Below are positions 1 through 64,000 of a stretch of 64,000 bases of DNA, piece after piece; positions within the stretch are counted from its first letter, which is position 1; each line of letters starts with the position of its first letter. The notes beneath the pieces are model-generated. The model saw only the letters and a list, made by a program, of their open reading frames with translations. It did not search any database and was not told the origin of the DNA. The position numbers and the translations under genes were made by a program. Source of the DNA: Melioribacteraceae bacterium (GTDB lineage Bacteria > Bacteroidota > Ignavibacteria > Ignavibacteriales > Melioribacteraceae); the NCBI GenBank assembly GCA_030584085.1, contig CP129490.1, positions 1,087,511-1,151,510 on the forward strand, read 5' to 3'.

Positions 1-1906
1 TGAACTAAATAAAACAATCGGCTGGCATCCGCCGGAAGTTGGAAGCGGAAGATTCGGTAATTGGTTGGATGAAAATAAAGATTGGGCTTTATCGCGTGAT
101 AGATTCTGGGCTACGCCTTTACCAATTTGGGTAAGTGAAGACAGTGATATGTTTGCTATCGGCAGTATTGCTGAATTGAAGGAAGGTTATATTGAAAGAG
201 ACGGAAAGAAAATTAAAGTTGCCGATTTAAAAGAAGAAGAAATCGACCTACACAGACCGTTTGTTGATGATATTAAGTTTGAGAGAAACGGAAAGATTTA
301 TACTCGAACTCCTGAACTCATTGATGTCTGGTTTGATTCCGGTGCAATGCCGTTTGCGCAGTATCATTATCCGTTTGAAAATAAAGAATTGTTTGAAAAG
401 AATTATCCCGCCGATTTTATCTGCGAAGGTATTGATCAAACACGAGGATGGTTCTATACACTTCATGCAATTGGAACTATGTTATTCGATAATGTTGCAT
501 ACAAGAATCTTATAGTAAACGAATTGATTCTTGATAAAAACGGAATGAAGATGTCTAAATCAAAAGGCAATACGGTTGATCCTTTTGAATTATTCGATAA
601 ATACGGAGCCGACGCTACTCGTTGGTATATGGTTACTACAAGTCCGCCTTGGAAACCCACATTATTCGATGAAGAGGGTATTGTTGAAGTTCAGCGTAAG
701 TTTTTCGGAACTCTACTTAACACATATTCCTTCTTTGCACTATATGCAAACATCGACAAGTTTGATTTCAAAGAGGAAATAATTCCTTATGAAAAACGAC
801 CGGAAATTGATCGTTGGATAATTTCAAAGCTTGGCACTTTAGTAAAAGATTTTGAAGAGTACATGAACAATTACGATGTAACAAAAGCCGCACGTGAAGT
901 TTCCGAATTTACAATTGATCAATTATCAAATTGGTATGTTAGGAGAAGCAGACGACGTTTCTGGAAATCGGAAATGAACGAAAATAAACTTTCGGCATAT
1001 CAAACTTTATATGAATGCTTGAACACAGTTGTAAAACTAGCTTCACCGTTTGCTCCATTCTTGACTGAAGAAATTTACAACAACTTGAATAAGGCGACCG
1101 GAAAAGAAGAATTCGAATCTGTTCATTTAGTTCAGTTCCCAAAAGTCAATTATCATGATGAAGACTTAGAACTAAAGATGGATGTCGCACAAAAAGTAGT
1201 TTATATAACGAGATCAATGCGTGCAAAAAATAATTTGAAAGTTCGTCAGCCATTAAAAAAGATTCTGGTTTCGGTTTCACCATCAAAACGTGAAGCAGTA
1301 GAAAGAATGAAAGATGTTATATTGGAAGAAGTAAACATTAAAGAACTTCAAGTTTTAGAAGATGATTCCGGAATTGTCAATAAATCTGCCAAAGCAAATT
1401 TCAAATCGCTTGGTCCAAAATATGGCAAACTGATGAAATCGCTTGCTGCGGAAATTATTAAATTCAGTAAGGATGACATCGCAAAACTTGAGAGAGAAAA
1501 TAGCTTTAAAGTTACTATCGATGAAAACGAAATTAATCTTACTTTAGAAGATGTCGAAATTATAAGTACCGAAATTGAAGGTTGGTTGGTTGAAAGCGAA
1601 GAAGGTGTAACCGTTGGTATTGATACTGAATTAACTGAGGATTTAATTGCCGAAGGTTATGCGAGAGAATTTGTCAACCGGGTTCAAAACATGCGTAAAG
1701 ACGCTGATTTTGACGTAATTGACAAAATCCGAATTTTCTATGAATCTGACGAAAAATTAATTAAATATATAAGTCGATTTTCAGAATACATAACAAGCGA
1801 AACTTTAGCTGATGAATTAACTTCGGGTACTTCTTCCAACGGGTACCTTGAAAATTGGGACATTGGCGAATTCAGTTGCAAAATTTCAATTGAAAAAAGC
1901 CGTTAA
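1..1906 (+). CDS. ileS: Isoleucyl-tRNA synthetase, C-terminal part (5' end outside window)
   Basis: This cytoplasmic enzyme charges tRNA-Ile with isoleucine. The reading frame is open from base 2 with no start, so the N-terminal part with the HIGH motif lies upstream of the window. Visible are the class I segment GWHPPEVGSG, the WALSRDRFWATPLPIW block, the DVWFDSGAMPFAQ block that closes the editing region, and the KMSKS signature at bases 548-562. The anticodon-binding helical domain follows, then a tail with AEGYAREFVNRVQNMRK. The C-terminal CxxC zinc finger of E. coli-type IleRS is absent. This fits the eukaryote-like (type 2) IleRS usual in this supergroup, a form often associated with mupirocin tolerance; that phenotype is inference. 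Any ATG/TTG codon inside the window is not the real start. The next gene begins 25 bases downstream. Confidence 0.97.
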   Translation, partial: ELNKTIGWHPPEVGSGRFGNWLDENKDWALSRDRFWATPLPIWVSEDSDMFAIGSIAELKEGYIERDGKKIKVADLKEEEIDLHRPFVDDIKFERNGKIYTRTPELIDVWFDSGAMPFAQYHYPFENKELFEKNYPADFICEGIDQTRGWFYTLHAIGTMLFDNVAYKNLIVNELILDKNGMKMSKSKGNTVDPFELFDKYGADATRWYMVTTSPPWKPTLFDEEGIVEVQRKFFGTLLNTYSFFALYANIDKFDFKEEIIPYEKRPEIDRWIISKLGTLVKDFEEYMNNYDVTKAAREVSEFTIDQLSNWYVRRSRRRFWKSEMNENKLSAYQTLYECLNTVVKLASPFAPFLTEEIYNNLNKATGKEEFESVHLVQFPKVNYHDEDLELKMDVAQKVVYITRSMRAKNNLKVRQPLKKILVSVSPSKREAVERMKDVILEEVNIKELQVLEDDSGIVNKSAKANFKSLGPKYGKLMKSLAAEIIKFSKDDIAKLERENSFKVTIDENEINLTLEDVEIISTEIEGWLVESEEGVTVGIDTELTEDLIAEGYAREFVNRVQNMRKDADFDVIDKIRIFYESDEKLIKYISRFSEYITSETLADELTSGTSSNGYLENWDIGEFSCKISIEKSR

Positions 1907-1931
1907 TAAGTTCAGCAAGGGAGGATAAATA

Positions 1932-2582
1932 ATGGGAATGGCAAAAAAAACAGTTAAGAAATCCACGGCGGCTGCTAAAACTACCACAAAGAAAAAAGCT
2001 GCCCCGAAAAAAAACACAAAGACAGCTGCAAAATCTAAAACTACTGTGAAAAAGACAGTAGCTAAAAAGGCAGCCCCAAAAAAAACTAAAGCTAAAAGCG
2101 AAAAAACAACTAAGAAAAAAATAACTCAGCAAGAAGTTGAAATAGTATCTCCGAGTAAAAAAATTAGGAAGGTAAAGGGGTATCCTAAAAAAGACTTAGA
2201 AGATTTTAAGGAAATCATTCTTCAAAAACGAAATGAGATCATTGAACAACTACAAAGTTTAAAAGATCAGATGATGGATCCGACTACAGGACAATACGTA
2301 AATGAAAGTTCTCCTTATTCGTTACATATGGCTGAACAAGGTACTGATGCAATGGAGAGAGAAAAGCTTTATTTGTGGGCTCAAAGAGAAAACAAATTCC
2401 TGACCTATCTTGAAGAAGCTCTCCAAAGAATTGAAAACGGTACTTATGGAATTTGTATTGATTGTATCGATGAACCGCAAAATTTATGTCCTACTTGTCC
2501 ATTAATTCCTAAAGAAAGATTAAAAGCTGTTCCTCATACACAGCATTGTTTACAAGTAAAGCAGAAGATGCAAGGTAAGTGA
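1932..2582 (+). CDS. DksA/TraR-family zinc-finger protein with lysine-rich histone-H1-like N-terminus
   Basis: DksA/TraR proteins bind in the RNA polymerase secondary channel and tune transcription. Residues 1-85 are almost entirely Lys, Ala, Thr and Pro, with KKxAAPKK-type repeats like bacterial histone-H1-like tails, so DNA or RNA binding is likely. Residues about 88-165 are the coiled-coil-type helical part. The C-terminal finger is unusual. It has CxxC at C175/C178, then an 11-residue insert bringing a second CxxC at C186/C189, then IPKERLKAVPHTQHC with C206. The cysteine that normally follows C206 by three residues is Val. Four ligands are still available, but not in the canonical C-x2-C-x17-C-x2-C order. 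GGAGG lies just upstream of the ATG; a second ATG two codons in is possible. It sits between ileS and lspA, a common arrangement in Bacteroidota and relatives. Confidence 0.88.
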   Translation: MGMAKKTVKKSTAAAKTTTKKKAAPKKNTKTAAKSKTTVKKTVAKKAAPKKTKAKSEKTTKKKITQQEVEIVSPSKKIRKVKGYPKKDLEDFKEIILQKRNEIIEQLQSLKDQMMDPTTGQYVNESSPYSLHMAEQGTDAMEREKLYLWAQRENKFLTYLEEALQRIENGTYGICIDCIDEPQNLCPTCPLIPKERLKAVPHTQHCLQVKQKMQGK

Positions 2583-2604
2583 TAATTTTTATTAGGATAA
2601 TGAC

Positions 2605-3252
2605 TTGAGGATATTATACGTTTCATTGTTCATTTTGATTACTGATCAAATATCCAAACTTGCAGTAAAGGGATTCAATATTCCATTCTTGAATCTTAAG
2701 CATGAAGGGATGAATCTGGGCGAAAGTTTTTCCGTTATTGGTGATTTCTTCCGAATTACTTTTGTTGAAAATCCCGGAATGGCGTTTGGTATTAATGTCG
2801 GTGTAAATTCTAAATTGTTGTTATCACTATTTTCCTTTATCGCTTCAATCGGACTTATCTATTACATTTACAAAATTAAGAATGAATCTTATGTAAACCG
2901 ACTATCACTTGCACTAATACTGGGCGGCGCACTCGGTAATTTTATCGATAGAGCATTCTACGGTGTTTTTTACGATTACGCTCCTTTAATGTATGGACGT
3001 GTAGTTGATTTTTTTCAAGTTGAATTTTGGGATTTCACAATTTTTGGTAAGACTTATGAAACCTGGCCGATATTTAATGTTGCCGATGCATCAGTTACGG
3101 TGGGTGTTATATTAATGCTTATTTTCCATGGACGTATTTACGATGAAAAAGATAAATCTGAAACAGATGAAACAAAAGTAGATTTGGCGGAAGAAGAAAA
3201 TTTAGATGGCAAAGATAATAACCGAAAAAATACTGAATCTCGAGATAACTGA
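2605..3252 (+). CDS. lspA: Lipoprotein signal peptidase (signal peptidase II)
   Basis: This inner-membrane aspartic protease cleaves the signal peptide from diacylglyceryl-modified prolipoproteins. The 215-residue protein has the family blocks: TDQISK near the N-terminus, VENPGMAFGI (residues 54-63), GGALGNFIDR with catalytic Asp115, and FNVADASVTVG with catalytic Asp161. Four membrane segments are expected. The start is TTG with an AGG-type ribosome site 8 bases before it. A charged tail of about 40 residues after the last helix (rich in Asp, Glu, Lys) is longer than in most LspA proteins. The last 47 bases overlap the rluD-like gene in another frame, implying translational coupling. The several lipoproteins in this window, such as those at 14649, 16442 and 56712, would be its substrates. 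Confidence 0.96.
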   Translation: MRILYVSLFILITDQISKLAVKGFNIPFLNLKHEGMNLGESFSVIGDFFRITFVENPGMAFGINVGVNSKLLLSLFSFIASIGLIYYIYKIKNESYVNRLSLALILGGALGNFIDRAFYGVFYDYAPLMYGRVVDFFQVEFWDFTIFGKTYETWPIFNVADASVTVGVILMLIFHGRIYDEKDKSETDETKVDLAEEENLDGKDNNRKNTESRDN

Positions 3253-4192
3253 CGGTAAACGAAAAGAGAGGATAGATACTTACCTCGCTAATTCAATCGA
3301 AAACTCCACACGATCAAGAATTCAAAAATTAATAAAAGCCGAGCTTGTTACAGTTAATGGCAAATTAGTTAAACCGAATTATTTGGTTATCCCAGGTGAT
3401 AAAATAGTTGTAAGGATTCCGGTCGCACCACGACCTGAATTTGTTGAAGCCGAAGAAATTCCTCTCGATATTTTATATGAAGATGACTATTTGCTGGTAG
3501 TTAATAAACCACCGGGAATGGTCGCACATCCTGCATTGGGTAATTATTCCGGAACACTCGTTAATGCACTTCTTCATCATACAGAAAATTTGAGTAAATA
3601 CAATCAAGCTGCTCCGACTCGACCCGGGATTGTTCACCGGATTGATAAAGACACAAGTGGTTTGTTAATTGTTGCTAAGGATGAACACGTTCATGCTCAA
3701 TTAGCAAAGCAGTTTGCAGCTCATACTTTGGAAAGAGAATATTGGGCGATTTGTTGGGGAATATTTAAGGATTCTACCGGTGAAGTAATAGGTAATATAG
3801 GCAGAAGCAAAAGAGATAGGAAAATATTTACGGTAAGTGAAACTGATGGGAAACATGCACACACATTTTATGAGGTTATAGAAGAATTTGAATTCGCCTC
3901 TCTGATAAAATTAAAGCTGAAAACCGGAAGGACTCATCAGATTCGTGTTCATATGTCCCACATTAATCACCCAATATTTGGGGATCCTACCTATGGCGGA
4001 AGAGTGATTGTTCATGGAAGCAATCTTCCCAAAATGAAATCTAGGATTCATAATTTGCTTGAAATTATGCCGAGACAAGCCCTTCATGCTAAAACTCTCG
4101 GATTTTATCATCCAATCAAAAAAGAAAAAATTTTAGTTGACTCTGAATTACCTGATGATATGAATTTACTCATAGACAAACTCCGAACATAA
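3206..4192 (+). CDS. rluD: RluA/RluD-family 23S rRNA pseudouridine synthase
   Basis: This enzyme converts specific uridines of large-subunit rRNA to pseudouridine. An S4 RNA-binding domain spans residues about 19-66 (RKERIDTYLAN, SRIQKLIKAELVTVNG). It is followed by the RluA catalytic domain with YEDDYLLVVNKPPGMVAHP and the motif HRIDKDTSGLL, in which Asp147 is the expected catalytic residue. LKTGRTHQIRVH is the usual later family block. At 328 residues it has normal length. The ATG at 3206 lies inside the 3' end of lspA, with a purine-rich GGAAGAAG stretch ahead of it. The N-terminus reads straight into the S4 domain, which supports this start. RluD (U1911/1915/1917 of 23S rRNA) is the best-fitting member by domain layout, but RluC/RluA-type specificity cannot be excluded. 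Confidence 0.92.
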   Translation: MAKIITEKILNLEITDGKRKERIDTYLANSIENSTRSRIQKLIKAELVTVNGKLVKPNYLVIPGDKIVVRIPVAPRPEFVEAEEIPLDILYEDDYLLVVNKPPGMVAHPALGNYSGTLVNALLHHTENLSKYNQAAPTRPGIVHRIDKDTSGLLIVAKDEHVHAQLAKQFAAHTLEREYWAICWGIFKDSTGEVIGNIGRSKRDRKIFTVSETDGKHAHTFYEVIEEFEFASLIKLKLKTGRTHQIRVHMSHINHPIFGDPTYGGRVIVHGSNLPKMKSRIHNLLEIMPRQALHAKTLGFYHPIKKEKILVDSELPDDMNLLIDKLRT

Positions 4193-4253
4193 AATCACAG
4201 CATTTTTTATCTCTTTCTTCTATCTTTAACTTTATTCATAAAATTATATAAAT

Positions 4254-4943
4254 ATGTTCAATCCTTTTGACGTACTTAATCCAAATCTTATCATTTTTCT
4301 TGGTATGATAGGATTATTTTTAGGAATTGTATTTTTCTTTATCTTCATTAAACGCAGAATTTTTAAAATTATCGGTAGAGAAGAAAAAAAAATTCCGGGA
4401 GTAATGGGTAGTGCACGAAATTTAATTTCAATACTCCTATTAACAGCTATTGGTGGAATGCTTTTATTCCTTGGTTTCTTCTTTATTGCCTATCACAACT
4501 TTACAGATGAGATAACTGTTGCAACCGTTCAGGTTGAACCCATAAGTGATAAAAAGTGTAATTTATTGATTGAGGAATTTTTACAAGGCGACAAAATCAA
4601 TAAATATCGTTTCGAGATAATCGGTGATCAATGGATGATCGAAGGTGATATATTAAAATGGGAAGATTATATGACTTTCCTTGGTCTCGATACAAGATAT
4701 AGATTAAACAGAGTTAGAGGAAGATTTATAAAAACAGATGATGAAATTAAGAACCAACCTACAATTCACTCATTAGTGGAAGACGAAGAAGACTTTCTTT
4801 GGAATATTCTTTATGATATTGGGCATAAACTTCCGTTCGTTAATACAGTTTATGGTAATGCTGCATTTCAATTAACCGATAAGCCGAGAAAGTTTGAAGT
4901 CTTTGTAACTACCTCGGGTTTTGGTCTTCGTGAAGTAAAATGA
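4254..4943 (+). CDS. Membrane protein of unknown function with two transmembrane helices
   Basis: I do not recognise a characterised family. The 229-residue protein has a hydrophobic helix at residues about 12-32, a basic cytoplasmic-looking loop (KRRIFKIIGREEKK), and a second helix at about 58-80. A hydrophilic domain of about 150 residues follows, rich in beta-type patterns (EITVATVQVEP, NKYRFEIIGDQWMIEGDILKWEDY). The topology suggests that this domain faces the periplasm. The protein ends with TTSGFGLREVK. The gene follows rluD after 61 bases and is closed by a strong hairpin terminator. The ATG start precedes an MFNPFDVLNPN leader that is not a cleavable signal peptide. Similar unannotated proteins are common in Ignavibacteria-type genomes, but that is recollection and not something visible here. 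Confidence 0.8.
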   Translation: MFNPFDVLNPNLIIFLGMIGLFLGIVFFFIFIKRRIFKIIGREEKKIPGVMGSARNLISILLLTAIGGMLLFLGFFFIAYHNFTDEITVATVQVEPISDKKCNLLIEEFLQGDKINKYRFEIIGDQWMIEGDILKWEDYMTFLGLDTRYRLNRVRGRFIKTDDEIKNQPTIHSLVEDEEDFLWNILYDIGHKLPFVNTVYGNAAFQLTDKPRKFEVFVTTSGFGLREVK

Positions 4944-4954
4944 TTTAAACAAAA

Positions 4955-4984
4955 AAAAGACCCGGCAAAAATACCGGGTCTTTT
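4955..4984. terminator. Bidirectional intrinsic terminator between convergent genes
   Basis: A perfect 11-bp inverted repeat is formed by 4955-4965 (AAAAGACCCGG) and 4974-4984 (CCGGGTCTTTT) with an 8-nt loop. The GC-rich stem core is flanked by A-runs on the left and T-runs on the right, so both transcripts would end in a U tract. It lies between the plus-strand membrane protein ending at 4943 and the minus-strand cytochrome ending at 5009. Confidence 0.9.
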
Positions 4985-5008
4985 CTAAGGGGTGTATAAT
5001 ACGTAATC

Positions 5009-7024
5009 TTACTTAACCAGTACCATTTTCTTAACTTGAACATGTTCATTAGTTGTAATTCTGTAGAAGTAGATACCTGAAGCATTGTTAGAAGCATTCC
5101 AATCAACACTGTAAGTACCCGCTGCTTTTTGTTCGTCAACTAATTTTGCAACTTCTCTACCTAAAGCATCATAAATTGTTAAACTAACTTCACTAGCTTT
5201 TGGAATAGAGAATTTAATTGTTGTAGATGGGTTGAATGGGTTTGGATAGTTTTGAGCCAAATTAAATTCAACCGGAATTTGACCGTCTTCTGGAGCTACA
5301 TCACTGATTGTTCCTTTCAATACACCGATAGAAAGTTTTAACAATTCAACTGCAAATTCAGGATTATGCATACCAGCTGAACGATCTTCTTCAATTAATA
5401 AATAGTTCCATGCAGCTTGTGCTTGGACTTTTGTTACTGAAGAATCTGTAATGGTTACATGACCTGCTCCGTCATTTGGTAGTAAGTCATAAAGAGTTTC
5501 TAATAATCCATGAACTTCTTCTTGTAAACCTTCATCAACACCGTCACCATCATGGTCAGCAATACCGTTTATATATAATTTCTTTTCGTTGAAATCTTCA
5601 CCAACATCACCGTGACAAGGTTCGCAAACACCAACATTCGCAACTCCGTCTTCGGTTCTCATGTTGAAGGTGTGACCGCCTGCTAACTCAAAGTTACCGG
5701 CTTCATCAACCGGACCTTCGCCCATATGACAGCCAACGCATGCGTTTTCAATTGCTTGCAAGTGAGGAGAAGTTGGAACGTTATATCCCCAAGTTACAGC
5801 ATTTTGACCTGTAAGTACATCACCTTGAGCACTGTAATGAGGGCCAAAGTGTGAGCTTAAGTTTCTTAAATAGTTATTTGTATAATCAACACCGTCTCTA
5901 CGAGCTTTATGGCAAGTGATACATAATCTTCCTTCATTACCTAAAGTAACTTCATAACCATTTGTTAAGGTAGCCGAAACTAATCTTAATTGAGCATGAT
6001 TTGAAGCATCATGAGGATCGTGGCATGTTGCACAAGTTATCGGAATTGCTGGAGGAGCAGCAGTAAGTGGTTGTTGACCACCTTTTACCCATTCAACAAA
6101 ACCAGAACCACTATGACAATTAGCACATCCGGCTCTGCCGCCAGCATAACCTACGTTAGGACCTTTTGCATGAACTGAGAAATCCCATTGTGCAGGAAAA
6201 TTATGATGTGTTCCTTGATCGTGGCACCATGCGCAATTTTCAGCATCGAGTGTAGTAACCATTGCATTGTTGCCGGTTTGACCGTAGTGATTTCCACCTG
6301 GACCATGGCAGCTTTCGCATTGAATTCTTCCCATTGCCATTGCTTCTGGATATTGTTGTACTAATTGATCCCATACACCAGGACCTAATTGAGCAGGAAA
6401 TTCAAATGGATAATCATCAAATCCACCGTTTACAGCTGTCGGATTTGCATCATAACCTGTTGAGTGACATGCTAAGCATGATTCTCTAAAATGTGAACTT
6501 AATTCACCATTGAATCCTCTTTCAGTATCTGAGTAGTGACCTGTTTGTTGCCATTTGTCACCGATAAATCCATAAAGTGAATTATTGTGGCAATTCATAC
6601 ATGTAACTGAACCACCGTTTACGCCAAGGTACATAGCAGCATTAAAAGTAATGTCTGCAGTTAATCCTTGGTCACCAAATTCGATAACATATCTACCTGA
6701 TTTGTCGGGGGTAAATTTTAAGTAGATAACATTATCACCTTCGGCTAATGTTTGAGTTAGAACTGTGTTTGAACCACTTGGTGCGACTGGCATTGTCCAT
6801 ACTGGATTAGTAAAAGTACCTGTGGTGGTAACTTTTAAATAAACCATTGTGCCAACACCAACACTTGTGAGCCCATTGTATGGATATTCAAAGAAATCAT
6901 CAACTAGATCAAAAGAGATTAATCTAGGAGAGACTCCGTACGTATCCAAACGTAGGGTTTGGGCTGAAGTAAGACTGCACATCAGCACCATTGCACCTAG
7001 TAAAATGGTAAGTCTTTTTAACAT
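5009..7024 (-). CDS. Secreted nine-haem c-type cytochrome with T9SS C-terminal sorting domain
   Basis: A cleavable signal peptide (MLKRLTILLGAMVLMCSLTSA) precedes a beta-rich domain at residues about 25-135. Nine CxxCH haem-attachment motifs start at residues 142, 183, 236, 264, 300, 331, 368, 429 and 467. A DHDGDGVDEG loop at about 490 resembles a calcium-binding loop. A helical segment ends in RSAGMHNP, as in multihaem cytochromes of the nitrite-reductase/octahaem superfamily. Residues 584-671 form a T9SS type A sorting domain: AQNYPNPFNPSTTIKFS, then YDALGREVAKL, then ASGIYFYRI with a basic end. The protein should therefore be haem-loaded in the periplasm, exported across the outer membrane and fixed at the surface. 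Extracellular electron transfer is the likely role; an enzymatic function remains possible. A strong AGGAGG site lies 7 bases before the ATG. Confidence 0.93.
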   Translation of the reverse strand: MLKRLTILLGAMVLMCSLTSAQTLRLDTYGVSPRLISFDLVDDFFEYPYNGLTSVGVGTMVYLKVTTTGTFTNPVWTMPVAPSGSNTVLTQTLAEGDNVIYLKFTPDKSGRYVIEFGDQGLTADITFNAAMYLGVNGGSVTCMNCHNNSLYGFIGDKWQQTGHYSDTERGFNGELSSHFRESCLACHSTGYDANPTAVNGGFDDYPFEFPAQLGPGVWDQLVQQYPEAMAMGRIQCESCHGPGGNHYGQTGNNAMVTTLDAENCAWCHDQGTHHNFPAQWDFSVHAKGPNVGYAGGRAGCANCHSGSGFVEWVKGGQQPLTAAPPAIPITCATCHDPHDASNHAQLRLVSATLTNGYEVTLGNEGRLCITCHKARRDGVDYTNNYLRNLSSHFGPHYSAQGDVLTGQNAVTWGYNVPTSPHLQAIENACVGCHMGEGPVDEAGNFELAGGHTFNMRTEDGVANVGVCEPCHGDVGEDFNEKKLYINGIADHDGDGVDEGLQEEVHGLLETLYDLLPNDGAGHVTITDSSVTKVQAQAAWNYLLIEEDRSAGMHNPEFAVELLKLSIGVLKGTISDVAPEDGQIPVEFNLAQNYPNPFNPSTTIKFSIPKASEVSLTIYDALGREVAKLVDEQKAAGTYSVDWNASNNASGIYFYRITTNEHVQVKKMVLVK

Positions 7025-7031
7025 ACAAATA

Positions 7032-7037
7032 CCTCCT
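7032..7037 (-). promoter_or_regulatory. Strong Shine-Dalgarno site of the multihaem cytochrome
   Basis: The minus strand reads AGGAGG, placed 7 bases upstream of the ATG at 7024. It fixes the start codon and suggests efficient translation; many other genes in the window have weaker sites. Confidence 0.8.
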
Positions 7038-7074
7038 GTTTGGGGAAATGAATTGATTTATGGTTATAAAACAA

Positions 7075-7082
7075 CAAAGATA
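7075..7082 (-). promoter_or_regulatory. Candidate Bacteroidota-type -7 box (TATCTTTG) for the cytochrome gene
   Basis: The minus strand has an exact TAnnTTTG box about 50 bases before the cytochrome start. The upstream -33 position carries TTTC instead of TTTG at a spacing of about 21 bases. This would give a leader of about 44 bases containing the AGGAGG site. The consensus is that described for Bacteroides and Flavobacterium; its use in this organism is inference. Confidence 0.4.
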
Positions 7083-7307
7083 ATACCATCTTTTTATTCT
7101 GTAGAAATACGAAGATTTTTGAAAGGTACGTCATTATCAAATTCCGATAATCAAGAAATTCTATTTTACTATTTATTTATTGTAAGAAAAATATCAGATA
7201 AATCGATAAAGAGATATAGGTCTCTCTTATCCATATATTTAATATAGTAATTATTTTTGAATAAAGTAAGACCTATTTAGTATATTTTGATCAAAAAAAA
7301 TAACATT

Positions 7308-8714
7308 ATGCTAATCTACAATACACTATCGCGAAAAAAAGAAGAATTTCAACCAACCGATCCACCAAATGTGACTATGTACGTTTGTGGACCTACTGTT
7401 TACGACTTTTTTCATATTGGAAATGCTAGATCGTTTATAATGGCGGATATTATCCGTAAATATCTTATTTACAAAGGATTCCATGTTAAATATGCGATGA
7501 ATATCACCGATATTGATGACAAAATAATTAAAAAATCAAATGAACAGAATACAGAATCGTCCAAAGTTGCCGAAGAATTTACTGAAGCTTTTTTAGCTGA
7601 TACAAAAAGATTAAATATTGCCGAAGCGGATATTTTCCCACGTGCCACAGCTCACATCGGTGAAATTATTAACATGATTGAATCCCTTATCAAAAATGAG
7701 ATGGCTTATAATGTTGACGGTAATGTTTTTTATGATGTCTCAAAATTCGAAAACTATGGGAAACTCAGCGGTAAAAAATTGGATGAACTTATTTCCGGCT
7801 CGAGAATAGAAATTAACGATGAGAAAAAAAATCCTTTGGACTTTACATTGTGGAAAAAAGCGAAAGAAGGCGAGCCATTTTGGGAAAGTCCATGGGGTAA
7901 AGGCAGACCCGGTTGGCATATTGAATGTTCTGCAATGAGTACAAAACATCTCGGAGAAACAATTGACATTCATGCGGGGGGAAGTGATTTGATCTTTCCG
8001 CATCATGAAAATGAAATTGCACAAAGTGAAGGTGCCACTTCACATAAATTTGTTAAGTATTGGGTTCATTTTGGATTTTTAAATCTTCAAAATGAAAAAA
8101 TGTCAAAATCACTAGGTAACTTTTTTACCGCGCGAGATATTTTAAAAACTTACTCTGCCGAAGTAATCAGAATGCTGTTTTCACAAACACATTATGCCGG
8201 TCCGCTTAATTTTAGTAATGACTTGTTGGATTCTGCCAAAAAAGGTTTGGAGAGATTAAACAATTTAGTTGATCTTGTGAATGAAAAAGTATCTGCTGGT
8301 AAATCCGGAGAGCAAATTGAATTTGATTTTGACAGATACTATTTCGGTTTTGAGAACTCAATGGATGACGATTTTAATACACCACAAGCAGTAGCTGTCA
8401 TTTTCGATTATGTAAAATCTATAAATTCAATGGTAAGCAAAAATGAAAATATTGATGTGCAATTCTTTATTGATGTTAAAACTTTCTTAGAAAAGACAGC
8501 TCAAAATGTTCTTGGAATTGTGAATTTCGGTGAGACAAAAAAAATACAAAGTGATTCAAAAGAAAATGAATTGATTGACTTATTAATCAAAATAAGAACC
8601 GAAGCTAAACAAAATAAAAACTTTGCACTTGCCGATCTTATTCGTGATCAGTTAAATGAAATTGGATTCCAATTAGTTGATACAAAAAGTGGAACAACTT
8701 TCAAAAAAAAATAG
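7308..8714 (+). CDS. cysS: Cysteinyl-tRNA synthetase
   Basis: This enzyme charges tRNA-Cys in the cytoplasm. The class I HIGH equivalent is HIGN in YDFFHIGNARSF, and the zinc-site cysteine lies in MYVCGPTVYD. Further blocks are NITDIDDKII, GRPGWHIECSAM, the HAGGSDLIFPHHENE zinc region and EKMSKSLGN (the KMSKS loop). The C-terminal helical part is of normal length. An in-frame TTG at 7287 would add seven residues (MIKKNNI), but family members begin at the MLIYNTLSRKK position, so I take ATG 7308. The upstream region shared with the divergent cytochrome gene is about 280 bases. The 3' end overlaps the start of the next gene by 38 bases. Confidence 0.96.
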   Translation: MLIYNTLSRKKEEFQPTDPPNVTMYVCGPTVYDFFHIGNARSFIMADIIRKYLIYKGFHVKYAMNITDIDDKIIKKSNEQNTESSKVAEEFTEAFLADTKRLNIAEADIFPRATAHIGEIINMIESLIKNEMAYNVDGNVFYDVSKFENYGKLSGKKLDELISGSRIEINDEKKNPLDFTLWKKAKEGEPFWESPWGKGRPGWHIECSAMSTKHLGETIDIHAGGSDLIFPHHENEIAQSEGATSHKFVKYWVHFGFLNLQNEKMSKSLGNFFTARDILKTYSAEVIRMLFSQTHYAGPLNFSNDLLDSAKKGLERLNNLVDLVNEKVSAGKSGEQIEFDFDRYYFGFENSMDDDFNTPQAVAVIFDYVKSINSMVSKNENIDVQFFIDVKTFLEKTAQNVLGIVNFGETKKIQSDSKENELIDLLIKIRTEAKQNKNFALADLIRDQLNEIGFQLVDTKSGTTFKKK

Positions 8715-9072
8715 AAACATAATTTTGTCAATAATATTTTTTATTATACTCTTAATTATATTGTTCTTATCTTGGTTTTATATTTTCAACGTTTATGAAG
8801 TAAAAATAATAGAAACACAAGTAAGTTCTTTAAATTATACTGTTGAAATTATCCCGGTTAATTCGTTGGGAATTCAAGCCCCGTTTAGAAATCTTCAATA
8901 TTCATATAAAGTTGAAGAGGGCAGTGAAAGTGTAGAAAAAATTATTGACTCGGGAAACGGAATAATAAATATTTATTTGAATGCTAATCCAGGCAAAGTT
9001 AAATTAAGAATCGAAACTAATAAGACACAAAATTTTTCGTTAATAGAAATTCCATCTAACAAAACGGAATAG
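8677..9072 (+). CDS. Small single-pass membrane protein, unknown
   Basis: A protein of 131 residues. A basic N-terminus (KKNRN) precedes one strongly hydrophobic helix at residues about 15-37 (IILSIIFFIILLIILFLSW). After it comes a domain of about 90 residues with beta character, probably periplasmic. No family is recognised. The TTG start at 8677 overlaps cysS by 38 bases; a GTG at 8689 is an alternative that would shorten the protein by four residues. It ends two bases before the start of the next gene, so it is probably co-transcribed with cysS and the 9075 gene. Length and composition look like real coding sequence rather than a shadow frame. Confidence 0.7.
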   Translation: MIQKVEQLSKKNRNIILSIIFFIILLIILFLSWFYIFNVYEVKIIETQVSSLNYTVEIIPVNSLGIQAPFRNLQYSYKVEEGSESVEKIIDSGNGIINIYLNANPGKVKLRIETNKTQNFSLIEIPSNKTE

Positions 9073-9074
9073 AG

Positions 9075-9839
9075 ATGAAAAAATTTTTATTACTCACCTT
9101 GTTATTATCTTTAACAATTTTTGCTCAAGGTACCGCTGGAACAGATGCAAAATATGAGTATCGTTCGTTAATCGATCTTCCATCAGCGGGAATTTTAGAA
9201 AAAGGTTTTGTAGGTGTAAGTGCTGATGTTCTTCCGTTTGGAGTTCTTATTGCAAAAATTGAAGTCGGCGTTTTTGATAATTTTAGTTTTGGCATTTCAT
9301 ATGGCGGAGGAAATATTATTGGATCCGGTAAAGTTGATTGGTATAAACTCCCGGGAATAAATGTTAGGGCAAGATTAGTTGATGAGACCGAAAGTATTCC
9401 GGCATTTACATTAGGATTCGATTCTCAAGGAAAAGGATTTTACGATGAAGATATAAATCGATTCGAAATTAAATCACCGGGTTTTTACGTTGCCGCTTCC
9501 AAAAATTTTGAATTTCTCGGATACTTAAGTCTTCACGCGATCGTTAATTATTCGCTCGAAAGAGATGATGATGACAAAGATTTAAACCTTGGAATCGGAT
9601 TTGAAAAAACAATTGGTGGAAAAGTTTCTTTAGTTGGTGAATATAATTTTGCCATCAATGATAATACAATCAAAGCTTACGGTGATGGAAACGGTTACAT
9701 GAACTTTGGAATTCGCTGGTCAGTGGGTGAAGGCTTTACTGTTGGATTGGATTTACGTGATATGCTGGATAACAAAAAAATCAACAGCAATAAAGCTGAT
9801 CGTGCAATTTTTGTGGAGTTCATTAAATCAATTTTTTAG
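9075..9839 (+). CDS. Outer-membrane beta-barrel-like protein, unknown
   Basis: A signal peptide (MKKFLLLTLLLSLTIFAQG) is followed by about 235 residues of alternating glycine/aromatic strands typical of small barrels (FSFGISYGGGNIIGSG, GFYVAASKNF, LNLGIGFEKTIGGKVSLVGEYNF). The C-terminus ends in Phe (FVEFIKSIF), as expected for a BAM substrate. The early block YRSLIDLPSAGILEKG, with its short strands, recalls the YjbH/GumN-like barrel group, but I cannot assign it. Role: probably structural or transport in the outer membrane. It starts two bases after the preceding gene. An inverted repeat overlaps the stop codon. Confidence 0.72.
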   Translation: MKKFLLLTLLLSLTIFAQGTAGTDAKYEYRSLIDLPSAGILEKGFVGVSADVLPFGVLIAKIEVGVFDNFSFGISYGGGNIIGSGKVDWYKLPGINVRARLVDETESIPAFTLGFDSQGKGFYDEDINRFEIKSPGFYVAASKNFEFLGYLSLHAIVNYSLERDDDDKDLNLGIGFEKTIGGKVSLVGEYNFAINDNTIKAYGDGNGYMNFGIRWSVGEGFTVGLDLRDMLDNKKINSNKADRAIFVEFIKSIF

Positions 9840-9911
9840 TGTAGTAAATAATATACACTAGCGTTTAACATCTTAGACACACATCTATCATTTCTGATCA
9901 TGTCCCCCGTT

Positions 9912-9940
9912 TTTGCATCTTTTCATAGGCATAGTATTTG
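9912..9940 (+). promoter_or_regulatory. Possible promoter of the low-complexity lipoprotein gene
   Basis: TTTG at 9912-9915 is followed after 16 bases by TAGTATTTG at 9932-9940. This is close to the TTTG/TAnnTTTG arrangement but has one extra base in the second box. The 151-base gap 9840-9990 holds nothing else I recognise apart from an inverted repeat at its left edge. Confidence 0.25.
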
Positions 9941-9990
9941 TTAACTTAATATTAGTAAATGAAGTGTAATTAAAACTAAGAGGTATCGTG

Positions 9991-11154
9991 ATGAAATTTT
10001 TACTAAGGACAAGCTTAATAATCATCATATCTTCTATTTTCTTCTCAGGCTGCTATACTCAACTGGCAGTTAGGGGATATGATGATCGTACTGCTGTTGC
10101 AACATACGAAGATGATACATATTACGAGGATTATGATTCTACAACATATTATGATGAATCCTATGAATATTATGACGATTCAGGTGAGTATTACGTTGTT
10201 GACGATTATGATCATTATTGGAGACCGAATTATAGAAGATATTATTCAGGCTATTATCCAACAAGTCATTTTTATTTCAGCTATCGAAATTACTGGTGGG
10301 ATTACTATTATTATTCACCATATATCTGGTATCCCGACCCCTGGTTTTACCCTGTTGCATATATAGGTTGGTGGGGATATTCATATTATCCATATCACCA
10401 TTATGGTTACTATGGACATTACGGAAATAATTATCCATATAATAACGGTTATAAATATAGAACAAACACTTATACTGGATTAAGAGATAATGGTAGAGGT
10501 CGTGGAACAGACGGTGGTAGAGGTAGAATAGATGATGGTGGAGGAATGCGCGGTGGAATAACTGATGGTGGTAGAACTGTTGAGACGGGCAGAAACGGAA
10601 CAACTACCGGAACTATAAATGACAGAGCGAAAGTAATTAATGAGCAACCAACACGACGACCCGATGTAAGAACAGGAAGGACAACTGATACTCGACCAAG
10701 TACAAGACCTGAATCAGGTAGAAAAATTGATGAGGGTAGAAAAGCAATTCCTCAAGCACGAAAAAAAGTCGGCGAAGTAACAACCAAAGATTCTAGAAGA
10801 TATGATGTCGGGACTCAATCTACAAGACCGTCAACTCCTGCTCCATCAACGAGAAACGCAACACCTAGAAGTCAGACTCCTAGTCAACGTTCTTACGTTC
10901 CGCAGACGAAACGTGTTCCTGAGAAACCAAAGGCTAATTCAGGAAGGACTTACAAGAGTCCGAAAAGAGACAATTCAGCCGCAAGCACCTCAAGATCAAA
11001 TTCGTCTTCTCCAAGTCGTTCATATAGTGCTCCGTCAAATTCAAGCAGAAGTTCTAGCACTTACTCTAGTCCGAGCAGTTCTTCATCTTCGAGATCAAGT
11101 GGAACAAGATCATCCTCCAGTAACAGTTCATCAAGCAGTAAGGGAAGGAAGTGA
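9991..11154 (+). CDS. Lipoprotein with Tyr-rich, Gly/Arg-rich and Ser-rich low-complexity regions
   Basis: The lipobox FFSGC (Cys near residue 21) predicts a lipid-anchored envelope protein. The mature chain has three compositional blocks. Residues about 30-155 are extremely rich in Tyr with Asp, Trp and His (DYYYYSPYIWYPDPWF, YYPYHHYGYYGHYGNN). Residues about 160-200 are Gly/Arg-rich (GRGRGTDGGRGR). The rest is a basic, Ser/Thr/Pro/Arg-rich tail ending in long serine runs. No enzymatic fold is evident. Such sequences suggest an adhesive, matrix or surface-coat role, possibly glycosylated or cross-linked through tyrosines; this is inference. The upstream GTG would add one Met only; ATG 9991 after GAGG is preferred. 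The biased composition also creates long shadow frames on both strands. Confidence 0.8.
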   Translation: MKFLLRTSLIIIISSIFFSGCYTQLAVRGYDDRTAVATYEDDTYYEDYDSTTYYDESYEYYDDSGEYYVVDDYDHYWRPNYRRYYSGYYPTSHFYFSYRNYWWDYYYYSPYIWYPDPWFYPVAYIGWWGYSYYPYHHYGYYGHYGNNYPYNNGYKYRTNTYTGLRDNGRGRGTDGGRGRIDDGGGMRGGITDGGRTVETGRNGTTTGTINDRAKVINEQPTRRPDVRTGRTTDTRPSTRPESGRKIDEGRKAIPQARKKVGEVTTKDSRRYDVGTQSTRPSTPAPSTRNATPRSQTPSQRSYVPQTKRVPEKPKANSGRTYKSPKRDNSAASTSRSNSSSPSRSYSAPSNSSRSSSTYSSPSSSSSSRSSGTRSSSSNSSSSSKGRK

Positions 11155-11187
11155 TAAATACAGATTTTGATAAATGTGGGAGTAGTT

Positions 11188-12609
11188 ATGAAAAAAATCT
11201 CTAATTTCTTGATCATGTTACTAGTCTTATTTGTAACTACAAGTCATTCACAAACAATTAATGATGCTCTTAGATTAGCTTTCCCCGGACTTGGTTCGAG
11301 TGCAAGAGCATTAGGTATGGGAAATGCATATAATGCACTGAGTTATGATTATAGTGGATCACTATTTAATCCTGCTGGACTTGGAACAGCAAGTAATTTA
11401 GAATTCAGCGGTTCTTTTATTTACAACTCACTTGATAACAACACAGACTTTTTTGGTACTCAATCTGACTTTACAAATAACAGTACAAACCTTTCGCAAG
11501 TGGGATTTGTTTTTCCATTGCCAACCGCTCAAGGCAGTTTAGTTTTTGGATTGGGATTTAATCAAAGTAAGAATTTTAATTCGGCAGTTAAGTTTGATGG
11601 ATTTAATGATGGTAATACTTCCATGATTCAATCACTGCTTGGATTTGGTGATGTCTCATATCAACTTTATTTAACAGATACAACCGGAACCCAAACTCCA
11701 ATAAATGGCAGATTAAACCAAAGCGGGGATATTATTGATGAAGGTAAGTTAAATAATTGGGCATTATCCGGAGCTATAGAAGTTGCAAAAGGTGTTTTTG
11801 TGGGGGGTACTCTTAATATTATTTCCGGAAACTATAAATCTGATAGAAGATATTACGAAGACGATACAAGAAATATTTACAACTCGTCTGTCTGGACTGA
11901 TCCTTCTGAACCTTTCACGGCCGACTTCCAGTCATTTTATGTTAATGATGTTCTTGATTGGGATATATCCGGTTGGGATTTCAAGTTTGGTTTATTGTAT
12001 CGATTCCCTCAATTTTTAAAGATAGGTGCAACTATAAAATTCCCTACTCAATATACCATAAAGGAAAAATATTATGTTGAAGCAAGAAGTGAATTCGGAA
12101 CAGGTACATCAGTTGACATGGATCCGATACGTAATGAAATTGAATATGACATTACAACACCATTCGAATTTACAGGAGCGATTGCATATGAAATAGCCGG
12201 TTTAACTTTGTCGGCTGAAGGAACATTTATTGATTACACTCAAATGGAATTCGGTGACGGTTTGGATGCTGGATTAGTTAGTCAAAATAACAGAGATATT
12301 AAAAGTGTTTTCCGGTCTGTTTTAAATTATAATGTTGGACTCGAGTATAAACTTCCGTATCCATTTGTTTCTTTAAGAGGCGGTTTTATTATGCAGCCTT
12401 CGGCTTATGATAATGATCCTTCGGAATTTAATAGAAAATATTTCACAGCGGGAATTGGTTTGATGCCCAATAAAACTCTTTCACTTGATTTGGCTTATGC
12501 CAGAGGTTGGTGGCAGAATATTGGAGATAATTACGGTGTAAACGATTCACGAACCTATCAAGATATTACAACTGATAATTTTATTATGACAATAAAATAT
12601 TTGTTTTAA
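11188..12609 (+). CDS. OmpP1/FadL-like outer-membrane barrel protein
   Basis: A signal peptide (MKKISNFLIMLLVLFVTTSHS) is followed by the block FPGLGSSARALGMGNAYNA, then LFNPAGLG. These are the N-terminal hallmarks shared by FadL/OmpP1 transporters and the PorV/PorQ family. The remainder alternates in beta strands and ends in MTIKYLF with a terminal Phe. FadL-type barrels move hydrophobic compounds across the outer membrane; substrate here is unknown. At about 473 residues it is closer to FadL (about 430) than to the 300-residue PorV-like proteins near 59-61 kb. An in-frame TTG at 11167 would add seven residues, but GGGAG just before ATG 11188 and the signal peptide favour the later start. 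A terminator follows the gene. Confidence 0.82.
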   Translation: MKKISNFLIMLLVLFVTTSHSQTINDALRLAFPGLGSSARALGMGNAYNALSYDYSGSLFNPAGLGTASNLEFSGSFIYNSLDNNTDFFGTQSDFTNNSTNLSQVGFVFPLPTAQGSLVFGLGFNQSKNFNSAVKFDGFNDGNTSMIQSLLGFGDVSYQLYLTDTTGTQTPINGRLNQSGDIIDEGKLNNWALSGAIEVAKGVFVGGTLNIISGNYKSDRRYYEDDTRNIYNSSVWTDPSEPFTADFQSFYVNDVLDWDISGWDFKFGLLYRFPQFLKIGATIKFPTQYTIKEKYYVEARSEFGTGTSVDMDPIRNEIEYDITTPFEFTGAIAYEIAGLTLSAEGTFIDYTQMEFGDGLDAGLVSQNNRDIKSVFRSVLNYNVGLEYKLPYPFVSLRGGFIMQPSAYDNDPSEFNRKYFTAGIGLMPNKTLSLDLAYARGWWQNIGDNYGVNDSRTYQDITTDNFIMTIKYLF

Positions 12610-12641
12610 GTTAATCTTAGTTGATTGACTTCATTTACTAG

Positions 12642-12671
12642 GCACCTTATTTTTTATAAGGTGCTTTTTTT
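12642..12671 (+). terminator. Intrinsic terminator after the FadL-like gene
   Basis: A 9-bp perfect stem (GCACCTTAT at 12642-12650 with ATAAGGTGC at 12656-12664) has a 5-nt T loop and is followed by seven T residues. It lies just before the rsgA start, so rsgA probably has its own transcript or depends on read-through. Confidence 0.9.
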
Positions 12672-12683
12672 ATTTGGAGTAAT

Positions 12684-13643
12684 TTGAAAAAAGGTAGAAT
12701 TGTTAGAATAGAGAGTAAAGATTATTACGTTTTATCGGACCAAGATAAAATTGTAAGATGTTATCTTCGTGGTAAATTCCAAAAAGAATTTGAATTAAAG
12801 AAAGATAAACTCTTCACTTTAGATATCGCCGCAGTTGGTGATTTCGTAAAATTCTCTAAGAACGAAGACGGAACCGGAGCAATTGAAAAAATTGAAGAAA
12901 GAAAAAATCATATTTCCCGCAAAGCTCCCAAAATTAAAGGCGCAAGTTATCGAGGACAAAGACTTGAACAAATCGTATGTGCTAACGTTGATAATTTATT
13001 CATCGTAACCAGCATTAAAAAACCTTCATTCAATAATCGATCTGTCGATAGACTTTTAGTTACTGCCGAAAGTTCGCATGTAAAACCATTTCTTATCATC
13101 AACAAAGTTGATCTCGACAAAAACGATTCAGCTCAAAAATGGAAAGAGTTTTATGAGGAAATCGGTTATACTGTTTTTGTAACATCAACTGAAGTTGAAA
13201 TTGATTCATTTGCAAAAATTGAAAGTGAGTTGGAAGGAAAAGTAAATCTTTTCTGGGGTCATTCGGGTGTGGGTAAGTCGTCAATTCTTAATAAGATTTT
13301 CCCGGAATTAAATTTTAAAGTAAAAAAAATAAGTGATCATTCTAACAAAGGAACGCACACAACTGTCACATCAAGAATGGAATTGGTCGGCAAAGATACA
13401 TTTATAATCGATACTCCGGGTATCAGAGAAATTGATCCATACGGCATTACACAAGAGAATCTTTCACATTACTTCAATGAGTTTGTAAAATTCATTCATG
13501 ATTGCAAGTTTAATACATGCACTCATCATCATGAACCCGGTTGTGCTGTTATTAAAGCCGTTGAAGCAGGAAAAATATCAGAGGAGAGATATATAAGTTA
13601 TCTTAATATTCTGGATACCATTGAAGAAGATCTTTACTTTTGA
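12684..13643 (+). CDS. rsgA: Ribosome small-subunit maturation GTPase RsgA
   Basis: RsgA (YjeQ/YloQ) is a circularly permuted GTPase that checks late 30S assembly. An N-terminal OB fold covers residues about 1-75. The permuted motif order is visible: G4 NKVD, then G1 GHSGVGKSS, then G3 DTPGIRE. The C-terminal zinc knuckle follows as CKFNTCTHHHEPGCAV. Length (319) is normal. The TTG start has GGAG five bases upstream. The N-terminus runs directly into the OB fold with no alternative ATG. Its last 10 bases overlap the 3' end of the convergent ATP-grasp gene. Confidence 0.95.
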   Translation: MKKGRIVRIESKDYYVLSDQDKIVRCYLRGKFQKEFELKKDKLFTLDIAAVGDFVKFSKNEDGTGAIEKIEERKNHISRKAPKIKGASYRGQRLEQIVCANVDNLFIVTSIKKPSFNNRSVDRLLVTAESSHVKPFLIINKVDLDKNDSAQKWKEFYEEIGYTVFVTSTEVEIDSFAKIESELEGKVNLFWGHSGVGKSSILNKIFPELNFKVKKISDHSNKGTHTTVTSRMELVGKDTFIIDTPGIREIDPYGITQENLSHYFNEFVKFIHDCKFNTCTHHHEPGCAVIKAVEAGKISEERYISYLNILDTIEEDLYF

Positions 13644-14536
13644 TTATGTTTAACAAAATTTATCATTTCCGATATAAATAATTTTACAATTTTATCGGGA
13701 ACGCCATCAACGTGTAAAGATTTCAATCTCATATCGCATTGATCATTAACATAATCGATCAAAAAGAGTTCATCGTTTTTATCAAGAGCAAATTCGCTAG
13801 AAAAGTAATCCAATCCGGCAACCGCATTAATTTTTTGCATAGCAATTTCAATTTGTGGTATAACTTCGGGAAAAATATTTTTTGCGTCAATTTCTGAGTA
13901 AAGAAGTGTTTCATCATCCCAAAGCAGTGGAATAATTTTGCCGAAAAACCAGAGTACTCTAAACCAGGCTTTACTTCCTTTTCTTGTTATAGGATAGATT
14001 TTTTGCTGAACTAAATAACTATCATCTCGAAGTGTTTTCCTAGCCAAATTAATATCTTCTACTGAAGTTGCATTTTTTATTACTCCCTCACCCCCACCGG
14101 AATAATAAGCTGGTTTTATAATAAATGGAATCCCAATTTGCTGTAGATCTTCTTCCCCGATTGAAATGTTTTCTACTTTGTCTAATGGAGGAATTATAAT
14201 TGTCTTTGGAATTTTTAATCCGGCATTGATCAATTTTTCCTGTACACGTGATTTATCAACCGCGGGATCAACTTTATGATATTCGTTTATTATTCTGCAA
14301 TTACTATTTGTTAATAGTCTTGCTAACTCCAAAAAATTTTCATCTTCATCTGAAGCCCGATCGATATAAAAGCCGAACCTAAGTTTATCATTTCTTACAT
14401 AATCGGTAATTTCATCGATGTTTTTTCTGTTAATAACGAAAGTTGAAAGCCCGTTTTCTTGGAACATTTTTTCGACTAACTGAGTAAACTCAATGTCATA
14501 AATCCAGGTATATGATATGGCTAAATCAAATTTCAT
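13634..14536 (-). CDS. ATP-grasp domain protein, unknown substrate
   Basis: A 300-residue protein with an ATP-grasp layout. An N-terminal alpha/beta domain (residues 1-95) is followed by a central part with IPFIIKPAYYSGGGEGV, the glycine-rich ATP-binding loop and its lysine. Later come YLVQQKIYP and a metal-binding-type segment FALDKNDELFLIDYVNDQCDMR. The Asp and Asn in LIDYVNDQ fit the usual Mg-binding pair. ATP-grasp enzymes join a carboxylate to an amine or thiol through an acyl phosphate, as in D-Ala-D-Ala ligase or glutathione synthetase. Nothing in the neighbours reveals the substrate. The start ATG opens MKFDLAISYTWIYD, which resembles related RimK-like proteins. Divergent from the TPR lipoprotein gene across 112 bases. 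Confidence 0.78.
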   Translation of the reverse strand: MKFDLAISYTWIYDIEFTQLVEKMFQENGLSTFVINRKNIDEITDYVRNDKLRFGFYIDRASDEDENFLELARLLTNSNCRIINEYHKVDPAVDKSRVQEKLINAGLKIPKTIIIPPLDKVENISIGEEDLQQIGIPFIIKPAYYSGGGEGVIKNATSVEDINLARKTLRDDSYLVQQKIYPITRKGSKAWFRVLWFFGKIIPLLWDDETLLYSEIDAKNIFPEVIPQIEIAMQKINAVAGLDYFSSEFALDKNDELFLIDYVNDQCDMRLKSLHVDGVPDKIVKLFISEMINFVKHNQK

Positions 14537-14569
14537 TGTCTCTCAAATTAGAGCCAAAATTAGTCAATT

Positions 14570-14597
14570 AAGGTAATGATTTCAATTAAATTACCTT
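14570..14597. promoter_or_regulatory. Inverted repeat in the divergent intergenic region
   Basis: AAGGTAAT at 14570-14577 and ATTACCTT at 14590-14597 form a perfect 8-bp inverted repeat with a 12-base spacer. It lies in the only spacer before the 16-kb plus-strand array. It could be an operator or chance in AT-rich DNA. No T run follows, so a terminator is unlikely. Confidence 0.25.
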
Positions 14598-14648
14598 GTT
14601 ATTATATCTGTATAAAACTATTTTTCAAATCAAATTAAGAAGAGAATT

Positions 14649-16445
14649 ATGTATAAATATGTTTTAGTTTTTATTTCTGCTTTAATGTTTTTCGCATGCT
14701 CCAGTTCACAAGATCTTCAAGAGCAAAAAGAGATTTCTGAGGACGAAGTTAAAAATAAAGCCATCGCTCAAGAAATATTTATCGAAGGTTCCCTTAGTGA
14801 AATGAGGGGAGACTATGAATCTGCGGTTAATTATTATCAACAAGCATTAAAATTAGATCCGACTCCCGGAATTAATTTTGCATTGGCAAAAAATTTAATG
14901 AGAATCAAAAAATTACCCGCCGCATTAACTCATGCTAAAGAGGCAGTGAAAAGTGAACCCAATAATAGTGAGTATAATTATTTACTTGCTACAATTTATC
15001 AAGTTGGTAATCAACCCGATTCGGCTGCTACTATTTATAATAATATTATCGCAAATGATTCAACCGATGAACGAGCATATTATTCTTTGGCGCAAATTTA
15101 CGAAACATCAAAACCCATCAAAGCTTTAGAACTTTATAACAAATTAATTGATATGATTGGTCCGGAATGGAATGTTCTCGTAAACATTGCAGATCTTAAC
15201 GAAAGAATGGGAAATGTTGATGCAACAATAGAAACTCTAGAAGAATTAATAAAAGTTGATCCTAATAATTTGCAAATGAAGAAACTGCTTATTGAGTCCT
15301 ACTTAAAAACTGAAAATTATGAAAAGTCATTGAGTATGTCGGATCAATTATTACTTCAATTTCCCGATGATACAAATCTACTCGAGTACCGTGCTAATTC
15401 ATTGGTACAATCTGGCAGATGGGAAGAAGGTGCTGAAGAATACATGAAATTGAGTAAACGCGAAGATATGCCATTGCAATCAAAGATTCATATCGGTGGA
15501 GCCTTTTTTGCAAGAGCACAGAATGATTCACTATCACTCCGACGTGCAAAACAAATTTTTACCGAAATTGATTCGGACACAACTCACTGGCAGATAAAAT
15601 TATTCTTAGCTCAAATAGCAATTGAGGAAGGTAATGATTCGCTTGCAGTTGAGAATTATAAGAAATCTTCTGAACTGGCACCCTGGAATCCTCAAATATT
15701 AATGTCGCTTGGCGGACTCCTCTTCGATTCAGCTAAATATGAAGAAGCAATCAAAGTTCTTGTACCGGCATTGGAAAGATTTCCTGATGAATTCGTGTTG
15801 AATTTAATATTGGGACTTTCTTACACACAGACAAATAAAAGTAAAGAAGCAGAGCCATATTTAAAGAAAGCATTACTACTTAATCCTGATGATTTCACCG
15901 GACTTTATGCTTACGGTGTAACCCTTAATCAACTTAAAAAGGAAGAAGAAGCACTAATATATTTGGATAAAGCACTTGAACAAGAACCACATAACGTATC
16001 GTTGATAGGGACTATCGGATTGATTCATGAAAATCTCGGTAACTCTGAGAAATCGGCTGAGTTGTATGAGCAAGCATTATTAATAGATTCAACAAACGCC
16101 TTAGTATTAAACAATTATGCCTATGCGTTAGCCGAACGAAATGTTGATTTGGAAAGAGCACTTAAGTATGTATCAAAAGCACTCGAGTTTGATTCGACAA
16201 ATTCTTCTTATTTAGATACGATTGGCTGGGTATATTTCAAGATGGGTGAATATGAGAAAGCAAAATATTATATTGAACAATCTTTAGAAACCGGACCTGA
16301 TAACGCGGAAGTGACAGATCATTTGGGTGACGTTTATTATATGCTGAATGAAAAATCTAAAGCTAGGGAATTGTGGGAAAGCGCATTTGAGTTAGACCCG
16401 GAAAGAGAAGGCTTAAAAGAAAAAATTGAAAAGGGGAGTTTGTGA
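14649..16445 (+). CDS. TPR-repeat lipoprotein
   Basis: A lipoprotein signal with lipobox FFAC (Cys about residue 17) is followed by about 580 residues of tetratricopeptide repeats. At least a dozen units can be picked out by their W/L-G-Y-A/P pattern, for example ESAVNYYQQALKLDP, EAIKVLVPALERFPD, EAEPYLKKALLLNPDD and EEALIYLDKALEQEP. The last group (ERALKYVSKALEFDS, EKAKYYIEQSLETGPD) is the most regular. TPR lipoproteins scaffold protein complexes at the envelope, and several T9SS, pilus and LPS-transport assemblies use them. The next gene starts inside its stop codon (GTG overlapping TGA), so translation is coupled. This is the first gene of the long plus-strand array that ends with the PorU-like sortase. 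Confidence 0.88.
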   Translation: MYKYVLVFISALMFFACSSSQDLQEQKEISEDEVKNKAIAQEIFIEGSLSEMRGDYESAVNYYQQALKLDPTPGINFALAKNLMRIKKLPAALTHAKEAVKSEPNNSEYNYLLATIYQVGNQPDSAATIYNNIIANDSTDERAYYSLAQIYETSKPIKALELYNKLIDMIGPEWNVLVNIADLNERMGNVDATIETLEELIKVDPNNLQMKKLLIESYLKTENYEKSLSMSDQLLLQFPDDTNLLEYRANSLVQSGRWEEGAEEYMKLSKREDMPLQSKIHIGGAFFARAQNDSLSLRRAKQIFTEIDSDTTHWQIKLFLAQIAIEEGNDSLAVENYKKSSELAPWNPQILMSLGGLLFDSAKYEEAIKVLVPALERFPDEFVLNLILGLSYTQTNKSKEAEPYLKKALLLNPDDFTGLYAYGVTLNQLKKEEEALIYLDKALEQEPHNVSLIGTIGLIHENLGNSEKSAELYEQALLIDSTNALVLNNYAYALAERNVDLERALKYVSKALEFDSTNSSYLDTIGWVYFKMGEYEKAKYYIEQSLETGPDNAEVTDHLGDVYYMLNEKSKARELWESAFELDPEREGLKEKIEKGSL

Positions 16446-17239
16446 AAAAGAAATTTGTTCGTTTTACGGTTTACTTGTTGATATTCCTTTCGGCTGCAAT
16501 AGTTTTTAATTCGTGTGTACCTTCAAAACCTGTTGACGAAGAACGTATTCTTCCGGCTGACCGGCTAATAAAAAAACTTGAAGCAAATCGAAGAAAAATA
16601 AAAACTTTCTCCGGAAGTGGAACAATTAACATTGAAAGTCCTCAGCTAACAGCTAAGGCAAGTTTCCAAGTCGTGATAAAGAAACCGGATTCAATGCAAA
16701 TTTCTTTTTATGGGCCTTTTGGAATTGATCTTGCACAAGCAGTAGCAACTAAACGTGATTTTCTTTTTTATGATGTGATTAACAATAGAGTTTACAGAGG
16801 AATTACAAAAAATTTATCATTAAAAAATATTTTTAAAGTTGATCTTACTTTTGAAGAACTTATGGATGCATTTGCCGGTGCCGTAGATTTAACTGATAAA
16901 TTACGTCGAGAACCTGATGATCTTTTTGTTAAAAATGATACTTACTACTTAACTTATTCTGATGATATTACCGGAAGAAACAGTATATATGAAATTTTAA
17001 TTGATGATCTTGCCATCACAAAGTATAAAATAATTGAGCAGCCGTCGAACTCAATTCTAGAAGGAGCTTACCGTGACTTTGATAACTTTGAAGATGTTCC
17101 GCTTCCTTATAAAATCAACGTAAACTATAAATTGATGAAACAAGATATCAATATTGAATACAGAAGTATAAAAGTTAATCAAGATATAGGGAAATTAACT
17201 TTTACAATTCCAGAGGATGCCGAAATAATTGAATGGTAA
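16442..17239 (+). CDS. LolB-like/DUF4292-type outer-membrane lipoprotein
   Basis: A signal peptide ends in the lipobox FNSC (Cys about residue 25). The body (residues about 40-265) matches the LolB-like half-barrel pattern: a KTFSGSGTINIESP opening, a QVVIKKPDSMQISFYGPFGI segment, and FYDVINNRVYRG. In Bacteroidota such DUF4292 proteins are thought to act in lipoprotein or envelope handling. In E. coli LolB inserts lipoproteins into the outer membrane. The GTG start has GGGGAG upstream and overlaps the previous stop. The gene overlaps the following EnvC-like gene by 7 bases. The trio TPR lipoprotein, DUF4292 and M23/LytM protein is a recurrent Bacteroidota neighbourhood as I remember it. Confidence 0.8.
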   Translation: MKKKFVRFTVYLLIFLSAAIVFNSCVPSKPVDEERILPADRLIKKLEANRRKIKTFSGSGTINIESPQLTAKASFQVVIKKPDSMQISFYGPFGIDLAQAVATKRDFLFYDVINNRVYRGITKNLSLKNIFKVDLTFEELMDAFAGAVDLTDKLRREPDDLFVKNDTYYLTYSDDITGRNSIYEILIDDLAITKYKIIEQPSNSILEGAYRDFDNFEDVPLPYKINVNYKLMKQDINIEYRSIKVNQDIGKLTFTIPEDAEIIEW

Positions 17240-18441
17240 AAGTGATAAAACAATACCTTATTATTTTTGTTTTGCTATCGCTCCCAATCTTTTCACAAAG
17301 TAATGAAGAGATCGAAGAGCAGAATAAAGTTTTACAAGACTTACGTTCTGAAATCACCTCATTACAAAGCAAATTAAATCAACTTTCCGATCAAGAGAAA
17401 AAATCGTTAAACGCACTACAAAATTTAAATCAGCAAAGTCTGCTTATAAACCAAGTAATAACTCGATTAAAAAATGAAGAAGCTCAAAAAGAAAGAGAGA
17501 TCGTTTCTTTGAGTAACCAGATTTCTGTTTTAGAAAGTGAAATCTCAAAGCTTAAGAAAGACTATTCGCGTTATATCGTATGGGTTTATAAAAATCAAAA
17601 AGGTAGTTTTTTAAAATTTCTCTTAAACGCTGAATCGATTAACCAAGCGCTCATACGCTATAAATATTTGAGTTACATTTCTGATGAAAAAGAAGAGACG
17701 TTGAATCAGCTTGTGGATAAAAAAGAAAAGTTTACAAAATTGGTTGCTCAAAGAGAAATAGAGCTAAAAGAAAAAGTCAGACTAGTTGCAGAAAAAGAAA
17801 ATGAACAAAGAACTTTGGATGATAAAAAAATTGCAAGTCAATCAATTATTGATAATTTGAAAAATGACCAAAACGCAGTTCTCAAGGAAATTGAAGATAA
17901 ACGACGTGCAGAAATTCAAATCAAAAATATAATTGCAAAATTAATTGAAGATGAACGTAAAAGATTAGAAGAAATGCGTTTGGCTAGAATGAACGATGAG
18001 AAAGTCATGTTTGAATATAATTACGACGACTTTGAAAACTTTGCCAATCTCGAAGGAAGAATGAATTGGCCCGTTCGCTCAGGAAGTATTATCCGTAACT
18101 TTGGCGAAAATAGAAATGTGAAATTAAATACAGTTACCTTAAATTACGGTGTAGATATTGTAACTGACATAAGCGAATCTGTATATTCGGTTGCAGAAGG
18201 TATAGTCTCCGCAATTGAGTGGATACCCGGTTACGGCAGTGTGGTCATAATAACTCACAAAAATAATTTTAGAACAGTTTACGGTCACGTAGCTGACATT
18301 AATGTAACAGAGGGACAAAAAGTTAATGGCGGAACCGTAATCGGAAAAGTAAACCCAAGCTTAGAAGGAAATATCTTACACTTTGAGATTTGGAATGAAA
18401 GGAATTATCAGAATCCCGAAGTTTGGTTGGTTAGGAAATAA
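17233..18441 (+). CDS. EnvC-like coiled-coil LytM (degenerate M23) protein
   Basis: A signal peptide (about residues 1-20, ending IFSQS) is followed by a long coiled coil of about 230 residues, rich in Gln, Glu, Lys and Leu. A C-terminal LytM domain occupies about residues 290-402. Active M23 enzymes bind zinc through HxxxD plus a later HxH. Here the first motif reads NYGVD, so the first His is Asn, whereas the Asp and the later His residues (VYGHVAD, ILHFEIW) remain. This pattern of loss, together with the coiled coil, fits an EnvC-type activator of amidases more than a working peptidase. Likely role: control of peptidoglycan hydrolysis at division or envelope remodelling. It overlaps the LolB-like gene and is 14 bases from the flippase gene. 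Confidence 0.88.
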   Translation: MVKVIKQYLIIFVLLSLPIFSQSNEEIEEQNKVLQDLRSEITSLQSKLNQLSDQEKKSLNALQNLNQQSLLINQVITRLKNEEAQKEREIVSLSNQISVLESEISKLKKDYSRYIVWVYKNQKGSFLKFLLNAESINQALIRYKYLSYISDEKEETLNQLVDKKEKFTKLVAQREIELKEKVRLVAEKENEQRTLDDKKIASQSIIDNLKNDQNAVLKEIEDKRRAEIQIKNIIAKLIEDERKRLEEMRLARMNDEKVMFEYNYDDFENFANLEGRMNWPVRSGSIIRNFGENRNVKLNTVTLNYGVDIVTDISESVYSVAEGIVSAIEWIPGYGSVVIITHKNNFRTVYGHVADINVTEGQKVNGGTVIGKVNPSLEGNILHFEIWNERNYQNPEVWLVRK

Positions 18442-18455
18442 TAACTGAAATTATT

Positions 18456-19691
18456 TTGATAAAAAAATTAGCTATAAATTTCTCTTCTCTAACCATTTTA
18501 CAGATCAGTAATTATGTTATCCCGTTAATTACATTTCCTTATTTAGTTCGTGTTTTGGGCCCGACTAATTTTGGATTGGCAAACTTTGCTTTTGCCTTTT
18601 TAGTTTACTTTAATACCGTTATAGAATTTGGTTTTAATTTTTCATCTACCCGCGAGATAGCTCAACTAAAAGATGACAAAAACAAAATTAATCAACTTTT
18701 TAATCTTACCTTTTTCAGTAAAATTATTTTACTTATCCCAATTTCAATTTTGTATTTTATTCTGATTTCTATAATTCCATTCTTTAGTGAAAACTACTTA
18801 ATATATACGATTGCATTTTTATCAATAATCGGCAACTTATTATTCCCGGTTTGGTTTTTCCAGGGTATTGAGAAAATGTATTACATAACAATCTTCAATA
18901 TTTTCTTTAGGATAATAGGTGTTGTGTTTATTTTTTTATTTGTGATAGAAGAGAAAGATTTGATAACATATTTGTTAATTACCTCCGGTGTTCTAGTGTT
19001 GACCGGAGCTTTTTCTATTTACTTTTTGTTACAGCAAAAATTAGTTGACTTAGCTATTCCGAAGTTTGCATCTATTAAACAACATTTAAGTGAAGGGTTT
19101 AATTTATTCTCATCTCAATACTTAATAATGCTTTATACTACATCAAATACATTTATTCTGGGATTGATAAGTGGTAACACTGCAGTAGGATTTTTTACGG
19201 GTGCGGATAAAATTCGTTCAGCTGTTCAGAATATAGGGGGAATTGCCGGACAAACAATCTTTCCGCATATATCTAATTTGTTTCGGGAAAGTAAAGTCTC
19301 GACTATAAAATTTCTTAAAAAATATTTAATAGTTATTGGAATACCGGCATTTTTACTAAGCACTTTTCTTTTTTTATTTAGCGAAGAGTTGATCCTTCTT
19401 ATATTGGGGGAGCAATATTTAAGCTCAGTTCAAATATTAAAATGGCTGGCTTATCTTCCTTTCATTATATTCTTAAGTAACGTTTTTGGAATACAATTTA
19501 TGCTTGGTCAAGGATTTGATAGTGAGTTCAGAAAAATTATCTTTATTGGCGCAATACTGAATTTACTTTTATTAATAAATTTTGTTCCGCGATATGGAGC
19601 AGAAGGTACAGCAGCTAGTATGCTGATTACTGAAATAGCAATCACATTATTAACATTCGCATTTGTTATCCGACATAAAAATGAAATATGA
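18456..19691 (+). CDS. Wzx-type polysaccharide flippase (MOP superfamily)
   Basis: A 411-residue integral membrane protein with about 12 hydrophobic segments. The opening block is typical of Wzx/RfbX proteins: ISNYVIPLITFPYLVRVLGP, then FGLANFAFAF and FGFNFSSTREIA. Wzx proteins flip undecaprenyl-diphosphate-linked oligosaccharides to the periplasmic face of the inner membrane. The start is TTG, giving MIKKLAINFSSLTIL. It is followed with an 11-base overlap by glf, so the cargo is probably a glycan containing galactofuranose. No polymerase (Wzy), chain-length regulator (Wzz) or O-antigen ligase is found nearby. Confidence 0.92.
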   Translation: MIKKLAINFSSLTILQISNYVIPLITFPYLVRVLGPTNFGLANFAFAFLVYFNTVIEFGFNFSSTREIAQLKDDKNKINQLFNLTFFSKIILLIPISILYFILISIIPFFSENYLIYTIAFLSIIGNLLFPVWFFQGIEKMYYITIFNIFFRIIGVVFIFLFVIEEKDLITYLLITSGVLVLTGAFSIYFLLQQKLVDLAIPKFASIKQHLSEGFNLFSSQYLIMLYTTSNTFILGLISGNTAVGFFTGADKIRSAVQNIGGIAGQTIFPHISNLFRESKVSTIKFLKKYLIVIGIPAFLLSTFLFLFSEELILLILGEQYLSSVQILKWLAYLPFIIFLSNVFGIQFMLGQGFDSEFRKIIFIGAILNLLLLINFVPRYGAEGTAASMLITEIAITLLTFAFVIRHKNEI

Positions 19692-20757
19692 TTATCTTAT
19701 AGTCGGAGCGGGTTTTGCCGGGTCAGTTATGGCAGAACGATTAGCTTCTCAACTAAACAAAAAAGTGTTAGTTGTGGAGAAACGTGGACATATTGCAGGT
19801 AACGCATATGACGAATATGACGAACATGGGATCTTAGTTCATCGTTATGGACCGCATATTTTTCATACAAACAGTAAAAAAGTTTTCGATTACTTAAGTC
19901 AATTTACCGAGTGGATTACTTATGAACACAAAGTTCTGGCAAAATTAAACGGAAGTTTGTACCCAATTCCTATTAATAGATTAACAGTCAATAAACTTTA
20001 TCAAAAGGATTTTACAACAGAAAAAGAAGTGGCAGAGTATTTTGAATCAGTAAGAGAGAGAAGACACCCAATACTAAATTCTGAGGATATCATTGTCAAT
20101 CAAGTTGGAGTTGATTTATTTGAGAAATTTTTCAGATATTATACAAAGAAACAATGGGACTTGGAACCGAGAGAATTAAACCCATCTGTTTGTGGCAGAA
20201 TTCCGGTTAGAACAAATGATGATTGCAGATATTTTACAGATAAATTTCAATTTATGCCGAAGGATGGATACACAAAAATGTTTGAAAAGATTTTATCACA
20301 TAAAAATATCGAAGTCGTTTTGAATACAGATTTTAAGGATATAGTAGAAGGAGTTAAATTTGATAAAATGATCTACACCGGACCGATTGATTATTTTTTT
20401 GATTATCAATTTGGAAAACTTCCTTATAGATCGATTAGGTTTGAGTGGGAGACATTGGAAACTTCTGACTATCAACGAGCCCCGGTGATTAATTACGTAG
20501 ATGACTCATTTGAATTTACACGCGTGACAGAATACAAAAAACTAACGGGACAAAAAAATAATTACACAACAATAACAAGAGAATACGCATCTACAAAAGA
20601 TGATCCTTATTATCCAATTCCAACGAAAGGTAATCAGCAATTATATCAGAAATATTTTGGAGAGAGTTCTAAACTTAAGAGTGTTTCTTTCTTAGGCCGA
20701 CTTGCAGAATATAAGTATTATAATATGGATCAGGTGGTAGCAAGAATCTTACAATAA
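19681..20757 (+). CDS. glf: UDP-galactopyranose mutase
   Basis: This FAD enzyme interconverts UDP-galactopyranose and UDP-galactofuranose, supplying Galf for cell-surface glycans. The FAD-binding motif DYLIVGAGFAGSVMAERLA is at the N-terminus, followed by VVEKRGHIAGNAYDE. The family block HRYGPHIFHTNSKKVFDYLS follows. Substrate-contact regions FTRVTEYKK and GRLAEYKYYNMDQ are near the C-terminus. Length about 358 is normal. An in-frame upstream start at 19663 would add six residues, but the canonical N-terminus begins at MKYDYLIVGAG, so ATG 19681 is chosen. The gene overlaps wzx by 11 bases. Confidence 0.97.
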   Translation: MKYDYLIVGAGFAGSVMAERLASQLNKKVLVVEKRGHIAGNAYDEYDEHGILVHRYGPHIFHTNSKKVFDYLSQFTEWITYEHKVLAKLNGSLYPIPINRLTVNKLYQKDFTTEKEVAEYFESVRERRHPILNSEDIIVNQVGVDLFEKFFRYYTKKQWDLEPRELNPSVCGRIPVRTNDDCRYFTDKFQFMPKDGYTKMFEKILSHKNIEVVLNTDFKDIVEGVKFDKMIYTGPIDYFFDYQFGKLPYRSIRFEWETLETSDYQRAPVINYVDDSFEFTRVTEYKKLTGQKNNYTTITREYASTKDDPYYPIPTKGNQQLYQKYFGESSKLKSVSFLGRLAEYKYYNMDQVVARILQ

Positions 20758-20763
20758 ATTACT

Positions 20764-21669
20764 ATGAAAATATGTGCTGTGGTTGTAACATATAATCGAT
20801 TGAGTGAATTAAAGAAATGTATTAATTCACTAAAAATGCAAACAAGAAAACTGGATTCGATTTTAGTTATCAACAATTCCAGTACTGATGGAACTCTAAA
20901 TTGGTTGAAAGTACAAGAAGAAATAGAGTTTAGCACACAACCAAATTTGGGAGGTGCTGGAGGTTTTCATACTGGAATAAAAATAGCGTATGAAAAGGGT
21001 TTTGATTGGGTGTGGTGTATGGATGATGATGGGTATCCATTAAGAGATTGTTTGGAAAATTTAGTTCGCTCAATTAAATTATGTACTAATATAGATATTG
21101 TAGGCCCGTTAGTTGTCCCCATGAGTAAATCAAACATTTTATCGTTCCAGACTCCATTTTTTGATAATAATTGTAATGAAAAATCTAGTACCATTTTAGT
21201 AGAAGAAATAAAAAAAAGGGCAGTTAATAATCTTTATAAGTGTCATGCAGTTTTTTTCAACGGTGTTCTAATTAATAAGAACACTATTGTTAAAGTAGGT
21301 TTCCCAGAGGAAAAATTTTTTATGTACGGGGATGAAATAGAATATTATCAAAGAATTATAGAAAATGGATTTGGTGTTTTCACTAATATCGAAGCACTTT
21401 TTATTCATCCTATGAATAAATTCAAAATAATTAAATTCCTGAATCAAGATATTTTTGATGGAAAATATGACTGGAAAGCATACGTATATATTCGTAATAG
21501 AATATATCTGCATAATAAAAAATATCACGGTTTTGCACTTAAATTTATTCTTTCACAGTTAATTTATGTACTTAGAATGCGAAAAATTACTGTGTTAAAA
21601 TTAGTATTATTAGCTTATTTTCATGGCATAAATGCCAACTTCGATTATGATTATAAAGAACTAAAATGA
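20764..21669 (+). CDS. Family 2 glycosyltransferase, likely galactofuranosyltransferase
   Basis: A GT-A fold transferase of 301 residues. The opening is CAVVVTYNRLSELKKCI, then LVINNSSTDGT. The block QPNLGGAGGFHTGI and the metal-binding triad WCMDDDGYP (Asp87-Asp89) follow. This combination is characteristic of the GlfT/rhamnosyl-type GT2 group, which includes Galf transferases. With glf seven bases upstream, UDP-Galf is the most likely donor (inference). The catalytic-base region FFMYGDEIEYYQRI is also present. The next gene overlaps by 4 bases (ATGA). Confidence 0.85.
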   Translation: MKICAVVVTYNRLSELKKCINSLKMQTRKLDSILVINNSSTDGTLNWLKVQEEIEFSTQPNLGGAGGFHTGIKIAYEKGFDWVWCMDDDGYPLRDCLENLVRSIKLCTNIDIVGPLVVPMSKSNILSFQTPFFDNNCNEKSSTILVEEIKKRAVNNLYKCHAVFFNGVLINKNTIVKVGFPEEKFFMYGDEIEYYQRIIENGFGVFTNIEALFIHPMNKFKIIKFLNQDIFDGKYDWKAYVYIRNRIYLHNKKYHGFALKFILSQLIYVLRMRKITVLKLVLLAYFHGINANFDYDYKELK

Positions 21670-22766
21670 GAATTCTTCTATTAGGAAGATATAATCCGTC
21701 TGAAGTACTTGCTGGTCCAGAAAAATTTGCTAAAAGATTATACCATAATTTATTAGCGCAAAAAATAGAATGTGAATTTGTAGAATATTTTTTTGACGGT
21801 AAAAAGTATTCATTATCCAAAAAGTTATTTGGGAATGATACATTAATTTTAAATTCCGTAAAAATTTTCAGGCTGGGTTTGGTTCCATTTTTTTTATTTT
21901 TAGTTAAACGAAAGCCACAAATTATTCATCTCGTTACGTATGAACGATTCGAATTTATTGCTTATTTATATTCTTTTTTTGCAAGAACTCAAATATTATT
22001 TTCAGTGCATGGATTTGTTAACTATGAAAATCATTCATTAGTGTCAAGAAAAGTGGTTTCTACTTTAAAAATAAAAGATAAATTATTCGAATATATCTTT
22101 ATGATAAAGTCCGACCAAATCCATATCCCATCAGACCAGTATAAAAAAAAGTTGTTGGAATTATATAAGCTAAACGAAACAAAAGTAATAGTTATACCTA
22201 ACGGTGTTGATGAAGATTTTTTTGTAAGTAAACTGAATAATATTAAGACTCACAACAAAATGAAAACCGTATTTATTGGTGATGAATATCGTCAAGAAAA
22301 AGGTTTAGAGTTTTTACTTAAAAATATAGAGAACATTAATGAATATTCAGAAGTATACCTGCTAGGTGATGTTTTTACATCAAAAAACAACTATAAAGAT
22401 TTACACATTGTTCCAAAGATGTCGAAAAGCGACATGAAGAATTTATTTATTCAAATGGATATTATTTTATCATGCAGTTATTATGATTTATTTTCAATTT
22501 CAGTCTTAGAAGGGGCGGCAATTGGATTATTCCCAGTCCTTACTCGAGAAACAGGCATATCGGAATTATTTCTAAAATTAAATATTGGAGAAGTTTTCGA
22601 CTATAGTGATAGCGAATCCTTTGTAAATATATTTCAGAAATTATTCTTTAATAGATCTTTGTTGGAAAAACACATTCAGAATAAAGATGTTCTACAAAAA
22701 TACAGTTGGAAAAATATTTCAATTTCTTTCCAGGACTTGTATTATCAGATGTTAATATCACAATGA
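21666..22766 (+). CDS. GT-B family (GT4-like) glycosyltransferase
   Basis: A 366-residue transferase with two Rossmann-like domains. The N-terminal half begins MRILLLGRYNPSEVLAGPEKFA and contains ILFSVHGFVNYE. The hinge carries VIVIPNGVDEDFF. The C-terminal half has TVFIGDEYRQEKGLEFLL and the donor-site segment DLFSISVLEGAAIGLFPV. The usual E-x7-E signature appears as D-x7-E. Family members use nucleotide-sugar donors with retention of configuration; donor and acceptor are not readable here. The gene is coupled to both neighbours by 4-base ATGA overlaps. Confidence 0.88.
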   Translation: MRILLLGRYNPSEVLAGPEKFAKRLYHNLLAQKIECEFVEYFFDGKKYSLSKKLFGNDTLILNSVKIFRLGLVPFFLFLVKRKPQIIHLVTYERFEFIAYLYSFFARTQILFSVHGFVNYENHSLVSRKVVSTLKIKDKLFEYIFMIKSDQIHIPSDQYKKKLLELYKLNETKVIVIPNGVDEDFFVSKLNNIKTHNKMKTVFIGDEYRQEKGLEFLLKNIENINEYSEVYLLGDVFTSKNNYKDLHIVPKMSKSDMKNLFIQMDIILSCSYYDLFSISVLEGAAIGLFPVLTRETGISELFLKLNIGEVFDYSDSESFVNIFQKLFFNRSLLEKHIQNKDVLQKYSWKNISISFQDLYYQMLISQ

Positions 22767-23662
22767 ACTTTATGCCAATATCGATGGAATTATCAATATT
22801 AATTATTACACACAATTCAGAAGGGTATATTAAAAATTGCCTTAATTCCATTTTTGCTTCAAAATCTAATCCTGACATGGAGGTAATAATTGTAGATAAC
22901 TTTTCTAGCGACAAGACATTAGATACAATTCAAAGTACAGATTCCCCCGTTAAAATTATTCGGAATAGAGAAAACATTGGCTTTGCAAAAGCTAATAATC
23001 AAGCAATGAAAATTGCAAAAGGGAAATATATCTTTCTATTGAATCCAGATACTGAAATTGATTCTGATGCCTTAGAAATATTTTATAATTATCTGGAAGA
23101 TAAAGATAATGCTAATGTTTGGTGCGTTGGCGGACAGTTAGTTGATGAAAATGGGAATCCTTCTAAATCATATGGAAGATTTCCTAATTTATTAGATGTA
23201 CTAATTGAGCAATTTGGAATAAAAGGAATAGCATTAAAAATTTTTGGACAAAAATGGATTTCGCGAAATCGCTGGATAGGAAATGAAATAATAGTACCTT
23301 TTATTATGGGCTGTAATATGTTTATAAGAAGAGAAACCTTGGATAAGATCGGACATTTTAATGAGTCTTTTTTCTTGAACTATGAAGAAGTTGAATTGAG
23401 TTGGAGAGCAAAACAAAAGGGTTCTAAAAGTGTAGTATTGCCTCAAGTTGTCATAAAACATTACTCAGGAAAGTCATTCACAAACTTGAAAGAGTATCTG
23501 AATCATTTGTGGTTAGGACAAGTCTACTTTTTCAAATTTACCCGGGGGAAAGTATATTTTAAATTAGTTAAACTAATTCATTTAATTGGATCATTACTGA
23601 GGCACATGTTAAAAATGGATAAAAACTATCTGTCTCAGTTTAGAAATATAAAAGCAATATAA
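22763..23662 (+). CDS. Family 2 glycosyltransferase (rhamnosyltransferase-like)
   Basis: A GT-A transferase of about 299 residues. Motifs include LSILIITHNSEGYIKNCLNS, EVIIVDNFSSDKT, RNRENIGFAKANNQAM and the metal-binding FLLNPDTEIDSDAL. Later blocks are GCNMFIRRETLDKIGHFNE and FFLNYEEVELSWRAKQKG. This set resembles the dTDP-rhamnosyl and related transferases of O-antigen clusters. An upstream in-frame start at 22706 would lie deep in the previous gene; ATG 22763 forms the ATGA overlap and gives the natural N-terminus. Acceptor unknown. Confidence 0.86.
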   Translation: MNFMPISMELSILIITHNSEGYIKNCLNSIFASKSNPDMEVIIVDNFSSDKTLDTIQSTDSPVKIIRNRENIGFAKANNQAMKIAKGKYIFLLNPDTEIDSDALEIFYNYLEDKDNANVWCVGGQLVDENGNPSKSYGRFPNLLDVLIEQFGIKGIALKIFGQKWISRNRWIGNEIIVPFIMGCNMFIRRETLDKIGHFNESFFLNYEEVELSWRAKQKGSKSVVLPQVVIKHYSGKSFTNLKEYLNHLWLGQVYFFKFTRGKVYFKLVKLIHLIGSLLRHMLKMDKNYLSQFRNIKAI

Positions 23663-23663
23663 A

Positions 23664-24644
23664 ATGCCTATTTCTGTTATCACAACAACCTATAATTGCG
23701 GCGAATATATTTCTGATGCAATTAGAAGTATATTAAATCAGACTTATCGTGATTTTGAATATCTTATAATCGATGACGGTTCAACGGATAACACTGAAGA
23801 GATAATAAATAGTATAGATGACAAAAGAATAAAGTATTATAAAATTGAACACATTGGTCGTTCTAGATCTCTCAATTTCGCACTTCAAAAAGCGGGATAT
23901 GACCTCATTGCATTGATGGATGCTGATGATATTTCTCATCCGCTGAGATTAGAGAAACAATTAGAAGTTTACAAGGGATCTAATCAACTTGTTTTTTGTG
24001 ATACTGCCTATTTTATTAATGAGAAAATTAAGTATTTAATTATAAGTGAACCTCAATCAGATTATATTAATAAATTGATTCTTCACGGTCACTTTAATAA
24101 TTCTTCATCACTGTTCAATAGGTTGTATATTTTGAACTATGGTGGATATAATGAAGATTTATTAGCTTATGAAGATTATGATCTTTGGCTACGAATTATG
24201 AAAGACAGTGAATTTATTGTCGCCTCAGGAATTTACCATTATGTTCGACTCCGAAATGACTCTATGACTACTACCAATCCAGGCAAGCTTAAATACATTC
24301 TTTACTCAATTCAAGAATATTATTTCAAGAATCTTACAGATTACGGAATAAGAAATCCAAATGATAAACTAGCACTCAAAGGATGGCGAGAATTTTTTTA
24401 TGGGGAGTTAGAATTATGCAGGGAATATTGGGACGAATTAAAACTTTCAGATAGAAGCATCAAAATTCATATAGCTTATGTAATGAGTTACTTACCGTCA
24501 ATAATTGTTAAGTGGTTTAAAAACAAAAGAATTTTTCTACGGTTAAAATATATTTTTTACTATCTGAAATCATTTCGTAGCACTCAGCTCGAATTTTATA
24601 GAGTTCTTAACAAAATTGCGAGTAAGGAACCACCATATTGTTAG
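23664..24644 (+). CDS. Family 2 glycosyltransferase
   Basis: A GT-A transferase of 326 residues. MPISVITTTYNCGEYISDAI opens the fold, followed by FEYLIIDDGSTDNTEEII, the metal motif LIALMDADDISHPLRLEKQ and LAYEDYDLWLRIMKDSE. The last part (residues about 240-326) is basic and helical, with WFKNKRIFLRLKYIFYY, and may touch the membrane. This class commonly adds Gal, Glc or GlcNAc to lipid-linked glycans; donor not identifiable. It starts 2 bases after the preceding stop and overlaps the WecG-like gene by 7 bases. Confidence 0.86.
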   Translation: MPISVITTTYNCGEYISDAIRSILNQTYRDFEYLIIDDGSTDNTEEIINSIDDKRIKYYKIEHIGRSRSLNFALQKAGYDLIALMDADDISHPLRLEKQLEVYKGSNQLVFCDTAYFINEKIKYLIISEPQSDYINKLILHGHFNNSSSLFNRLYILNYGGYNEDLLAYEDYDLWLRIMKDSEFIVASGIYHYVRLRNDSMTTTNPGKLKYILYSIQEYYFKNLTDYGIRNPNDKLALKGWREFFYGELELCREYWDELKLSDRSIKIHIAYVMSYLPSIIVKWFKNKRIFLRLKYIFYYLKSFRSTQLEFYRVLNKIASKEPPYC

Positions 24645-25357
24645 ATATCAATCAAATAATTAGCAAACTGATCCTTAAAGAAGATATTGTTTTAGATTTG
24701 TTGGATTCTTCGCTAATAGAATCTGAACAGTTACTAATTACGTATTGTAATCAACATTGTTTCAATACGTTAGTGGAAGATCAATTATACACAAATACTA
24801 TTGCAGATAACTTTGAAGTTTTTGTTGATGGTTATGGAATGATAAAAGCATACAATTTTTTATTCAATACTCAATTTAATTCTTTTAATGCAACAGATTT
24901 GTATAATAAATTTCTAATTTTACTTTCCCAAAAAGACATCCCAGTTTTTTTGATCGGAGGGAAATTTTCAGATGAATTATTGGAAAACAATAACCAATAC
25001 AACGTAAATATAGTTGGCTATCAAAATGGGTATTTCGAATTATCAAGTATTGAAAACATAGCACAAAAAATTCGAAAAGCTAATTCAAGAGTTGTTCTAA
25101 TAGGTATGGGTGTTCCTAAGCAAGAAATATTCGCAAAAAAGTTATCAGAATTTTTTACGGATAAGCTCTTTTTGTGTGTTGGTAATTATCTTGAATATTA
25201 TCTAGGTACTTCAAAAAGGATCCCGTTTTTTTTTCGAAATAAAGGAATTGAATGGATTTACAGGTTATTACAAGAGCCAAAACGCTTATGGAAACGCTAC
25301 CTTATCGGCATACCTTTATTTATATTTAGAGTACTTAAAGAAAAATACAGAAAGTAA
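24638..25357 (+). CDS. WecG/TagA/CpsF-family glycosyltransferase, divergent
   Basis: WecG/TagA/CpsF enzymes (GT26) transfer ManNAc, ManNAcA or related sugars to undecaprenyl-PP-GlcNAc at the membrane. The family features here are CNQHCFNTL (Asn39), the catalytic-type Asp64 in VFVDGYGMIKA, VFLIGGKFSDELL, VLIGMGVPKQEIFAKKL, and the membrane-associated tail KGIEWIYRLLQEPKRLWKRYL. Deviations: the usual VGGAFDFLAG block reads VGNYLEYYLG, and the Arg-rich turn after the catalytic region reads FNSFNATDL. The start is TTG inside the end of the previous gene. The PorU-like gene begins 6 bases after its stop. Confidence 0.84.
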   Translation: MLDINQIISKLILKEDIVLDLLDSSLIESEQLLITYCNQHCFNTLVEDQLYTNTIADNFEVFVDGYGMIKAYNFLFNTQFNSFNATDLYNKFLILLSQKDIPVFLIGGKFSDELLENNNQYNVNIVGYQNGYFELSSIENIAQKIRKANSRVVLIGMGVPKQEIFAKKLSEFFTDKLFLCVGNYLEYYLGTSKRIPFFFRNKGIEWIYRLLQEPKRLWKRYLIGIPLFIFRVLKEKYRK

Positions 25358-25363
25358 ACTACA

Positions 25364-28300
25364 ATGTGGTTTGTAAACAAATCAATTATTCTATTTTTTG
25401 TTTTAGGCCTTACAATTCTTGCGCAATTTAAGGTAAGTGACAACTCTTTTCAATTTTCAGTATCAAGTCCAGATTATGATTTTGTTATCGATTCTTCAAA
25501 TTTTTACAAAAAAAATGACTTTATCGATTTTACTAATCCCTCGAAATCCGGAGAGTATAAATTACCTAGCCAAAATTTAATTTTTGCAATACCACCAAAT
25601 TCCAATCCCTCGTTAAAAATACTAAGCAAAAAAGAAAAAAATTTAGAGAACACAATCCCAGAGATTAATCCGAGGGCGATCAAATTAAATGACTCAACAT
25701 TGGTTTACGAAAATGCCGAAGCAAATACTCAATTATTAATAAATATTACTAAACCCATTGTGGAATTAGGACAAAAATTTTGGTTAAGAGATTTCTATTG
25801 TATAGAAGTCAAAATCAACTCTCATCAATTTGATCCGAAATCTAATTCAATTATTATTTATGAAAATGTTGAAATCGAATTAGAATTTGAAGGTTCCTAC
25901 AATATTCAAGATCATTCACCAATTCAAATTAAATCACAATTTGATCTTTCATTAAAAGAAATCATTTACAATAGCAACATTGCTGAACAGTTCAGAAGCA
26001 ATCGAAGAGTGATTGAGATTACAAATTCAGATTCTTGGATTAACTATAACAACGATTATATCAAAATTGCAGTTGCGCAAGATGGAATTCATAGAATAAC
26101 CAAAACCGATTTGGGAAACTTGGGCGTACCTGTCAATTCGTTAGACCCGGAATCTTTCCAATTATTTGAAAGTGGACTTGAGCAATTAATATATGTAAGT
26201 GGTGAAGATGACGGCACGTTTGATGAAGGTGATTACATTGAATTTTACGGTACAAAGAATTATTCTAAAAATTATTATCGTGAAATAAATTCTGATAACC
26301 AGCCATACAATACTTATATGAATATTTATACAGATACAACTTATTACTTTCTGACTTGGGGCAGTTCTCAAGGAGTAAGATATAAACCCGACAATTCAAT
26401 TGTCCCGGGTGATTATGATGAATTAAACTATCATACAGCGCTTATGCATTTTGAAGAAAACACAATGTATCAAAATCTCAATAACAACGAACTGCTAAAC
26501 CAAACCTCTGATTGGAATAAGAATAAAACTTGGTATTGGAATTGGATTTTTACAAGTCGTAACTATACAATAAATCTGCAGGATGTTTATCCAAACGTTG
26601 ACGCAAAATTTTATCTTAAGTTAACCAGCGCAGGATCAAATATTTCAAGCAATGCTCATCAAGTTAGATTGAATTTTAATTCAACAAAAATTGATTCACA
26701 ATCTATCGATCGATTCAAACAGACTATTATGACCGGAATCGTTGATGCTTCTATTTTAAACACCGGTAATAATACAGTGAATGTGCAAAATTATCCCAAT
26801 GGTACAGTCCCAAACTATTTAGCATACGATTGGTACGAAATTGAGTATCCACGTTACAATAAATTTATCAATGGTTCACTGATTCTAACTGTTCCGGACG
26901 GTATTAACAACCAAATAGTAGAGTTGAAAATCACTAATGCAGAAAATATTGATTATGCTATTTATAAAATCAATGGCAATTCAAAAAAGATATTTAATTA
27001 TTTATATGGTTCTGGCAATTTAACTTTTATTGACACTATTTCAACAAGTGATAAATATGCCATATTCTCAAATGGAGCAGTGCTCAAACCGAAAATTGTT
27101 TTTAAAGGTAAATTCACAAATCTGCGAGCTGACAATTCTCAAGCTGATTATATAGGACTTACGGTAAATGAATTTTCTTCTTCTGTATCAAATTATTTAT
27201 CGGAGATTGAGCAATTATATTCTATCAAGTCAAAAAAAATATTAGTCGAAGATATTTTTGATGAATTTGGTTTCGGTTATCCAACACCTGAGTCAATTAA
27301 AGAATTTGTGCAATACGCATTTAATAATTGGACTGCACCCAAGCCTTCTTATTTAACATTGTTTGGAGATACCAACTACGATTATAAAGATTATGTTTTC
27401 AACAATGTCGGTGTAAAACTCAGTACTAATTATATACCGGCGTTCGGTAATCCTATTAGTGATAATTGGTATGCGATATGGGATCAAAATGCTCCATTTA
27501 TACCGCAACTTAAAGTGGGTAGAATACCAATTCTCTCAAATAATGATCTGCAATATTATTTAGATAAAATAAAAAATAATACATCTGCAGAATTTAATGA
27601 GTGGAATAAAAGGTTTTTACTTTTTTCCGGAGGCGTTGGTAGTAATCCAAATGAATTGAAACAATTAAAAGCAGCAAATGATTCGGTTGTTACAAAGATT
27701 ATTGAGCCCCGACCTATTTCGGGTAATTATGATCACTTCTATAAGACGACTAACCCTCAATCGGATTTCGGTCCGTTTACTTCACAAGAAATAAATCAAG
27801 CTATTAATGACGGAGGTTTGTTTATTTCTTATGTAGGTCATAGCGGAACGGCTACCTGGGATAATAGTATCAACACGGTTTCGCAATTGAAAAACAATGT
27901 TAACAGAAATCCGGTTATCAGTGACTTCGGATGTTCGACAAATAAGTACGGCGAACCAGATATAATATGCTTCGGTGAAAGATTTTTGTTCGATACTGAC
28001 GGACAAGCTTTAAATTACATCGGTAATTCATCGCTGGGTTTTTTATCAACCGCTGTTTCAGCACCAAAATATTTTTATGAATCATTTAAGCTAGATTCAC
28101 TTTACGAAGTCGGTAATGCTCATATACATGCCAAATCAAAGTTGTATCAAATTTTCGGAAATTCACAAGTCTTCAAAGTATTTTCTCTATCTAATATTAT
28201 TTTAGGTGATCCTGCTGTTAGATTGAGATTTCCGGATTTACCGAATCTAACATTTGAAGAAAATCCTTTTCTATTTACAAATGCGGATTTAAACGATATA

Positions 28301-30703
28301 GCTGATTCAGTTGAAATAGGAATAATTATTAAGAACTTGGGCTTGGCACCATCCAGAGAATTTGAAATTCGATTCGAGCACTATTATGAAAATGATCTAT
28401 TAGAAACTAAAACCAATCGTTACATATTACCCGGTTCTGAAGACACAGTAAAAGTTTGGGTGAAGACAAAAGGATTATCAGGTCAGCACCGATTGGAAAT
28501 AATTCTTGATTCTCAAAATGAAATTTTAGAACTATCCGAAACTGATAATACTAATTCCGAATCATTTAATGTATTTTCATTCTCTTTGCGCGATCTTCTG
28601 CCTTATACTCAATTAAATGGTAAACAGAATATTCTAACAATTCTAAACCCAATTAGATATTCGGAAGATGAATTTAATATTTTATTGCAAATATATGGAT
28701 CGGAAGATTTTTCCAATCCACAAGAATTAACTTTTCCTTCGACCGAATTAATAACAACAAGCCCAACATTAAGTTTATCAAATAATAGATATTGGCTTCG
28801 TTATAAAATTGATAAATCTGAATTTGATTTCTCTGCTCCAAAATCTTTTTCAGGTTATGACAACTATGATTTCAAAATTGATGACGATTATTCTTTTAGT
28901 AATCAATCAAGAATAGGTGTTGGTTATAATAATGGAGAACTGAGTTTATCGATTGATACTTTAAATATTTCTGTACTTTCTGCAGGCTGGAATGCCGGTG
29001 CCACATGTGTAATTTCGGTTGACGGAATCAATCAACTTGATAACTCATTCTTTGCCGGTATGGGAATTGTTGTCTTCGATCCCCTAACAATGAAGGTTGA
29101 TACTTCTGCTTGGTTTCAATTATTTGATAATCGACCCAATGCAGAGGCTTTAGCTGCACTTATCAACAATATCCCGTCAGGTAAAATAGTAGTTATGGGT
29201 GTTGCTGATGATGGACAGCATAGATTAATCCCGGAGTTACGAACTGCAATAAAAACATTAGGCAGCACAAAAATTGATCAATTAGTTTTTCGGGGTTCAT
29301 GGGCAATTATCGGACGAAAAGGTGCTTCAGCCGGTGACACCGATATTCTCGAAGATGTAAAAGGTGTTTATGATGGTTCCATTTATCTTGAAAAAGAATA
29401 CATTGTCCCGAATCAAACCGGTTATTTAATAACCGAAAGGCTAGGACCCGTCTCACTTTGGGATACACTATTAGTAGATTATCAATTACCGAATGGGGCG
29501 GAGTTGAGTGTCACTCCTATCGGGATTAAGCAGAATGAGGAAGTTGATACACTTAGCACATTTATACTTAACTCGAGTACAATTCCGATCAATTTTATTA
29601 GTCCCAAATCTTATCCTTATGCTAAATTTAAATTGAAGTTTACGCAAAATGAAAATGGTGAATCGCCAAGTATTTCACAAATTGGAGTTAGTCATCATAA
29701 CACACCTGAACTTGCAATAAATTATCAAACTGCTTCAATAGATCGTGATACGGTTATGCAAGGGGAATCCATTGCTGTGAACTACAAAGCAAGTAATGTC
29801 GGTGAAGGACGAGCACTTAATGTTAGAACTAAAGTCGATCTGTTTTTTAATAATAATATCTTAGAAACAGTTTATGATTCGACGCTCCTTTATATTAACT
29901 CGGAATCATCAATCGATATTGGTTTTGAGAAATTCATTACAACTGAATACGAATCGGGCAATTATAAGTTTGTCATTGGTCTCGATACTGATAATACAAC
30001 TTTAGAACTATATGAGGACAATAATTCTTTCGAATTACCCTTTCTTGTTACAAGAGATACCGTTACATCAATTTCATCCGCAGTTGTATCTGCAAATTTT
30101 GACGGCTATGAAATCTATGACGGTGACTATGTTTCCTCCTCACCCGAGATAGATATTATCCTAGATTATGAAGGTCAATTTGAAGTTTCCGATACAAACT
30201 CATTTCAAATTTCACTGAATGGAAGAAAGATTAATTTCAGCAGTTTGAACACTGTCTATGAGACACAAAATAATAGAATCATTTTTAAGTACAACCCCAC
30301 TTTAGAGGACGGAGATTATTCCTTATCGGTAGTCGGAGAGAACATTCGACCGGCAAATAGTTCGGATAATGAATTTATTCGCTACTTTAAAATATCAAGC
30401 GAAAATAAAATTTTATATCCGTATAATTTCCCGAATCCATTTGTTAATGAAACTCATTTCACATTTAAGTTAACTCAAATCCCAAATGAAGTTCGCATTA
30501 AAATATTCACTATTGCCGGTAGACTCATTCGTGAAATTAAAGTTGACAGATCACAACTCAATTTCGATTTCAACAGAATCTTTTGGGACGGAAGAGATGA
30601 AGACGGAGATTTGTTAGCGAACGGAGTTTATCTCTATAAAATTATTTCAACCGATGACGATGAAACTGTTTCGGTAACAAGTAAACTCGCCATTGTCAGG
30701 TAG
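25364..30703 (+). CDS. porU: PorU-like T9SS sortase (C25 family) with CARDB-like and FAM3/ILEI-like domains
   Basis: PorU is the surface cysteine transpeptidase that removes T9SS sorting domains and joins cargo to a lipopolysaccharide anchor. This 1779-residue protein has a signal peptide (about 1-21), an N-terminal beta region, and a C25 gingipain-type domain at about residues 600-930. The catalytic His826 lies in SYVGHSGTATWDN and Cys857 in SDFGCSTNKYG. A CARDB-like domain (about 959-1070), a FAM3/ILEI-like domain (about 1183-1330, with GIVVFDPLTMKV and FRGSWAIIGRKG), and a second CARDB-like domain (about 1448-1565) follow. A FlgD/T9SS-type C-terminal domain (1687-1779) opens with NFPNPF. 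P. gingivalis PorU is near 1150 residues, so about 600 extra residues are present, mostly after the catalytic domain. It follows a sugar-transferase gene by 6 bases. A C25 protease that is cargo and not the sortase is the alternative. Confidence 0.82.
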   Translation: MWFVNKSIILFFVLGLTILAQFKVSDNSFQFSVSSPDYDFVIDSSNFYKKNDFIDFTNPSKSGEYKLPSQNLIFAIPPNSNPSLKILSKKEKNLENTIPEINPRAIKLNDSTLVYENAEANTQLLINITKPIVELGQKFWLRDFYCIEVKINSHQFDPKSNSIIIYENVEIELEFEGSYNIQDHSPIQIKSQFDLSLKEIIYNSNIAEQFRSNRRVIEITNSDSWINYNNDYIKIAVAQDGIHRITKTDLGNLGVPVNSLDPESFQLFESGLEQLIYVSGEDDGTFDEGDYIEFYGTKNYSKNYYREINSDNQPYNTYMNIYTDTTYYFLTWGSSQGVRYKPDNSIVPGDYDELNYHTALMHFEENTMYQNLNNNELLNQTSDWNKNKTWYWNWIFTSRNYTINLQDVYPNVDAKFYLKLTSAGSNISSNAHQVRLNFNSTKIDSQSIDRFKQTIMTGIVDASILNTGNNTVNVQNYPNGTVPNYLAYDWYEIEYPRYNKFINGSLILTVPDGINNQIVELKITNAENIDYAIYKINGNSKKIFNYLYGSGNLTFIDTISTSDKYAIFSNGAVLKPKIVFKGKFTNLRADNSQADYIGLTVNEFSSSVSNYLSEIEQLYSIKSKKILVEDIFDEFGFGYPTPESIKEFVQYAFNNWTAPKPSYLTLFGDTNYDYKDYVFNNVGVKLSTNYIPAFGNPISDNWYAIWDQNAPFIPQLKVGRIPILSNNDLQYYLDKIKNNTSAEFNEWNKRFLLFSGGVGSNPNELKQLKAANDSVVTKIIEPRPISGNYDHFYKTTNPQSDFGPFTSQEINQAINDGGLFISYVGHSGTATWDNSINTVSQLKNNVNRNPVISDFGCSTNKYGEPDIICFGERFLFDTDGQALNYIGNSSLGFLSTAVSAPKYFYESFKLDSLYEVGNAHIHAKSKLYQIFGNSQVFKVFSLSNIILGDPAVRLRFPDLPNLTFEENPFLFTNADLNDIADSVEIGIIIKNLGLAPSREFEIRFEHYYENDLLETKTNRYILPGSEDTVKVWVKTKGLSGQHRLEIILDSQNEILELSETDNTNSESFNVFSFSLRDLLPYTQLNGKQNILTILNPIRYSEDEFNILLQIYGSEDFSNPQELTFPSTELITTSPTLSLSNNRYWLRYKIDKSEFDFSAPKSFSGYDNYDFKIDDDYSFSNQSRIGVGYNNGELSLSIDTLNISVLSAGWNAGATCVISVDGINQLDNSFFAGMGIVVFDPLTMKVDTSAWFQLFDNRPNAEALAALINNIPSGKIVVMGVADDGQHRLIPELRTAIKTLGSTKIDQLVFRGSWAIIGRKGASAGDTDILEDVKGVYDGSIYLEKEYIVPNQTGYLITERLGPVSLWDTLLVDYQLPNGAELSVTPIGIKQNEEVDTLSTFILNSSTIPINFISPKSYPYAKFKLKFTQNENGESPSISQIGVSHHNTPELAINYQTASIDRDTVMQGESIAVNYKASNVGEGRALNVRTKVDLFFNNNILETVYDSTLLYINSESSIDIGFEKFITTEYESGNYKFVIGLDTDNTTLELYEDNNSFELPFLVTRDTVTSISSAVVSANFDGYEIYDGDYVSSSPEIDIILDYEGQFEVSDTNSFQISLNGRKINFSSLNTVYETQNNRIIFKYNPTLEDGDYSLSVVGENIRPANSSDNEFIRYFKISSENKILYPYNFPNPFVNETHFTFKLTQIPNEVRIKIFTIAGRLIREIKVDRSQLNFDFNRIFWDGRDEDGDLLANGVYLYKIISTDDDETVSVTSKLAIVR

Positions 30704-30720
30704 CAAATAAAATAATTAGT

Positions 30721-30750
30721 ATTGTCATCCCGGACTCGATCCGGGATCTC
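30721..30750. repeat. GTCATCCCGGA-type palindromic element
   Basis: The stem ATCCCGGA (30727-30734) and TCCGGGAT (30740-30747) has a 5-nt loop. It is far more GC-rich than its surroundings and sits in the 172-base spacer after the PorU-like gene. The sequence matches a dispersed palindrome seen between genes in many bacterial genomes. It may also serve as a transcription terminator or mRNA-stabilising hairpin, although no T run follows. Confidence 0.6.
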
Positions 30751-30875
30751 AATAATTTATCGATAATGTCTGCATCATTCTTTTAAATACTTACGACGTT
30801 TACAGATAACCTATCCCAAGTAAATCATTTTAAAAAATTTTATCTTTACAGATAATAATTACATGGAATCCTAAA

Positions 30876-32219
30876 ATGAAATTCAAACAAATAATAACTC
30901 TTCTCATTGTGCTATTTATTTCCAACTCTTATGCACAATTATACACTCTTCGTGAAAATCAAGGTATGTTAAACGGTGGACTTGGAGTAACGTGGATTGA
31001 CGGTCAACCTTATTATGGATTCCATTTCCGTCCGGAGTTTTCTTTTTCAAAAATTGGTGTCGGACTTGATTTGACTTTAGAATTTGGAACAAATGGAAAA
31101 TTGAGAACAGAAAGTTTTAACGAGGCTTCAGATTACTTAAGCATTATTCGTTATATAAGATATGGATTCAAAGGTGATCCGCTCTATGCCAGACTTGGAG
31201 CTTTGGATTATGCGACGCTCGGACATGGAAGCATATTATACCTATATAATAATAGTCCAAGTTATGATTCTAAAAAAATTGGATTAACCTTCGATGTTGA
31301 TTTCAGTACTTTTGGATTTGAATCTATCTATTCAACTTTTGGTGAAGCCGGAATTATTGGCTTACGTGGTTATACTCGTCCGTTGCAATTTACTGATTTA
31401 CGAAGTGTTCCGATAATAGGAAATATTGAAATTGGTGCAAGTATTGTAACGGATCTAAATGATAAGTCCGGAGTTCTCAGCGGAACATATGATTCTGTAG
31501 AAGAGAAATTCACTGCGACCGACGATAAAGGTTCGATCACTATTATCGGACTAGATCTTGGAATACCAATTGTGAAAGGATCAGTTGCAAGTTTAGATCT
31601 CTATGTTGATTATAATAAAATTATAAAATTCGGCAGCGGTGGGGCAGCCGGTTTTATACTTGGCTTTAATGGTTTGGGATTGGTTGATATAAGAACAAGA
31701 TTTGAACGCAGAATAAATGGAGATGAGTATTTACCTTCTTACTTCAATACTCTTTATGAATTGGAAAGATTTCAGTTGGATAAATCAACCGGAACATTTT
31801 TTAGCAAAGCTCAAGCACTTAAGAATGCTGGTCCTGCGGGAAACGGTTGGTACGGTGAACTTTTTGTTAGCATACTCGGCACATTAGATATTCTCGGAAG
31901 TTATCAACGCTTGGATAAAGACCCTAAATCGGGAATGCTTCATCTCTCCACCAATATAATGCCGGAAAGCATGCCTTATGTTTTTAGAGCGGGTTTTGAT
32001 AAAGTATACATTCAAGATGAGAAGGACATTTTTAAACTTGATGATAGATCTTATCTATTTGCTGAATTAGGTTATAAACCTTTGCCTTATCTGATTGTTT
32101 CATTGGTTTATCATTGGACGTTTACACCAATCCGCGATGCCGATGATAATGTTTTGGATTATGAACCTCAAAAAAGAATTGAGCCAAGAGTATCTTTTAT
32201 ATATCCGCTTAGTTTTTGA
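30876..32219 (+). CDS. Outer-membrane barrel-like protein, unknown
   Basis: A signal peptide (MKFKQIITLLIVLFISNSYAQ) is followed by about 425 residues of alternating strands (FHFRPEFSFSKIGVGLDLTLEF, IGLTFDVDFSTFGFESIYSTF, IEIGASIVTDL), ending FIYPLSF with a terminal Phe. No characterised family is recognised. The pattern fits an outer-membrane beta barrel of 16-18 strands. The protein has no T9SS sorting domain, as expected for a BAM-inserted protein. Its last 11 bases overlap the 3' end of the convergent HAD phosphatase gene. The spacer upstream carries the palindromic element at 30721. Confidence 0.75.
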   Translation: MKFKQIITLLIVLFISNSYAQLYTLRENQGMLNGGLGVTWIDGQPYYGFHFRPEFSFSKIGVGLDLTLEFGTNGKLRTESFNEASDYLSIIRYIRYGFKGDPLYARLGALDYATLGHGSILYLYNNSPSYDSKKIGLTFDVDFSTFGFESIYSTFGEAGIIGLRGYTRPLQFTDLRSVPIIGNIEIGASIVTDLNDKSGVLSGTYDSVEEKFTATDDKGSITIIGLDLGIPIVKGSVASLDLYVDYNKIIKFGSGGAAGFILGFNGLGLVDIRTRFERRINGDEYLPSYFNTLYELERFQLDKSTGTFFSKAQALKNAGPAGNGWYGELFVSILGTLDILGSYQRLDKDPKSGMLHLSTNIMPESMPYVFRAGFDKVYIQDEKDIFKLDDRSYLFAELGYKPLPYLIVSLVYHWTFTPIRDADDNVLDYEPQKRIEPRVSFIYPLSF

Positions 32220-32862
32220 GTGTTGATTCAATAAATGATTTGAATTCTTCTACGGTATAGAAAATATAATCGGGGTTCATTGCCTTTACTTCTTGCGGGG
32301 CGTAGCTGTCCCATACAACTGATGCAATTTTCACATTCGCCTTGTTTGACGCTTCCACATCGTGCGGACTATCGCCAATCATTAATAGTTCGGATTCCGG
32401 TATGTTATAGTGTTCCAAAATATTGATAATTCCGTCCGGAGCGGGTTTGTGGTTTTTTACGTTATCTCCGGTTGAAAGTATTTCAAAGAAATTTGCAAAT
32501 CCTATTTTCTCTAATGTTATTTTGGCACTTTCAGTTCCCTTACCTGTGAATACTGCAAGATTTTTATTATTGGATTGTAATAGTTCCAAAACTTCTTTTA
32601 GTCCGTCAAAATTTTTTACATATCTATCGTGTTCATTCATATAAAAATCAAAATAGTCTTTTCTTGCTGAATGGAAACTATCTTTCATTAAATCCAAGAG
32701 AATAACATCTTCACTTGGTCCGAATAACGAAATTATTTCTTCGTTGCTTACATTTTTATTCAAGTATTTCTTTGAGACATATCTAAAACTTTCGAAAATT
32801 AATTCATTTGTTTGTGCTAATGTACCATCTACATCAAAAACATAAGTCGAAAAGTTGTTCAT
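32209..32862 (-). CDS. HAD-superfamily phosphatase (phosphoglycolate phosphatase-like)
   Basis: A 217-residue HAD hydrolase. Motif I is FDVDGTLAQ (Asp10 nucleophile, Asp12). A helical cap follows (residues about 18-80). Motif II is VFTGKG with Thr, motif III includes KPAPDGI with its Lys, and motif IV is LMIGDSPHDVEA. The subclass I cap and the sequence suggest a Gph/PpaX-like enzyme acting on small phosphate esters such as 2-phosphoglycolate or pyrophosphate. Substrate cannot be settled from sequence. It is the second gene of a two-gene minus-strand unit: the propeller protein gene ends 5 bases before its start codon. Confidence 0.9.
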   Translation of the reverse strand: MNNFSTYVFDVDGTLAQTNELIFESFRYVSKKYLNKNVSNEEIISLFGPSEDVILLDLMKDSFHSARKDYFDFYMNEHDRYVKNFDGLKEVLELLQSNNKNLAVFTGKGTESAKITLEKIGFANFFEILSTGDNVKNHKPAPDGIINILEHYNIPESELLMIGDSPHDVEASNKANVKIASVVWDSYAPQEVKAMNPDYIFYTVEEFKSFIESTLKN

Positions 32863-32867
32863 AAAAT

Positions 32868-34673
32868 TTAAATCCTTATTAGAGAAATAATTCCATTATG
32901 ATAGGCAATGACAAGTTTATTATTGCCGAAAGGTGTGATTGAAAAAAGAGGAGAGATTTCTTGTCTGAATATTTTTTCTGTCTTATAATCTGTATCCATT
33001 TGAATCAAAAAGCCATCATCATTTCCGTAGTAAATGTTTTTCCCATGTTCTACAATTTCAGTGAAAGAATAATTATCTCCTACTTTAGTAATTAACTCTC
33101 GTACCCAAGTTCCGGTTTTTGCTGAGAGTACGTGAAATCTGTCATTTGTACTTCTTACAAATAAATGTCTTCCGTCTTTAGAAATATTTAATGTAAGCGA
33201 AGATTTATATTTATCAGATTCCCAATTCTTTCTTCCAAGTAAAACATCATAAGAAAAAACTTTTCCGTTAGAAAGTGAAATAAATATTGATTCATTATTG
33301 CTTGCTATATTTGAAGCATAAACTCGGGTTTCATTTTTCTCTGTTAATTTGGCTTTCCACGCAAGTAATCCTGTCCTTGAATTCACTGTATAAATGTGTC
33401 CGTCCATGCTATAAAAATAAATTTGGTTCTTTATCAGTAACGGTTCTCCAATGATTGCATCTGTGGATTGGTTAAACCTCCAAAGTTCTTGCATCGTTTC
33501 CAAATCGTAACAGTAAAGTGTCCCTTGTTTTGTCCCGGCTACTACCGCTGCTTTTGATCGGGACTCTTTAGGCATCATCAAATTATATTTACCGTCATAA
33601 TCAAAACTCATTAGATCAGAAGTAATTGGTGAATCGAACCCAAGTGATTGAAGTGGCTTACCGGTTCTGGCATTTATTGTTTCAAGATCACCTTGTACTG
33701 TTGCTATTGCCAAATATCCATCACGCAATGTTGGTTTTGAATAAATATAACCGAACGAAAAATAATCCCAGACTTTTTTACCTAATGAATCAAGACAAAC
33801 TACTTGTCCACTTACATCAGCGGCATATATTCTATCACTCGATGTGATAACTCTTGAAGAAAGAGAGTAACCCAAATCATATTTCCAGATTAACATCTTG
33901 CTTTGGTCAAATAGATGATCTGGGTTAGCATCTATAAAAGAACTTTCCTTAACCGTATAAATCTTTTCAGACGCTAATTCGCCTTCAAACTTTCCGATTC
34001 TTACAGCAATTGTATCGTTTCTGACTTCTATAATCTTGAATGCTTCATTTCGTTTTGAATTCACGCTGGAATTTAGCATTGAGATATTATCGCTTAAAAA
34101 GTCCTTTGAACTTTTTAATGGGGCGGCGATAAATTTTATTTTGCTATCGTTAAATTGATTTGCTAAATCATCAAAATTTTTGATTTGCTGCGGATCGCTG
34201 TTTAATATCAATATCGATGAAGAAAGACTATCTAGTTTCTCATCTTTTAGAAAAGAGAAAGTTTCTCTTTCAAAAAAAGGTGAGTTATTCCAACCTACAG
34301 TTGTATTTAATCCAATTACTTTTTGAGAATCATAATTTTTCCGGAAAGATAAATCACCGAATAAATTCATGAAATCTTCTCTGGCTGTATTATCGGGATA
34401 AAATAAATCCGAAGAGGGAAGTGCATAAACTGCAAATTTGATTTTCTTAATTGATTTAATAATCGTGTCGTCCGGATCATCTAAATCCAATTTAATACCA
34501 TTGAATACAACAAAATCAATTTCACTAAGTTGATTTATTGAGTTTATTACTTTCGCAAGATTATCTTCCCCGGATTTCGAAGTAACATCCAATTCATCAA
34601 CAATAATAAATCGAATATTTTGAGCGAAAACGATACTTGCTAATAATAATATCCCAAATAAAAATTTTATCAT
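32868..34673 (-). CDS. Secreted PQQ-type beta-propeller protein with degenerate phosphoesterase-like N-domain
   Basis: A signal peptide (MIKFLFGILLLASIVFAQN) starts the 601-residue protein. Residues about 20-250 follow the layout of calcineurin-like metallophosphoesterases (SEIDFVVFNG, KIKFAVYALPSSDLFY, KVIGLNT), but the metal ligands are gone: the GD motif reads NG and the GNHD motif reads PSSD. Residues about 265-600 form a PQQ/pyrrolo-quinoline-like propeller with repeated blades such as SGQVVCLDSLGKKVWDY, QGTLYCYDLETMQELWRF, DGHIYTVNSRTGLLAWKA and NGKVFSYDVLLGRKNWES. A BamB-like or surface scaffolding role is possible, but not shown. It has no T9SS sorting domain. A TACATTTG box lies upstream on the minus strand at 34702-34709. 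Operonic with the HAD gene. Confidence 0.78.
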   Translation of the reverse strand: MIKFLFGILLLASIVFAQNIRFIIVDELDVTSKSGEDNLAKVINSINQLSEIDFVVFNGIKLDLDDPDDTIIKSIKKIKFAVYALPSSDLFYPDNTAREDFMNLFGDLSFRKNYDSQKVIGLNTTVGWNNSPFFERETFSFLKDEKLDSLSSSILILNSDPQQIKNFDDLANQFNDSKIKFIAAPLKSSKDFLSDNISMLNSSVNSKRNEAFKIIEVRNDTIAVRIGKFEGELASEKIYTVKESSFIDANPDHLFDQSKMLIWKYDLGYSLSSRVITSSDRIYAADVSGQVVCLDSLGKKVWDYFSFGYIYSKPTLRDGYLAIATVQGDLETINARTGKPLQSLGFDSPITSDLMSFDYDGKYNLMMPKESRSKAAVVAGTKQGTLYCYDLETMQELWRFNQSTDAIIGEPLLIKNQIYFYSMDGHIYTVNSRTGLLAWKAKLTEKNETRVYASNIASNNESIFISLSNGKVFSYDVLLGRKNWESDKYKSSLTLNISKDGRHLFVRSTNDRFHVLSAKTGTWVRELITKVGDNYSFTEIVEHGKNIYYGNDDGFLIQMDTDYKTEKIFRQEISPLFSITPFGNNKLVIAYHNGIISLIRI

Positions 34674-34701
34674 CTCACTGCTGAATTAGTTATTGAAAAC
34701 T

Positions 34702-34709
34702 CAAATGTA
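34702..34709 (-). promoter_or_regulatory. Candidate -7 box (TACATTTG) upstream of the propeller gene
   Basis: An exact TAnnTTTG match on the minus strand, about 30 bases before the start at 34673, would give a leader of about 22 bases. No convincing -33 TTG is found at the right distance. The rest of the 168-base divergent spacer toward lepA holds nothing else I can name. Confidence 0.3.
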
Positions 34710-34841
34710 ATAAAAATAAAGAATCTACTCTAATTAATGATCGAAATAGCCGTTTTGGGTTGCTAGTAAGTTAATTCGGTGTGTTAAAATTGATATTAGA
34801 CCCCCCTCTTCATATATTTAAAATCTTTATTTTAATGGCAT

Positions 34842-36635
34842 ATGAAACATATTAGAAACTTTTGCATAATTGCACACATAGATCACGGAAAGTCAACTTT
34901 AGCCGATGGTTTGCTTGAAAATACGCATACCATTACAAATCGAGAAAAACGTGATCAACTTTTAGACAGCATGGATTTGGAACGCGAGCGTGGTATAACA
35001 ATAAAATCGCACGCAATCCAAATGAAATATAAAGCCAATGACGGAAATCTCTATACATTAAATCTTATTGATACTCCCGGTCACGTAGATTTTTCATATG
35101 AAGTTTCTCGTTCACTAGCTGCATGTGAAGGAGCATTGTTAATTGTTGATGCAGCTCAAGGTGTTGAAGCACAAACAATAAGTAATCTTTACCTAGCAAT
35201 TGAAGCCGGACTCGAAATCATTCCTGTCATAAATAAAATCGATTTACCAAGTGCTATGGTTGATACCGTTAAGTCACAAATTATTGATTTAATTGGTTGT
35301 GATGAATCTGAAATTATATTAGCCAGCGCTAAGACCCGGCAAGGCATTAACGAGATTCTCGAAAGTATAGTAAATAAAGTCCCGGCGCCAAAAGGTGACG
35401 AAAATGCTCCACTGCAAGCTTTAATATTTGACTCTGTATTTGACTCTTATAGAGGGGCAATAGCATATATTCGAATCTTTAACGGATCTATTAAAGAAAA
35501 AGATGATATTAGATTTTTTGCTCATGATGAACATTATGAAGCTGAAGAAATCGGAACATTGAGATTAAGCAGAGTGCGGACAAAGGAATTAAGTGCCGGT
35601 GATGTTGGTTATTTAATTTCTGGAATTAAGGATGTACATGATACTAAAGTGGGTGATACAATTACTCATGTAAAAGGCGGATCCGAAAAGCCGCTTCCTG
35701 GTTATAAAGAAATTAAACCAATGGTATATAGTGGTCTGTTTCCTGTTAATTCGGATGATTTTGAAGATTTACGTGATTCACTTGAAAAATTTCGGTTGAA
35801 TGATTCATCATTAGTTTATACTCCTGAAACTTCTGCTGCGTTAGGTTTTGGTTTCCGTTGTGGTTTTCTTGGAATGCTCCATATGGAAATCGTTCAGGAA
35901 AGACTTGAAAGAGAATTTAACCAATCGATTGTTACAACTCTTCCAAACGTTGAATATATTGTCTATAACAAACGTGGCGAAAAAATAATTGTCGATAATC
36001 CTTCTGATATGCCTGATGCCGGAAATATTGACAGAGTTGAAGAACCTTATGTAAAAGCGCAAATTGTCTGTCCAAGTGATTATGTAGGGGCAGTAATGCA
36101 ACTTGGTATGGAAAAGCGCGGGACTTATGTTAACACAACTTATCTTGATCCGACTCGTGCGGATTTACATTTTGAATTTCCACTAGCGGAAATAATTTTT
36201 GATTTTTTCGATAAATTAAAGTCTATCTCACGTGGTTATGCTTCATTTGATTATGAGTTTATTGGGTATCGCGAATCTGATTTAGTCAAATTGGATATTC
36301 TGTTAAATGGTGAAAAGGTTGATGCACTTTCTATTATTGTGCATAGAGCAAAATCATTTGATTGGGGAAGAAAAGTTTCTACTAAATTAAAAGACCTTAT
36401 TCCGCAGCATATGTTTGAAATTGCTATTCAAGCAGCGATCGGACAAAAAGTGATTTCGAGAACAACTGTAAAAGCTCTTCGTAAAAATGTACTTGCAAAA
36501 TGTTACGGGGGTGATATTACACGTAAGCGAAAACTTCTTGAAAAGCAAAAAGAAGGTAAAAAGAGAATGAAGCAAGTTGGTAATGTTGAAATTCCGCAAG
36601 AGGCGTTTTTAGCAGTTCTGCAAATTGAAGATTAA
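34842..36635 (+). CDS. lepA: Elongation factor 4 (LepA)
   Basis: LepA is a ribosome-associated translational GTPase linked to initiation and to back-translocation. The G1 motif is [12 protein letters not shown], switch [14 protein letters not shown]3 [13 protein letters not shown], and G4 NKIDLP. The EF-G-like domains II, III and V and the LepA-specific C-terminal domain follow, the latter with [26 protein letters not shown]. Length 597 is exact for the family. The ATG 34842 gives the canonical [18 protein letters not shown] start. The lepB gene follows 17 bases downstream, the classic lepA-lepB arrangement. Confidence 0.98.
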
Positions 36636-36652
36636 TTCTTCACTCAGCATCT

Positions 36653-37531
36653 ATGAATGAAAAATCAAAACAAAATTTTTCTTTACGAAGATTTCTAGTA
36701 CTCCTTTTACTTGCCGCAATTTTAGCGTTTGCTTCAAAAGTATTTATTGCAGAAGCGTATCGTATCCCGACTTCTTCCATGGAATCAACTTTGTTTGCCG
36801 GCGATTACGTAATCGTGAATAAATTTTTGTACGGTCCCAAAACCCCAAACTACATACCTTTTACCGAGATTAAAATCCCTCCGATAAAATTTCCGACGCT
36901 ATCCGGAATTGAGAGAAATGAAGTTGTGATTTTTGAATTCCCCAAAATTATTGACTTCGATCTACCGGATGAAAAATCAAATTATGTTAAACGATGTGCC
37001 GCTTTGCCTGGAGATACGCTGAGTATAATTAATCGCAAGGTTTATGTTAACGGGAATGAATTAGATGAACCCAAAACAATTCACTTTAGCCGATCACGAT
37101 CAAAAATATTTGGAGTTCCGAACAGGGCAATCTTTCCAAATGATTCTGAGTGGAACGAAGATAATTACGGACCGCTGTTGATTCCGGCAATCGGGTTAAC
37201 CGTAAATATTTCTGCCAGAAGTATTAATCGCTGGTTACCGTTAATTAAATATGAGAACCAAGATTTGTATGTTCACTCTGAAAATCAAAAACTATTTATT
37301 AATGATGAAGAAGTAACTTCATATACTTTTAAAGAAAATTATTATTTCTTTTTAGGTGATAATCGTGATGAAAGTTATGATAGCCGTTTCTGGGGATTTG
37401 TACCCGAAAAAAACATTATTGGTAAGCCTTTTTTAATTTATTGGTCGGTCGATCAGAAAACTGAAATTACTAACATTACTAAATTATGGAATTCAATTCG
37501 TTGGAGTAGGATCGGATCGCTTATTAATTGA
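36653..37531 (+). CDS. lepB: Signal peptidase I
   Basis: This membrane serine/lysine protease removes signal peptides from Sec-exported proteins. One N-terminal helix (residues about 12-33) precedes RIPTSSMESTL with nucleophile Ser42. Box D is YVKRCAALPGD with general-base Lys113. Box E is FFLGDNRDESYDSRFWGFV. At 292 residues it is longer than Gram-positive SipS and shorter than many Bacteroidota LepB proteins, with an insertion between the Ser and Lys boxes. The start ATG lies 17 bases after lepA. It would process most secreted proteins in this window, including T9SS cargo before sorting. Confidence 0.96.
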   Translation: MNEKSKQNFSLRRFLVLLLLAAILAFASKVFIAEAYRIPTSSMESTLFAGDYVIVNKFLYGPKTPNYIPFTEIKIPPIKFPTLSGIERNEVVIFEFPKIIDFDLPDEKSNYVKRCAALPGDTLSIINRKVYVNGNELDEPKTIHFSRSRSKIFGVPNRAIFPNDSEWNEDNYGPLLIPAIGLTVNISARSINRWLPLIKYENQDLYVHSENQKLFINDEEVTSYTFKENYYFFLGDNRDESYDSRFWGFVPEKNIIGKPFLIYWSVDQKTEITNITKLWNSIRWSRIGSLIN

Positions 37532-37589
37532 GTTTCTAAAATTCTGCATTGAATTTTGGTAATCTTTAATCTATTATAAAAATAAAAAC

Positions 37590-39572
37590 ATGAAAAAAAT
37601 TATAATTCTTTTATTACTTGCAATTACTTTATTCGGACAAGAAAAATATCTCATTTATTTTTCTGATAAAGGGATTACTCAAGAAGAGTTTAGTTCAGCC
37701 AAGCACTTGTTCAAGGCAAATGATCTCGGAATTTCTGACAAAGCAATTGAGCGACGAAAGAAAACACTCGGTGAAAATTATTTACGTTTCGAAGACCTGC
37801 CGATTAATGAATCATATCAAAAAGTAATTGAATCAAAAGGAATTAAAATCGTTAATGAGTTGAAATGGTTTAATGCCATATCTGCTTACCTTACATCTGA
37901 CCAAATTGATGAATTAGTTAAGTTCAACTTCATTGATAGAATTGAAAAGGTAAAATCCTTTCGAACAATTAGTATCGAAAAAAATATTGAACAAAGCGTG
38001 AACAAAAGTAATTATTCAATACAGTATGAATTAAACTATGGGAATTCACTAGTCCAAAATGAGTTGCACGATATTCCAAAAGTTCATGATGCCGGGTTTA
38101 ACGGAGAGGGAATAATTGTTGGTTTCTTAGATTCCGGTTTTGATTGGAAAACTCATCCGGCTCTCATGAATCTTGATGTTCTTTACGAGTTTGACTATGT
38201 CCAAAATGATAATGAAACTGCTGATCAAGCAGGTGATGTTCCAGGACAGGATGGACACGGTACAGCTGTATTTTCAATTGGTGCCGGTTTTGCCGATGGA
38301 CAATTAGTTGGTCCCGCTTATGGTGCTTCGTTTTTCTTAGCTAAAACTGAAGACATTAGCTCGGAAACTAGAATTGAAGAAGATAATTTTGCTGCCGCTG
38401 TTGAAGATTTTGAGGAAATGGGAGCTGATATAATTACCGCGTCGCTCGGCTATTCATTATTTGATTCTGAAGAGGACTCATATTCATACGAAGATATGAA
38501 CGGAAATACCACAATTGTCGCCAACGCATATAATTATGCTTTTGATCTGGGAGTTGTTACAGTTGCAGCTGCCGGTAATGAGGGCAATTCTGCATGGCGT
38601 TATATTATTTCTCCGGCTGATGCATTTAATGTTTTAGCTGTCGGTAATATAAATAATAAGGGAATATTGAACTCATCCAGCAGTAGAGGACCAACATCCG
38701 ATGGAAGAATTAAACCCGAGATTACTGCAATGGGTACAAATAATTATCACGCTGATTCTTTTGGTGGTTTTAACGCTGCAGGATCGGGAACTTCATTCGC
38801 TGCACCAATGGTTGCGGGAATGGCAGCTCAGCTTCTTTCGGCTTATCCTTATTTAACGAATCAACAAGTTAGAAACATAATTTTATTAACCGGTGATAAT
38901 TTCGAAGAACCAAATAACGATATCGGCTATGGAAGAATGTCGATCCTTCGTGCTGTAAATTTCCCAAATGTTTGGGAATACGAAAGCGGACAATTCAGAA
39001 TCAGCAAGATGTTTTTAGAAGTTGAAAATTCATCGAATCAACAAGTGATAATACATTACAAGATTAATGCTGAAGAGTGGTCTCATCAGTCAATCTCAGC
39101 AAACAGCGAAGGTAAATATTATTTTAATTTATCGGATGTATCCGTTAATGACGACGTTACCTTTTACTATATGTTTAATGATACTTCAGGAGCGACTGTT
39201 CGTGAACCATCTGATAAAAATTATATTGTCAATCTTTCTGAAAATAATGTAGGTTTTGTTACAGGTGTTGTGGAATTCCCGGATGAATTGACGAATGAAT
39301 TTATGCTTTACCAAAATTATCCTAATCCATTTAACCTAGAGACCACAATTGATTTTAGATCGCCGAGAAATGAATTTGCGAAAGTAACTATATTCAACGT
39401 GCTCGGACAAAAAGTCAAAGAAATTTATTCCGGCAGAGTGGTCCATGGATTAACGAGATTTATTTGGGATGGAACCGACGATAAAGGCAATATTGTCTCA
39501 AGCGGAACTTATTTTTACTCTGTTAATATTGCAGGGCAATTAATATCAAAGAAAATGGTTTTACTCAAATGA
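37590..39572 (+). CDS. Subtilisin-like (S8) serine protease with T9SS sorting domain
   Basis: A signal peptide (MKKIIILLLLAITLFGQ) is followed by a pro-region to about residue 160. The S8 domain has catalytic Asp181 (VGFLDSGFDW), His223 (GQDGHGTAV), oxyanion Asn330 (AAAGNEGNSAW) and Ser402 (GSGTSFAAPMVAGMAAQ). A beta domain at about 470-550 follows. Residues about 570-660 are a T9SS type A sorting domain: YQNYPNPFNLETTIDF, VTIFNVLGQKVKEIY, SSGTYFYSVN and a basic end. The protein is expected to be secreted and attached at the surface. Its substrate is unknown. The O-methyltransferase gene starts within its stop codon (ATGA overlap). Confidence 0.94.
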   Translation: MKKIIILLLLAITLFGQEKYLIYFSDKGITQEEFSSAKHLFKANDLGISDKAIERRKKTLGENYLRFEDLPINESYQKVIESKGIKIVNELKWFNAISAYLTSDQIDELVKFNFIDRIEKVKSFRTISIEKNIEQSVNKSNYSIQYELNYGNSLVQNELHDIPKVHDAGFNGEGIIVGFLDSGFDWKTHPALMNLDVLYEFDYVQNDNETADQAGDVPGQDGHGTAVFSIGAGFADGQLVGPAYGASFFLAKTEDISSETRIEEDNFAAAVEDFEEMGADIITASLGYSLFDSEEDSYSYEDMNGNTTIVANAYNYAFDLGVVTVAAAGNEGNSAWRYIISPADAFNVLAVGNINNKGILNSSSSRGPTSDGRIKPEITAMGTNNYHADSFGGFNAAGSGTSFAAPMVAGMAAQLLSAYPYLTNQQVRNIILLTGDNFEEPNNDIGYGRMSILRAVNFPNVWEYESGQFRISKMFLEVENSSNQQVIIHYKINAEEWSHQSISANSEGKYYFNLSDVSVNDDVTFYYMFNDTSGATVREPSDKNYIVNLSENNVGFVTGVVEFPDELTNEFMLYQNYPNPFNLETTIDFRSPRNEFAKVTIFNVLGQKVKEIYSGRVVHGLTRFIWDGTDDKGNIVSSGTYFYSVNIAGQLISKKMVLLK

Positions 39573-40213
39573 AAAAAATTCTCTACTCTTCCCAAAAAAA
39601 ATATTTAGAATCACTTCGAATAGAGCAAGATCCGTTAATTCAAGAAATGGAACTGGTTGCGTCCGAAAACAAAATCCCGATCCTAAATAGCGCTGCTGCG
39701 GATTTTCTTGAACAAGTTATTCTTATCCATCGTCCCAAAAATGTTTTGGAAATTGGAATGGCGATTGGATATTCTTCAATAAGAGTAGCGCGAAAGTTAA
39801 GATCAAAAGCATCAATTGACACAATAGAAATAAGTAAACAAAATATTTCTACAGCAAAAAATTTTATAGATCGTTCCGGCTGTTCTGAAAAAATAAATAT
39901 TATTGAAGGCGATGCTCTGAAAATTCTTCCGTTTCAAGATAAAAAATATGATTTAATCTTTCTCGATGCCGATAAAGAAGATTATGAAAAGTTATTTTAT
40001 TATTCATTGCTGCTTCTAAAAAAAAGGGGAGTGATTATTGTCGATAATTTACTTTGGCATGGTTATACAGCGTCAAAGGATATTCCTCCAAAGTATAAAT
40101 CTTCAACTCAGCATATTAGAAAATTCAACAGCTTATTTATGTCGCAAACAGCTTTACAAACAACCATATTGCCGATCGGGGATGGAATTGGTCTAGGGGT
40201 AAAATTAGACTAA
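39569..40213 (+). CDS. SAM-dependent O-methyltransferase (CCoAOMT-like)
   Basis: A class I methyltransferase of 214 residues. The SAM-binding motif is VLEIGMAIGYSSIRVARKL; in most members it reads GTYTGYS. Later blocks are LIFLDADKEDYEKLF (metal or substrate Asp) and GVIIVDNLLWHG. These are typical of the cation-dependent O-methyltransferase family 3, which includes bacterial catechol-type and caffeoyl-CoA-like enzymes. The natural acceptor is not evident. The ATG overlaps the stop of the protease gene by 4 bases and the next small gene follows after one base, so the three are probably one transcript. Confidence 0.88.
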   Translation: MKKILYSSQKKYLESLRIEQDPLIQEMELVASENKIPILNSAAADFLEQVILIHRPKNVLEIGMAIGYSSIRVARKLRSKASIDTIEISKQNISTAKNFIDRSGCSEKINIIEGDALKILPFQDKKYDLIFLDADKEDYEKLFYYSLLLLKKRGVIIVDNLLWHGYTASKDIPPKYKSSTQHIRKFNSLFMSQTALQTTILPIGDGIGLGVKLD

Positions 40214-40214
40214 T

Positions 40215-40652
40215 ATGAACAGTGTCGATAATAAAAAAGCTGCAGAAGAGTTTTGCTCCAAGATCAATGAATTTGCAAAAGGCAAACTTAATAATGCGGA
40301 AGATCTTACTCGCATAGCAGAAATAATTTTTAAAATTAATAAGCAAGAATTGCTGGATGAAATAAGCTTTTCGGCCAAATATTCACAAGGTCTATTAAAG
40401 ATAATTCAGAATAGAAGCAATAATATTGAAGATGACTATTTCGATAGAATTAAAGCGGAGTATACCGAAGCTGTAAAAAAAGTAAGAGAGTTATTAACAA
40501 GAATTCTTAACGATGGCTCACCGTTTATAAAGCAGATTTTTATTGACAAATATCTTTCATTAACACACGAGAGCTTAAATAACTTGAACTTATTAATGAG
40601 CGATTTGAGCTGGGTAAAAATGTATCTGAATGATATTAAAAGATCATCCTAA
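40215..40652 (+). CDS. Small helical protein, unknown
   Basis: A 145-residue protein with no signal peptide and no membrane segment. It is almost entirely helical by pattern, with many Lys, Glu, Asn and Leu (KKAAEEFCSKINEFAKGK, IKAEYTEAVKKVRELLTRIL). No known domain is recognised. The ATG start is one base after the methyltransferase stop. Its composition and codon use match those of its neighbours, so it is a real gene. It may be a cytoplasmic adaptor or regulator. Confidence 0.68.
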   Translation: MNSVDNKKAAEEFCSKINEFAKGKLNNAEDLTRIAEIIFKINKQELLDEISFSAKYSQGLLKIIQNRSNNIEDDYFDRIKAEYTEAVKKVRELLTRILNDGSPFIKQIFIDKYLSLTHESLNNLNLLMSDLSWVKMYLNDIKRSS

Positions 40653-40663
40653 CATTTAAAAAG

Positions 40664-40689
40664 AAAAAGGCTTGATTTTCACCAAGCCT
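40664..40689 (-). terminator. Intrinsic terminator of the Rrf2-family regulator gene
   Basis: AGGCTTG (40668-40674) and CAAGCCT (40683-40689) form a 7-bp stem. On the minus strand the stem is followed by a T-rich run (TTTTTCTTTTT), whereas the plus-strand side lacks one. It therefore serves the minus-strand regulator ending at 40704. Confidence 0.8.
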
Positions 40690-40703
40690 CATCAAAATAA
40701 ATT

Positions 40704-41132
40704 CTAGTTATTTCGTCTAAGCGTTTCGGAATATTTTTCAGCAACTTCTTGAACTGATTTACTTGAAATGAGATTATAGATTCTATTTCGTAATTCAGCC
40801 CATTCTTCATGTAACGGACAAGGATTTTCATCCGAACATTCTTTTAATCCGGTAACACATTTTAAATTGATAACGGGTCCTTCAACTCTTTCAACAATTT
40901 CAAGAATTGAACTTTTCTTTGCGAGTTCTGTGATCTTGAATCCACCACCTCTTCCTTTGAAGGAATCGACGTATCCGTATTTTGCCATTCGTTGTAAAAT
41001 TTTCGCAAGATAATGTGCAGGAATTTCTTCACTCTTTGCAATTTCGGATGACATGATTAACGCTTCTTTGGGCTGTCGAGCAAGAAACAAAATTGCACGA
41101 ATAGCATATTCTCCAGTTTTTGTGTAGATCAT
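40704..41132 (-). CDS. Rrf2-family transcriptional regulator with three-cysteine cluster motif
   Basis: A winged-helix regulator of 142 residues. The N-terminal DNA-binding half has the signature MIYTKTGEYAIRAILFLARQP, the recognition region IPAHYLAKILQRMAKYGYVDS, and the wing FKGRGGGFKI. Three cysteines in residues about 92-106 (CVTGLKECSDENPCPLH) fit the Fe-S cluster-binding pattern of IscR, NsrR and RsrR. It therefore probably senses iron-sulphur status, nitric oxide or redox state. Which signal and which genes cannot be told. No isc or suf gene is adjacent, so it may act at distant sites. A hairpin terminator follows it. Confidence 0.9.
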   Translation of the reverse strand: MIYTKTGEYAIRAILFLARQPKEALIMSSEIAKSEEIPAHYLAKILQRMAKYGYVDSFKGRGGGFKITELAKKSSILEIVERVEGPVINLKCVTGLKECSDENPCPLHEEWAELRNRIYNLISSKSVQEVAEKYSETLRRNN

Positions 41133-41304
41133 TCTTTGCCCCTGTTAAGTTAATAAAATATTATATACGGGAGATTAATATCTTATATAAAAATTAAGTA
41201 AAAGAGAACTTTTTGTCAAGATTTATTAACTACTTAATCTAACTTATTTATTTTAATGGAATTATGTCCTTAATTCTGTCAAAATTAGAGTTTTTAATTA
41301 ATTT

Positions 41305-41928
41305 CTAAACATAAATTCCATCTTCAACTAAAGTTAAAACAGCTTTCCCTTTTGTACCGTTTTTGATATCCGACTCAAAATCCGAAATCAAATTCGGTTT
41401 TATCAGGAAAAAAATTACCGCACCGTTTTCAAATGTACTTTCTTTAATAATACATTGATGACTATTTAAAAAGTGATGTACTGTTTTACTGTGTTCGAAA
41501 TCATATTTTAAATTGAAGTACGAGTGATTTTCTTTTTCCTGAATTTTTAATGATTCTAAAACCCCAAAGGCCGAATTGTAATAAGCTTTACCAAGCGGAC
41601 CAACTCCTAATTTTTTACCGCCGTAATATCGTGTTGAAACGACTACTATATTAATTAAGTCGAAATGCTGAATTGCATTTAATATTCTGATCCCTGCGGT
41701 TCCTGTTGGTTCGCCGTCATCGGAATACTTTTCGATATCGGGAAAAATTTTATAGGAATAACAATTATGAGTAGCATCGTAAAATTCTTTTTTCTTTTTG
41801 GTGATAATTTCTTCGGCTTCTTCAATTGAGTTAGCCGGGGAAGCAAATCCAATAAATTCCGAACCCTTTTCCTTAAAGCGGAATTCATTTGAAGAATTGA
41901 TTGTTTTTATAACTGATGGATACTGCAT
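41305..41928 (-). CDS. IMPACT/YigZ-family protein
   Basis: A 207-residue protein of the UPF0029 family. The conserved N-terminal half has ATHNCYSYKI, SDDGEPTGTAG, and VVVSTRYYGGKKLGVGPLGKAY. The C-terminal half is a ferredoxin-like YigZ domain. YigZ/IMPACT proteins are linked to translation control in eukaryotes; in bacteria the role is unclear. Length and motifs are complete. The 172-base spacer 41133-41304 separating it from the Rrf2 gene may hold the regulator's promoter; I find only AT-rich DNA there. Divergent from uvrA over 80 bases. Confidence 0.92.
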   Translation of the reverse strand: MQYPSVIKTINSSNEFRFKEKGSEFIGFASPANSIEEAEEIITKKKKEFYDATHNCYSYKIFPDIEKYSDDGEPTGTAGIRILNAIQHFDLINIVVVSTRYYGGKKLGVGPLGKAYYNSAFGVLESLKIQEKENHSYFNLKYDFEHSKTVHHFLNSHQCIIKESTFENGAVIFFLIKPNLISDFESDIKNGTKGKAVLTLVEDGIYV

Positions 41929-42008
41929 AAGAAAATTTACCCAAATAAAAATTGATTTTCAGTTGTTCTTAAACTAATATAAAGTTTTGGATTTTTATAA
42001 ACTGACTA

Positions 42009-44852
42009 ATGGACTTCACAAATAAAATTATTATAAAAGGCGCCCGGGAACACAACTTAAAGAATATCGATCTTGAAATTCCTCGTGATTCTCTAGTTGT
42101 GATAACCGGTTTATCCGGTTCCGGTAAATCATCCTTAGCATTCGACACAATTTATGCCGAAGGTCAGAGAAGATATATTGAATCTCTCTCTGCGTACGCT
42201 CGTCAATTTTTAGATCTTCTCGAAAAGCCTGATGTTGATTTAATTGAAGGATTAAGTCCCTCAATTTCTATTGAACAAAAATCGACATCCGGAAATCCTC
42301 GTTCGACTGTTGGAACCGTTACGGAAATTTATGATTACCTTAGATTGCTATATGCACGAGTTGGTAAACCACATTGTTATAATTGTGGTCGCCCTGTCGA
42401 AAAACAATCTTCAGATCAAATCATAGATTCAATTCAAGAAACATTTTTAAATAAGAAAATTCAGATTTTCGCTCCTGTTGTTCGGGGAAGAAAAGGTCAC
42501 TATCGTGAATTGTTTGAGGAAATGTTACGCGATGGTTTCGTTAAAGTAAGAGTTGACGGTGAAATCATCGAATTAAAAAGTGGTTACAAAGTTGACCGCT
42601 ACAAGATGCACAATATCGAAATATTAATCGATCGTTTTAAGGTAACGGATAAATCAAGATTTAGAGTTAGTGAATCCGCTGATGTTGGTTTGAATTATGG
42701 GAACGGAAATATTTTTGTATCCGAAGAGGGTTCATCTGAAGATAAAGTTTATAGCAGAAATTTAGCATGCCATCATTGTAATATAAGTTATCAAGAATTA
42801 GCGCCAAACTCATTTTCATTTAACTCGCCTTACGGAAGTTGTCCGGACTGCGAAGGACTCGGTGAGAAGAAAGAATTGGATATAAATTTAATTATTCCAA
42901 ATTGGTCAAAGAGTATAAATGGTGGCGCACTAGAACCTTTAGGTAAACCACGAAACATTTGGTTTTTTAATCAGCTTGAAGGTGTCGCCGAGAAATTTAG
43001 TTTTGATTTTGATACGCCGCTTAAGAAATTGACCGATGAACAACGCGAAGTTTTACTAAACGGCAGTAAAGAAAAAATTTCGTTTCAGTATAAATTTGGC
43101 AGTGGTAAATCAGTCACTTATATGCATAAGTTCTCGGGTGTTCTAAATTATGTCAAACACTATTTTGACAACACTTCATCGAATAAAATCCGCGATTGGG
43201 CAGAAGCATTTATGAACACAAATACTTGTTCAACTTGCAATGGTGGAAGACTAAAAAAGGAATCGCTTTCCGTTAAAGTTGGCGGTAAAAATATAAGTGA
43301 AGTAACAAAATTATCAATCGAGAGATGCGATCAATTCTTTGCTCAATTAAAATTAAATGAAAGAGATCAACTAATTGGATCGCAGATTTTAAAAGAAATT
43401 ACAGAAAGATTATCGTTTCTTCTAAATGTTGGATTAGAATATTTATCACTCGATAGAAGTGCTCGTACACTTTCCGGTGGTGAATCTCAAAGAATTAGAC
43501 TTGCAACACAAATTGGATCACAACTTGCCGGTGTGCTTTATGTTTTGGATGAACCAAGTATCGGTTTGCATCAAAGTGATAATATAAAACTAATTGATTC
43601 GCTTAAGAACTTGCGAGATCTTGGCAATACTGTAATAGTAGTCGAACACGATCGTGAAACAATTGAAAGTGCGGATTATTTAATTGATCTGGGTCCACGT
43701 GCCGGAATTCATGGAGGAGAAGTTTGTTTGTCAGGAGTTTCAGAGACATTTCTAAAATCCAAAAACGGTTATTCATCAATCACTTTAGATTATTTAAAAA
43801 ATAAAACACAGATTGAAATTCCGGAAAAGCGGAGAGAAGGAAACGGTAACTTCATAAAAATTGAAGGTGCATCCGGTAACAATCTAAAAAATGTCGATCT
43901 CAAAATTCCACTTTCAACTTTTACGAGTGTAACCGGTGTAAGTGGTTCCGGCAAATCAAGTATAATTAATGAAACTCTCGTAAAAATTTTGATGAAAAAA
44001 TATTACAAGTCAAAAGTTGTTCCGCTTCCATATAAAGATGTATCCGGATTAGAAAATATTGATAAAGTAATTGAAATAGATCAGTCGCCAATTGGTAGAA
44101 CTCCACGATCAAATCCGGCTACATATACCGGCTTATTTACTTTTATTCGTGATCTTTATACTCAACTTCCCGAAGCAAAAGTAAGAGGTTATAAACCAGG
44201 CAGATTCAGCTTTAATGTAAAAGGCGGAAGATGTGAAGATTGTCAAGGCGATGGAGTGAAGAAGATCGAAATGAATTTTCTGCCGGATGTATATGTACTA
44301 TGTGAAACTTGTCGAGGAAAACGATACAACAGTGAAACATTAGAAATACTTTACAAAACTAAATCCATATCTGATGTTCTCAATATGACCGTAGAAGAAG
44401 CAATTGATTTCTTTGAAGATCATCCGCGTATTAAAAGAAAAATTAAAGCGCTGAATGATGTCGGACTCGGTTATATTAAAATTGGTCAGCAGGCAACTAC
44501 ACTTTCCGGCGGTGAGGCACAACGAGTTAAATTAGCAACTGAATTAAGTAAAGTCAGCACGGGTAAAACACTTTATATTCTTGATGAACCAACAACGGGA
44601 TTGCATTTTGATGACGTAAATATTTTATTAAAGGTACTGCAAAAATTGGTTGATAAAGGAAACACTGTTGTTGTCGTCGAGCACAATCTTGATGTAATAA
44701 AAGTTGCAGATTATGTGATTGATTTAGGACCGGGTGGGGGCGAACATGGCGGTAAAATTATTGCCGAAGGCACACCCGAACAAATTGCCGAAAATAAAAA
44801 AAGTTTAACGGGCAAGTTTCTCAAAAAAGAATTAAATAGAATAAAAGGATAA
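42009..44852 (+). CDS. uvrA: Excinuclease ABC subunit A
   Basis: UvrA recognises bulky DNA lesions at the start of nucleotide excision repair. It holds two ABC ATPase modules. The first has [13 protein letters not shown], the signature [13 protein letters not shown] and Walker [13 protein letters not shown]. The second has [26 protein letters not shown] and [12 protein letters not shown]. Zinc-binding cysteines are seen in CHHC with CPDC, in the [10 protein letters not shown] insertion, and in CEDCQGDG with CETCRG. The UvrB-interaction region ([14 protein letters not shown]) is present. Length 947 is normal. The ATG at 42009 gives [19 protein letters not shown], the canonical opening. No LexA-like operator was found upstream. 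Confidence 0.98.
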
Positions 44853-44853
44853 A

Positions 44854-45219
44854 ATGAAAACTACTATTACCGAATTCAAAGCTTATCGTTCTGAAATGAA
44901 CGATAAAATTCTTAACTCCGGTTTTTCGGATTTTAAAAAGTTTTTTGCACTAGATAATAAAGCATATATTAATGGTGCGCTTCCTTCCAAAATGAAAGAA
45001 TTGATGGGACTTGTCGCATCAATGGTTTTGAGATGCAATGATTGTATTCTCTATCATATTGATAGAGCGATTGAGGAAGGAGCAAACAGACAAGAACTTA
45101 TGGAAGCATTTAACATTGCGTTGATTGTCGGAGGATCAATTGTTATTCCTCACCTACGTTTTGCGATGGAACAAATGGACGAACTTTTACCTGATTCAAA
45201 AAATGAAACAAATAAATAG
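44854..45219 (+). CDS. AhpD-like carboxymuconolactone decarboxylase family protein
   Basis: A 121-residue all-helical protein with the AhpD core ELMGLVASMVLRCNDCILYH. Cys61 and Cys64 form the CxxC redox pair and His68 is the partner. The downstream ANRQELMEAFNIALIVGGS is the usual second helix block. Such proteins act as thiol peroxidase or hydroperoxidase partners, or as gamma-carboxymuconolactone decarboxylases when the CxxC is absent. Its presence favours a redox role. The gene starts 1 base after the uvrA stop, suggesting co-transcription with uvrA and rdgB. The partner reductase is not in the window. Confidence 0.88.
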   Translation: MKTTITEFKAYRSEMNDKILNSGFSDFKKFFALDNKAYINGALPSKMKELMGLVASMVLRCNDCILYHIDRAIEEGANRQELMEAFNIALIVGGSIVIPHLRFAMEQMDELLPDSKNETNK

Positions 45220-45227
45220 GAGAGGTT

Positions 45228-45818
45228 TTGAGGAAAGTTGTTTTTGCCACAGGTAATAAAGGAAAATTAAAAGAAGTTATTGATATTTTTAGTGATACAA
45301 AAATTCAGATAATTCCAATGGATGAACTTGGAAATATACCTGAAATTGAGGAAGACGGATTAACATTTGAAGATAATGCTCTGATCAAAGCTCGATTCGT
45401 TTATTCCAAATATGGATTACCGACCATTGCCGACGATTCCGGACTTTCCATTGAACAACTTGGTGGTAAACCTGGAGTTCTTTCTGCACGATATGCCGGT
45501 GAAGGATGCACGTTTAACGATAACAATCTTAAAGTGTTAAAAGAACTTGAAGGATTACCCGAACCGCATAAAGCCCAATTTATGTCGGTTGCTATTTATT
45601 TCAATGGCAGAAGCTTGCAGACATGTGTTGGCAAATTACCGGGGAAAATAATCCATGATTTTAGAGGTTCTAATGGATTCGGTTATGATCCGATTTTTGT
45701 GCCGGACGGTTATGAAACCACACTCGCTGAAATGACTCTTCAAGAAAAAAATAAAATTAGTCATCGCGCAAAAGCATTCAATCAACTCAAAGAAATTTTA
45801 CTAACAACCGAGGTGTGA
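45228..45818 (+). CDS. rdgB: Non-canonical purine NTP pyrophosphatase (RdgB/HAM1)
   Basis: RdgB hydrolyses dITP, XTP and related deaminated nucleotides to monophosphates, keeping them out of DNA and RNA. Motifs are VFATGNKGKLKEV, EDGLTFEDNALIKAR, the catalytic-site region ADDSGLSIEQLGGKPGVLSARYAG, GSNGFGYDPIFVP and the terminal ISHRAKAFNQL. The length (196) is standard. The start is TTG, with AGGAGAGG about 4 bases ahead, which fixes it. The gene lies 8 bases after the AhpD-like gene and 1 base before the next lipoprotein. This places three protective or repair genes (uvrA, AhpD-like and rdgB) in one likely operon. Confidence 0.96.
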   Translation: MRKVVFATGNKGKLKEVIDIFSDTKIQIIPMDELGNIPEIEEDGLTFEDNALIKARFVYSKYGLPTIADDSGLSIEQLGGKPGVLSARYAGEGCTFNDNNLKVLKELEGLPEPHKAQFMSVAIYFNGRSLQTCVGKLPGKIIHDFRGSNGFGYDPIFVPDGYETTLAEMTLQEKNKISHRAKAFNQLKEILLTTEV

Positions 45819-45819
45819 G

Positions 45820-46620
45820 ATGAAAAAATCTCTTGTCTATTTAATTACTTTATTCCTTTTAATTTTTGCCGTCTCCTGTAGTGAAGATGACGGAGGACCG
45901 GATGATACAAATGACGGCGGATCAGCCCAAGAATATTATCCCGGAACGACAGGTTCCACTTTTAATTATCAGGGTTCAACTACTGATTCGAGCGGAACTA
46001 ACCAATATACTCGTGATGTAAATTACGGGCCTCAGCAGACAGTTAATAATACCACTTATATTCAGCAGAATAATACTATCACAACTTTAGCAGGTGTTTC
46101 TACCGGCGATTTTCTATTCAGAAGAACTGATACTGGTATGTTTATCTACATTGATGCAACGATATTCTCTGAAATGCTTGATTCATCCGGTATCGATCCT
46201 TCGCTTGTGACAATCACAGCCGATCCTGAAATTAGATTAATCAGTTATCCGTTTGCTAACACTCCTCAATGGGATTCGTTTGTTGTTCGCGTAAGCGCAT
46301 TTGGCGGTTTGATAAGCTTGGATGTCTTAAAAGTTACAGGAAATTATAGAGGACAAGAACAAGTCACCGTAATGCAGCAAAACATGACAGCTGAAAAAGT
46401 TGAATATGTTGCAACCATAAAAATTCCCGAATCAATTGAAGACATAGCAAATCCACAGACAATTACGGTAAATGCGACAGCATGGTTTGTAAAAGATGTT
46501 GGTCTTGTAAAATTAGAAGGTGCAGGTTTCTTAATTGGCGTTCTCGGTGGAGGGGATTTGGATATTGAAGACGAATCTGCTACAGCTTCTGAAGTTTTAG
46601 TAAATTATAGCATTAAGTAG
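45820..46620 (+). CDS. Lipoprotein, unknown
   Basis: A lipoprotein signal ends with the lipobox AVSC (Cys about residue 20). A short acidic, Gly-rich linker (EDDGGPDDTNDGGS) follows, then about 225 residues of beta-type sequence (YYPGTTGSTFNYQGSTTDSS, TDTGMFIYIDATIFSEM). No family is recognised. A role on the outer-membrane face is likely. It starts one base after rdgB. Its stop abuts the stop of the convergent methyltransferase gene, and a hairpin spans both. Confidence 0.78.
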   Translation: MKKSLVYLITLFLLIFAVSCSEDDGGPDDTNDGGSAQEYYPGTTGSTFNYQGSTTDSSGTNQYTRDVNYGPQQTVNNTTYIQQNNTITTLAGVSTGDFLFRRTDTGMFIYIDATIFSEMLDSSGIDPSLVTITADPEIRLISYPFANTPQWDSFVVRVSAFGGLISLDVLKVTGNYRGQEQVTVMQQNMTAEKVEYVATIKIPESIEDIANPQTITVNATAWFVKDVGLVKLEGAGFLIGVLGGGDLDIEDESATASEVLVNYSIK

Positions 46621-46644
46621 CTATAGTTTTTCCGCTATAACTAC
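46617..46644. terminator. Weak hairpin across two abutting convergent stop codons
   Basis: 46617-46626 (GTAGCTATAG) pairs with 46635-46644 (CTATAACTAC) with one mismatch and an 8-nt loop. It spans the plus-strand stop at 46618-46620 and the minus-strand stop at 46621-46623. AT-rich with no clear U tail, so terminator function is uncertain. Confidence 0.3.
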
Positions 46645-47304
46645 CTGAACTATTCCGAAGGTTAGGGAAAAAGTTTGAATGTTTGAAAATCCGGCTTTTG
46701 TCAGTAGTTCAGGTAGGTCTATTTTTTCATCAAACTCATTTACTGATTCCGGTAAATAAGTGTAGGCTTCTTTATCCTTCGAAATTATTTTCCCGATAAA
46801 TGGCAATACTTTATCAAAATAGAATGAATACAATTTTCTAATAAGAAAGTGTTTGGGAAGTCTGAATTCAAGAATTGTCACTTTACCGTTAAGCTTTAGT
46901 ATTCTGAAAAAAGATTTAAATCCCGTTAAAATATCATAGAAATTTCTAACACCGAATGCGACTGTAATATTTGTGAAAGAATTATCCTTAAACGGAATAT
47001 CTTCGGCAACGGTTTGAACGATATTTCCCTTGCTCCATTCTCTTTTCTGGTTAAAGAGTTTCAACATATTAATCGAAAGATCAGCCCCGATTATATTATT
47101 AACCTCCATTTTGTTTGCAGCAATCGCAAAATCACCCGTACCGCATGCGACATCTAGAAGTTTAGCCTCTTTATTTATTTGCGTTAACTTTAGAGATTTA
47201 TTCCGCCAATAAAAATCAATCCCCAAACTCAAAAAATGATTTAGGAAATCATATCTTTTTGATATATCGTCAAAAATTCTTTTTACTCTTTTTTTCTTAT
47301 CCAT
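46621..47304 (-). CDS. ubiE: Demethylmenaquinone methyltransferase (MenG/UbiE)
   Basis: This enzyme performs the final C-methylation of demethylmenaquinone using SAM. The 227-residue protein opens with KRVKRIFDDISKRYDFLNHF, the UbiE signature. The SAM motif is LLDVACGTGDFAIAA. Further blocks are GADLSINML, EDIPFKDNSFTNITVAFGVRNF and TILEFRLP. The C-terminal part carries YTYLPESVNEF. With no ubiquinone pathway evident here, menaquinone is the expected substrate in this lineage (inference). The start ATG reads MDKKKRVKRIF. Divergent from the cysteine-rich gene at 47377 over 72 bases. Confidence 0.94.
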   Translation of the reverse strand: MDKKKRVKRIFDDISKRYDFLNHFLSLGIDFYWRNKSLKLTQINKEAKLLDVACGTGDFAIAANKMEVNNIIGADLSINMLKLFNQKREWSKGNIVQTVAEDIPFKDNSFTNITVAFGVRNFYDILTGFKSFFRILKLNGKVTILEFRLPKHFLIRKLYSFYFDKVLPFIGKIISKDKEAYTYLPESVNEFDEKIDLPELLTKAGFSNIQTFSLTFGIVQVVIAEKL

Positions 47305-47323
47305 AAGCCAATAAATTGTTCAC

Positions 47324-47354
47324 TTGAAAATACACTACTTAATTGGTAATTTTT
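47324..47354 (+). promoter_or_regulatory. Weak promoter candidate for the cysteine-rich protein
   Basis: TTG at 47324-47326 followed after 20 bases by TAATTTTT at 47347-47354, one mismatch from TAnnTTTG. The gene starts 22 bases later. Low specificity in AT-rich DNA. Confidence 0.2.
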
Positions 47355-47376
47355 TCAAAACGAAATTAGGGAAAAT

Positions 47377-47700
47377 ATGCAAAGATACATAGATGCAATC
47401 CGAAAAAATGTTTGTGCGATCTGCGTTGATTCAACCGAAGAAGGTGATTGTACATTATCTACAAAAGAACTTTGTGCCGTTGAATATTATTTACCAAGAA
47501 TTCTCGAAGTTGTTCAAAATACAGATTCCGATGATTTATCTGTTTACCACGAAAAATTGAAAGATACTATCTGTGCAGAATGTAAAGCTTCACAAGATCG
47601 AGATCATTGTTATTTAAGAGATGACGCTAATTGTTCGCTGGATAGATATTTCTCTATCATTGTTGAAACTATTAAAAAAGTTGATGCCGGATTGGTCTAA
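47377..47700 (+). CDS. Small protein with a duplicated four-cysteine motif
   Basis: A 107-residue cytoplasmic-type protein made of two copies of one unit. Cysteines 13, 16, 25 and 33 and cysteines 66, 69, 78 and 86 share the exact pattern C-x2-C-x8-C-x7-C, offset by 53 residues. The flanking sequence also matches (IRKNVCAICVDS with LKDTICAECKAS; YYLPRILEVV with RYFSIIVETI). Eight cysteines in two sets suggest two metal centres, zinc or Fe-S. I do not recognise a characterised family. The ATG follows a purine run (AGGGAAAAT). It lies divergent from ubiE and its 3' end overlaps the PAP2-type gene by 4 bases. Confidence 0.82.
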   Translation: MQRYIDAIRKNVCAICVDSTEEGDCTLSTKELCAVEYYLPRILEVVQNTDSDDLSVYHEKLKDTICAECKASQDRDHCYLRDDANCSLDRYFSIIVETIKKVDAGLV

Positions 47701-48647
47701 TTACTATCCAGATAAAATCTTTCATCACCTCTAAAATCCATCCACCAATTATAAATATATTTGCCAAGCCATAAGGTAAACATCATAAATACGGCTCCGG
47801 CAATTAAATCAATAACATAATGATATCTCAAATAAACTGTTGCTATGATGAGTAAAGTTCCATTTGGAATGAAAAAATATCTTGAACGACTCTTAAACTT
47901 TATAGATAAATACATTACGAGTAGAGTCATTTGAGTATGCCCGCTTGGGAATGCATCCCTTTGCACAACTGCCGCCGGATTCGGTGTTCCGTAGGGAATT
48001 GACTCCCCCGAATTAACGATTTCTCTTAAAAAATTAGTGAACCAAAGTCCCGGAAGTTCAACATTTTTCAACTCAAAGTCATGCAAAGTAAATCTTGGTC
48101 CGATTGCGGGTAAAAGTAAATATCCGATATAGGAGAGGAAGAAGCCAAGCACTATAATAAATGCCATGTAATAAAGTTCGCGCTTTTTATCTTTGATAAG
48201 CAGACTAATTCCGAGTATAATCGGGAGAAAGAAAAATGTTCCATAAACAATTTGTAAGAGCTCGGTTAAAAATGGATTACTGAATTGATCGAGGAAGTGT
48301 GTCGGATCACCACCGAATAGGAATCGGTCGAATTCTATTAATATGTAATCATATATCTTCCCTCTTATCGGATCAACAAGAAAGTATAGTTCCTTAAAAA
48401 CCAAAAGTATGGTTGGAACTAAATACCAAAATCGTAATTGATGAGTGAAAGCATTCCGGCGATTTTCGTCAAAGTAAGCAACTGTAAAAACAAAGAGCTG
48501 AAAGAAAATATTGATTAGAACAATTTCTTTCCAATGGAAAACTCTTTCATTGAAAAGAATTGCGAGAAGTGAAATAAATGTTGTGAAAACTACAACAAGA
48601 AGATCGGTCGCATTTAAATTTATAATTAATTTTTTTGCTTTATTCAT
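47697..48647 (-). CDS. PAP2-superfamily membrane protein (inositolphosphotransferase-like)
   Basis: A 316-residue integral membrane protein with about six to eight helices. The PAP2 motifs are QRDAFPSGHTQ (motif 2, His) and LRYHYVIDLIAG (motif 3, His and Asp). The motif 1 region is represented only loosely by LLPAIGPRF. The arrangement resembles the Aur1/Ipt1-like lipid phosphotransferases, so it may work on phosphoinositol lipids or undecaprenyl-type phosphates. The GEDAGK-type soluble phosphatase features are absent. It starts inside the end of mgtE (4-base ATGA overlap), forming a ksgA-mgtE-PAP2 operon on the minus strand. Confidence 0.85.
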   Translation of the reverse strand: MNKAKKLIINLNATDLLVVVFTTFISLLAILFNERVFHWKEIVLINIFFQLFVFTVAYFDENRRNAFTHQLRFWYLVPTILLVFKELYFLVDPIRGKIYDYILIEFDRFLFGGDPTHFLDQFSNPFLTELLQIVYGTFFFLPIILGISLLIKDKKRELYYMAFIIVLGFFLSYIGYLLLPAIGPRFTLHDFELKNVELPGLWFTNFLREIVNSGESIPYGTPNPAAVVQRDAFPSGHTQMTLLVMYLSIKFKSRSRYFFIPNGTLLIIATVYLRYHYVIDLIAGAVFMMFTLWLGKYIYNWWMDFRGDERFYLDSN

Positions 48648-50029
48648 TGAACCAAAAATAGAGAAACTAGTGTAAGATAGATTATAAGTCCTAAAATATC
48701 ATTCATCGTAGTGACGAATGGACCGGTCGCAATTGCCGGATCAACTCCGAATTTCTTAAAACCAATTGGAATTATGGCTCCGACCATTGTAGCGTTCGTC
48801 ATGATTACAAATAAAGCTACTGTCAACACAAAAGAAAACCTTATTTCATTTTCAAAAAAGAAATGAGAAACTAACAACAAGATAGCACCGCAAACAGTCG
48901 CGTTAATTAAAGCCACTCTAAATTCTTTAAATAATCTACTGAAACTATCGCTAATCCAAAATTCGCTTTCAGTAAGACTTTTAACCATAACAATAGCAGC
49001 CTGAGTTCCAGTACTTCCACCCATTGCCATCACAATTGGAATGAAAAAAGTTGCGATGATCATTTTTTCTAATGAAGCTTCAAAAGATGCAAGCACAACC
49101 GCACTTAGCATTTGACCTATTAATGCAACTACTAACCATGGTAAACGAATTCTTGAAATCCTGAATGAGCTATCGCTATATTCTTCTTCTTCGGATAAAC
49201 CTGCTATACGTTGTAAATCTTCGCTTGCTTCCTCGTTAATAACATCAACAACGTCATCGATGGTAATTCTGCCAAGCATAATCATATTCTCATCAACTAC
49301 GGGTATGGCAACAAGATCATATTTTTCTATAATTCTTGCGACTTCTTCCTGATCAACATCCGGAGTTACGTATAACAAATCTTCTTCCATTACACCGGAA
49401 AGCGGTTTGTCCAATGGATTTGTTAAAAGAGATTTAAGAGAAACGGTTCCGACAAGTTTGTGATCATCTTTCAGTACATAGATATAGTAGATGTTATCAA
49501 TTTCTTCGGCATTTTTTCTTACTTCTTCAATTGCATCTTTTACCAACTGACTTTCATAAACAAATATGAAGTCACTGTTCATTATACCGCCGGCAGAATC
49601 CTCGGGGTATTTTAATAGTTGTTTTACATCTTCGGAATATTCTTTGTCAATTTTGTCAAGAACATGTTCTTGAATTTGTTCGGGAAGATCGCTTACTATG
49701 TCGGTAGCGTCATCTGAATCTAATTGATCAACGATGTTTACGATGTGATCTGTTTCAATTTCTGCGAGAAGTTTTTCTCTGAGATTCTCATCTAATTCGG
49801 TTAATACTTCGCCGGCAGTTTCGTGATCTAATAGTTTAAAAGTATAAACGGCATCTTCAAAATCTAAGTGATTAATAATCTCGCCAAGATCGGCAGGGTG
49901 CAAATCCGCAAGAATAGATAATAGATTTTTATCCGCTTGATTCTCTATTAGTGTTGAAATATTCTCAAAAATTTCGGAATCAAATTTTGAGAGATCTCGG
50001 ATATCTTTATTTTCGGTTTCTTCAATCAT
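48644..50029 (-). CDS. mgtE: Magnesium transporter MgtE
   Basis: MgtE is a homodimeric Mg2+ channel gated by cytoplasmic Mg2+. The N domain (residues about 20-130) has repeats such as LADLHPADLGEII and TDIVSDLPE. Two CBS domains follow (about 135-265, with DSAGGIM and LVAIPVVDENMIMLGRITIDDV). Five helices complete the protein, including GGSTGTQAAIVMVKSL and the selectivity segment TTMNDILGLIIYL, with the conserved Asp. Length 461 is normal. Its start codon overlaps the end of ksgA by 8 bases. The acidic ligands of the gating site appear to be kept. Confidence 0.96.
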   Translation of the reverse strand: MIEETENKDIRDLSKFDSEIFENISTLIENQADKNLLSILADLHPADLGEIINHLDFEDAVYTFKLLDHETAGEVLTELDENLREKLLAEIETDHIVNIVDQLDSDDATDIVSDLPEQIQEHVLDKIDKEYSEDVKQLLKYPEDSAGGIMNSDFIFVYESQLVKDAIEEVRKNAEEIDNIYYIYVLKDDHKLVGTVSLKSLLTNPLDKPLSGVMEEDLLYVTPDVDQEEVARIIEKYDLVAIPVVDENMIMLGRITIDDVVDVINEEASEDLQRIAGLSEEEEYSDSSFRISRIRLPWLVVALIGQMLSAVVLASFEASLEKMIIATFFIPIVMAMGGSTGTQAAIVMVKSLTESEFWISDSFSRLFKEFRVALINATVCGAILLLVSHFFFENEIRFSFVLTVALFVIMTNATMVGAIIPIGFKKFGVDPAIATGPFVTTMNDILGLIIYLTLVSLFLVQ

Positions 50030-50804
50030 TTATCTGTTTCTTAAAGAATTCATAGATCTTTAAATAATCACTTATGATTAATTCTTCAGCCCTTTTTGTG
50101 AGTTCTACCGGAAAGGAATCAAATTTATAAGCACTTAATATACTATTACTATAGGAATTTTTTAAATTTTTTCTTCTATTACCGAATGCACCCTTTACGG
50201 TATTTATAAATAATTTATTATCAAAGGATTCTTTGATACGATTAGCTGTCAATTTAATTATTGCTGAATCTACTTTCGGTTTCGGATAAAATACTGTAGG
50301 AGGAACTTTAAAACAGAGCTCTACATTAAAAAAATGATTTAAAATAACCGAAAGTATTCCATATTCTTTTGTTCTTGGTTTCGCGATTATGCGTTGCGCG
50401 ACTTCAAATTGAACCATAAAAAGTGCATCACTAACTGAATCTAAGTTGTCAATTAGCTTAAATAAAATTGGTGAAGTTATGTTATACGGAATATTACCGA
50501 TTATGCGGAGTTTCTTTTCATTACCAAATTCGTCTAAATTTATTTTCAAAAAATCTTTGTTTATGAACTGAACATTTTGAAATTTTTCTTTTAATTCATC
50601 GATAACTCGTTTATCAATTTCTACGGCATAAACAGTCGCTCCGGTTTTATTTAATTGTTCCGTTAGCACACCTCTGCCCGGACCAATTTCAATAATTACA
50701 TTTTCGTGAGTCGGAGCAAACTCACTTATAATTTTTTTTACGATATTTTGATCAACTAGATAATTTTGACCAAATCTTTTTAGTGGTTTTGGATGTTGTT
50801 TCAA
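50022..50804 (-). CDS. ksgA: 16S rRNA dimethyladenosine transferase (KsgA/RsmA)
   Basis: KsgA dimethylates two adjacent adenosines near the 3' end of 16S rRNA during 30S maturation. The protein begins MKQHPKPLKRFGQNYLVDQ. The SAM motif is IIEIGPGRGVLTEQL, followed by AVEIDKRVIDEL and the catalytic NIPYNITSPILFKL. The later blocks VQFEVAQRIIAKPRTKEYGILSV (shortened here) and FYPKPKVDSAIIKL are typical. At 260 residues it is complete. It is the first gene of the minus-strand ksgA-mgtE-PAP2 set and is divergent from the flippase-like gene by 64 bases. Confidence 0.96.
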   Translation of the reverse strand: MKQHPKPLKRFGQNYLVDQNIVKKIISEFAPTHENVIIEIGPGRGVLTEQLNKTGATVYAVEIDKRVIDELKEKFQNVQFINKDFLKINLDEFGNEKKLRIIGNIPYNITSPILFKLIDNLDSVSDALFMVQFEVAQRIIAKPRTKEYGILSVILNHFFNVELCFKVPPTVFYPKPKVDSAIIKLTANRIKESFDNKLFINTVKGAFGNRRKNLKNSYSNSILSAYKFDSFPVELTKRAEELIISDYLKIYEFFKKQIND

Positions 50805-50868
50805 AGTAATTCTTTATCTTTTTTATTATTATTCAATTTAAGTATTTTGTTGAATAAATGGGCTAAGT

Positions 50869-51849
50869 TTGTTTACAACCGATTCTATAATAAATACACT
50901 GCAAAAAATTGTTGCTAACCGTGTTATAATTGACCGTGTCCTAAAAATTGCAATAGCTTTTGGTTTATTGATATTTTTGGTTGGTTACATTTCCATAACT
51001 GAAATTGCTGCGGCATTTTCGGAGGCAAATTATTCTTACATTTTATATGCTTCACTTTTATCTCTAGTAAATATATTTCTTCAAGCATACAAGTGGAAAT
51101 TAGTTCTGAACCTGTCATTGGGTGAAATTTCTTTTGTACGTGTACTTGGTTCTTATTTTAGTGGGATCTCATCAGGATTATCAACCCCAGCAAGAATCGG
51201 TGAATTTATTGGTCGTGCTATTCCATTAAAGGAATTTAATTTTTTTGATGTTACTATCGTGTCATTTATTGACAAGATCATTAATATGCTTGTCATTACT
51301 TTTTTCGGATCGATAGCATCGGTTTTATTTTATCGTACTCTTAATGCTTCACATTTTTATGTTGATATTCCGTTGTTGATAAGTATTATCGTAATATTTT
51401 CTCTGTTCATTTATCTGTTGTTCACTAATGGTTTTTTCGTAGCGATTATAAGACGAAAATTTAAGTCGAATGAAAAAGTTCTGAATAAAATAAAAATTGT
51501 AGATAAGTTTTTATCCCAGAGCTATAAAGGGAAACTCCAAATATTTTCGATTAACGTTTTATTCTTACTTGTTATTCTCTTGCAATTTGCTCTTCTTGTA
51601 AACGCTTTTGCTGAGTTCTCGAATTATTATCAGTTAATGATAATTGCTTCGCTAATCTTATTTGCTACAACCGTAGTTCTTCCTTTTTCATTTGGCGATT
51701 TGGGTGTGCGAGAAGGTGCGGCATCTTATTTAATTGCACTAGTAGGACTTGCCCCTGCAATTGGTTTTAATTCTGCTTTAGTTCTTTTTGTTGTCAACGT
51801 TATTCTTCCAGCAATAATTGGATTACTATTTTTAGTCAAGAAGAAGTAA
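50869..51849 (+). CDS. LPG-synthase-TM/flippase-like membrane protein (UPF0104-type)
   Basis: A 326-residue membrane protein with about eight hydrophobic segments. The blocks FLQAYKWKLVL, GSYFSGISSGLSTPARIGEFIGRAIPL and PFSFGDLGVREGAASYLI match the lysylphosphatidylglycerol-synthase transmembrane family (UPF0104). Members act in lipid or lipid-linked precursor transfer. The start is TTG 50869; no in-frame ATG exists immediately upstream. It begins an operon of six genes that continues without real gaps to 56529. A lipid-linked sugar carrier would fit the glycosyltransferase neighbours, though this is inference. Confidence 0.82.
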   Translation: MFTTDSIINTLQKIVANRVIIDRVLKIAIAFGLLIFLVGYISITEIAAAFSEANYSYILYASLLSLVNIFLQAYKWKLVLNLSLGEISFVRVLGSYFSGISSGLSTPARIGEFIGRAIPLKEFNFFDVTIVSFIDKIINMLVITFFGSIASVLFYRTLNASHFYVDIPLLISIIVIFSLFIYLLFTNGFFVAIIRRKFKSNEKVLNKIKIVDKFLSQSYKGKLQIFSINVLFLLVILLQFALLVNAFAEFSNYYQLMIIASLILFATTVVLPFSFGDLGVREGAASYLIALVGLAPAIGFNSALVLFVVNVILPAIIGLLFLVKKK

Positions 51850-52976
51850 TGACAATATTATTTATTCTACTTGGTTTGATTACAATTCACTATGTATATT
51901 TTATTTCCCAAGTATATTTTGGTTTAAGAAAATTAACGAGGAACGAAAAGCATTTCCAATTCAACGAAAAACTATCCGTAATCATCCCTTTACGGGATGA
52001 AGCCAAAAATGTTGAAAGTCTCTGCAAAAGTTTGAAAAATCAGTCACTTGCCAAGGAGTTTTACGAAATTATATTTGTAAATGATAATTCGAATGATGAA
52101 ACTTTAGTGAATCTTGAGGCTCATCAACCAACGAACTCAAGGATACTTAATCTTACTGGAAGTAAATCAGAATCCGCGCGTAAAAAGAAAGCATTAATAG
52201 AAGGAATCAAGCAATCCAAAAACGACATTATCATTGTTACCGATGCAGATTGCTATCATAATCCAAGTTGGCTTGAAACTATGACAAAGTATTTTGACGA
52301 TCAAACAGCTGTGGTCGCAGGTCCTGTTGATTTTGAAACGGATGGAAAATTCTTTTCTGCTTTTCAACGAATTGAATATGCCGGATTAATTTTAACAGGT
52401 GCCGGTCTAATTGGAATTGGAAAGCCGACAATATGTTCAGCTGCAAATCTTGCTTATAGAAAGAAAGTTTTTGAGGAAGTCGGCGGCTTTGATGACCAAC
52501 TTAATTTTACTTCGGGCGATGATGATATGCTTATTCAAAAAATAGCACTTGAAACAACTTATAAGATTAATTTTGCTTATGATAAAAAAGCACTAATTAA
52601 GACACAGCCCAAACAAAAACCGGAAGAATTTCTTGAACAACGAAAAAGGTGGGCAAGTAAAAGCATTTTCTACAGAAACAATAGTTTGGTTGTGACAATA
52701 ATATTACTCTTTCTATTTTATATTTCATTACCGCTACAACTTTTCGGTGGAATCTTTCTTAATTCATTTTTGCTGATTTCATTTTTAATTTCATTTGTAA
52801 ATAAAATTGTCGTGGAATATATGGTTATGAATTTTGGAGCGAATTCATTGTATGACAGAAAAATGCTGAGAATATTTTTTATAGCCGAGATTTTACAAAT
52901 TCCGTATATAATCTATTCTGCGATTGGAGGATTATTTGGGAATTTCCGTTGGAAAGGAGACAAAGTTAAAAGATGA
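51849..52976 (+). CDS. Membrane-bound family 2 glycosyltransferase
   Basis: A 375-residue GT2 enzyme with an N-terminal helix (residues 1-22) and C-terminal helices (about 280-365). Catalytic motifs: LSVIIPLRDEAKNVE, EIIFVNDNSNDET, the metal motif VTDADCYHNPSW, the TSGDDDMLIQKI base region and QRKRWASK (the QxxRW type). It is of the processive-like group that includes ceramide glucosyltransferases and IcaA-type enzymes. Its ATG overlaps the previous stop (TAATG), and the NodB gene starts within its end. A paralogue (53599) follows the NodB gene. Confidence 0.88.
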   Translation: MTILFILLGLITIHYVYFISQVYFGLRKLTRNEKHFQFNEKLSVIIPLRDEAKNVESLCKSLKNQSLAKEFYEIIFVNDNSNDETLVNLEAHQPTNSRILNLTGSKSESARKKKALIEGIKQSKNDIIIVTDADCYHNPSWLETMTKYFDDQTAVVAGPVDFETDGKFFSAFQRIEYAGLILTGAGLIGIGKPTICSAANLAYRKKVFEEVGGFDDQLNFTSGDDDMLIQKIALETTYKINFAYDKKALIKTQPKQKPEEFLEQRKRWASKSIFYRNNSLVVTIILLFLFYISLPLQLFGGIFLNSFLLISFLISFVNKIVVEYMVMNFGANSLYDRKMLRIFFIAEILQIPYIIYSAIGGLFGNFRWKGDKVKR

Positions 52977-53611
52977 GAAAAATATTTTATACTCCTCCTA
53001 AAATCATTCGTAGGCTTTTCCCTCATACAATTTGGGAAACCGAAAACCAAAGAGTATTGCTAACTTTTGATGACGGACCGAATATTGAAACTACTGAGCA
53101 AATTTTAAGGAAACTTAGTGAACATAAAATTAAGGCTGCTTTTTTTTGTTTAGGTGAAAATATTGTTAAGAATATTTCATTAACAAAAGAAATTTTAGCA
53201 GATGAACATTTAGTTGGGTCTCATGGTTGGGATCATACGAAGATTACAAAAATGGGCACACCGGAGCTAATTGCAGATATTAAAAAAAATATTGAACATG
53301 TTTCAGAACAATTAAATTATAATATAAAATATTTTCGTCCGCCGTATGGTAAAATTTATCCACCTCAAACAAAAATTATATATCAGTTAGGATTAAAAAC
53401 TGTAATGTGGTCGATAATGACTTATGATTTTCAAAATGATTTTTCCAAAGTTAAATTTGCAATCGATAATTTTTTGCATAATAATTCAATCATTGTATTA
53501 CACGATTCACTCAAATCAAAAGATATTATTGATCAGTCAATTGATTATGTGGTTGAATCGACTTTCAAAAAAGGTTTTAATTTCGGATTACCTGAAGAAT
53601 GTTTGAAATAA
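52973..53611 (+). CDS. Polysaccharide deacetylase (NodB/CE4)
   Basis: This metal-dependent enzyme removes acetyl groups from GlcNAc-type residues of a glycan. CE4 motifs: MT1 LTFDDGPN (catalytic base and metal Asp), MT2 SHGWDHTKI (metal His pair), MT3 RPPYGK, MT4 near TVMWSIMTYDF, and MT5 IVLHDS. At 212 residues the protein is a minimal NodB domain with no signal peptide or anchor, so it may act on a cytoplasmic or membrane-face substrate. It is flanked by two related GT2 genes with 4- and 13-base overlaps, which suggests it edits the product of those transferases. Confidence 0.9.
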   Translation: MRKIFYTPPKIIRRLFPHTIWETENQRVLLTFDDGPNIETTEQILRKLSEHKIKAAFFCLGENIVKNISLTKEILADEHLVGSHGWDHTKITKMGTPELIADIKKNIEHVSEQLNYNIKYFRPPYGKIYPPQTKIIYQLGLKTVMWSIMTYDFQNDFSKVKFAIDNFLHNNSIIVLHDSLKSKDIIDQSIDYVVESTFKKGFNFGLPEECLK

Positions 53612-54693
53612 TTTTTATTACAATTATAGTTTTATATACCTTCCAAACTTTTCTTTTCATCATTGGTGCGAAGAAAAAGTTCAATAAAATTAATGAAACT
53701 GAGTTGCCGACTATAAGTATCATCGTTGCCGCAAGAAATGAATCGAATAATATTGTCGATTGTATGGACTCACTTTCAAAATTGGAATATCCCCACGATA
53801 AAATGGAAATCATTCTAGTAAATGATCATTCAACAGATGATACCGGTAAGTTGATAAATGATTTCATCAAGGATAAACCATTATTTAAATACTTAGAACC
53901 TCAAGCCGAACTTGGTTCCTTAAAAGGGAAAACAAACGCATTAGCAAACGCAATTAAAATTTCTAATGGTGAAGTTATTCTTACAACGGATGCCGATTGT
54001 ATGGTTTCTCCGACTTGGGCGAAGGAATTGGCTTCCTACTATCACAGTGATGTTGCGATGGTTTGCGGTTTTACTGATCAAGTTAATGATACATTGTTTG
54101 GTGGTATGCAATCCGTTGATTTTATTTACCTATTGATGGTTGCTGGTGGAGTTATGAATCTCGGGAAACCATTAAGTTGTATAGGAAATAATATGTCCTA
54201 CAGAAGATCAGTTTATGAAGAAGTGGGAGGATATGAAGCTTTACCGTTTTCTGTTACTGAAGATTTTAATTTATTAATGGCAATGCACTATTTAAAGAAA
54301 TATAAAATTATTTATCCGATGACAGCTGAAGGAATGGTTACTTCAAAACCTTGTCCAAATTGGAAATCGTTAATGCGACAGAAAAAAAGATGGGGAGTTG
54401 GCGGTTTAAAAAGTGATCTCACCGGATACAGCGTAATGGCAACCGGGTTTATAGCCCATTTAATGATGATACTAACACCTTTCTTTTTCACACCACTATC
54501 TTTATATTTGTCACTTTTCAAATTTGCTATAGATTTTTTTGCACTCAAAGGTGTGCATGAAAAACTAAGGTTAAAATTATCGTTTAAGCATTTCATCTTA
54601 TTTGAGATGTATTTTATTTTCTACGTGCTTCTTCTTCCATTTCTTACATTACCAAATCAAAAAGTAGTTTGGAAAGGAAGAGTTTATAATTAA
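53599..54693 (+). CDS. Membrane-bound family 2 glycosyltransferase, paralogue of 51849
   Basis: A 364-residue GT2 enzyme with an N-terminal helix (FIITIVLYTFQTFLFIIGA region) and C-terminal membrane segments. Motifs: ISIIVAARNESNNIVDCMDS, EIILVNDHSTDDTGKLI, LTTDADCMVSPTWA, GGVMNLGKPLSCIGNNMSYRR, VTEDFNLLMAMH and RQKKRWGVGG. The same architecture and the shared RKxVYEEVGG-type block show common descent with 51849. It overlaps the deacetylase gene by 13 bases. Product glycan unknown. Confidence 0.88.
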   Translation: MFEIIFITIIVLYTFQTFLFIIGAKKKFNKINETELPTISIIVAARNESNNIVDCMDSLSKLEYPHDKMEIILVNDHSTDDTGKLINDFIKDKPLFKYLEPQAELGSLKGKTNALANAIKISNGEVILTTDADCMVSPTWAKELASYYHSDVAMVCGFTDQVNDTLFGGMQSVDFIYLLMVAGGVMNLGKPLSCIGNNMSYRRSVYEEVGGYEALPFSVTEDFNLLMAMHYLKKYKIIYPMTAEGMVTSKPCPNWKSLMRQKKRWGVGGLKSDLTGYSVMATGFIAHLMMILTPFFFTPLSLYLSLFKFAIDFFALKGVHEKLRLKLSFKHFILFEMYFIFYVLLLPFLTLPNQKVVWKGRVYN

Positions 54694-54703
54694 TAGGATT
54701 TTT

Positions 54704-55528
54704 ATGAAAAGGTTGATTCTGTTACTAAGTATAACCGCACAAGTATTTTTCTCTCAAAGTAGATTTGAAATTTTTCCGGATGATCTTTTAATCCAACCAT
54801 TTACAGCAAACATTATTGAACCGAAACTTGGTTTCTTATTTCAAGTCGGCAATAATGAATTACGTTTAGATATTGGTAATTCAATCGATGTTGTAAGATA
54901 TTCAATTTCTGAAAATGAGATAGTATCCTTCGGGGCTGATCTTTTCACATACACTTTATTGCGAGGTGAAACTGATTTTCACTTCCCGGTTGATGCCGTT
55001 GATTATTTGTTCGGGATTAATGCCGGTTATAAAAATATAAATAAAGATTTTGAATACGGAGCGCGGTTGAGATTAAGCCATATCAGTGCTCACTTTGTTG
55101 ATGGACACTATAGTCATGAAACTCAAAGTTGGAGAGATGGTAGAAACCCTAGAGTTTACAGTCGAGAATTTGTTGAAATAATGCCCTATGTATCTTTGGA
55201 TGATCTAAGAGTTTATATGGGTTTTACATATTTAATAAATATTACTCCCAATGAATTGGGCAAAGATATTTATCAAATTGGATTCGACTATTTTGCGGAT
55301 AACTTATTTGGAGAAAACTTTACACCTTTTATTGCATACGATTTCAGATTGGCAAACTTAGATAAATATGTAGGAAACAATTCTTTAAATGCTGGTATAA
55401 AGTTTGGTAAAGCTAATGGAAAAGGTTTGAGTATATATTTTCATTACTATTCCGGGAAAAGTGTTCACGGAGAGTATTTTGACTACTCGAAACAATATAC
55501 TGCTGTTGGAATAAACTTAGACTTATAA
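54704..55528 (+). CDS. DUF1207-like outer-membrane protein
   Basis: A signal peptide (MKRLILLLSITAQVFFSQS) is followed by 255 residues of barrel-type strands. The blocks RFEIFPDDLLIQPFTANIIEPKLGF and SHISAHFVDGHYSH match my recollection of DUF1207 proteins, which are outer-membrane proteins of unknown role found in Bacteroidota. The protein ends YTAVGINLDL. It starts 10 bases after the second GT2 and overlaps the M50 protease gene by one base. It may export or present the product of this cluster, which is inference only. Confidence 0.72.
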   Translation: MKRLILLLSITAQVFFSQSRFEIFPDDLLIQPFTANIIEPKLGFLFQVGNNELRLDIGNSIDVVRYSISENEIVSFGADLFTYTLLRGETDFHFPVDAVDYLFGINAGYKNINKDFEYGARLRLSHISAHFVDGHYSHETQSWRDGRNPRVYSREFVEIMPYVSLDDLRVYMGFTYLINITPNELGKDIYQIGFDYFADNLFGENFTPFIAYDFRLANLDKYVGNNSLNAGIKFGKANGKGLSIYFHYYSGKSVHGEYFDYSKQYTAVGINLDL

Positions 55529-56529
55529 TGGAAGATCAAAAAACATATAATTCTTCGTTGTTTGAAAATATTTTAATTAAGAAACACAAACAAAACTATC
55601 TTCTTCACATTGGTTTGTTCTTAATTACTTTTATTACTGCAACAATCGCCGGAGTTGAGTGGACAACCGGAACAATGGGTCCATACGAGTTTGAAGTTCT
55701 GACGAAAGGATTGCCTTACTCTTTATCGGTTTTGTTCATGTTGAGCTTTCATGAATTTGGGCATTACTTTGCTGCAGTCTATCATAAAGTAAAAGCAACT
55801 TTACCATTTTTTATCCCATTTCCTCCAATTCCCGGCTTTTTCAACTTTGGAACACTTGGTGCTGTTATTAAAACAAAAACTCCAGTTTTAAATAATAAGG
55901 CTATGTTTGATATTGGCGTTGCCGGACCTTTATCCGGATTTGTTGCCTGCATTGCACTGCTTGTTTATGGATTTATAAATCTTCCGGGTGAAGAATATAT
56001 TTTACAAATTCATCCCGATTATTTCTCACCGGAATACGGTGAAGGAAGTTTAAGTCTGACTTTTGGCGATACAATATTATTTTCTCTTTTAAGAGAACTA
56101 TTAACTTCACCCGGTGATTTTATACCTCCGATGACTGAAATTTATCACTATCCATTTTTATGCGTAGGTTGGTTTGGTTTATTTGTTACAGCGATGAACA
56201 TGATTCCAGTCGGACAACTAGATGGCGGACATATTGTTTACAGTATGTTCGGTGAAAAAATTCATGAAGTAATTGCAAGTATTTCCATGTTGTTCTTATT
56301 TGGATTCGGGGCTATTGGGTTAATGGATTCACTTCTTGAACTTAATTATAATATTGGCTGGACTGGTTGGTTGTTCTGGGGATTTGTACTTTACTTTTTT
56401 ATAAAAGTAAAACATCCGCCTGTTCAGACTTTTGAGAAACTTGATTCAAAACGAATGATGCTTGGTTATATCAGTTTATTTGTTTTGTTATTATCTTTTT
56501 CTCCAACACCCTTTATTGTGTCTTTTTAA
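55528..56529 (+). CDS. Site-2-type M50 zinc metalloprotease
   Basis: An integral membrane protease of 333 residues. The zinc-binding motif is LSFHEFGHYFA (His75, Glu76, His79). The third ligand lies in MNMIPVGQLDGGH, the LDG motif of S2P proteases. Between them is TLPFFIPFPPIPGFFNFGTLGAV followed by helical segments. No PDZ domain is present, so it resembles the plant EGY/archaeal-type S2P group and not RseP. Such enzymes cut transmembrane substrates, often anti-sigma factors. The target is not evident. The ATG overlaps the previous stop. It is the last gene of the 50869-56529 operon. Confidence 0.9.
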   Translation: MEDQKTYNSSLFENILIKKHKQNYLLHIGLFLITFITATIAGVEWTTGTMGPYEFEVLTKGLPYSLSVLFMLSFHEFGHYFAAVYHKVKATLPFFIPFPPIPGFFNFGTLGAVIKTKTPVLNNKAMFDIGVAGPLSGFVACIALLVYGFINLPGEEYILQIHPDYFSPEYGEGSLSLTFGDTILFSLLRELLTSPGDFIPPMTEIYHYPFLCVGWFGLFVTAMNMIPVGQLDGGHIVYSMFGEKIHEVIASISMLFLFGFGAIGLMDSLLELNYNIGWTGWLFWGFVLYFFIKVKHPPVQTFEKLDSKRMMLGYISLFVLLLSFSPTPFIVSF

Positions 56530-56541
56530 TGATATTTAATA

Positions 56542-56578
56542 TTGACTTGACAATTTAATTCGGAAATAGTTACTTTTG
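56542..56578 (+). promoter_or_regulatory. Promoter of the 56.7-61 kb operon
   Basis: TTGACT (56542) and overlapping TTGACA (56547-56552) lie upstream of TACTTTTG at 56571-56578, an exact TAnnTTTG box. The spacer from TTG to TACTTTTG is 21 bases. The following 133 bases to the ATG at 56712 form an unusually long leader for this window. The leader contains no feature I can name. Confidence 0.5.
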
Positions 56579-56711
56579 ATCATCAATTTAGGGGATCATT
56601 TATAGAGAATTTCTACTGTATTTCTGATTTATTCAAATAGGGTTTTTTATTATCAGAAATTTACGCAGTAGGTTCTTTAAAAATGATTCCTTTTTTTTTG
56701 GAAAAAATCTT

Positions 56712-57509
56712 ATGAAAAAATCTTTAATTCTGTTGGTCATTTTGATTGTGTTTATGTTCGCAGCGTGTGATAGTATTCCCACCGAAGTGATTGATACAGC
56801 AGATGTCGATTATCAGCTTGTATCAATATCGGCTCCCGCTCAATTTATTTATAATGATCAGGATTCAACGTTAAGCGTTACACTTTCTTTCACAAATTCT
56901 TCTACTATCTCCAGAGTTTGGTTTAATGTTTTAACCGTGAATGCATCAAGTACAATCACCCAGAATGTTTATTTATCCAAAGGTTCATCAAATAACGATG
57001 TCGCTTCATTTTCCGGAAATACAATTTTAGGTAAAGGAATTCCTACCGGTCAGTATGTCTTAGAGTTTTTTGTTGAGGATAACATTACCGCTGGAAACGG
57101 CAAGGTTAAAAAAGTTGCTTCACATAATTTTCAATTCTTAAGCGGACAGCAAAATTCTGCACCTATTATTAGTAATTTAATATTTCCAGATACTGTCGCA
57201 TTAAATGAACAATTCATTTTTACTATTGATGTCTTAGATGAGAATGGATATATAGATATTTCCAGAGTCTATTACGAGGTCTTTGATCCTGACGGTAACC
57301 AATTACAAAATTCTCAAGGTATCACCAAATTCCCGATGTTTGATGACGGTTTAACAGGTGGTGATGTCACAGCAAGTGATGGGACATTTTCAGTTGGCTT
57401 AACATTCCCAGCTTCATTTAATACTGGTGAATATCGGTTTGAATTAACAGCTGAAGATAGAGTTGGTGCCGTAAGTAACAAAATCATTCACATTCTAACT
57501 GTGAAATAA
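56712..57509 (+). CDS. Lipoprotein with Ig-like domains
   Basis: A lipoprotein signal ends in FAAC (Cys about residue 19). Two beta domains follow. Residues about 35-145 include QLVSISAPAQFIYNDQDSTLSVTLSFTNSS. Residues about 155-265 include NSAPIISNLIFPDTVALNEQFIFTIDV, an Ig/cadherin-like opening with a DDGLTGGDVTASDGTFS loop. The second resembles the choice-of-anchor or DUF4625-type domains. No function can be named. It is the first gene of a unit with a T9SS-type propeller protein and two PorV/PorQ-family barrels, so it may be a surface partner of that set. Confidence 0.78.
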   Translation: MKKSLILLVILIVFMFAACDSIPTEVIDTADVDYQLVSISAPAQFIYNDQDSTLSVTLSFTNSSTISRVWFNVLTVNASSTITQNVYLSKGSSNNDVASFSGNTILGKGIPTGQYVLEFFVEDNITAGNGKVKKVASHNFQFLSGQQNSAPIISNLIFPDTVALNEQFIFTIDVLDENGYIDISRVYYEVFDPDGNQLQNSQGITKFPMFDDGLTGGDVTASDGTFSVGLTFPASFNTGEYRFELTAEDRVGAVSNKIIHILTVK

Positions 57510-57510
57510 A

Positions 57511-59100
57511 ATGAAAAAAATCTTATTAATAATATTTCTCTTAACCGGTTATTTATTTTCGCAATCCTTGCCATATAATTTTTCCTTAGAGAAAAATAAA
57601 GCCGATAAAATATCTGCCGTGACACCTGCAAGTAATACTATCGAAGATGTATTAATTGATGACAACGGAGTTGTTTGGCTTGGCACTTCAAGAGGATTAA
57701 GTAAGTCAGTTGATAATGGCGCCAACTGGACAAACTATTATCAAACTCCTGATTTCGGAATTAAAAAAGTGTCAAAAGTTGGTTATCACAATGGAACAAT
57801 TTGGGCCGGAACATGGGATTTTACTGAAATATTTGGGGAAAATTTAGTTGAAGGGGCTGGACTTCGTTATTCAACCGATCAAGGGAATTCATGGACTGTA
57901 ATTCCTCAACCCGTTGATTCACAAGCGGATACTGTAATCATGTATGGGGACAATAGACTTGGCGCTCTTCCTATAACAGTTGCAGTAAATAATATGCCTT
58001 ATGATATTGATTTTACTTCCGATGCTGTTTGGATTGCTTGCTTCGCAGGTGGTTTGAGAAAAAGCACAGACATGGGACAAACCTGGCAGCGTGTTGTTTT
58101 ACCACCAGATTATCTCGATGAAATTCATCCCGATGATACTCTAAATTTTGATTTATCTCCAAGCTCGGGCGCTCTTGGTTTCGAAGAAAATCTTAATCAT
58201 CGTGTATTCTCGATCAAGGTTGTAAACGACGATTTAATTTATGTCGGAACATCCGGCGGATTAAATAAATCAACCGACGGCGGAATAAGCTGGAAAAAAT
58301 TTAATCATCAGAATCAACCTAATCCAATAAGCGGAAATTTTATTGTCGAACTTGATTATGACTATCATACAAACACTGTTTGGGCAGCAAGTTGGAAAGC
58401 AGTTGATCTTGCAGAATATTGGGGAGTGAGTTCATCTTCCGATGGTGGCGAAACATGGGAAACTTATTTACCGAATTCACGCGCTCATGATTTTGGTTTT
58501 AAATATACATATGCTGGACAATCAATAACGGATTCAGAAGTTTTAATAGCTACAGAGGAAGGTGTTCTTCGATCAAGTAATTCAGGAGTAACTTGGTTGA
58601 CGAATCCCAATCCGATAGATTCACAAACCGGAGTTGCGTTGCCTGTTACTCAATATCGTGCAGTTGAAACAAAATATTTAAATGATTTCACTACGGATAT
58701 CTGGCTTGGTTCATTAAACGGACTCGCAAAAATCAATGAAACACCGACAGCTTTTTGGGATGGAACTTGGACTGTTTACATCGCTTCACAGCAATTAACT
58801 TCAGAAACCGAGGCATACGCTTATCCGAACCCCTTTTCTCCTAACAACGAACGTGTAACGATTTTATATTCAATTGGCTCAAATGATGCTGAAGTGACTA
58901 TCAGAATTTTCGATTTTGGAATGAACTTAGTTAGAACTGTAATTCAAAATGCACCAAGAATCGGCGGAAATTCGGAACAGAAAGATTCTTGGGATGGCAG
59001 AGATGAAAACGGAAGTTTAGTACCTAATGGTGTGTATTTTTATAGGATTGATGTTGGTTCCGGTTATCCTGTTTATGGTAAAATTATGGTATTAATGTAG
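57511..59100 (+). CDS. Secreted beta-propeller protein with FlgD/T9SS-type C-terminal domain
   Basis: A signal peptide (MKKILLIIFLLTGYLFSQS) precedes a propeller of BNR/two-component-regulator type, with repeated turns such as GTSRGLSKSVDNGANWTNY, WIACFAGGLRKSTDMGQTW, YVGTSGGLNKSTDGGISWKK and SSSSDGGETWETY. Residues about 435-529 carry AYPNPFSPNNERVTILYSI, VTIRIFDFGMNLVRTV and NGVYFYRIDVGSGYPVYGK, a FlgD-like variant of the sorting domain. The protein is therefore probably secreted and surface-bound. The Asp-box repeats resemble sialidases and photosystem stability factors but an active site is not visible. Its start is one base after the lipoprotein stop. Confidence 0.85.
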   Translation: MKKILLIIFLLTGYLFSQSLPYNFSLEKNKADKISAVTPASNTIEDVLIDDNGVVWLGTSRGLSKSVDNGANWTNYYQTPDFGIKKVSKVGYHNGTIWAGTWDFTEIFGENLVEGAGLRYSTDQGNSWTVIPQPVDSQADTVIMYGDNRLGALPITVAVNNMPYDIDFTSDAVWIACFAGGLRKSTDMGQTWQRVVLPPDYLDEIHPDDTLNFDLSPSSGALGFEENLNHRVFSIKVVNDDLIYVGTSGGLNKSTDGGISWKKFNHQNQPNPISGNFIVELDYDYHTNTVWAASWKAVDLAEYWGVSSSSDGGETWETYLPNSRAHDFGFKYTYAGQSITDSEVLIATEEGVLRSSNSGVTWLTNPNPIDSQTGVALPVTQYRAVETKYLNDFTTDIWLGSLNGLAKINETPTAFWDGTWTVYIASQQLTSETEAYAYPNPFSPNNERVTILYSIGSNDAEVTIRIFDFGMNLVRTVIQNAPRIGGNSEQKDSWDGRDENGSLVPNGVYFYRIDVGSGYPVYGKIMVLM

Positions 59101-59108
59101 AGGAAACT

Positions 59109-60086
59109 TTGAAAAAATTTATAATTACATTCATTACTTTGTTGCTTGTAGTTTCTTTAAATGCTCAACCGGAATTCAGCGGAATTTCAAGTAAAGCCGG
59201 AGCATTTTCACGAATGGGATTTGGTGCACGCGGAATAGGAATGGGTAATGCTATGTCGGCTGTAACAATCGGAGAATTAAATTCTTATTACAATCCTGCA
59301 TTAAGTTCTTTTCAAGAAGGGAATTCATTTCATACATCTTATTCATTCCTTTCTTTGGATAGAAGTTTGAACTTTCTAAACTTCACAAGAAGGTTTGGAA
59401 GTGGTGAGGATAAGAAAGCAACACCCGGTATTACAGTGGGAATTATTAATGCCGGTGTAAGTGATATCGATGCACGCGACAGTCAAGGCAAACAATATGA
59501 TCCGCTATCAACGAGTGAAAATCAATTCTTTCTTGGTTTGTCAAATCGATTCTCAGAAAAATTTGCGATTGGTGTTGCTTTTAAATTTTACTACTACAAA
59601 TTGTATGAAAATGTAACAGCCTCTAGTTTAGGCTTTGATATCGGGGCTCTGTATCTATTAAATGAGAATATTACTATTTCGTTAATGATTTCCGATATCA
59701 ATAGTAAATATGAATGGGATAGTTCGGAACTTTACGGAGCAAGTGGAACCACTACCACAGATAAATTTCCCGTTCTAAAGAAAATTGGTATAGCTTACAA
59801 ATTCTCTAATCCTAATTTAATTGCATCAATCGAATTTGAAAACAGTAATGCGGAATCAAACTCTATCAGAATTGGTGCAGAATATAATATTTACGAAAAC
59901 CTTTATTTCCGCGGTGGGGTCGATCGAATTGATATAGGTAACTTTGATATTCCGGTTAGACCCGCAGTTGGGTTTACCTATTTCCATGATTTAAATTTTG
60001 CAGTTGTAGGAATTAACTATGCTTTTGCGGTTGAACCTTATTCATCGCATGATCAACATATTGTTGGACTTAATTTTAATTTTTAA
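59109..60086 (+). CDS. PorV/PorQ-family outer-membrane protein
   Basis: A 325-residue barrel with a signal peptide (MKKFIITFITLLLVVSLNAQ). The PorV/PorQ hallmark is GFGARGIGMGNAMSA, then SYYNPALSS. Strands continue to a terminal Phe (HIVGLNFNF). In P. gingivalis PorV shuttles T9SS cargo from the translocon to the sortase complex, and PorQ/PorZ act in anchoring. Many family copies exist in this lineage and most have no tested function. The start is TTG with GAGGAAA just upstream. It follows the propeller gene by 8 bases and precedes a second family member. Confidence 0.85.
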   Translation: MKKFIITFITLLLVVSLNAQPEFSGISSKAGAFSRMGFGARGIGMGNAMSAVTIGELNSYYNPALSSFQEGNSFHTSYSFLSLDRSLNFLNFTRRFGSGEDKKATPGITVGIINAGVSDIDARDSQGKQYDPLSTSENQFFLGLSNRFSEKFAIGVAFKFYYYKLYENVTASSLGFDIGALYLLNENITISLMISDINSKYEWDSSELYGASGTTTTDKFPVLKKIGIAYKFSNPNLIASIEFENSNAESNSIRIGAEYNIYENLYFRGGVDRIDIGNFDIPVRPAVGFTYFHDLNFAVVGINYAFAVEPYSSHDQHIVGLNFNF

Positions 60087-60095
60087 CTTGGACTT

Positions 60096-60989
60096 ATGAA
60101 AAAAATACTATTCACATTAATTTTTGCTACTTCAATTTTTGCACAATCAGCCGGATCGTCGGGACTTTCATTTCTTAAATCCGGATTTAATGCAAGAAAT
60201 ATTGCAATGGGTGATCTCGGAGTTGCATCGGCACACGATGTTAGTGCTCTTTATTATAATCCGGCTTTACTTGCTGATTATGTTTCACCTCAATTAACTT
60301 TTTCGCATAACCAGTTAATGCAAGATGTTTCGGGACAGATGTTAGGTGCGAGTTTTCCTTTATTCGGACTGCCTTTTGCTTTCGGTTTAAATACAACATC
60401 AGTTTCCGGTTTTGAAATGAGAACAAGACCGGGTGAACCCGAATCAACTTTTAATGTACACTTTTTTAATGCAAGTCTATCAACCGGGTTTTATTTATAC
60501 GAAAAATTATCATTTGGTATGACCGTAAAATACCTGTATGAAAATCTTTTTTCGGATGACGCAAGTGGTTTAGGTTTCGATCTTGGAGTTAGTTATAAAA
60601 ATATTATTGAGGGGTTGGACCTCGGACTTTCTTACAGAAACATGGGTTCAATGGAAAAATTACGAAATGTTGAAACTGAATTGCCTACTGATTTAAGAAT
60701 CGGAGCCGCCTATAACTTTCCGCTTACCTCAATTCAATCGGATATAACACTAACCGGTGGTATGCAAAAATATACAAAATCAGAAGACACACATTTACAC
60801 GTAGGTGCTGAAATATTTTATGATAATTTAATAGCACTCCGCGGTGGATATATGAGTGGTTATGAATCAAAAGGATTGACAGCAGGTTTAGGATTACTCT
60901 GGAACGGAATTAATTTTGATTATGCATTCGTACCTTATGATTATGGTTTAGGAGATTCTCATATTATTTCATTAATGTACACTTTCTAA
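60096..60989 (+). CDS. PorV/PorQ-family outer-membrane protein (second copy)
   Basis: A 297-residue barrel with signal peptide (MKKILFTLIFATSIFAQS). The N-terminal motif NARNIAMGDLGVASAHD followed by LYYNPALLADY matches the PorV/PorQ group. The C-terminus is HIISLMYTF. It is shorter than the 59109 copy and clearly diverged from it (a low visible identity beyond the N-terminal motif), so the pair is an old duplication. It starts 9 bases after the first copy. One may carry the neighbouring propeller protein, which is inference. Confidence 0.84.
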   Translation: MKKILFTLIFATSIFAQSAGSSGLSFLKSGFNARNIAMGDLGVASAHDVSALYYNPALLADYVSPQLTFSHNQLMQDVSGQMLGASFPLFGLPFAFGLNTTSVSGFEMRTRPGEPESTFNVHFFNASLSTGFYLYEKLSFGMTVKYLYENLFSDDASGLGFDLGVSYKNIIEGLDLGLSYRNMGSMEKLRNVETELPTDLRIGAAYNFPLTSIQSDITLTGGMQKYTKSEDTHLHVGAEIFYDNLIALRGGYMSGYESKGLTAGLGLLWNGINFDYAFVPYDYGLGDSHIISLMYTF

Positions 60990-61000
60990 TTTGTGATAAA

Positions 61001-62482
61001 TTGAACAAAGATTTTATCGAACGGCTTAACCAACCTAAATATTTACTTCCCATAATTATAATCCTTGCTGCTTCAGTAAGGATTATTTTTTTTATGGGAC
61101 ATGTTTTTTCGGATGATTCATACTATTCTCAATTAGCAATTTCATTTTTAGAAGGTAATTATCCATCTGATTTTATAGGTTATCCGATTCATTTAGCAAG
61201 AAAGCTTGTCACAGTTCTCACAGCGGTTGGTTTTATTATCTTGGGCGAAAATGAAATTGGATCAATCTTATTTCCATTTTTATTTTCTATTCTTAGTCTG
61301 CCTATAATTTATGGAATTGCGAAAGAGTTATTCAATGAAAAAATAGCGTTGACTGCTGTATTCCTTTTAGCATTTTTCCCAACAGATATAATTTTTGCCA
61401 CACTTAATTTTGCTGATCTTATTACAGCTTTCTTTATCAATTTTGGAATATATTATTTAATAAAATATTATAAAGAATCTGTATTGAAATACTCATTCTT
61501 TGCCGGGATGTATTTTGCAATCTCAATTTTTGCGAAGATGAGTTTTTACTATGTAGGAATTTTATTACTGCTTTTGTTTGTTTATCAGTTTATTAGAACT
61601 AAGAAATTGGATCCGGGATTACTAGTAAGTATGGCACTTCCTCTGACGATATTAATTGTTGAAGGAATTTTTACTGGAATTAAAACCGGCAATTATTTTT
61701 ATCGTCTGCAATTAGTGGAAGAAAATTACAATTATACATACTATAACTTTTTCCCTTACACAATCTTAGGAAGTAATTTTACAAACAGTGAATATTTGTT
61801 GGGGATTTTAAGACAAGTCTTTATCGAAAACTTACCGAGTATTTTTCTACGTAGATTTTATTTATTTGTACCGATTCTTGCTTTGATTCAATCTTTTATT
61901 TTGCTAAGGAATAGAGAACACAGAGAAATTGTTTATTGGTTTCTTGGGTTGACAATTTTATTAGCCGCATTTACAACTTCACCGTTAAGTTATAAGCCAT
62001 TAGATCTAAAATTGAGTTGGTATATATATCCGTTATTTGTTCCTGCGATTATTCTCGCGTCCGTTTTTATTAATAAGTTTAATGTCAGACTGCAATCGAT
62101 TTATTTAATTTTATTTGTAGCTGCCTCAATATTTATGTCATTAGAATATCAAAAGTATTTCGGGATTTCTGAAAAGAAGGAATTCAAAAATTTCATTTCA
62201 GACAATCCTACAGAAATAATTTTTACAGATCATCACACAAAGTATGGCATTGACTTAATCGATGGCTATCCAAATATACGGAGAGCTAAGCGTATCAGTA
62301 ATCTTGATCGGGATGAAAGGAATATCCCTCCTAAAAGTTATGTGATTTATAATCCAAGTGTTGTTGATGAACTTGAAAAACAAGGACACGAGTTCAAATT
62401 GTTTCAAGATTTATTTAGCGAGAAATTCAAATTGATTGAGGTAATCTCCGGATTCGAAATCTATCAAAAAGTAGAATACTGA
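61001..62482 (+). CDS. ArnT/PMT-like (GT39-type) membrane glycosyltransferase
   Basis: A 493-residue membrane protein with about 10-12 helices. The first periplasmic loop has HVFSDDSYYSQLAISFLEGNYP; the acidic pair Asp38-Asp39 is the usual catalytic region of the GT-C fold. A soluble domain of about 110 residues ends the protein. GT-C enzymes use polyprenyl-phosphate sugars to modify lipids, glycans or proteins on the periplasmic side. Acceptor unknown. The TTG start gives MNKDFIERLNQPKYLL. It follows the PorV/PorQ pair by 11 bases, which may hint at protein or glycan modification in the same pathway. Confidence 0.83.
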   Translation: MNKDFIERLNQPKYLLPIIIILAASVRIIFFMGHVFSDDSYYSQLAISFLEGNYPSDFIGYPIHLARKLVTVLTAVGFIILGENEIGSILFPFLFSILSLPIIYGIAKELFNEKIALTAVFLLAFFPTDIIFATLNFADLITAFFINFGIYYLIKYYKESVLKYSFFAGMYFAISIFAKMSFYYVGILLLLLFVYQFIRTKKLDPGLLVSMALPLTILIVEGIFTGIKTGNYFYRLQLVEENYNYTYYNFFPYTILGSNFTNSEYLLGILRQVFIENLPSIFLRRFYLFVPILALIQSFILLRNREHREIVYWFLGLTILLAAFTTSPLSYKPLDLKLSWYIYPLFVPAIILASVFINKFNVRLQSIYLILFVAASIFMSLEYQKYFGISEKKEFKNFISDNPTEIIFTDHHTKYGIDLIDGYPNIRRAKRISNLDRDERNIPPKSYVIYNPSVVDELEKQGHEFKLFQDLFSEKFKLIEVISGFEIYQKVEY

Positions 62483-62545
62483 TATCAATTCGTTATTGAG
62501 ATAAATTTCTTTATTTTTACAAACTAAAACAATAAAACTACTTTT

Positions 62546-63508
62546 ATGGCTATTGAAATAATTCCTTACAACGAAGAATGGAAAGAAGAGTGGGATAGAT
62601 TTGTACTTAATTCAAATAACGGTACGATGTTCCACATGCAAAAGTTTTTTGATTATCACACTCCCGGTAAATTTTCTTTTAATCACTTGATGTTTATTGA
62701 AAACGGTAAGTTAGCTGCGGTGCTACCTGGTGCAAGAAGGGGAGATTCATTTGAATCGCCGATTGGTGCAAGCTATGGTTCACTTGTAACTCCCGATCTT
62801 AAATTTGATAAAGCACTTGAATTGGTTTCCGCATTGATTGAATACGCAAAGAAGCAAGGAATAAAAGAAATTGAGTTAACTTCGGCTCCAAGGGTTTATG
62901 AGAAATATCAAAATGAAAATCTTGACTTTGCTCTTCTATGGCTTGGGTTTTCTTATAAACTACACTATATCTCAAGCGCGATAAAGCTTGATCCCGGCAT
63001 TGATATTATTGAAAGATTTCAAGCAACCATTAGACGAAATATTCGAAAAAGTTTTAAAGAAGGTGTTACTGTTGAAATCAATGATAAATATGATGAATTT
63101 TACCCGATACTAATTGAAAACAAAGCTCGACACGGTGTAAAACCAACACATTCATTAGAAGACCTAATAAAACTCACTGAACTTCTTCCGGATAGATTAA
63201 AATTGTTTATGGTCTATGCCGAAGGAAAACCAATCGGCGGATCCGTAATGTTTTATCCAAATGAAACCGTAGCTTTGTGTTTTTATAATATGCTTCGCTA
63301 TGAGTATGAAAAATACAAACCTATTCAACGGGTAATGTACGAGGTTGTTAAAGACGCAACCGAATCGGGTTATAAATATGTTGATATTGGTGTCTCACAA
63401 GATACTTCGGCAGAAAACCCTATGACACCCTCGTTGGGTCTGATTGAGTTTAAAGAAAAGTTTGATGCAAAAACTGTTATGAGAAATACATTTCACATCA
63501 AATTATAA
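62546..63508 (+). CDS. FemAB/GNAT-like acyltransferase family protein
   Basis: A 320-residue protein with a GNAT-like fold of the FemAB/BioF2 (peptidoglycan bridge formation) group: FVLNSNNGTMFHMQKFFDYH, SPIGASYGSLVTPDL, RNIRKSFKEGVTVEI, and the second half PIGGSVMFYPNETVALCFYNM with YKYVDIGVSQD. Such proteins transfer an aminoacyl or acyl group and are common in exopolysaccharide and capsule clusters. The donor and acceptor here are not known. The ATG start gives MAIEIIPYNEEWKEEWDRF. It is separated from the GT39-like gene by 63 bases, and a glycosyltransferase gene starts 4 bases after it. Confidence 0.82.
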   Translation: MAIEIIPYNEEWKEEWDRFVLNSNNGTMFHMQKFFDYHTPGKFSFNHLMFIENGKLAAVLPGARRGDSFESPIGASYGSLVTPDLKFDKALELVSALIEYAKKQGIKEIELTSAPRVYEKYQNENLDFALLWLGFSYKLHYISSAIKLDPGIDIIERFQATIRRNIRKSFKEGVTVEINDKYDEFYPILIENKARHGVKPTHSLEDLIKLTELLPDRLKLFMVYAEGKPIGGSVMFYPNETVALCFYNMLRYEYEKYKPIQRVMYEVVKDATESGYKYVDIGVSQDTSAENPMTPSLGLIEFKEKFDAKTVMRNTFHIKL

Positions 63509-63512
63509 TTTA

Positions 63513-64000
63513 ATGAGTAAAAAGAAACAGATATTCATCGCGTTTCTTGGTAATCCGTTTCATGATTCACGTATTACTAATCTTAAAAAATCTCTTGAAG
63601 ATAATTTCTGCGATGTAAAGGTAATAGGATTCGATTGGACTACACCAAACTTCAAAACTTATCGAGATGAATCAACCGTTGTTTATAAACTTACCAAAAC
63701 AAAGTTCTCAATCTTTTTCTATGCAAGTTTTAAATTGCTTCTGTTAAAAGAGCTCTTTAAAACAAAAGCTGATCTTTATTTTGCCGAAGAAATATATTCA
63801 CTCCCGTTCGTAAAATTGAGAAGTTATTTTAACAATGCTAAAGTTTATTACAACAGTCGCGAACTTTATGCGTTTTTAGGCGGACTTCGAAACAGAAAAT
63901 TCATTCAAAAAATTTTTACAACACTTGAAAGAATTTTCATTCACCAAGTCGATTTAGTCCTTACAACAGGCGAAATGGATTCGGAATTTCTTCATAAATT
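63513..64000 (+). CDS. Glycosyltransferase, N-terminal part (3' end outside window)
   Basis: The frame opens at ATG 63513 and runs to the window edge with no stop (162 codons seen). The sequence MSKKKQIFIAFLGNPFHDSR with the following YYNSRELYAFLGGLRNRKF and HQVDLVLTTGEMDSEFL segment matches the N-terminal Rossmann half of a GT-B (GT4-like) transferase. The donor-binding half is missing here. The gene continues the envelope-glycan theme of the 61-64 kb region and starts 4 bases after the FemAB-like gene. Confidence 0.8.
   Translation, partial: MSKKKQIFIAFLGNPFHDSRITNLKKSLEDNFCDVKVIGFDWTTPNFKTYRDESTVVYKLTKTKFSIFFYASFKLLLLKELFKTKADLYFAEEIYSLPFVKLRSYFNNAKVYYNSRELYAFLGGLRNRKFIQKIFTTLERIFIHQVDLVLTTGEMDSEFLHK

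Follow-up and report, generated by a model that had tools for sequence, protein, structure and literature searches.

A variable glycan cassette linked to a PorU2-like C25 protein in Ignavibacteria

The locus and the boundaries of the unit

The window, the whole 64,000-nucleotide stretch of Melioribacteraceae DNA analysed here (contig CP129490.1), lies at 1.09-1.15 Mb in a genome of 3.74 Mb assembled as one contig. As the first-pass annotation of this DNA had described, eleven consecutive plus-strand ORFs span 14649-30703 and no gap between them exceeds 14 bases; the widest lies between EnvC and wzx. Neighbouring ORFs overlap by up to 61 bases when the longest frames are taken; if the nearer ATGs are used as starts of glf (19681) and the glycosyltransferase GT2b (22763), the overlaps shrink to 4-11 bases. 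Gene families were assigned with Pfam and NCBIfam profiles, which agree with the names first given to these genes (TPR, LolB, EnvC-like, Wzx, Glf, glycosyltransferases, WecG and C25) and yield the following features.

14649-16445, + strand: TPR protein (profile); upstream flank, outside the unit
16442-17239, + strand: putative lipoprotein insertase of DUF4292/LolB1 type (profile); upstream flank, outside the unit
17233-18441, + strand: EnvC-like M23 protein (profile); upstream flank, outside the unit
18456-19691, + strand: Wzx-type flippase, first gene of the cassette (PF01943, 164.7 bits)
19681-20757, + strand: glf, UDP-galactopyranose mutase (TIGR00031, 371 bits, cut-off 304); longest frame 19663-20757, from TTG
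20764-21669, + strand: GT2 glycosyltransferase, nearest GlfT1 (131 bits, under the cut-off of 330)
21666-22766, + strand: GT4-type glycosyltransferase (profile)
22763-23662, + strand: GT2 glycosyltransferase, GT2b (profile); longest frame 22706-23662, from TTG
23664-24644, + strand: GT2 glycosyltransferase (profile)
24638-25357, + strand: WecG/TagA/CpsF-family glycosyltransferase (PF03808, 133.3 bits, cut-off 27.4; TIGR00696, 102.1 bits, cut-off 69)
25364-30703, + strand: PorU2-like C25 protein, 1779 aa, putative glycan-specific T9SS sortase (profiles)
27158-28225, + strand: Peptidase C25 domain, residues 599-954 (profile; structure match to RgpB)
29006-29353, + strand: ILEI/FAM3 domain, residues ~1215-1330, POMGnT1-stem fold (PF15711, 72 bits, cut-off 27)
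30431-30700, + strand: FlgD-Ig-like C-terminal domain, residues ~1690-1779, probable T9SS CTD (PF13860, 25.0 bits, cut-off 27)
30876-32219, + strand: conserved gene "d447", downstream flank; adjoins EnvC at empty sites

We compared the neighbourhoods of 34 PorU2-like genes of the order, some of the stretches being cut short by sequence ends. The full pattern reads rsgA, ATP-grasp, TPR, LolB, EnvC, variable glycan cassette, wecG, PorU2 and d447; LolB is present in 22 of the 34 stretches, shortened ones included. In five PorU2-less genomes (G011, G018, G036, G038 and G046) EnvC abuts d447, and in G008 it also stands directly before d447, with PorU2 elsewhere in the genome. The block is likewise elsewhere in G029, G030, G044, G050 and G051, in which other genes come after EnvC; in family f30 it sits after a lepA-like gene (L121, L122), and the stretches fetched for families f24, f28 and f29 contain it without the trio. 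Of 21 genomes tested for LolB, 18 have it, block present or not. Because EnvC abuts d447 at empty sites and the block recurs at other sites, the evolutionary unit is wzx...wecG-porU2, and the TPR-LolB-EnvC trio, originally counted as part of it, is backbone that persists in PorU2-less relatives.

Several further observations concern these flanks. d447 bounds the insertion site in many relatives, and its sole profile match, to ImpL63, is weak. A lone wzx follows EnvC in the PorU2-less G041 (L092) and also in L098 (G030), whose block is elsewhere; possibly both are relics of a lost cassette. The contig ends after EnvC in G033 and after a wzx in G001 (L088). A divergent ATP-grasp (RimK-like) gene at 13634-14536 (minus strand) is kept beside the trio, empty sites included; it was considered as an amine supplier and rejected, since it adjoins the trio in PorU2-less relatives too. 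A scan for promoters and terminators gave about as many as chance predicts (84 against 85.4 expected, and 8 against 6.9).

A PorU2-like paralogue with a fused ILEI domain

C25 proteins in 58 genomes, the window's own included, fall into three kinds, of ~1780 aa (the window protein), ~1910 aa (class b) and ~1330 aa (PorU). The best model for the window protein is PorU2 NF052324, at 396 bits under a curated cut-off of 450; canonical PorU NF033707 gives 277.7 bits, under its cut-off of 420. We name the protein "PorU2-like" because PorU2 is its best family, yet the score falls below cut-off, and by these profile scores it is a paralogue, not this genome's PorU. The first-pass annotation erred on this point: canonical PorU (989 bits) is encoded at 2.34 Mb, 1.2 Mb from the window, where it adjoins PorV and a T9SS M6-like protein. 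Around the canonical PorU loci of the order, the models used found no glycan genes (0/11).

H826 and C857, which we take from C25 motifs to be the catalytic pair, are kept in 79/79 aligned PorU2-like rows. A structure model of residues 570-1430, built from 58 aligned sequences (mean pLDDT 89.7), places the C25 domain nearest the gingipains RgpB and Kgp (Z 36.8-38.1; for RgpB, Z 38 and 2.8 Å over 325 residues), and the match of the region to PorU 6za2 is a longer, looser alignment (Z 19.9, 8.7 Å). The modelled ILEI domain matches POMGnT1 stem entries (Z 19.4-20.5, 2.1-2.3 Å, 142-144 residues; for 5ggf, Z 20.5, rmsd 2.1, 143 residues) and FAM3 monomers (Z 19.1-19.4). According to the available part of one report, POMGnT1 binds beta-GlcNAc via Arg129, Asp179 and Arg207 (PMC9802357). 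In the 5ggj alignment D1282 and R1310 of the PorU2-like protein fall on POMGnT1 D179 and R207, a mapping whose numbering is set by the 28-residue spacing and which covers Asp179 and Arg207 only; D occupies position 1282 in 43 of the 79 rows and R position 1310 in 57. The modelled fold suggests that the fused FAM3/POMGnT1-stem-like domain may bind sugar.

The ILEI domain is present in all 33 PorU2-like proteins longer than 1700 aa in the order set and absent from canonical PorU proteins (0/11). It is weak or missing in PorU2 of the phylum's other classes: matches under 1e-5 occur in 2 of 21 long proteins from other-class PorU2 loci, and of two such proteins run against Pfam one has a sub-threshold ILEI match. 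At the C-terminus of the window protein, Por_Secre_tail gave no match at E 0.001 and FlgD_ig reached 25.0 bits against a cut-off of 27; from its sequence, this FlgD-Ig-like region is a probable T9SS CTD. PorU2-like proteins of ~2080-2500 aa, seemingly enlarged by additional or duplicated segments, occur in L178, L179, L181 and L203 and in the rows for G369, G373 and G380. In the single-contig genome G010 (L065) the PorU2 reading frame is split over three frames, by decay or sequencing error, and the wecG alongside looks intact. A KSB1 bacterium record, outside Bacteroidota by its title (L207), has a PorU2-like gene, perhaps transferred, in a wzx/glycosyltransferase locus with no wecG in the stretch.

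The class-b C25 genes also lie in glycan loci. GlmS is directly 3' of them in 10/10 loci fetched (L068-L077; e.g. L077:10013-15736), and each locus also has Wzy-like, DegT, Bac_transf, CapD or glycosyltransferase genes, with at least two glycosyltransferase-model matches in five of the ten. Among the rows listed, a PF02397 protein is found within 4 kb of the class-b C25 gene in 18 of 22 class-b genomes, a count that omits G016, G031 and G043 (partial or shorter frames). No wecG was found near class-b C25 genes (0/10 loci), and no ILEI domain in class-b proteins (0/10).

The PorU2-like protein could act as a sortase-like transferase, the reading that we favour, or as a gingipain-like surface protease whose FAM3-like domain holds the glycan of its own cell and which cleaves without conjugating. 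The protease reading would account for the linked glycan genes, since the glycan would be the docking site of the enzyme, and it agrees with the gingipain-like C25 fold, with the presence of canonical PorU in the same genome and with the retention of SprA and CTD cargo in PorU2-less relatives. T9SS SprA was found in 15/15 genomes and CTD matches in all 15 (132 in the window's own genome), block present or not, so T9SS is independent of the block. On the other hand, residues 222-1062 of the protein align with the PorU2 model and 229-959 with the PorU model, and a second PorU-like paralogue, class b, is also encoded in a glycan locus; we consider the protease reading unlikely.

Linkage, co-occurrence and exchange of the cassette

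Counts of wecG at PorU2-like loci required at least 3 kb of upstream sequence, which skipped 3, 1 and 25 loci in the PorU2 sets and 1 in the other-class set. For the order, 28 of 31 loci have wecG within the fetched sequence, 25 of them within 1.5 kb; at L061, one of the three misses, it is just past the stretch, downstream (L100). Further class loci, family f21 excepted, have it in 14 of 15 cases, and named loci in 45 of 51; the named set shares genomes with the order set and is not independent of it. We separated family f21 only once its loci had been inspected: wecG is at none of its four PorU2-like loci, none of which is a glycan locus, and with f21 included the class count is 14/19. At the f21 loci (L108-L111) the PorU2-like gene stands away from glycan genes, in tandem in L110, and the f21 genomes G266, G267 and G268 have WecG elsewhere or at a place outside the rows listed. 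wecG was found at 0/11 canonical PorU loci of the order and, near PorU2 of the phylum's other classes, at 0/19 loci; three of the 19 have at least two glycosyltransferase matches and two a wzx-type match. The linkage of wecG with PorU2 is thus real and class-wide with exceptions, and it is tied to the ILEI-bearing PorU2-like group. The sortase-glycan linkage first proposed from one genome extends far beyond it, but concerns the PorU2-like paralogue and not PorU, and Galf is not a constant part of the cluster, glf being present in 19/31 order loci.

Distances come from listed rows that include 121 of the 187 genomes with WecG and 133 of the 170 with PorU2. Both genes occur in 78 of the genomes listed, on the same contig in 59 and on different contigs in 19 (G044 and G051 have WecG on another contig than PorU2). 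In all 59 same-contig pairs among these rows the two genes are at most 15 kb apart, and in 48 at most 1 kb; wecG is upstream of PorU2 in 58/59, on the same strand in 47 and on the opposite strand in 11. Since wecG is on the opposite strand in 11/59 of the genomes listed, a single transcript for wecG and PorU2 is not essential. Stygiobacter electus 09-Me (L149), a strain record and not a metagenome assembly, has the same wzx-GT-wecG-porU2 order.

Co-occurrence across the class was searched with WecG at E 0.001 and the window protein at E 1e-65, leaving out genomes less than 90% complete. Uncorrected for kinship, 379 class genomes comprise 153 with both genes, 17 with PorU2 only, 34 with WecG only and 175 with neither, so that one gene occurs without the other in 51. 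For the order, 53 genomes give 38 with both, 3 with PorU2 only and 12 with neither; assemblies of at most 100 contigs give 26, 7 and no discordant genome. The order count omits five of the 58 genomes: G021, G024, G031 and G042 are less than 90% complete with no complete search pair (G042 nonetheless has both genes in L066), and G023 has WecG with a PorU2 fragment below threshold only. Three of the 12 "neither" genomes are doubtful, namely G001, whose trio contig ends after wzx, and G027 and G028, with short C-terminal PorU2-like pieces; all three are assemblies of at least 300 contigs, outside the table for 100 contigs or fewer. On the LolB+EnvC tree the block label changes six times, and both genes change together in five supported independent pairs; the sign test gives p 0.0625, below which it cannot fall with only five such changes. 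The main tree test excludes G043, which has a 703-aa PorU2-like piece but lacks WecG; counted as PorU2 without WecG, this genome adds one disagreeing pair.

Comparison with the sister species G002 reveals that the cassette was swapped like an O-antigen locus between conserved flanks and PorU2 was kept. At the DNA level, identity falls from 71% over 11896-18439 to an undetectable level over 18440-25243, then stands at 83.5% over 25244-30703 and at 73.5% over 30809-31792; protein identity is 33% for WecG, 25% for Wzx and 85% for PorU2; the G002 cassette comprises Wzx-like, GT2, GT4, GT4, GT9, RmlD and WecG genes. As PorU2 is 85% identical while the glycan genes, WecG included, were replaced, PorU2 would have to accept different glycans. 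Fourfold sites differ at 221/540 in PorU2 and at 196/323 in four backbone genes (p 2e-8), and within PorU2 the fourfold differences per 200-residue block are 0.25-0.50 over the first 1400 residues and 0.51 and 0.80 in the last two blocks. This mosaic fits recombination, with selection on codons as the alternative.

In enteric bacteria galF and gnd are conserved flanks of O-antigen loci, and PorU2 could be a mere flank of this sort at a polysaccharide recombination hotspot, linked to the glycan genes by position and not by function. Replacement of the cassette between conserved flanks and the divergence mosaic within PorU2 agree with that idea; however, PorU2 is missing together with the cassette at empty sites, accompanies it at other sites and co-occurs with WecG even when unlinked (G044, G051), which makes a purely positional link quite improbable.

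Interpretation and comparison with known systems

The chemistry of the cassette glycan was approached through family models. The window WecG scores 115 bits against the ManNAcA-specific NF002980, under its cut-off of 323. A PF00953 search of the window's own genome gave one match, a 374-aa frame that we assign to MraY on account of its length, and no WecA-type priming enzyme beyond it; UDP-GlcNAc 2-epimerase, a marker of ManNAc supply, had no strong match in the WecG-bearing G014, G025, G026, G048, G056 and G057. Because neither search gave such a match, we set aside the textbook WecG substrate. All 58 of 58 genomes have PF02397 priming enzymes, which therefore do not discriminate. Wzy was not found in the window cassette by Pfam or NCBIfam, and some other loci hold unnamed multi-pass proteins. 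In the available parts of the respective reports, P. gingivalis PorU attaches cargo to A-LPS, which PorZ delivers (PMC8545088), the bond running through an amine on the linking sugar that the Wbp/Vim route makes (PMC7468200), and the Prevotella intermedia study describes linking sugars as differing between T9SS species, its authors expecting several pathways (PMC11969387). The window cassette has no obvious gene for an amine-bearing linking sugar of the Wbp/Vim-product type. Six of the seven genes lying between wecG and PorU2 in L040, L054, L055 and L106 were considered as candidate amino-acid ligases, five having no Pfam match at 1e-4 and the sixth being PMT_2-like; the seventh gene lies in L106.

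We propose, with a probability of about 0.58, that the locus combines a glycan cassette open to exchange with a dedicated sortase-like transferase, which would transfer cargo to the cassette glycan. The variable glycosyltransferases and the WecG-type enzyme would build a surface oligosaccharide, Wzx would flip it, and a putative ligase would display it on the cell surface. The surface PorU2-like C25 protein would then bind this glycan via its fused FAM3/POMGnT1-stem-like (ILEI) domain, and its His/Cys transpeptidase site would link the glycan to the C-terminus newly formed on T9SS cargo, perhaps on only part of that cargo. Canonical PorU has its own separate locus, and the cassette would be exchanged like an O-antigen locus with PorU2 kept. 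The proposal builds on the integrity of the module, co-occurrence, cassette exchange, the conserved His/Cys pair and the fused fold; sugar binding and transpeptidation by PorU2, its cargo and a lipid anchor are what we infer by analogy. Counted against it are the lack of an amine source in the cassette, the retention of PorU2 while the cassette was replaced, the variability of D1282/R1310, the unlinked f21 loci, the 19 of 78 listed genomes with the genes on separate contigs, the 51/379 discordant genomes, the sign-test p of 0.0625 and the broken G010 frame. The earlier view of one 16-kb unit on one transcript, from the trio to the genome's PorU, that makes an A-LPS-type anchor and the main sortase fits the gapless array but is highly improbable, given that canonical PorU is elsewhere and the PorU identity contradicted, that the trio persists without the block and that wecG is on the opposite strand in 11/59 listed genomes.

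Under the transferase reading, these environmental bacteria inherit the glycan genes together with an enzyme that probably attaches secreted proteins to the surface sugar chain. A possible but doubtful extension is that Ignavibacteria-type Bacteroidota hold several PorU-derived sortases, each coupled to a glycan-making locus of its own (PorU2-like with WecG cassettes, class b with the Bac_transf-DegT-CapD-GlmS locus), which would place T9SS cargo onto different exchangeable glycans beside canonical PorU. Synthesis of the T9SS cargo anchor outside a few oral species now has candidate glycan genes in these genomes, which also offer a sortase paralogue and natural knock-outs in the empty-site relatives. 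A block inherited with a sortase-like gene provides a route to study how protein anchors are made and varied.

No paper joining PorU2 with type IX secretion, or PorU with WecG, was found in the open-licence literature, and the available text of the LolB1 paper (PMC11885536) has nothing on this gene arrangement; likewise, no linkage of glycan and sortase genes is seen in the available part of the Prevotella intermedia account of cargo glycosylation (PMC11969387). Like O-antigen cassettes, the block has Wzx, variable glycosyltransferases, conserved flanks and replacement between close relatives; it differs in that no Wzy was found and a sortase-like gene stands at its end. PorU2 NF052324 is the best family of the window protein (396 bits, below the 450-bit cut-off), whereas PorU2 of other classes lacks wecG (0/19) and has a weak or missing ILEI domain. 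The window domain shares the fold of the POMGnT1 stem and FAM3 (ILEI) and has an Asp and an Arg at the equivalent positions of the GlcNAc site, but is fused to a C25 peptidase. With the PorU/A-LPS systems of Porphyromonas gingivalis and Tannerella forsythia the window protein has in common the C25 fold, the His/Cys site, a likely CTD and a link between sortase and surface glycan; unlike it, canonical PorU of this order is not encoded with glycan genes (11 loci seen). Where P. gingivalis uses a separate A-LPS-binding PorZ, as described in the available part of PMC8545088, the window protein carries a glycan-binding-type fold of its own, and the fusion to a FAM3/POMGnT1-type domain hints at a way for a sortase to recognise its glycan with no need of PorZ.
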